From Planctomycetota bacterium (GTDB taxonomy: Bacteria; Planctomycetota; PUPC01; JACPCR01): a DNA stretch of 23,147 nt. A model generated the notes under the pieces. It worked only from the letters and a program-made list of their open reading frames with translations, made no database searches and was not told the origin of the DNA. Location of the stretch: NCBI GenBank assembly GCA_030740295.1, contig JASLXP010000198.1, positions 1-23,147 on the forward strand, in the 5' to 3' direction. Within the stretch, counting starts at the first letter, position 1. Each line of letters begins with the position of its first letter. Made by a program: the position numbers and the translations under genes. Shown piece by piece: positions 1-23,147 of the stretch.

Positions 1-1104
1 TCGCGGCGAGGGCAGAGCGGGGTGTGGGTCAGTGACCTGCTGCCCTATCTTTCCACTGTTGCCGATGATCTGTGTTTCGTTCACTCCATGCACACCGATG
101 CTATCAACCACGATCCAGGCAAAACTTCGTTCTGCACCGGCTCGGAGATTCCCGGCAAACCGAGCATGGGCGCCTGGCTGAGCTACGGTCTGGGAACAAT
201 GAATAAAGACTTGCCGGATTTTGTGGTGATGCCTTCCGCCTTCTGGAGCGGCAGAGTCAATGTCCAGGCTCTGTATGCCCGCCTCTGGGGCAGCGCCTTT
301 CTCCCATCCAGACATCAGGGCACATCCTTCCAGACCACGGGTGACCCGGTTTTGTTCCTCTCCAACCCCAAAGGGGTGGACGGCCCCGTCCGCCGCCGGA
401 TGCTGGATGCTCTATCCCTGTTGAACGAAAAACACCATTCGGAAATCGGCGATCCGGAGATACAGACCACGATTGCCCAACAGGAGATGGCCTTCCGCAT
501 GCAGTCATCTGTTCCGGAATTGACGGACATCTCCGACGAGCCGAAGGCCGCACTCGAATTGTATGGCTCTGAAGTGCACAAGCTCGGTTCGTATGCCCGG
601 AATTGCCTGCTCGCCCGCCGGATGGCCGAGCGAAACGTCCGGTTCATCCAACTGTTCCACCGCGGCTGGGATCATCACTCACGCCTGCCCCAGAACCTCA
701 TCGGGCAATGCCGCGATGTGGATCAACCTACGGCCGCCTTGCTTAAAGATCTCAAGCAACGCGGATTGCTGGACGACACGTTGATCGTATTCGTCGGTGA
801 GTTCGGACGGACGGTATACGGGCAGGGCGGGTTGACCAGAGAAAACTACGGCCGCGACCACCATCCCCGATGTTTCACCGCCATGCTGGCCGGAGGCGGT
901 ATTCGCGGCGGCATCCATTACGGTAAGACCGACGATTATTGTTACAACATCGTCGAGAACCCGGTTCACGTCCGCGATCTGCACGCCACCATGCTTCACC
1001 TGCTCGGTATCGACCACCGCAAACTGACCTTCCCCTTTCTGGGGCTTGACCAGAGGCTGACGGGCGTTGAACCGTCCCGAGTAGTCAGAGAGATTTTCGT
1101 CTGA
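1..1104 (+). CDS. DUF1501 family protein, 5'-truncated by window edge
   Basis: The reading frame is open to base 1 without a stop, so the true start lies before the window; about 367 residues are visible. The visible part starts at a typical DUF1501 block ([12 protein letters not shown], then [11 protein letters not shown] and FCTG) and ends with the family's C-terminal signature: FVGEFGRT, then GRDHHP, then AGGGIRGG with YGKTDDY, and [15 protein letters not shown] near the end. DUF1501 proteins share the alkaline-phosphatase/sulfatase fold. They are highly expanded in Planctomycetes and Verrucomicrobia, where they usually sit beside DUF1549/DUF1553 cytochrome-type proteins. The substrate is unknown. 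The N-terminal part, including any Tat or Sec signal, is missing here. The family call is secure; a specific enzymatic role is not. Confidence 0.9.
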
Positions 1105-1121
1105 AGCATCCTGCCCAGGGG

Positions 1122-1169
1122 AAAAGTGTCCCAATCTGAGAATCGGGCGCCCCAGGCTGACACACTTTT
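1122..1169. terminator. Possible bidirectional terminator downstream of the DUF1501 gene
   Basis: Arms AAAAGTGT (1122-1129) and ACACTTTT (1162-1169) are perfectly complementary, and the right arm runs into a fifth T. The A-tract on one side and T-tract on the other is the layout of a bidirectional intrinsic terminator. It begins 18 bp after the stop codon. The intervening 32 bases are long for a simple terminator loop, though they contain their own self-complementary GGGCGCCC. The placement supports a terminator; the weak A/T-rich stem argues for caution. Confidence 0.35.
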
Positions 1170-1459
1170 TCGGCCGGGAAAAGCCCTCCAGACGAGGAAG
1201 GTCAATCAGAATAAGAAAAGACTGAAGAATCTAAAGATTGGATTCAGGCCGCAAGCATTTCTGTTCGATACATTTGAGGACGACCAGTTCTTCCCATGCG
1301 CCAGGGGCCGCCGCCGATGGCACACGAATCGCATTATTAGGGATGGCGAGACAGTTTCTACGATTGGAAAAATGTCACGGTCGAGGACACCAAAATGTCG
1401 TTGGAACCCGCACCATCAGTCTGAATCGGCCCTGGACTGAGCCCGCGGACAACGGCTGT

Positions 1460-1519
1460 GATTTCGAAGGCTGTCAGCACTCAGTGGATTCAGTTGGCCG
1501 TTGATAGCCTTCGAAAATC
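1460..1519. repeat. Near-perfect 17-bp inverted repeat (hairpin) upstream of sensor kinase
   Basis: The left arm at 1460-1476 (GATTTCGAAGGCTGTCA) and right arm at 1502-1519 (TGATAGCCTTCGAAAATC) pair with one mismatch and one bulged A, around a 25-base loop. The right arm is followed by CTTTTT (1519-1524), so on the plus strand it could act as an intrinsic terminator. Alternatively it is an operator-like dyad or a small palindromic repeat. It is about 130 bp upstream of the kinase start. Confidence 0.5.
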
Positions 1520-1567
1520 TTTTTAACCAATACTGGTTCACCTACCGAAATGTCCCGGTAAATTCAG

Positions 1568-1605
1568 GGTCACGGAATCTCGAAAATATAAGGTCGCGTA
1601 ATCTC
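1568..1605 (+). promoter_or_regulatory. Imperfect direct repeat pair upstream of the kinase start
   Basis: GGTCACGGAATCTC at 1568-1581 and GGTCGCGTAATCTC at 1592-1605 match at 12 of 14 positions. They are 24 bp apart centre to centre, a little over two helical turns, and end 47 bp before the kinase ATG. Tandem, near-helical spacing just upstream of a regulatory gene is what a response-regulator binding site often looks like. This is inference from position only. Confidence 0.25.
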
Positions 1606-1652
1606 ATGGAGGAATCCCGGCTTCCATTTGTACTGATTCTCTATCATCAGCC

Positions 1653-3671
1653 ATGGAAGACCGCCTTACCAGGATTCTGTTTATTGAAGATGACCCCAGT
1701 GATCTGAATTTCCTCCAGACGCACCTGTCGGCGGAATTTTATTTAGAGCTTGAATGGGCACGCAGCGGTGAGGCCGGGCTCGAGATTCTCCTCAAACATA
1801 ACCACGACGTATGCTTGATAGACAGCGATCTGGGATCCCATTACGGGATCGCTCTGCTCCGGGAAGCGATGGCAAATGGATGCAGGATTCCAATCATCAT
1901 GATTGCATCGGAATCCGATTATCAGGTGAACATAGATGCGATGGAATCCGGCGCTCAATGGTGCCTTTTTAAAGAGCACATCAAGCCGGGCGTCCTCGAA
2001 AGAACCATCGAGCTGGCAATTAAACAGCATCGAACCCGGAACCAGTCTCGACTGCTCAATGAGCTTTCAAGGCTGATAAACAGCCGGCTGGATCTCAGCA
2101 GTGTCTTCAACGCATCCCTCAGAGCTCTCCAGGAAAACCTGGAGCTGCACCGGCTGGCCATCTTTACCTATTCCGAAGACACAGAAGCGCTGCTGCTCGC
2201 GTGTGCTACGGAGGGATGTCCGCAGCTCAAAGAGGAGGTGCCCATTAAGGATACTCGTTTTCAACATTGTTTTGCCCTCCAGAATCCGCTCTACACCAGA
2301 GACCTCGGTGAATATCCATCAATCGGCACTTTGACTGCAAACGGAATCTACTCTGATGTCCTGGTGCCGATCATGTGCGGGAATATGCCCCTGGGGGGAA
2401 TGGCAGTGGGGCGAAGTAAGAGGGATGCGTTCTTCCCTGATGAAGTGAAATTCCTGGAAGAGGTAGCGGACCAACTGGCCATCGCCATGCACAACACCCA
2501 ACTCTACACAGAGCTCCAGGAAGCTTACGACAAGCTCGGCAAGAGCCAGGAAAAAGTCGACCAGCAGGAACGCCTTCGCGCCATGGGTACGATGGCCAGT
2601 GGGATTGCTCACGATTTCAACAACTCGCTCACGCCCATCGCCTGTTACAGTGAATTGCTGATGACCCAGGACGAAATCTGGTCAGATAAGGTGAACAGGC
2701 GACGCCTGCTCAAGAGTATCTTGACCGCGGCAACTGACGCTTCACGAATTATCAATCGCCTCAGCGAGTTCTACAGAGAGCGCAGTCCTGATGACACTTT
2801 TCAGCCGCTGCACGCCAACGAACTTGTGCGGCAATGTATCGAAATGACTCAGCCCCGTTGGAAGGATCAGGCCATGGAGCAGGGCAAGACGATCCGCGTG
2901 GAGAGCGATCTGCTGGCCGCCCACATCCTGCCCGGCAACCGAGCGGAGATCCGGGAGATGCTGATGAACCTCATCTTCAACGCGGTGGATGCCATTGCGG
3001 ACCGTGGAACGATCTTTCTCCGCACAAGCTCCACTCGTGGTGAGCTTCTTATCCAGGTTACGGACACTGGTACAGGCATGGATGAGGAAATCCGAAAGCG
3101 TTGCATGGAACCTTTTTTCACCACCAGGAAGAACGGCACGGGCATGGGGCTCGCGACCACGTTCGGCACCATCTCGAGGCACAATGGCCGCGTGGAGATT
3201 GACAGCTCGCCCGGGCACGGCACCACCATTCGAATCTTCTTCCCCATCAGAGAAGAAGCCATCGTCGAGCAGACCGTTGAAGTGCCGGCCCCGGTGAAGC
3301 CGCTGCATCTCCTCCTCGTGGAAGATGAACCGGTCATCCGAGAAACGCTTCAGGAGATGCTTAAAGTGGACGGGCACTCCCTGGAAGTAGCCAACAACGG
3401 CGAGGAGGGCATTCAGGTTTTCAAGAGAGGCAAGTTCGATCTGATACTTACAGATCGCGGCATGCCCGAAATGAACGGCGACAGGATGGCGAGAATCATC
3501 AAAGGCATCGAACCGGAACAACTCATTGTCATGCTCACCGGCTCAGGTGAAATGATGAAGGCGAGAGAAGATGTGCCGGACTGTGTGGACCACATTCTAA
3601 GCAAACCCATTTCAGCTACAGAGCTCAGAAGGACGCTGCAGCAGATGACCGAGCTGAAGCCGGCCTGGTAG
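1653..3671 (+). CDS. Hybrid sensor histidine kinase (REC-GAF-HisKA-HATPase-REC)
   Basis: 672 residues, with no signal peptide or membrane segment, so a cytoplasmic sensor. Domain order: receiver 1 (about 6-125; acidic pair in LFIEDDPSD, phospho-acceptor D57, K107); a GAF domain (about 137-285); a short coiled linker; HisKA with the phospho-accepting H320 in SGIAHDFNN; HATPase_c with the N box around N443 (NLIFNAVDA), G1 DTGTGM (471-476) and G2 GTGMGLA (495-501); and receiver 2 (about 551-668; acidic pair at 557-558, D601, T629, K651). In receiver 1 the usual switch Thr/Ser is A85, so its output may be atypical. Hybrid kinases of this layout autophosphorylate and pass phosphate to the C-terminal receiver or a partner. 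No cognate DNA-binding regulator is nearby. The ATG at 1653 has no clear Shine-Dalgarno sequence. The signal is unknown. Confidence 0.93.
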   Translation: MEDRLTRILFIEDDPSDLNFLQTHLSAEFYLELEWARSGEAGLEILLKHNHDVCLIDSDLGSHYGIALLREAMANGCRIPIIMIASESDYQVNIDAMESGAQWCLFKEHIKPGVLERTIELAIKQHRTRNQSRLLNELSRLINSRLDLSSVFNASLRALQENLELHRLAIFTYSEDTEALLLACATEGCPQLKEEVPIKDTRFQHCFALQNPLYTRDLGEYPSIGTLTANGIYSDVLVPIMCGNMPLGGMAVGRSKRDAFFPDEVKFLEEVADQLAIAMHNTQLYTELQEAYDKLGKSQEKVDQQERLRAMGTMASGIAHDFNNSLTPIACYSELLMTQDEIWSDKVNRRRLLKSILTAATDASRIINRLSEFYRERSPDDTFQPLHANELVRQCIEMTQPRWKDQAMEQGKTIRVESDLLAAHILPGNRAEIREMLMNLIFNAVDAIADRGTIFLRTSSTRGELLIQVTDTGTGMDEEIRKRCMEPFFTTRKNGTGMGLATTFGTISRHNGRVEIDSSPGHGTTIRIFFPIREEAIVEQTVEVPAPVKPLHLLLVEDEPVIRETLQEMLKVDGHSLEVANNGEEGIQVFKRGKFDLILTDRGMPEMNGDRMARIIKGIEPEQLIVMLTGSGEMMKAREDVPDCVDHILSKPISATELRRTLQQMTELKPAW

Positions 3672-3711
3672 GCCAAGACGAAGGTGCTTTACGGTTTCGT
3701 GACCGGGCGGG

Positions 3712-3800
3712 TCCGCATTCGCAGGATGGCCGCCCTCGGCCGCCTCTTGCCCAGCAGCTCAAGACGGGCGAGGACGGCCATCCTTCGTCCCCAATGCGGA
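3712..3800. repeat. 89-bp palindromic element (long imperfect hairpin)
   Basis: Nested inverted arms. The outer pair is TCCGCATT (3712-3719) with AATGCGGA (3793-3800). The inner pair is AGGATGGCCGCCCTCG (3723-3738) with CGAGGACGGCCATCCT (3769-3784), 15 of 16 paired. Inside, CTCTTG and CAAGAC continue the stem partially. The whole folds into one long hairpin with small bulges, more than a terminator needs and with no T-tract. It fits a dispersed palindromic (REP or MITE-like) unit lying between the kinase and oxidoreductase genes. Confidence 0.6.
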
Positions 3801-3906
3801 ATCCCTCAGGCTACTTTCCCTCGCGCTGGCGAGCTCTGTTGAATCACCGGATCGGCGGTATAGATTGGCGCGCAAATCAACCCACCAGCAAGTAGAGAGA
3901 ATCAAC

Positions 3907-4920
3907 ATGATGAAAGCAGTTTTTCTGGGCTGCGGGGGCCGGGCAAAAGGCCACGCCACAGCGTACCAACACGTTACCAAAGGCAAGCTCGCAGCTATCT
4001 GCGATATGCAGGAAGAGCGGCTGCATCCGTTCGGTGAAGAGTTCGGCATTGACGCTCGATATACGGATATGAGGGAGATGCTCGAAAAGGAGAGGCCCGA
4101 CCTCCTCCACATCGTGACGCCGCCGACAATTCGTCACTCGCTGATGAGCATCGCCGCAGAGTATGAAGTCCCAGCCGTAATCGTAGAGAAGCCGATAGCC
4201 ATCCAGGCCGAAGACTCGCGTGATATCCGGTCCCTTCTTGAGTCGAATACAAAGTTCATCGTCAACACCCAACTGAACTTCCACCCGCGCAATCTCCAAC
4301 TCAAAAAGGCTGTCAGCGACGGCCGGATTGGAGACCTCCGTTTCATTGACGCCAGTGCGCGGAACTCACCGGTGAATCAGGGCCCACACGTGCTTCAACT
4401 CGTCTCCTCTTACATCGATAATTCGCGGCCGGCCAGAGTCTTCGGTCAGGTCGCCGGCGCCAACAGTCTGAACAGCCGGGAGCCATCGCCCGATCACGCC
4501 ACCGCTTCCGTCTATTATGCGAACGGAGTCCGTGCCCTGGTCACGTTCGGACATGATAGCGCCCCTCCAATCAGTGAGCGCGAGCACAATCATCGCCACA
4601 AGCGCATCGCCGTCTACGGCACCCGCGGCTTCATTCAATGGACAATGGACTGGTGGGAACTCAGCACTCCCGAAGGTTTCGAGCGCGGCGATCATGAATA
4701 CGGAGACCAGGACGTCCTCGGCCAGGCCGGCCTGACCGACGCCGCCTTCGAATGGATCGAAGACGGTGAAAAGGTGCACCCGACCCACTTGGCGCAGTCG
4801 CTCGCAGAGTTTGATCTTCTGCTTGGTATCTACGTCAGTTCCATGACCCACCAACCGGTCGAACTTCCCTTCGACCCGCCTGAGCGGATCATTGAAGACC
4901 TCGGGAAGGTGCTGGTGTAG
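3907..4920 (+). CDS. Gfo/Idh/MocA family NAD(P)-dependent oxidoreductase
   Basis: 337 residues from the ATG at 3907; a TTG 42 bp upstream is in frame but less likely, and the region before 3907 contains a purine run (GAGAGA). The N-terminal Rossmann fold begins at once (MKAVFLGCGGRAKGHA, dinucleotide-binding glycines 8-11), with the acidic cofactor-specificity residue near ICDM (D33). The family signature EKP is at 94-96, followed by a region matching the C-terminal alpha/beta domain, with H161 in QGPHVLQL as the likely catalytic histidine. Family members oxidise or reduce sugars, inositols and related polyols. The substrate cannot be told from sequence. There is no signal peptide, so it is cytoplasmic. 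It is preceded by a palindromic repeat and followed by 185 bp of non-coding DNA, so it is probably monocistronic. Confidence 0.9.
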   Translation: MMKAVFLGCGGRAKGHATAYQHVTKGKLAAICDMQEERLHPFGEEFGIDARYTDMREMLEKERPDLLHIVTPPTIRHSLMSIAAEYEVPAVIVEKPIAIQAEDSRDIRSLLESNTKFIVNTQLNFHPRNLQLKKAVSDGRIGDLRFIDASARNSPVNQGPHVLQLVSSYIDNSRPARVFGQVAGANSLNSREPSPDHATASVYYANGVRALVTFGHDSAPPISEREHNHRHKRIAVYGTRGFIQWTMDWWELSTPEGFERGDHEYGDQDVLGQAGLTDAAFEWIEDGEKVHPTHLAQSLAEFDLLLGIYVSSMTHQPVELPFDPPERIIEDLGKVLV

Positions 4921-5045
4921 GGACGCAATCCAGAAGTCCTTTCCATAGTGCTGTCCTGCGGATTGCCGCATGTGAGGAGGTAAGGGGCAGGATGCCAGCG
5001 ACCGCAGCTACACTCTCTCACAGCACGAGCCGCGTTACTTTATCG

Positions 5046-5075
5046 TTGAGGAAAACCTGCTTTAGGAACTACAAT
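5046..5075 (+). promoter_or_regulatory. Candidate sigma-70-type promoter for the M16 peptidase gene
   Basis: TTGAGG (5046-5051) and TACAAT (5070-5075) are separated by 18 bp and resemble the -35 and -10 consensus at 4/6 and 5/6 positions. The start codon is 37 bp beyond the -10 box, giving a short leader. This is a pattern match only. Confidence 0.3.
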
Positions 5076-5111
5076 CCATGCTGAAATCGCCCACCCGAAC
5101 TGGATGTGCCT

Positions 5112-7709
5112 ATGACCCTTTTGCGTGTTGGTATCCTTTCGCTGATTTTGTCTTCAGCAGTTCATGCGGGCCTGATCGAACAGGCGGAAAGGCTCGTCCT
5201 CAAGAATGGATTGGAGGTCATCCTCATCCATCATCCTGCGAACCCGGTGGTCGGCATCACCACCCTTGTCCGTGCCGGCGTACGAAATGAGACCCAGGCA
5301 AGCAGCGGCGCTTCGCACTTTCTCGAGCACCTGCTCTTCAACGGAACAAAATCCCGCACACAGAAACAGCTTTACGACGAAACGGATTTCTACGGCATCT
5401 ATAACAATGCCCAGACACGGGCCGGTTTCACCCTCTTCATGATGTTGGCCGGCAAGGAGCACCTGGCCAAGGGGCTCAATATCCAGGCCGACATGCTGTT
5501 TCACTCAACGCTGCCAAAAGAAAAATTCGACAAGGAACGGAACATCGTGCTCGAAGAGATGGCCCGTTACGCGCATCGCGGCGATCACGGCGCAGACGCA
5601 TTCCATCGAGAGCTTCTTTATGCGGGCACGCCTTACCGGCAGCCGGTGCTCGGAACGGTCGAGAGCCTCAAGCAGATCAGCCGGGACGCGGTCTGGAAGT
5701 ACTACAGAGCGCAATATCAGCCGGGCAACATGACCCTCATCGTCATGGGCGACTATGAGCGGCCAGCCCTGATGAAAATGATCGAAAAGGATTACGGCTC
5801 AGTGCCCGCAGGCAAAAGGCCAGCCCCGGCGAAGGTGGGCAGGCTCAACATCTCCGGACGGCAGTTCATCTCAAAGAAAAACGAAAAGCTGAAGAAGAAT
5901 TTTCTTACCGTTTCGTTTCCAGGCCCTAAACCAGGCCATGCGGATTTCGCGGCAGTGACCGCGCTGACTTCTTCGCTCGGTGACCGGCTTCGTAAGAAGT
6001 ATTCAAGCGCCGGGGCTCAGCATCTTTCTCTTGGCGTGGAATACAATCGCGATTTCTCGGTGATTCGGTTGAGCGCGCAGTTGGATGCAAAATCCGATGC
6101 CGCGGCCGTTGCGCAGGATATTCTTGCCGAAGTTCGAAATGAGAGCTCATACCATGTTTCAAATGACGAATTGAAGGGCATGCTCCGAGGGCTGGCTTCG
6201 AGTGAGATTTTTCTGAGCGAAAAGGTGCATTACTACACTTTTCAGAAAGCCGGAGCGCTCATTGCCGGTGGCCTTGGGTTTGTCAAGGGCTATGTACCCG
6301 CGCTTGAGTCGGTGACGCCATTCCAGCTCGCAGATATAGGGCGACGCTACTTTTCGAATGCCAACTTCATTGGCTCGCTGACCGGCCCCAATGTTAAGAA
6401 TGCGAAGGTCACTGAATTCAAGAAAGCGAGCAAACCAACGCAGGCCGCGGCCGTCGCGGAGGAGGTGCGCGTGATTCGCGAGGTCTTGCCTGGCGGGCTG
6501 ACGGTACTCATTCGGCACAACCCTGGATCAAGCGTCTGTGGGATGCACCTGCTCGCCAGGAACCGATGTTACGTCGAGCCCAAAGGCAGAGACGGCATTG
6601 CCGACTTGATGCACCAACTCCTGCCGAAGGGCACTCATCACCGTAGCGCGGCAGCCATTCAAAATGAGCTCGACGACATCAGCGGCAACTTGAAGGTGAC
6701 CGACAGCCGGTTCATCCCTTACGATGATTACTACTTTTCCAGGGAGTATTCATACATCCGCCTGGAGACCCTGGATCGCCATATGGAACGCGGAGTCTGG
6801 TTGCTGGCCGACATGATCCGCTTTCCAGGTTTTCCTGAAAACCAGGTAAAGCAGGTCCGAGAAAGGACTGCATCGAGGCTCGGAGGCAAAAAACAAGGTG
6901 CGCGCAAGGCTGCTCGGCAGGCATTTCACAAGCAGTTGTTCGGCAAGCATCCCTTGACGCGATCTGTTGAGGGTACGGCGGATTCAGTAAAGCGGATTAC
7001 TCGAGCTGATCTGATCAAGTTTCATCGAAAGTATTTCGCGGCAGGCAATCTCATTCTGACCGTCGCATCCGGCATCAAGCCAGAAACAGTGATGGCCGCA
7101 GTAAAGCAATCCTTCGCCGGTCACACGGGAGCCGCGGCCATGAAGAAGACGCCGCGTTTTGCCAAAGCCAGCAGGCCCGGCGCGCACAAGCTCCCTTCGA
7201 CCGGCGCGGCCCAGGCCCAGATCTATTTTGGTCACCGGGTAGACGTGCCCGATGAGGACACCCCCGCTGCCGCAATGATGTCTGCCATCCTTTCTGACCG
7301 GCTTGTCTTCCAGCTCAGAGAGCGGGAAGGCCTGGCGTATTCGCTTGGCTGCAGCTTTGCTTTCACGGGGGCCGGCACCTACTTCGCGGCGGGGATCGGC
7401 ACCCGCCCCAAGAACATCGAGAAAGCTATTGCCGGTATCGAGCGCGAGATCGCAACGTTCCTGGATTCCGAAATCACTCAAAAGGAACTTGACCGGGTGC
7501 GCAATTCTCTCGTACACAGGCGTCGTATGCGCCGCCTTACCAGCGTCAATCAAGCTTACTTCATGGGCCTCTCAGAATTTCGAGGGCTGGGAACAGTCAC
7601 CGAAGCAAAGTTGAACGAGAGGCTCTCGAAGTTGACGCCCGACGACTTGCGGGCAGCGGCGCGAAAATACCTGAAACCAGCTAGGGCCGTGGTGGTCGTT
7701 GCTGATTAG
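5112..7709 (+). CDS. Secreted M16 family zinc metallopeptidase (two M16 halves)
   Basis: 865 residues from the ATG at 5112; a GTG two codons upstream is an alternative. A Sec signal peptide is evident (MTLLRVGILSLILSSAVHA, cleavage after A19). The N-terminal half carries the inverted zinc motif H69-F-L-E72-H73 followed by the downstream glutamate near E149 (NIVLEEMARY), so it should be catalytic. The second half (from about 455) lacks HxxEH: the matching place reads DLMHQLLPKG. It does keep the substrate-positioning segment LREREGLAYS near residues 733-742. This pairing of one active and one inactive half is standard for pitrilysin/PqqL-like M16 enzymes, which degrade short peptides inside a closed chamber. 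Location is periplasmic or extracellular. It is followed directly by a strong hairpin, so it is probably a single-gene unit. Confidence 0.93.
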   Translation: MTLLRVGILSLILSSAVHAGLIEQAERLVLKNGLEVILIHHPANPVVGITTLVRAGVRNETQASSGASHFLEHLLFNGTKSRTQKQLYDETDFYGIYNNAQTRAGFTLFMMLAGKEHLAKGLNIQADMLFHSTLPKEKFDKERNIVLEEMARYAHRGDHGADAFHRELLYAGTPYRQPVLGTVESLKQISRDAVWKYYRAQYQPGNMTLIVMGDYERPALMKMIEKDYGSVPAGKRPAPAKVGRLNISGRQFISKKNEKLKKNFLTVSFPGPKPGHADFAAVTALTSSLGDRLRKKYSSAGAQHLSLGVEYNRDFSVIRLSAQLDAKSDAAAVAQDILAEVRNESSYHVSNDELKGMLRGLASSEIFLSEKVHYYTFQKAGALIAGGLGFVKGYVPALESVTPFQLADIGRRYFSNANFIGSLTGPNVKNAKVTEFKKASKPTQAAAVAEEVRVIREVLPGGLTVLIRHNPGSSVCGMHLLARNRCYVEPKGRDGIADLMHQLLPKGTHHRSAAAIQNELDDISGNLKVTDSRFIPYDDYYFSREYSYIRLETLDRHMERGVWLLADMIRFPGFPENQVKQVRERTASRLGGKKQGARKAARQAFHKQLFGKHPLTRSVEGTADSVKRITRADLIKFHRKYFAAGNLILTVASGIKPETVMAAVKQSFAGHTGAAAMKKTPRFAKASRPGAHKLPSTGAAQAQIYFGHRVDVPDEDTPAAAMMSAILSDRLVFQLREREGLAYSLGCSFAFTGAGTYFAAGIGTRPKNIEKAIAGIEREIATFLDSEITQKELDRVRNSLVHRRRMRRLTSVNQAYFMGLSEFRGLGTVTEAKLNERLSKLTPDDLRAAARKYLKPARAVVVVAD

Positions 7710-7713
7710 TTGA

Positions 7714-7769
7714 GTGGTCTTGACGCTCCGCGGCGCGTTCAAAATGCTGCCGCGGGGCGTCAGCACCAC
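7714..7769. terminator. Strong 21-bp stem hairpin downstream of the M16 gene
   Basis: Arms at 7714-7734 and 7749-7769 pair at 18 of 21 positions (core CCGCGGC/GCCGCGG and GACGC/GCGTC) around a 14-base loop. It starts 4 bp after the M16 stop. No T-tract follows, so it is not a textbook intrinsic terminator; it may stabilise the mRNA 3' end or be a palindromic repeat. It ends 14 bp before the next start codon. Confidence 0.5.
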
Positions 7770-7783
7770 GTAATTAAATCTCA

Positions 7784-8689
7784 GTGAATTTCCAGACCGT
7801 TCAACAACTCCAATCGGCACTCCAGGACCCCGAGCTGCTCGGCACTATTCCGCCGGTGCTCGCCGTCGGCCTGGGCGTGATTCCGTTGCAGGTATCCGAG
7901 GAATACGCGCTCATCGGGCACGTCCCGTATGTCTGCTCTGATGCTTTCAAGTTTCTCGAGCGGTATTACGGCCGTGAAATCGTCACTGTGAGACTTCACG
8001 ACGGGGCTGCCCGCGAGGCCATCTGGAGAGCTTACGCCAGCGACAATGCTATCAATCATGACACCTTTCCCGACCCGGATTTCCTGCTGAAGCCGGAATA
8101 CGAATCCAAGCTCCTCAACGAAAAGGAAGATGAAATTGGCCCCCTCGGATGCGACCTCGCCGGGGACGAAGTTGTATTCCTCGAGACCACGTACTTCAGC
8201 GACCTGGTGAACATCGATCACAAAGAGGAACAGGAAGAACAGGTCATCGATGATGCGGTCATTCCCTTCAGGTTTGTCGATAATGTGCCCGCGGTTTTTG
8301 ATGGCGTGGTTCCTGATGACGCTTTCCTGGTCGAGCGCCGCAACTACTGCTACATCGGCTCGCAAGACAACCACGGCATCAGCCGTACAGACGTCTGTTC
8401 GTTGCCGCACGTGATCCATCCGTCCGAGATTCAGCTCACCCAGATAAGCGCGGACGGCAGCCTTACTTTCTACATCTACGATCACCTGGAGAGGGTTCAG
8501 GCCGGCCAGTCCGCGCACTTCGAGTTCCCTTACCACTTCATCAGCTTCGGTTTCCGCTACAGCCGGGTGCTTGCGCTAAGCGTGCACTCGATTGTCAAGT
8601 GTCGCCGAGACGAGATCTGTTACACCGATAAGGAACACAAATGGGAACTGGATGACGTGAAGCGATGGTTTAATCCGGCCAGAAGGTAG
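7784..8689 (+). CDS. Uncharacterised protein, possible GspE/MshE-N-like N-terminal domain
   Basis: 301 residues from GTG 7784, the first possible start after an in-frame stop at 7775; there is no internal methionine and no obvious Shine-Dalgarno sequence. It has no signal peptide and no membrane segment. Residues about 25-90 (LGVIPLQVSEEYALIGHVP to EAIWRAYA) resemble the N-terminal domain of type II secretion and pilus ATPases (GSPII_E_N/MshEN), which binds partners or cyclic di-GMP, but no ATPase domain follows. The middle has a very acidic stretch (DHKEEQEEQ, about 146-154). The C-terminal half has no family I recognise; it contains several cysteines and ends in the basic WFNPARR. Its composition is ordinary, and the minus-strand frame over it looks like an antisense shadow. 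The coding call is firm; function is unknown. Confidence 0.75.
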   Translation: MNFQTVQQLQSALQDPELLGTIPPVLAVGLGVIPLQVSEEYALIGHVPYVCSDAFKFLERYYGREIVTVRLHDGAAREAIWRAYASDNAINHDTFPDPDFLLKPEYESKLLNEKEDEIGPLGCDLAGDEVVFLETTYFSDLVNIDHKEEQEEQVIDDAVIPFRFVDNVPAVFDGVVPDDAFLVERRNYCYIGSQDNHGISRTDVCSLPHVIHPSEIQLTQISADGSLTFYIYDHLERVQAGQSAHFEFPYHFISFGFRYSRVLALSVHSIVKCRRDEICYTDKEHKWELDDVKRWFNPARR

Positions 8690-8748
8690 GTCCGTTTTCT
8701 TCAAGTCTGTCTGTGCCGTTGGCAGACCCATCATGTTTCGTTGGGCTG

Positions 8749-8765
8749 GCAGGCTGGCAGCCTGC
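8749..8765. repeat. Short palindromic repeat between convergent genes
   Basis: GCAGGCTGGCAGCCTGC is a near-perfect palindrome (8-bp arms around one unpaired base), and its left side is partly duplicated as GGCTGGCAGGCTGGCAG. It lies between the stop codons of two convergent genes, a usual place for dispersed palindromic repeats or a shared terminator. It has no T-tract. Confidence 0.45.
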
Positions 8766-8777
8766 GGCTACGTCCCG

Positions 8778-10415
8778 TCACTCTCTGGATCTCACCGCGG
8801 TCGCGGGATTCACCTGGGCCGCGTGGAAGGCGGCCCAGCCGGTCGCGATCCAGCAGACCAGCAGCGAGCCGCCGAGGGTCAACAACAGCAGAGACGCCGG
8901 TGCCCGAAAAAACTTTGGCATGGCATCGCCTGCCATCCCTATCTCCTGCTTCTGATTCCAGACCTTCATCAAGTGCTCGCCGATGGCGTCGCCGGCGGGG
9001 AATGCGATCAGCAAACCCAAAACAGCGGCGATGATCCAGACCAGTGCGGCTTCCGCAATGAAAATGGAGAACACAAATCCGCGGCTGGCACCATAGGCCC
9101 TGAGGATGCCGATTTGGGCCTGTTTGCGGCGAATTGTCTGGGCAAAGCTCAGCCCTATGTTGACCGCGGCCATGAAGGCCACCGCGCCGATCACCCAGGC
9201 AAACAACCGCCGCCCGAAAGCGGAGACCTGCTGCAGGAAGACCACCTCCTGGGCTATCCGATCATCCACCCCGAGCCCGCGAGCCTTGAGCGCATCCACC
9301 ACGCCGGGGACGAGTGAGAGCTCCTTCACGTAAGCCGAAGCACGGGTGAATCCGATATCAACGGACGACCATTGTGCCGAATCAGACCGCAGAGCATCAT
9401 CGAACCCGGCCGAGAGATTCTTGAACCAACCGGAATCGCCGAGGTACAGCGAAATGGTCGGAAAGAAGGTTGATGTCCAGTATTCCTCGTCCCAGCGCGT
9501 CTTGCCTGAAAGAGTCACCTTGATCCATTTATCACTGCCGGCCCTTTCAGTCAGCTCTACCTTGACCTCCTGATCGGCAAAATAATTCGCTGCCTTCTCC
9601 AGGATCTGTTTTCCCTGCCCAGCCGAAACAGGTCCCATGTACGCGTGGCGATGCATCGGAGGCCATTGCCATTTCCGGTCGCGAATCATCCTGTAGAAAG
9701 TCTCGCTGATAATGAAATCCCCCGCGGGCAGCCATTTCGCCACGCCGACAATCTCGAGGGGCGCGGCCCTCTGCTGATAGACCACCTTGAGTGCCGCAGG
9801 GGGCTTTTCATATCCCAACTGTTTGAGTAGCGATTCGGTGACGATCAGGTGCGGTAGGACGGGGCGCTCGAAAAAACGGTCTGATGCCTTCTGAGTGAAT
9901 GACAGCTTTTCAAGGACCGGGTCATTGGGCTGTACCGTTCGTCCGGATGAGAAATCGGTATCACGGCTGCCATCCCTCTTAAAAAACCAGAGCGCGTAAT
10001 CGTTCCAGCCGGCCACGCGGTGCACGGCACGTCTTGAATCATCACTGTTGGTGTCCGGCGCGATTTTGCCATCCTGCCCAACTGCGAAAGTTCGAATCTC
10101 TTTCTCATCTTCCTCTGAGATTGTTTTAACGGATGCTCCGAGCCCGCCGTGGATTTCCACGACGAGGGCGAGCGGATTCTCTTCGATGTATTCGCGCAGG
10201 AGTGTGGTCGTGCCGATGACCAGACCGCCGATAACCAGGGCGGTCACAATGAGCGTTGCGAGGGTGAGGACATTCAATCCGGTCGTGAGCCATCGCTTCG
10301 AAGTATCCAACAGGCTGGCAGCTTTCTCGGCCGGTGTCTCGCCAGCGATGCGAAACGGGAGAAGGTCGTTGACCGCGTAATTCAGAATGTATGCCAACCG
10401 TGACATTGGATTCAT
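8778..10415 (-). CDS. FtsX/MacB-type ABC transporter permease
   Basis: 545 residues. Topology is that of the type VII (mechanotransmission) permeases: one N-terminal membrane helix (about 46-70, LNVLTLATLIVTALVIGGLV), a periplasmic domain of roughly 330 residues, then three C-terminal helices (about 400-425, 435-470 and 505-530). The FtsX segment is recognisable in RRKQAQIGILRAYGAS, the cytoplasmic coupling region that contacts the ATPase, and the end is the usual VNPATAVRSRE. The start ATG overlaps the ATPase stop by 4 bp (ATGA), so the two are translationally coupled. Relatives either extract lipoproteins (LolCDE), drive tripartite efflux (MacB) or transmit force to periplasmic enzymes (FtsEX). 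The large periplasmic domain and upstream vWA genes favour a periplasmic partner. It is the last gene of the operon. Confidence 0.9.
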   Translation of the reverse strand: MNPMSRLAYILNYAVNDLLPFRIAGETPAEKAASLLDTSKRWLTTGLNVLTLATLIVTALVIGGLVIGTTTLLREYIEENPLALVVEIHGGLGASVKTISEEDEKEIRTFAVGQDGKIAPDTNSDDSRRAVHRVAGWNDYALWFFKRDGSRDTDFSSGRTVQPNDPVLEKLSFTQKASDRFFERPVLPHLIVTESLLKQLGYEKPPAALKVVYQQRAAPLEIVGVAKWLPAGDFIISETFYRMIRDRKWQWPPMHRHAYMGPVSAGQGKQILEKAANYFADQEVKVELTERAGSDKWIKVTLSGKTRWDEEYWTSTFFPTISLYLGDSGWFKNLSAGFDDALRSDSAQWSSVDIGFTRASAYVKELSLVPGVVDALKARGLGVDDRIAQEVVFLQQVSAFGRRLFAWVIGAVAFMAAVNIGLSFAQTIRRKQAQIGILRAYGASRGFVFSIFIAEAALVWIIAAVLGLLIAFPAGDAIGEHLMKVWNQKQEIGMAGDAMPKFFRAPASLLLLTLGGSLLVCWIATGWAAFHAAQVNPATAVRSRE

Positions 10416-11233
10416 GGGGCGGTCGATTCAAGCTGGTGAACTTTTGAATGGACTCGGAGGACGTCGGTCAATCGATCCGGCGTCTCCACGAGTTCCTCGT
10501 CTTCGAGCTTCGTTTCTGCATGTTTGGGGTGGACGCCTTTGAAGATAATCCCACCGTCCTTCAGCATGACGAAACGGTCTGTGAAGTCGATCACCTGGTG
10601 GATGTTGTGCGAAACGATGATCAACGTGTGCCCGGACTCATGCTGCCAGCGTGCGAGGCGCTCCATTACCGCCAGTCCCGTATCCCAATCCAGATTCCCG
10701 GTCGGCTCATCTGCGAAGACAACCTGCGGTTCGTGCGCAATGGCCCGCATCACTGCGACTCGCTGCTTTTCGCCCCCTGAGAGTTCGCTCGGCAGCGATT
10801 TGGCCTTTGATTCGATGCCCACTTCCGCGAGAAACGTCTTTGCACGGCGATCGCATTCGGACAGCGGTACGCCCTTGATAGCAATTCCCATGGCGACGTT
10901 GCGGGCTGCGCTGAAGTGTTCCAGCAGGTGGTTGTCCTGAAAGACAAAACCATACTCGTTGCCGCGCAACCGATTCTGAGCCCGCTCATCATGCCGAATG
11001 CTCTTGTATGACTGTTCTCGATAGGTGATGTCGCCGCCATTGTCATCCGTCCGATCGAGGAGACTGAGGACATTGAGAAGGGTGGATTTGCCTGACCCTG
11101 AATAGCCGAGGATGGCGGTGGTCTGTCCGCTCGCGATTTCAAGCGAATCAATGTTCAGGGCCGGCCGGACGGAATCATCATTCGTGCGGCCATAAGTCTT
11201 TTTAACATTGTTGAGAGTGAAGCAGGCTTGCAT
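10412..11233 (-). CDS. ABC transporter ATP-binding protein (LolD/MacB/FtsE type)
   Basis: 273 residues from the ATG at 11233, preceded by GGGGAA as a fair ribosome binding site. An in-frame longer version to 11311 would overlap the upstream vWA gene and adds a cysteine-rich stretch unlike the family, so I reject it. All ATPase motifs are present: Walker A GYSGSGKST (43-51), Q-loop Q99, signature LSGGEKQ (151-157), Walker B VVFADEP with E176, and H-loop H209 in IIVSHN. The sequence is closest to the LolD/MacB/FtsE group that pairs with FtsX-like permeases, and the next gene encodes exactly such a permease. The C-terminal 35 residues after the core are a charged extension. It sits 34 bp after the vWA gene stop, in the same operon. 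Confidence 0.92.
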   Translation of the reverse strand: MQACFTLNNVKKTYGRTNDDSVRPALNIDSLEIASGQTTAILGYSGSGKSTLLNVLSLLDRTDDNGGDITYREQSYKSIRHDERAQNRLRGNEYGFVFQDNHLLEHFSAARNVAMGIAIKGVPLSECDRRAKTFLAEVGIESKAKSLPSELSGGEKQRVAVMRAIAHEPQVVFADEPTGNLDWDTGLAVMERLARWQHESGHTLIIVSHNIHQVIDFTDRFVMLKDGGIIFKGVHPKHAETKLEDEELVETPDRLTDVLRVHSKVHQLESTAP

Positions 11234-11267
11234 AGTTCCCCAATGAGCGTCTGCGGAGGGGAGCAAT

Positions 11268-13712
11268 CTACGGCAGCAGCGACATTGGAATCCATGCGAA
11301 TTCCTGATCATTCGCCTGCCACCAATATTTCTTGAAACCGAGTGACTTCACTTTGACGATCTCACGGCCGCCTTCGTTCTTCTTCTCCAGTGCGAGATCC
11401 TGCTCCATGAGAACACCTCTCATCAGTCTGAGATCGTTCTTGAGACCGTTGTAGAGATCGGTGAGCTCTTTGGGGGGCAGATTGCTGATCTCATCAATGT
11501 TCTTGTGGAGCAGTTTCTTGCGGACGACGAGGCCCAACTGATTCTGGATGAGCTCGGCAATCGTTTTATTGATATCCACGTTCTCTTCACCCAGGTTGGT
11601 CATCAGGACGGCCGTCCACAGTTTGCGAACGTTTTCCTTACTCGGCGGCTTGCGGGTGAAGCCGGCCAGCACGCCGACGAGAATTTCGTAATCGGCGCGG
11701 CTGACGAGGATGACCTCCTTGATCTGATCGATGCCTGATTTCGGGTCGTTTTCAGCAACCCAACCTTCGCCAAATACCTGGATGCTGTCGCTGACAAATG
11801 CGTCCGGATCGACGCCGGCCTTGCGCATCATCGCGGTAAACTTTTCGGTGAGGCGCAGACCGTATTGCTTCTTCAGCTCGGCCAGCCCGCCGCCTCGTCC
11901 GCCTTCAGCCGTACGGCGAACCATTTCTGCCAGGACTTTCGAATCCTCCGTTACCCGGCTTCCCGCCTCCACGATGTATTTGGCGACCTGCTTGGGATCC
12001 ATATTGCGGTAGTAGGAAGTGTTGCGCTCCATTCCGAGCTGCAGGTTGATGATCTGCACCTGATCCTGGAAGAGGCGAACGTCCGGGTCACGATCGATAC
12101 GTTTATCGTCAACCACGTGAATGGAATAGAAATCCATCTGGTTGTCCTGCAGAAATTTTGCGATGTCCACGACGTTGTACCCGCGTGTATCTTCGGGATG
12201 GTTGCCCTTGTCTCCCACAAGCACGACTGCTCGGAACGAAAGGTCGGTCATCTCTTCCTTGGCTTCGTGAACCGCTCGATAAATGCCGTGGAAGACCGCT
12301 TCCGGCTCGTCGCCACCAGCGCCGTCGGGCGGGCGTGGCTCGTTGGTGAGGAACTTGACGATCTTGTCCACATCCTGGGTAAGGGGCAGCCGTTTCACCA
12401 GGTAGGAATCGATCGGGTTCGGCTGGCCGTCCTGATCCACATAATCCCGATAGAAAAGGACGGAGAACTGAACCACCGGCCGGTTGGGATCATCGGGGTC
12501 GTATGACTTGGAGAGTTGATTGACGATGGCTTTGACTGCCTTTGCCGCGGCCGGGAAATAACGGGTCATACTGCCGGTGGAATCGACGACGAAGAGAAGG
12601 TCAATGTTGCGAAGCTTTCTCTGCAGAACTGAAAGTTTCTCTTTGGCCTCAGAAAGTTCGTTTGCCGAGAGGCCCTTCTTCTCATCTTCGAGATAAATCT
12701 GGTCGCCGATGAAACCGACCTGCAAAAGGCGGCCGGCACGGGAACCTTTTGCCTCCAGCGAGGCCAGCAGCGGGAAGCGCTGCCAGTTGTGCCGCCAGAA
12801 GGTGACACTGATGTCCTCTTCCGCGACCGGCTTGAGCGGCTCCTCCTTGCCCGGCGGGGTCTTGATGCCGCGGGTAAACCACTCCAACTCTTTCTGATTC
12901 GCAAAAATCTTGACCCCCTTGTCCGCCTCTTTTTTTCCTTCGTTTCTGACTTTGATGTTGTCTTTGTTGAACTCGATCGCCTGCCTTGTATCCCACCGGA
13001 AAATCCGGGCGTCCGCGACCCAGCCGCGGATGGCTTCCTGCGGTTGGCGATGCGAAACGATGATCGGGCGGTCGCCGAGAAGGAAGTAATTCTTGCCGCC
13101 TCGAGTTTCCTCGCCGTAGATGTAGTAAAAATCATAAAGGCCGATTTCGCTGAGCGTATCGTAGTCTTTGCCATCAGGAGCCTTGCCCGGGCCGTTCAAA
13201 ACGGAAGTCCCCGCGATCTTTGATTTGTCTTTAACAGATTTCAGCCGCTTCCAGTCGTTGACGATCAGCGCCTTTCGATAGATCCCATGCTTGGTCTTTG
13301 TACCCTCGCGGGTCATGACGCAATCCCTGGTATTTATCCACCCGATGAGATCTTTCAGTTGCAGGTTCTCATCCGCAGTAGCGGCGAGGACAAACTCACT
13401 TTTGCCTTCTTTGACCGGCCCCTTCGCCAGATAGTAAGGCTCGAGGAACCTGGCGTGCCTCAGGATTTTGGATTTCGCCTTGGGCGCGTCCAGAATCTCG
13501 GTTTTCTCCGCGCTGACATAAACAGGGACGGGTCCTGAAGGGCCCATGATAAGTTGTGACGGCTTTTCTCCCTTGCCAATGTCAAGCGCGCTCACGGCAG
13601 AACACGACATTGAAAGAATCGCCAGAAAGGCTAAGAGCTGCATGGCGCGGGAATCTTGTCGCGGAGCGCCAAGGCCACTTCGGGGGGATTGGTTGGGACT
13701 TTGAGTTTTCAT
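11268..13712 (-). CDS. Secreted SH3b-like plus vWA domain protein
   Basis: 814 residues from the ATG at 13712, chosen over the longer frame to 13745 because AGGAG lies 7 bp upstream (13720-13724). A second in-frame ATG at 13643 would give a tidier signal peptide. A long basic n-region leads into a hydrophobic segment (LLAFLAILSMSCSAVSA, cleavage near residue 42). Residues about 55-240 look like bacterial SH3 repeats (VPVYVSAEKTEILDAP, LIGWINTRDCV, IRGWVADARIF). A vWA domain (about 367-560) has the MIDAS D377-S-T-G-S and GGDEPEA around D468, of the kind seen in PpkA/TerY-type vWA proteins. A helical C-terminal part ends in EFAWIPMSLLP. The vWA domain should bind a divalent metal and a protein ligand. 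Its position before the ABC genes suggests it is their extracytoplasmic partner. Confidence 0.85.
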   Translation of the reverse strand: MKTQSPNQSPRSGLGAPRQDSRAMQLLAFLAILSMSCSAVSALDIGKGEKPSQLIMGPSGPVPVYVSAEKTEILDAPKAKSKILRHARFLEPYYLAKGPVKEGKSEFVLAATADENLQLKDLIGWINTRDCVMTREGTKTKHGIYRKALIVNDWKRLKSVKDKSKIAGTSVLNGPGKAPDGKDYDTLSEIGLYDFYYIYGEETRGGKNYFLLGDRPIIVSHRQPQEAIRGWVADARIFRWDTRQAIEFNKDNIKVRNEGKKEADKGVKIFANQKELEWFTRGIKTPPGKEEPLKPVAEEDISVTFWRHNWQRFPLLASLEAKGSRAGRLLQVGFIGDQIYLEDEKKGLSANELSEAKEKLSVLQRKLRNIDLLFVVDSTGSMTRYFPAAAKAVKAIVNQLSKSYDPDDPNRPVVQFSVLFYRDYVDQDGQPNPIDSYLVKRLPLTQDVDKIVKFLTNEPRPPDGAGGDEPEAVFHGIYRAVHEAKEEMTDLSFRAVVLVGDKGNHPEDTRGYNVVDIAKFLQDNQMDFYSIHVVDDKRIDRDPDVRLFQDQVQIINLQLGMERNTSYYRNMDPKQVAKYIVEAGSRVTEDSKVLAEMVRRTAEGGRGGGLAELKKQYGLRLTEKFTAMMRKAGVDPDAFVSDSIQVFGEGWVAENDPKSGIDQIKEVILVSRADYEILVGVLAGFTRKPPSKENVRKLWTAVLMTNLGEENVDINKTIAELIQNQLGLVVRKKLLHKNIDEISNLPPKELTDLYNGLKNDLRLMRGVLMEQDLALEKKNEGGREIVKVKSLGFKKYWWQANDQEFAWIPMSLLP

Positions 13713-13719
13713 GGATCGA

Positions 13720-13724
13720 CTCCT
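13720..13724 (-). promoter_or_regulatory. Ribosome binding site that sets the vWA gene start
   Basis: AGGAG on the minus strand, 7 bp before the ATG at 13712. It decides between three in-frame ATG candidates (13745, 13712, 13643). Confidence 0.6.
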
Positions 13725-13799
13725 GAAGAATTGGCCAAGGACCAAGTGGGGCAGGAAAGAGGCAAAGGCGGGCAGGCCAGGGAAGCCTGGAGGCTGAGC

Positions 13800-15833
13800 T
13801 CAATTCTGAGGCGGCGGGGTGGGGTAGTGAAATTGCAGTTTGGCAACCTCCTCGAATAGCTTGTCGCTGATCGTCAGCACCTTGTAGAAGCCCTGCGTCT
13901 TGTCGCAAAGCTCCTTGTACGAACGTGTAGGATCATCAGTAAAACCTACTTCGACGAGACGAAGTCTCAGATTGTTTTGTCGGAAAGCGTCCATAACGCC
14001 ATCACCACCGGCGTCGTAAAGATTGAGCTTCTCATCCATGGCAAGATTCTTGGGCGCGATCACCAACAGGTCCGCGCCGGCCTCTCCGACCTGCCGCGAG
14101 TTCTTGATGAAGTCCGCGAGTTTCTTCAAGTCGCGCCAGCTCAGGCTGCCGGCATGGGCATAAAGACCGCTTAACCTGGTCAACGCCTGCTTGACGTCGC
14201 CCTCGTTGATTTTTGCAGTCATCGGCAGAATCTGGCGGATTCGGCCGTCACCGATGGAGAGCACACTGGTACTTTTCCAAAGCTCCGGGCTCTTGTGGAA
14301 ATCGTTCATAATCTTTTTCATGGTCTGCCGGACGCGGGTGAAATTCTTGGGAGATGCGGTGAACGCCTTCGACAAAACGACCACTGCATACATGGAAGGC
14401 TTGACCGCACGGCGCTGCGGCATGAGGACGATCTCGACCGCGTTGTCCCGGCTTGGATTCAAGGGGGCCTTCCGTGTTTTGTAGCCGCCGTGATGGGTCT
14501 CGATCAGGATGAGTGATGCATTCGAATACGCGTAGCCGACCTCTGCCCAGCCCCGCTTATCGGTGGTGACGGAGGCGAGCTGCCGTCCCTCTTCCGTGAC
14601 CAGGATAGTCGCGCCCGAAACCATGCGCCCGACGTTGTCCTTGACGGTGACGGCCACTTTTGATTTGAGCTGTTTGCGTTCGAGCTTGAAGGTGTAGCTG
14701 CCCGCCTTGGTGACGGGCTGGCTTGCGGTAATCCGGCCTGCAGAAGAAGCCTGCAATTTAAGCTGTACCTTCTCTTTGGCTTTGTAACGGACGGTACCGA
14801 CTCCCTGCTGCAGAAGGACACGCTCATAAATCTTGCTGGTCTGGGCATCCAGAACGCTTACATCCGCCTGTTCGAGCCGCTCGCCTGCGCTGCCCTGGAC
14901 GATCAGGCTGAGCGTTCGGTCGATGGTGCGGATGATCGGCTCGAGGCTTATATTGGTTGTGGCTATGCGAGCGTTCAGGGGCCTGCGAACGGCCTTGTAG
15001 CCATCCAATGCGGCCTCAATCGTCAAAGCTGCGGCATCGGTGTAAGCATAGTTGAGCGCGGCTGTCCCTTTCGCGTCGCAGGTTGCCCGGGCAAGAATCT
15101 TCCCTGCTTCAGCAACAATGACCTGGGCGCCGGTCAGTGGTTTGCCATCGGCGTCCTTGACCACCGCACTGCTGCTCGCGCGTACCTCTCTTCGCTTGAG
15201 CTTAAAGATGTAACTGTTACCCGCGCCTAGCTTCAGCGCGGTGGATTTACGTCCCGGCGCCGTGGCGATCAGTTCCAGGTCCAGATCCTCTTCAGCCTCG
15301 AATTCCACACTGCCCAGCCCCTCGAGCAGGAGCTTGCGCTCAATGATCTTCTTGGTGCGAGCGTCCAGGATGGCTACCTCTGCATCTCGGAGACGGCGGC
15401 CCTCCACGCCTTCGACCACGATGCTCACAGATCGCTTCTGTTTGGCGGGCACTACGACCACCTTCTGCACTGGAATAGTTGAATACTGAATGGGCGCAAG
15501 CTGCAACGGCGGCGAAAGCCGGATCTCATACTGGTTGGACCAGTAAACAGCCTGTCGCTTTTCAACCATGCCCGGATAGCGAACGACAAGCTCGACATCC
15601 GGCTTGGCCCGGACCACGATGCCCTTCGTCCCTTTTGCGCCGGTTTTGTAGACCTGGCCTTCGAGCGGCGTCTTGGTTGCCAGGTCGACAACCATGATGT
15701 TCGCCCCAGCTATGGGCAGGTTCTGATTGTTCTTTACGATGACCTTGACATACCGGGTCTTCGGTCGTGCCCCCGAGGCAGGAAGGCAGACGGCGAGTAA
15801 GAGGACGCACGTGATTTTCAGATGAGTTTTCAT
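13800..15833 (-). CDS. Secreted protein with duplicated CnaB-like domains and a vWA-like C-terminus
   Basis: 677 residues; ATG at 15833 with GGAG 6 bp upstream. The signal peptide is MKTHLKITCVLLLAVCLPASG. The first region (about 27-108) is a carboxypeptidase-regulatory/CnaB-like Ig domain (VIVKNNQNLPIAGANIMVVD). Then a unit of about 170 residues occurs twice: 134-299 and 306-472, each made of two beta-sandwich domains (compare VAILDARTKKIIERKLLL with VSVLDAQTSKIYERVLLQ, and GSYTFKLERK with NSYIFKLKRR). The last part (about 480-665) reads like a vWA fold (YAVVVLSKAF, then ADLLVIAPKN) but has no DxSxS metal site. It is probably a stalk-like envelope protein for ligand binding or presentation. 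It follows the lipoprotein gene by only 14 bp and precedes the larger vWA gene by 87 bp, in one operon. Confidence 0.82.
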   Translation of the reverse strand: MKTHLKITCVLLLAVCLPASGARPKTRYVKVIVKNNQNLPIAGANIMVVDLATKTPLEGQVYKTGAKGTKGIVVRAKPDVELVVRYPGMVEKRQAVYWSNQYEIRLSPPLQLAPIQYSTIPVQKVVVVPAKQKRSVSIVVEGVEGRRLRDAEVAILDARTKKIIERKLLLEGLGSVEFEAEEDLDLELIATAPGRKSTALKLGAGNSYIFKLKRREVRASSSAVVKDADGKPLTGAQVIVAEAGKILARATCDAKGTAALNYAYTDAAALTIEAALDGYKAVRRPLNARIATTNISLEPIIRTIDRTLSLIVQGSAGERLEQADVSVLDAQTSKIYERVLLQQGVGTVRYKAKEKVQLKLQASSAGRITASQPVTKAGSYTFKLERKQLKSKVAVTVKDNVGRMVSGATILVTEEGRQLASVTTDKRGWAEVGYAYSNASLILIETHHGGYKTRKAPLNPSRDNAVEIVLMPQRRAVKPSMYAVVVLSKAFTASPKNFTRVRQTMKKIMNDFHKSPELWKSTSVLSIGDGRIRQILPMTAKINEGDVKQALTRLSGLYAHAGSLSWRDLKKLADFIKNSRQVGEAGADLLVIAPKNLAMDEKLNLYDAGGDGVMDAFRQNNLRLRLVEVGFTDDPTRSYKELCDKTQGFYKVLTISDKLFEEVAKLQFHYPTPPPQN

Positions 15834-15847
15834 TCAGTACTCCAAGG

Positions 15848-16660
15848 TTAGTCCTGGGGAGCCTTGTCCTTCTTTCGGCCGAAGGGCCAGAAACTTCTCT
15901 TCTTTTTTTCGGGCTTCTTTACAAATACATACTGGCCGCTGTTCTGCTCCGCGATCTTGGTCAATACTTCCGCACCTTCGTCGCTCATGAAAGCGATGGT
16001 GTTAATGACCACCGGCTTATCATTTTCATTGAGCGCCTGAATCATTGCCGGGAAGGAATCATGAAAGAGACCATCAGAGAGCAGGAAGATGGCATCGGGC
16101 GCGAGATCCAGGGCTCGGATGATGGCTCTGGACGGGTTCGTCTTGCCGCCGGCCTTGACCCCTTTTATCCACTTTGTGCAAACGTCAAGATTTTCAGACG
16201 TGGCCGGCAGAAGACCGCTGGCCGGCATTTCATACGCGCCCGTATCGTAGAAGATGATGAAGAAGGCCGTCTTCTCAGAGTATTGAGAAAGGGAATTCAA
16301 GAGCTCGTTTTTTGCAAACTCGAGCCGCTTCCCGCTCATCGACCCGCTTTTGTCAATGACATACACAAACCTCGAACCAAAGGCGCGGGCATTCATAAAC
16401 TCGACAGTCTGGCCCGGCACCGTGTCGGACGCTTTCTTCATACGGCCCTTGATATCGGCAATTCGGACTTCGATATACTTGCGTGCTTCCGCCTTCAGCC
16501 CCTCCATGGCCGCCATCTTTTCGAGACGTGTAAGCTCCCTCTGCAGGTAAAGCTTGTAGTCCTTGTTCTGTTCCTTTTTTCCTGCAGCGGATAGGAAACT
16601 GCTGCAGCCAAATAGCGCAAGAAGCATCCATGCGCCGAATGAATTGGAGAGGTAATTCAT
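15848..16660 (-). CDS. vWA domain lipoprotein
   Basis: 270 residues from the ATG at 16660. The longer frame to 16714 starts with TTG and disrupts the signal, so I prefer the shorter form, though no clear Shine-Dalgarno sequence precedes it. The signal ends in a lipobox L-F-G-C19, followed by serine, which predicts sorting to the outer membrane in LolCDE-bearing bacteria. A short coiled-coil-like charged segment (about 28-75) precedes a complete vWA domain: D103-K-S-G-S107, T174 in GGKTNP, and D196 in LLSDG, so all MIDAS residues are present. The C-terminus is strongly basic (EKKKRSFWPFGRKKDK). It is the first gene of the operon that ends with the ABC permease, and a 14-bp gap separates it from the CnaB-type gene. 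Confidence 0.87.
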   Translation of the reverse strand: MNYLSNSFGAWMLLALFGCSSFLSAAGKKEQNKDYKLYLQRELTRLEKMAAMEGLKAEARKYIEVRIADIKGRMKKASDTVPGQTVEFMNARAFGSRFVYVIDKSGSMSGKRLEFAKNELLNSLSQYSEKTAFFIIFYDTGAYEMPASGLLPATSENLDVCTKWIKGVKAGGKTNPSRAIIRALDLAPDAIFLLSDGLFHDSFPAMIQALNENDKPVVINTIAFMSDEGAEVLTKIAEQNSGQYVFVKKPEKKKRSFWPFGRKKDKAPQD

Positions 16661-17119
16661 GCGGGAGAGAGGGCAAATCCAAAGAGGCCAAACGATGCGC
16701 CAGCATCGTCTCAAAAGAGGTTGTGAGGCCAGACAAGGGAGGGTCTGTGGCGAGACCGGGATTTAAGAGCGACCAGTGATTGATGTCAAGGCGAACAGAG
16801 AGGAAAGGGAGGGGGAACCTGCCAGTGAGCAGACATCGAGCCAGCGAATGTTCCCATGCTCGGAGAGACTCCACCGCCCAACAGGCAAGCACTATTCCCC
16901 GAATGCCTCGATCAGAAACGACGCGAATTGGCCTGAATCTGCAGCCCAGATTCGTAGTCATCCGGATCTGGCACGACTCTCCAGGAGAGTCCTGTATTCT
17001 GATCGGATTTGAGGGCCCGTGCCCCAGAGATTGACAAAGTCACCAGGCTTCGGGGAGAGTCTGTGGGCTTTCCCGAATTCTGACAATCCCTGCACCATGA
17101 AAGCCAAAGGTGAATTGCG
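16661..17119. other. Divergent intergenic region, control region for both flanking units
   Basis: This 459-bp gap separates the minus-strand vWA operon from the plus-strand giant secreted protein, so both promoters should lie here. No credible gene is present; short open frames have no domains. I see a perfect dyad at 16692-16709 and a lone TTGACA at 17031-17036 with no matching -10 box. Similar GGAGAGTC stretches occur near 16984 and 17054. An AAAGG ribosome binding site (17106-17110) precedes the ATG at 17120. Confidence 0.55.
16692..16709. promoter_or_regulatory. Perfect 7-bp dyad, possible operator of the vWA operon
   Basis: ACGATGC and GCATCGT flank a 4-base spacer (GCCA). It lies 32 bp upstream of the lipoprotein start on the minus strand, where a regulator or an mRNA leader hairpin would act. 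There is no T-tract. It is a structural match only. Confidence 0.35.
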
Positions 17120-20100
17120 ATGAAAGCACTGAAAATGTCTCTACTGCTCAGCCTGCTGTGCCTCCCAACCTGGGCACAGGAAAGAACCATCCGATTCGGG
17201 GAGCAGGATACTTGCAGCGTCATCGGGGTCTGCAGCGTCACGAATGCCAAAGACTGGAAGAGCGGTGAGATCAGGTTTGACCTGAGCAAGCTCAGAAAAG
17301 GTACGAAGGTCGTTCGTGCTCATCTGCGGATGTGGATGAGCTTCCAGCCCCAGCATGCAGGCGATGGCCGCATCAAGCCATACTCGAACCGGTATTTGCC
17401 GAAGCGATGGCTCGAAGAAGACTTCGATGGATTCAAGCTCTGGCAGGTAGGCAGCCGCGAGGAACCACTGGATACGGTTTATCCCTTCACGTACACACTT
17501 GCCGCCATTCATGAATGGGATGTCACGGTTGCGGTGCAGTCGTGGATCGCCGACCCGGAAACCAATCAGGGAATGAAGGCCAACGCTCCATTCATCCCCC
17601 ACAACTTCGCTCTCGCCTGGATGCGGCCCTACCTGGAAATCACTATCGAGGGTGATGACGCTGGCCGACCGAAGCAACCTGCAAAACTCAATGCGAAATA
17701 TCGGTCAGGCCAGGTCTTCCTGACTTGGGAGCAGATTTCCTACGACGGGGCATTCTGCGATTCGAACTACCGCATTTACATGCATGACCAGCCCATCACG
17801 GGTGCCAATCTGAGAGCGGCGAAGTTGCTGGGAGAAGTTCATAAGAACTCACAGCTCAACTACCGGCGGACCGTTCAAACGCGCGGGGCTTACATCAACC
17901 AGTATGCCGCGTTCGGCTATTTCAAAGGTTTCTTCGGCGAAACTTATGCGGAACAGCAGCGGATCAATTTCGTTATCGACGATACCTGGCCAGAAAAAAT
18001 CGATGGCGGGAAATGGCTCAAAGATGACACACTTCTCGGCAAGAAAAACGGCATGCACACCGGCCCGGAGCTCAGCAATGACACGGGCCTGTTCGTCCAC
18101 ACCATTGAGAACCCGGGGCCCCGCTACTTTGCTGTCACTTCGGTAGTCAAAGGCTTCGAAAACAAGCGCGACTTCGGCCCCGGCAACTCCAGTAAGGAGA
18201 TCGACACGAAAGTGGATGCGCCCAAGCCCGTGCTGCAGACCGTCTACTACAACAATGTTCGCGGCGCGGCCTATGTCAGCCACATGCTCGAATACGTTTT
18301 CTGGGGAGGCCCTTCCGAGGATATCCACAGCGAGCCGTCGACACCCATCTACTTTCGGCTCTACCCAAGCAAGGTTGTCTACAACAACAAGCCGTTTCGA
18401 CGGAGCAGACCCGAAAATGCCTGGACCACTCTGGGCGGCAGCCTGCGCGGCGCTACGGTCGGGGTCGATCTCACATACGTACCGCCCACGCGGCTCGCGC
18501 CGATGCCGCCAAACTCCGCTCCCTGGGCTTCCTGGAACCGATTCGTCGATTACTATCGCCCGACTCATGCGACGCCTCAACCCAGGGAAGTTCCGCTGCG
18601 CCTGGCGTGGCACATCGCTCGGCCGACCCTGAATCGTTTCGGCTACCACGACCGCCTGAATACGGGCGAAAACCCACGCAAGGCCACCGTCAGACCCTAT
18701 GCGGAGAATCGCCTGATGCGATGCCTGGAGTATTACTTCCAGACTTTTCCACAGGCTAACCGCAAGCGAGTCGCGGCCACTGGCCAGGGCAACACGCTCA
18801 TGCTTGGGCTTCACCATCCCAAAGTCATCGCCAGTGTCGGCGTGGGTCAGGAAGAGCTCTGGGGAGCGAAATATAAGGCAGAAAGGGAGTGGCGAATGGT
18901 CGGTCTGCGTCAGTGGAATCTGAAGACGCCGGACGGCGACAGCGTCTGGGATTGGAACGATCCGGTCTGGTATTCCCGCAAGTTCCCCACCCGGACGTGG
19001 CCGATGCTCGACATGCTGATGAGCCCTAACTACGCTCGCGCCGACCAGCGTCACTGGAACGACTGCGGCTACCCCGGCGTCTATCTCGAATTGTCAAAAG
19101 ACAAGCGAGGCGGCCGATGGTGGTGGTGCGACATCGGCGACGCGCCTTCGCCACGCAATCCTGCAGTGCCCCTCGACGAAGCTTACCTCGCTTTCACAAA
19201 CGTCAACTTCGGTGAAGTGCCGGTGCAGGAGTGGCGCCGAGTCCCACGCGGCAGCCTGAATGGTTACCTGATCTGGCAAGGCAAGGTGGCCCCACAATAC
19301 GTTGCGCTGGCCCCCTATGAAAGGCTGCACAAGAGCGTTCAGGCGAAACGGCCAGAGGGCAGACCTCATCCTTACGGAATTCGTCGGCCTGATGGCGGTG
19401 TGAATATCAAGACCTGGACGGCAAAACGCCTGGAGTTGTCGGACGATCCCGATCGCTTTGCAGCCGGCATCCGCATCGGTGACAACGGCCGACGGCTGAA
19501 CGGGCAGTCGGTACCGCCCACAGAGGCCCGCTACGGCAAGACAGACATCACTCTCTGGCGACTGCAGAAATTTAAGGTTGAGAAGGGCAAGAAGTATCTC
19601 TGGACAAATCGCAAACCCACGGACAATGCCTTGATTCAGTCGGGAGTCATCGAACCCGACGACCGTAATCTGCTCACCGTGCCCGGTTTCTGTGTTGATC
19701 GCAGTATGCTCGGCACTGTTCTGGAAGTTGTGCCGCTGACAGGTGAGATTCCACAGCCGAATCCAGGTACCGAGATCGAGGGAGAGAAACTCGCGGCTTT
19801 TGTCGCCCGCTGTGAAAAGGGCATCGAGCTGCCTAGGGTCACGGCCACGCAGCCAGTGGTAATCCCGATTAACGCGGGTGCGTCAGGCGGAAACTTCGGC
19901 AAGCACTGGGCGAAATTCGTTGAAGTGGAATCGGCCGGCCGGCACGTCATCGAGGCCAAAGCCAAAGGCACTCACAGCGTCGCCTGGCCTCTGCTGAGTC
20001 TGGCGGTGCACAGCATCTGGGGCCCGAAGCTCGGCGCGCTGCGGCTCGATTCTCCGGAGTTACGCACTTACCGGTGGGTGGCCGAACTGCCCGCAGGAAG

Positions 20101-21103
20101 TGTCCGCCTTCGTCTGTCTCAGCCGGCGGAGTATTACATGGTGCACACGGTCTCCGGACTCAAGGAGAAGAAGCTTCACGTAGAGAGCTTGACCGTCCGC
20201 AAAATTGAAGATGACGAGCAGGCGCTTCAGATTGATGCCGTGCCCGGTTACGCAGTCGGGCCGGTGAACATGCCGGTGCAGTTCCAGGCCCGCACGCTGA
20301 TGGGGGATGGGAATCGAGTGGAAGTCGAAAAAGTGATCTGGTCATCGAGCGGAGGAACGATCACCCCGGCGGGCCTTTTCACCGCCGACAAGCCAGGCAA
20401 GTATTCCATCACAGCAAAGGCAGGTGGCCTGAGCGATACCGCCACCATCATTACGAGCGATAAGATGATGGATGATTTCAACGAAGGTAGCGGCTACCTC
20501 GATCCAGCCTGGTCGCCAGTCAATCTTGGCAAGGGTTCGGGACGATGGCAGATTACTCCCAGAGGACACCACTTTCTCACCTCCATGGGCCAGCAGGATC
20601 GCCAGGCCGAGACGGCCATGATCTGGTCGCCTGGGTCAGAGTGGGCCGATTACCACGCTCAGGTCGACATGATCGCCCGCACCACGCGCCCCATCGGGAA
20701 GTGGGGCATCCTCATTCGCGCGACAGACGAAGACAGCCACTACCGATTCGAGATCGAACGAATCTTCAAAAAATCGAAAGCACGAATAGTTAAACGCCAG
20801 GCCGGCGTGGAAACAGAGCTCGCCACCTCCGAAATCGGCGAAGCGTCCAAGCTGGACTGGCAGACCAACCGCATGTGTACCGCGTGGAACAAACTGCCAA
20901 AAGACCAGGGCGACAAGAAGACGGCTGGCTTTCGTATGGATCGCATGCGCATCACCGCAAAAGGAAGCGAAATCACCTGTTACCTGAACGGGAAGGAAGT
21001 GATGAAAGCAAAGGACGACAATCCGCTGGAAAAAGGCGCGCCAGGACTTTACTCGCGGGGACTGAACTACTTTGATAACTTCGAGGCGTGTAAGAGCGAA
21101 TGA
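17120..21103 (+). CDS. Giant secreted multidomain protein with a degenerate alpha/beta-hydrolase core
   Basis: 1327 residues; the ATG at 17120 follows AAAGG at good spacing. The signal peptide is MKALKMSLLLSLLCLPTWA, cleaved after residue 19. Residues about 22-178 match the DNRLRE/CBM96-like beta-sandwich (GEIRFDLSKL, AHLRMWM, IHEWDVTVAVQSWI). About 183-370 look fibronectin-III-like. The segment about 440-740 resembles an esterase-type alpha/beta hydrolase, but where GxSxG is expected (after the RVAATG strand, 550-559) the sequence is G555-Q-G-N-T, so the nucleophile serine appears to be glycine. About 1035-1112 is a Big-type Ig domain (SSSGGTITPAGLFTA). About 1115-1325 is a laminin-G/DUF1080-like jelly roll (GILIRATDEDSHYRFEI, CYLNGKEV). 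The many carbohydrate-binding-type modules suggest polysaccharide binding at or outside the cell. A creatininase-family gene follows after 54 bp. Domain calls are from pattern recognition; the function is unknown. Confidence 0.85.
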   Translation: MKALKMSLLLSLLCLPTWAQERTIRFGEQDTCSVIGVCSVTNAKDWKSGEIRFDLSKLRKGTKVVRAHLRMWMSFQPQHAGDGRIKPYSNRYLPKRWLEEDFDGFKLWQVGSREEPLDTVYPFTYTLAAIHEWDVTVAVQSWIADPETNQGMKANAPFIPHNFALAWMRPYLEITIEGDDAGRPKQPAKLNAKYRSGQVFLTWEQISYDGAFCDSNYRIYMHDQPITGANLRAAKLLGEVHKNSQLNYRRTVQTRGAYINQYAAFGYFKGFFGETYAEQQRINFVIDDTWPEKIDGGKWLKDDTLLGKKNGMHTGPELSNDTGLFVHTIENPGPRYFAVTSVVKGFENKRDFGPGNSSKEIDTKVDAPKPVLQTVYYNNVRGAAYVSHMLEYVFWGGPSEDIHSEPSTPIYFRLYPSKVVYNNKPFRRSRPENAWTTLGGSLRGATVGVDLTYVPPTRLAPMPPNSAPWASWNRFVDYYRPTHATPQPREVPLRLAWHIARPTLNRFGYHDRLNTGENPRKATVRPYAENRLMRCLEYYFQTFPQANRKRVAATGQGNTLMLGLHHPKVIASVGVGQEELWGAKYKAEREWRMVGLRQWNLKTPDGDSVWDWNDPVWYSRKFPTRTWPMLDMLMSPNYARADQRHWNDCGYPGVYLELSKDKRGGRWWWCDIGDAPSPRNPAVPLDEAYLAFTNVNFGEVPVQEWRRVPRGSLNGYLIWQGKVAPQYVALAPYERLHKSVQAKRPEGRPHPYGIRRPDGGVNIKTWTAKRLELSDDPDRFAAGIRIGDNGRRLNGQSVPPTEARYGKTDITLWRLQKFKVEKGKKYLWTNRKPTDNALIQSGVIEPDDRNLLTVPGFCVDRSMLGTVLEVVPLTGEIPQPNPGTEIEGEKLAAFVARCEKGIELPRVTATQPVVIPINAGASGGNFGKHWAKFVEVESAGRHVIEAKAKGTHSVAWPLLSLAVHSIWGPKLGALRLDSPELRTYRWVAELPAGSVRLRLSQPAEYYMVHTVSGLKEKKLHVESLTVRKIEDDEQALQIDAVPGYAVGPVNMPVQFQARTLMGDGNRVEVEKVIWSSSGGTITPAGLFTADKPGKYSITAKAGGLSDTATIITSDKMMDDFNEGSGYLDPAWSPVNLGKGSGRWQITPRGHHFLTSMGQQDRQAETAMIWSPGSEWADYHAQVDMIARTTRPIGKWGILIRATDEDSHYRFEIERIFKKSKARIVKRQAGVETELATSEIGEASKLDWQTNRMCTAWNKLPKDQGDKKTAGFRMDRMRITAKGSEITCYLNGKEVMKAKDDNPLEKGAPGLYSRGLNYFDNFEACKSE

Positions 21104-21157
21104 CCTGTGAGGCGGGCGAGGATGCTTCACATGCCCTGACACCGGAGATGTAAATCC

Positions 21158-21877
21158 ATGTTCACCTGGGAAAACACCTGGAAAGAAATTGAAGACTCCG
21201 GCGTCGATGTCGCTGTCGTGCCCGTCGGTTCGACCGAGCAGCACGGCACACACATGCCGCTGAGCACGGACACAGTCGTTGCGGAGGAGATCGCCAAAGT
21301 CATCGCTCAGGAGCTGGATGCGTATCTGACGCCTTTCATTCCGATCGGACAGTCCGAGATGTGGCTGGAGTACCCCGGTTCGCTTTCCGTTTCTGAGGAC
21401 ACCATGAAGGCCATCATTGCCGACGTGGTGGACTCTCTGGTCAAAACGGGTTTCAAGACCATCATGTTCATCTCTTTCCACGGGGCCAACGTGGTCGTTT
21501 ACCGAGGGTTCCCGGAATCGCTTCAGGATAAGTATGACGGCATCAAAGTTTTCACCGCGGGTTACCCTTTCTGGGTGCGGGAGAACTGGGCGAGAATCTG
21601 GGCCGAGTCTCTGGAAGAATCCGGCCTGCCGGAAATGAACCATGCCGACGAAGCGGAGACCTCATTGCTTCTGGCTCTGCGTCCGGAACTCGTCGGCCCC
21701 AACCCCACCGACTGTCCGCTTCCTGATAATCGCTATCCACCAGACAAGACCATGCGTCAGACCTATCCCTCAGGATCCATGGGGCACGGCTCGAAAGCCT
21801 CTAAAGAAAAAGGCGAAAAGCTGTGGGCTGCAGTCAAGAAACGAGTGCTTGAGGATGTAAAAACGCAGCTTGATTGA
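21158..21877 (+). CDS. Creatininase family amidohydrolase
   Basis: 239 residues, close to the family's usual 240-260. CGGAG lies 10 bp before the ATG. The N-terminal signature PVGSTEQHGTHMPLSTDT supplies metal ligands E27, H29 and D38. The second metal block is FISFHGAN (H108), and the third is the HADEAETSLLL stretch (E167), followed by the glycine-rich GSMGHGSKAS (206-215). Family members hydrolyse amide or lactam rings (creatinine, formamide intermediates, mycofactocin peptides) using two metal ions. Creatininase itself has NGHYEN where this protein has SFHGAN, so the substrate need not be creatinine. It has no signal peptide and is cytoplasmic. The 54-bp gap from the giant secreted gene suggests co-transcription. 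Confidence 0.92.
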   Translation: MFTWENTWKEIEDSGVDVAVVPVGSTEQHGTHMPLSTDTVVAEEIAKVIAQELDAYLTPFIPIGQSEMWLEYPGSLSVSEDTMKAIIADVVDSLVKTGFKTIMFISFHGANVVVYRGFPESLQDKYDGIKVFTAGYPFWVRENWARIWAESLEESGLPEMNHADEAETSLLLALRPELVGPNPTDCPLPDNRYPPDKTMRQTYPSGSMGHGSKASKEKGEKLWAAVKKRVLEDVKTQLD

Positions 21878-22089
21878 AGTCATCCGTTGGCGTTACACCA
21901 AAGCGCTAAGAATGTGCGCAGACATCCTATCTCTGGACAGAAGCTGGCTCGGATACGCTAAATGGGTAATCCCGCCCCTATGCCCCGCATGACACGGCTC
22001 CACCGACCGCTCCCATTCCGCGATCCTGCGGCCAACCCTCGACTCGGTCCAGAGCGCCCGATACAATCCGCATAGCTGAGCTTTCGCCG

Positions 22090-22116
22090 AACCGGGTGAG
22101 TTCAGGCCGGTTTTTT
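22090..22116 (+). terminator. Intrinsic terminator-like hairpin
   Basis: AACCGG (22090-22095) pairs with CCGGTT (22107-22112) around an 11-base loop, and the stem runs straight into a tract of six Ts (22111-22116). It lies 213 bp downstream of the creatininase stop and would end that transcript. It comes just before the membrane-protein gene. Confidence 0.5.
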
Positions 22117-22132
22117 CAGAGTCGAGTGCGAG

Positions 22133-22723
22133 ATGGCTCGCCGGCTTCGCTACCCTCGGCAGACCTCTCTCGATAGAACCCTTTCCGTTCTGCGCAGAGA
22201 CATGAAACGCTACCCGAACACTGCTGATGCGGCGATGGGGCTGGTTCTTGTCGTGGCCGCGGTCGCCTGCATCACGATCATCGTTGCCACTGCTGCATAC
22301 CAGATCTTTGGGCGCATCACGTATCCCGATAGTACACAGCCCATTCTCTGGTCTGCTTACCTCCCGTTTCTCGCGATGCTCTGTGGGGTAATTGTCACTA
22401 GACATCTCTTGCTGCGTACCCGAGTTCCGACGTGGACCTACGTGCTTCTTCTCGCTGTCACCGGGCTCGCAATTCCGTATTCCCTCATGTGGTTCAGCAA
22501 CCCGATGCATGACATTGCCCTTCTTTTCGGCAGTCACGGGCGCTGGGGTTGTTCCACGATCAATGAGGACGGCTCGCCGCACTACCTGATTCGAGACGAC
22601 ACAGTCGCTTTGATGCTCTTCGCGCCCGTGGCCTTAGCCACCATTGCGCACTGGGTCTGGCCAAGAAGGCGAAGGAGGACAGAACCGAGCCTCGCAGCCG
22701 AGAACGCCGCGGCTGAAGGCTGA
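22133..22723 (+). CDS. Small integral membrane protein, four predicted helices
   Basis: 196 residues from the ATG at 22133. An in-frame ATG at 22202 (starting MKRYPNTADAAMG) is equally possible, since neither has a good ribosome binding site and the first is only 17 bp from the terminator-like hairpin. Four hydrophobic stretches are visible: about 35-57, 72-94, 101-123 and 159-178. A basic N-terminus (MARRLRYPRQ) and a basic tail (WPRRRRRTEPS) suggest both ends are cytoplasmic. The loop between helices 3 and 4 contains GCSTINEDGSPHY. I do not recognise the family. A long minus-strand open frame over the same DNA is hydrophilic and looks like an antisense shadow. It follows the creatininase gene by 255 bp and appears to be on its own. 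Confidence 0.65.
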   Translation: MARRLRYPRQTSLDRTLSVLRRDMKRYPNTADAAMGLVLVVAAVACITIIVATAAYQIFGRITYPDSTQPILWSAYLPFLAMLCGVIVTRHLLLRTRVPTWTYVLLLAVTGLAIPYSLMWFSNPMHDIALLFGSHGRWGCSTINEDGSPHYLIRDDTVALMLFAPVALATIAHWVWPRRRRRTEPSLAAENAAAEG

Positions 22724-22843
22724 CGTTGCTGAAGAGATCACCGCGCTGGACCGGTCTGCGGCCAGAGATTAGGTCCATTACGCATCAACCAAAGCGATCA
22801 GACTCCGAGCATCGACCGCTTTCCGGCCTGGCAAGTCTTCAGA

Positions 22844-23103
22844 TTCCTTCGCAAAAAGTCACCCTCCAACGTTTTCCGGCCTGAAGGGCCAAAACATAAG
22901 AGCCCAGGGCATCGCCCTGGGTGAGTGATTTACGCCCGAATCAGCCCTGAAAGGGCGTCACAAACTGTTGAGGATCAGCATTCTGTGACGCCCCTTCAGG
23001 GCTGGAGCACACATCTTCATCTGAACCCAGGGCGTTGCCCCGGGCTGACATGCCTGGCCCCTTCGGGGCGTGGAGTGTTCAGAATCGACTTTTTACGAAG
23101 GAA
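22844..23103. repeat. 260-bp fold-back palindromic element with terminal inverted repeats
   Basis: The ends are inverted copies: TTCCTTCGCAAAAAGTC (22844-22860) and its reverse complement with one mismatch (23087-23103). The centre is a stem of 20 bp per arm (22943-22962 with 22984-23003, 19 of 20 paired) around a 21-base loop. Between them each half carries matching smaller hairpins: CCCAGGGC-ATC-GCCCTGGG (22903-22921) mirrored by CCCAGGGC-GTT-GCCCCGGG (23026-23044), and a GGCC hairpin (22878-22890) mirrored by GCCCC-TTC-GGGGC (23057-23069). There is no coding potential. It resembles a non-autonomous mobile palindrome (MITE/REP cluster). TTCAG occurs just outside both ends (22839-22843 and 23107-23111), though offset from the repeat edges. 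Confidence 0.75.
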
Positions 23104-23147
23104 CCCTTCAGCCTTTCCTGTTTTCTGGTCGTTGGGCAGGTATGCTC

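Follow-up and report, generated by a model that had tools for sequence, protein, structure and literature searches.

A TssR/PpkA-type vWA protein co-inherited with a type VII ABC transporter in Planctomycetota

Gene content of the locus

The DNA analysed here as a whole (the window) is contig JASLXP010000198.1 of assembly GCA_030740295.1, from a Planctomycetota bacterium: 23,147 nt, read on the forward strand. Five minus-strand genes, A to E, lie at 8778..16660, in agreement with an earlier sequence-only reading of this DNA. Three of the five constitute the conserved core: the vWA protein C, the LolD/FtsE-type ATPase D and the FtsX/MacB-type permease E. The features are as follows.

15848..16660, minus strand: gene A, 270 aa, vWA protein and likely lipoprotein (VWA_3, E 5.7e-9; one N-terminal hydrophobic stretch)
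15923..16366, minus strand: vWA domain of A, residues 99-246 (Pfam stretch), with the motif DKSGSM read from the sequence
13800..15833, minus strand: gene B, 677 aa, secreted protein with carboxypeptidase-regulatory-like repeats and a C-terminal domain (CarboxypepD_reg in three stretches, E 3.7e-15; Big_1; hydrophobic N-terminus)
11268..13712, minus strand: gene C, 814 aa, TssR/PpkA-type vWA protein, presumably periplasmic, the core partner (VWA and TssR_VWA, below cut-off; homologues; structure model)
12993..13535, minus strand: beta-rich N-terminal modules of C with GW pairs, residues 60-240 (secondary structure of the model; invariant G124 W125 and G230 W231)
11817..12617, minus strand: vWA domain of C, residues 366-632
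12567..12584, minus strand: putative metal-site motif DSTGSM of C, residues 377-382 (D-x-T-x-S-M in 18 of 18 aligned rows)
10412..11233, minus strand: gene D, 273 aa, LolD/FtsE/MacB-type ABC ATPase (ABC_tran, E 4.3e-29; LolD model, 177.5 bits against a cut-off of 307.75)
8778..10415, minus strand: gene E, 545 aa, type VII ABC permease (FtsX, E 9.1e-13; four hydrophobic stretches; YtrF/MacB/LolC fold)
9216..10214, minus strand: large domain of E between helices 1 and 2, residues 68-400 (topology and model)

D has the Walker A, LSGGE and FADE motifs; LolD, MacB and FtsE are among the NCBIfam families it matches best, with the LolD model scoring highest. It is an ATPase of the kind found in the type VII ABC superfamily. 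In E, the hydrophobic stretches (residues 49-67, 397-422, 451-469 and 507-525) delimit one helix, a large domain predicted to be periplasmic and three further helices, the arrangement of type VII (MacB/ABC3) permeases. Fold matches of the E model include YtrF, MacB, LolC and the BceA-B permeases, bearing out the earlier assignment to the mechanotransmission class. The match of E to the lolCE family is weak, 37.2 bits, far below the equivalog cut-off of 362.45.

The scan of the window for domain families covered 18 of 50 listed reading frames. Among these frames there was no match to a Ser/Thr kinase (Pkinase), SUMF1/FGE-sulfatase, srfB, srfC, type VI secretion (T6SS) components including T6SSiii membrane and sheath genes, or a MacA- or TolC-like protein; the domain search identified none of A-E as a wall hydrolase or an export gene. 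A hybrid histidine kinase is encoded at 1653-3671, about 5 kb from the five genes and on the opposite strand. The promoter scan returned 0 sites (3.1 expected) and 12 terminator-like sites were found (9.7 expected). In the antiphage-defence search (PADLOC), D matched six families (mad3 best, E 2.3e-26), which we read as general ATPase similarity; E gave one weak match (1.5e-4) and A, B and C none, and a defence role was rejected. No match to C or E was found in the plasmid collection.

Co-inheritance of C with the transporter

Of the 392 Planctomycetota genomes sampled, 7 encode full-length members of family C, in nine places altogether. At all nine the gene adjoining C encodes an ATPase or a permease; at control places with generic vWA genes, by comparison, an ATPase adjoins in 4 of 82 cases and a permease in none of 82. 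The same gene content appears in different orders between lineages, the acidobacterial locus L001 reading E-B'-C-D. Eight of 38 other permease matches were inspected: every one has its own ATPase, with no C in the 9-14 kb covered. The permease pair of genomes G036 and G061 is on a different contig from C, and in G133 a single gene separates C from a kinase-FGE fusion gene. VipB, a T6SS marker, was detected in 4 of 11 related genomes, and not in G139 or G001.

Phylogenies place the C-linked ATPases (nine rows) on one branch with support 97/99.6 in a tree without srf, Thiomargarita and L088 rows; the branch was recovered at 99/95 after proteobacterial rows (srf and Tistrella, still no Thiomargarita) were added, the L181 ATPase being in neither tree. 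The C-linked permeases also share one branch: 97/93 for 15 rows, five of which are permeases of C-bearing genomes and not C neighbours, and 80/93 for 12 rows in a second tree, from which L176a, L176b and L177 were dropped and to which FtsX and more rows were added. D and E fall outside the LolD and LolC/E branches.

Deeper relationships are less clear-cut. Planctomycetota and proteobacterial permeases form one vWA-linked group in the 15-row tree (90/91), but after the addition of FtsX and further rows the grouping is recovered in 26% of bootstrap trees. The corresponding ATPases stand apart in the best tree, a single clade not being rejected (AU p 0.118). An initial tree of the ATPases that included srf and Thiomargarita sequences was set aside as mostly lacking resolution, with a Thiomargarita branch length near 10; in it the srf ATPases grouped with other ATPases (85/85). 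One origin for all vWA-linked transporters is not established by the trees with proteobacterial rows.

The sequence-only reading had proposed three vWA proteins as dedicated partners of the transporter and suggested a check for conserved co-occurrence of all five genes. For C the proposal holds: adjacency at nine of nine places, the controls and the separate tree branches support C as a partner dedicated to the ATPase and permease and inherited with them. For A and B it does not: their orthologues were found in one of eight C-bearing genomes, that one a close relative, so that core membership among the putative vWA partners is limited to C. A and B are add-ons outside the conserved core. Nor did profile comparisons of the B C-terminal domain return any match linking it to vWA proteins. 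In A, Cys19 lies within LFGC, aligned with LFSC in the relative L117 (whose contig stops within an M16 gene). The acidobacterial B' was considered as a homologue of B and rejected: the two have in common only the CarboxypepD_reg domain and their place in the gene run, and the profile comparison was null. Beta-sandwich repeat proteins nonetheless recur near the module: B, B' of L001, a Calx-beta protein in L121 and a PEGA protein in L009, with a weak PKD match, under the cut-off, in L118.

Kinship of C and comparison with known systems

C has 17 homologues at 28-91% identity, plus one TssR fragment; P0030, which is named TssR, is homologous over half of C (E 2.3e-21). Distant Planctomycetota rows align with C by hhalign at E 4e-74. 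Across its length C is related to a srf/Beggiatoa vWA profile (542 columns, E 2e-29) that contains Enterobacter and Gluconobacter vWA proteins; the srf/Beggiatoa rows match in turn, over 579 columns, the vWA protein of Tistrella (E 1.7e-53). Compared directly, C and the Tistrella protein show a moderate relationship (probability 93, E 2.6e-7), weaker than that of C to srf. TssR_VWA is matched at E 0.01 or less by 11 of 18 C rows and TssR_M by four of six distant rows; C of the window reaches 18.1 bits with TssR_VWA (cut-off 25.7) and matches no TssR N-terminal barrel family. Two of the six distant rows, G117 and G061, show a disrupted D-x-S-x-S motif in the alignment, implying that metal binding is not universal in family C. 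The structure model of C has a pLDDT of 81.7; its fold search was dominated by vWA-domain matches, so that the other domains were barely probed. The best PDB sequence match (E 0.031) was taken as chance.

A close likeness in composition is to TagQRST-PpkA of the Pseudomonas aeruginosa H1-T6SS, where an ABC ATPase and an FtsX-like permease act with a protein whose vWA domain is extracytoplasmic. Excerpts of the literature describe this domain in PpkA (PMC3224232), TagQRST/PpkA as a sensor of outer-membrane damage (PMC11881912), the role of TagS and TagT in the T6SS damage response as unclear (PMC6657622) and TagQRST as restricted to Pseudomonas (PMC6082577). In our locus, ATPase and FtsX permease genes likewise adjoin that of a PpkA/srf-like vWA protein, the kinship being traced through srf and Tistrella proteins. 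The T6SS cluster of Tistrella has its vWA gene between a Ser/Thr kinase gene and ABC-FtsX-SUMF1 genes, a split layout (kinase, vWA, ATPase, permease, SUMF1) whose vWA protein is related to C. There are also differences from TagQRST-PpkA: C is a free-standing protein, no sequence counterpart exists for A or B, and the scanned frames have no match to PP2C or TagR, nor to the kinase, SUMF1 and T6SS families listed above.

The vWA-ABC-permease-SUMF1 cassettes of srfB-srfC loci (Enterobacter sp. 638, Gluconobacter albidus, Cereibacter azotoformans) share with the module the full-length kinship of C and the class of ATPase and permease; they differ in srfB, srfC and SUMF1, unmatched in the scanned frames of the window, and the two transporter lineages lie on separate branches. 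No Pfam family matches the permease of Gluconobacter (L124), which was assigned through its similarity to other permeases. An Azospirillum stretch (L126) is without annotation, its reading frames ambiguous; in Thiodictyon (L205), permease and SUMF1 genes are near VgrG, and neither a vWA nor an ATPase gene is annotated next to them. TssR of the Bacteroidota T6SSiii has vWA and middle-domain families that some of the C rows match, whereas C has no T6SS genes beside it in the scanned frames, has an ABC transporter and does not match the TssR barrel. LolCDE, MacB and FtsEX are like E in fold and topology and like D in ATPase type, but the C-linked ATPases and permeases occupy separate branches and have a vWA partner. 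MoxR-vWA systems (PMC12067865) differ from the C-D-E composition. Among the papers listed from the one library searched, this composition was not found in Planctomycetota, the nearest being PMC3608642. The sequence-only reading knew of no named system composed in this way; we now see that the core resembles both the TagRST/PpkA sensor and the vWA-ABC-FtsX-SUMF1 cassette behind srfB-srfC.

A proposed envelope sensor and its alternatives

We propose that D and E are the transporter of a type VII (mechanotransmission) ABC complex in which C is the dedicated vWA partner in the periplasm; the function of this complex is, on balance, probably to sense envelope contact or damage. Two D and two E subunits would make up the inner-membrane motor, and the domain of E (about 330 residues) would bind C in the periplasm, coupling its state to ATP turnover. 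The lipoprotein vWA A and the repeat stalk B may serve as lineage-specific outer parts, perhaps replacing TagQ or TssP. Contact with the envelope, or damage to it, would then be relayed inward as by TagRST/PpkA, with no type VI genes nearby.

The same parts could work in the opposite direction, as in FtsEX: cytoplasmic ATP turnover would move C (and B) for wall remodelling or surface assembly, with no inward signal. The shared permease class, the lack of a PpkA-type kinase among the scanned frames, the recurrent beta-sandwich proteins and the binding of TssR to TssP, which has PKD-like domains (PMC10781749, in excerpt), are consistent with such an outward machine; we find it credible but rather doubtful, as A-E include no wall hydrolase or export gene and the relative of established function that is nearest in gene order acts as a sensor. 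The lipoprotein release suggested by the sequence-only reading fares worse. The transporter would then be a LolCDE serving particular lipoproteins, A for example: A is lipoprotein-like and D scores best with LolD, but all eight C-bearing genomes encode elsewhere a more LolC/E-like permease (186-209 bits with lolCE, also below the curated cut-off, against 38.7 bits for E of G139), which makes this function unlikely, and the positions of D and E in the trees argue the same way.

Sensing or export of antimicrobial peptides in the manner of BceAB or MacAB, to which the fold matches of E and the histidine kinase in the window might point, is improbable given the distance and orientation of that kinase and the lack of a MacA-/TolC-like match in the scanned frames. 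That the vWA genes are functionally separate, chance neighbours of the transporter seems very improbable. The confinement of A and B to a close relative and the variable gene order would suit it; for C, it was already unlikely from the constant adjacency, the shared tree branches and the same content kept in different orders.

The recurrence of the C-D-E pairing in distant bacteria, together with its likeness to a damage sensor, suggests that the module may serve more widely to sense damage or contact. Tentatively, TagRST/PpkA may be one branch of an older, widespread envelope machine in which a TssR/PpkA-type vWA protein is coupled to a type VII ABC transporter; Planctomycetota and Acidobacteriota would use this machine independently of type VI secretion, for different outputs and with outer parts (A and B, for example) particular to each lineage. 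The module would join TssR and the srf/T6SS vWA proteins in one family with a transporter partner and, with three core genes and no kinase gene seen adjoining, offers a simple system for asking how an ABC transporter affects a vWA protein. If a vWA-ABC core is conserved in genomes that lack a T6SS marker, the sensor would predate the weapon or be separate from it.

Conservation of the core module

The five minus-strand genes described by the sequence-only reading (8778..16660) are confirmed. They encode a vWA protein, likely a lipoprotein (A), a secreted protein with CarboxypepD_reg repeats (B), a TssR/PpkA-type vWA protein (C), a LolD/FtsE/MacB-type ABC ATPase (D) and a type VII ABC permease (E).

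The C profile matches 12 of 392 Planctomycetota genomes, five of them only through a shorter frame (L105-L109; 339-692 residues) that mostly covers the vWA region. Full-length family C occurs in at least 7 of the 392 genomes and at 9 or more places, and a search with distant rows returned the identical seven genomes; as two candidates per genome were scored, these counts are lower bounds. At all nine places (L117, L118, L100, L119, L120, L121, L122, L123 and L178) an ATPase or a permease is the neighbouring gene of C: the ATPase gene adjoins it at seven, and a permease shares its gene run at six. L100, L123 and L178 end at contig edges; the last two may represent a single locus cut in half. 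Of 396 Acidobacteriota genomes, 2 match C, one at full length (L001, gene order E-B'-C-D on one strand), the other over profile positions 347-494 only. For two C-E homologue pairs, the longest contig is of equal length for both members (32571 and 18822 bases), which suggests linked genes; by contig, C is separate from the permease pair in both G036 and G061.

As a control for chance neighbourhood, we took 82 generic vWA places from searches of relatives' contigs (best 80 of 339 relatives), Planctomycetota and Acidobacteriota; many of these stretches are short, six being 2.3-3.9 kb. A D-like ATPase (E 1e-20) lies within 6 kb at 4 of the 82, and an E-like permease (E 1e-3) at none, in a test that misses distant permeases, since the permease beside C in L009 escaped it.

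In unrooted trees, whose non-C-linked rows are a chosen selection, C-linked ATPases form one branch (97/99.6) apart from those of other FtsX loci and from E. coli LolD, FtsE, MacB and YbbA; with proteobacterial vWA-linked rows added, the branch stands at 99/95. C-linked permeases also form one branch, at 97/93 with 15 rows, five of which (L175a, L175b, L176a, L176b, L177) come from C-bearing genomes but lie away from C, and at 80/93 in a second tree with 12 rows, two of them of that kind. The C and permease trees group the same loci. Seven of the 45 permease matches listed come from clusters with C or are permeases split off from them; at eight inspected loci among the other 38, each permease has its own ATPase and C is absent from the stretch read. 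Paired permease genes, in the manner of LolC/LolE, occur in several relatives (L119, L178, L175, L176, probably L120 with L177); the window has a single permease.

A and B behave differently from C. Among the eight C-bearing genomes, orthologues of A (85%) and B (82%) are found in G139 only, a genome close to the window's, as its permease scores 1080 bits; the five-gene set is thus seen in two close lineages only. Remaining A matches there are vWA proteins of at most 35%, distant from the module. B' of L001 carries a CarboxypepD_reg domain, and profile comparison detects no homology to B. Other beta-sandwich repeat proteins near the module are Calx-beta (L121), a weak PKD match (L118) and PEGA (L009); such neighbours may be a recurring theme or chance. 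The view of the vWA proteins as dedicated partners is therefore supported for C, through its neighbours and shared tree branches, and not supported for A and B.

Possible kinship with the T6SS damage sensor

In profile comparison, C aligns with the distant Planctomycetota rows (probability 100, E 4e-74, 653 columns) and with vWA proteins of Enterobacter, Gluconobacter, Thiomargarita and Parabeggiatoa loci (99.8, E 2e-29, 542 columns). Pfam TssR_VWA matches 11 of 18 C rows, and TssR_M 4 of 6 distant ones. The metal site is not universal in the C family: D-x-S-x-S is broken in two of the six distant rows, and the methionine following it is missing in four.

Three srf plasmid loci share the order srfB, srfC, one gene, vWA, ABC ATPase, permease, SUMF1. 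In Tistrella mobilis, the last four run inside a T6SS cluster, behind tagF, PP2C and a Ser/Thr kinase:

L206 (Tistrella mobilis pTM1), 7110-14848: PP2C, Ser/Thr kinase, separate vWA, ABC ATPase, FtsX permease, SUMF1

The Tistrella vWA protein matches the srf/Beggiatoa profile (E 1.7e-53, 579 columns) and, more weakly, C (probability 93, E 2.6e-7, 533 columns). TagR is a SUMF1-type protein. The L206 genes resemble a PpkA in separate parts, accompanied by a TagRST-like set, in a genus other than Pseudomonas. Among the 120 listed of 3953 srf/Beggiatoa-set homologues, five are named PpkA (651-673 residues), none with a kinase family listed. The trees are compatible with one or separate origins of the Planctomycetota and proteobacterial vWA-linked transporters.

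Several other arrangements were seen. In G133, L120 (2445-10203) encodes a Ser/Thr kinase-FGE-sulfatase fusion of 946 residues, separated from C by one gene; a T6SS marker lies elsewhere in that genome. In the Thiomargarita/Parabeggiatoa set, L002 and L003 each have two tandem C-like vWA genes, those of L002 flanked by genes for an ABC ATPase and a sigma-54 response regulator, and L009 has one, then an FtsX permease. Separate plasmid searches gave 114 Klebsiella records for the srf-like (Thiomargarita) vWA protein and 114 for the srf FtsX permease. L205 (Thiodictyon pTs485, 11977-15280) carries genes for an FtsX permease and a SUMF1 protein close to VgrG, with no vWA or ATPase gene annotated alongside.

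Possible role of the module

MacB, the type example of type VII transporters, is described as coupling ATP turnover to periplasmic-domain movement, with no substrate carried across the inner membrane (PMC5985334). The vWA domain of PpkA is reported to be extracytoplasmic (PMC3224232), outer-membrane damage to elicit the TagQRST/PpkA response (PMC11881912), and TagS with TagT to make up an ABC transporter that plays a modulatory role in it (PMC6657622). In the simplest reading, the periplasmic domain of E would hold C, and A and B would sit further out. If the analogy to the T6SS sensor holds, contact or damage would be what the module registers. T6SS itself seems not to be needed, since among 11 related genomes, of completeness not given, VipB is present in four and was not found in G139 or G001.

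The main rival to a sensor is an outward machine. Lipoprotein release, also put forward from sequence alone, is disfavoured because a permease closer to LolC/E is encoded elsewhere in each of the eight C-bearing genomes, although all of these stay below the curated cut-off.

No PpkA-type kinase was seen in the 18 scanned frames of the window. Beyond the five genes, the window has:

1653-3671 (+): hybrid histidine kinase with a GAF domain and two receiver stretches
7784-8689 (+) and 7781-8536 (-): overlapping frames, neither with a Pfam match; L117 retains a match to the minus frame next to the operon
17120-21103 (+): 1327-residue protein, divergent from the operon; C-terminal 3-keto-disaccharide hydrolase match just under cut-off

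The histidine kinase is a possible partner of the module; of the overlapping frames, the plus one seems to read more like a protein. Altogether, the interpretation as an envelope machine is partly supported, and the module is a variant of a known system type, whose proposed connection to the T6SS damage sensor lends itself to testing.
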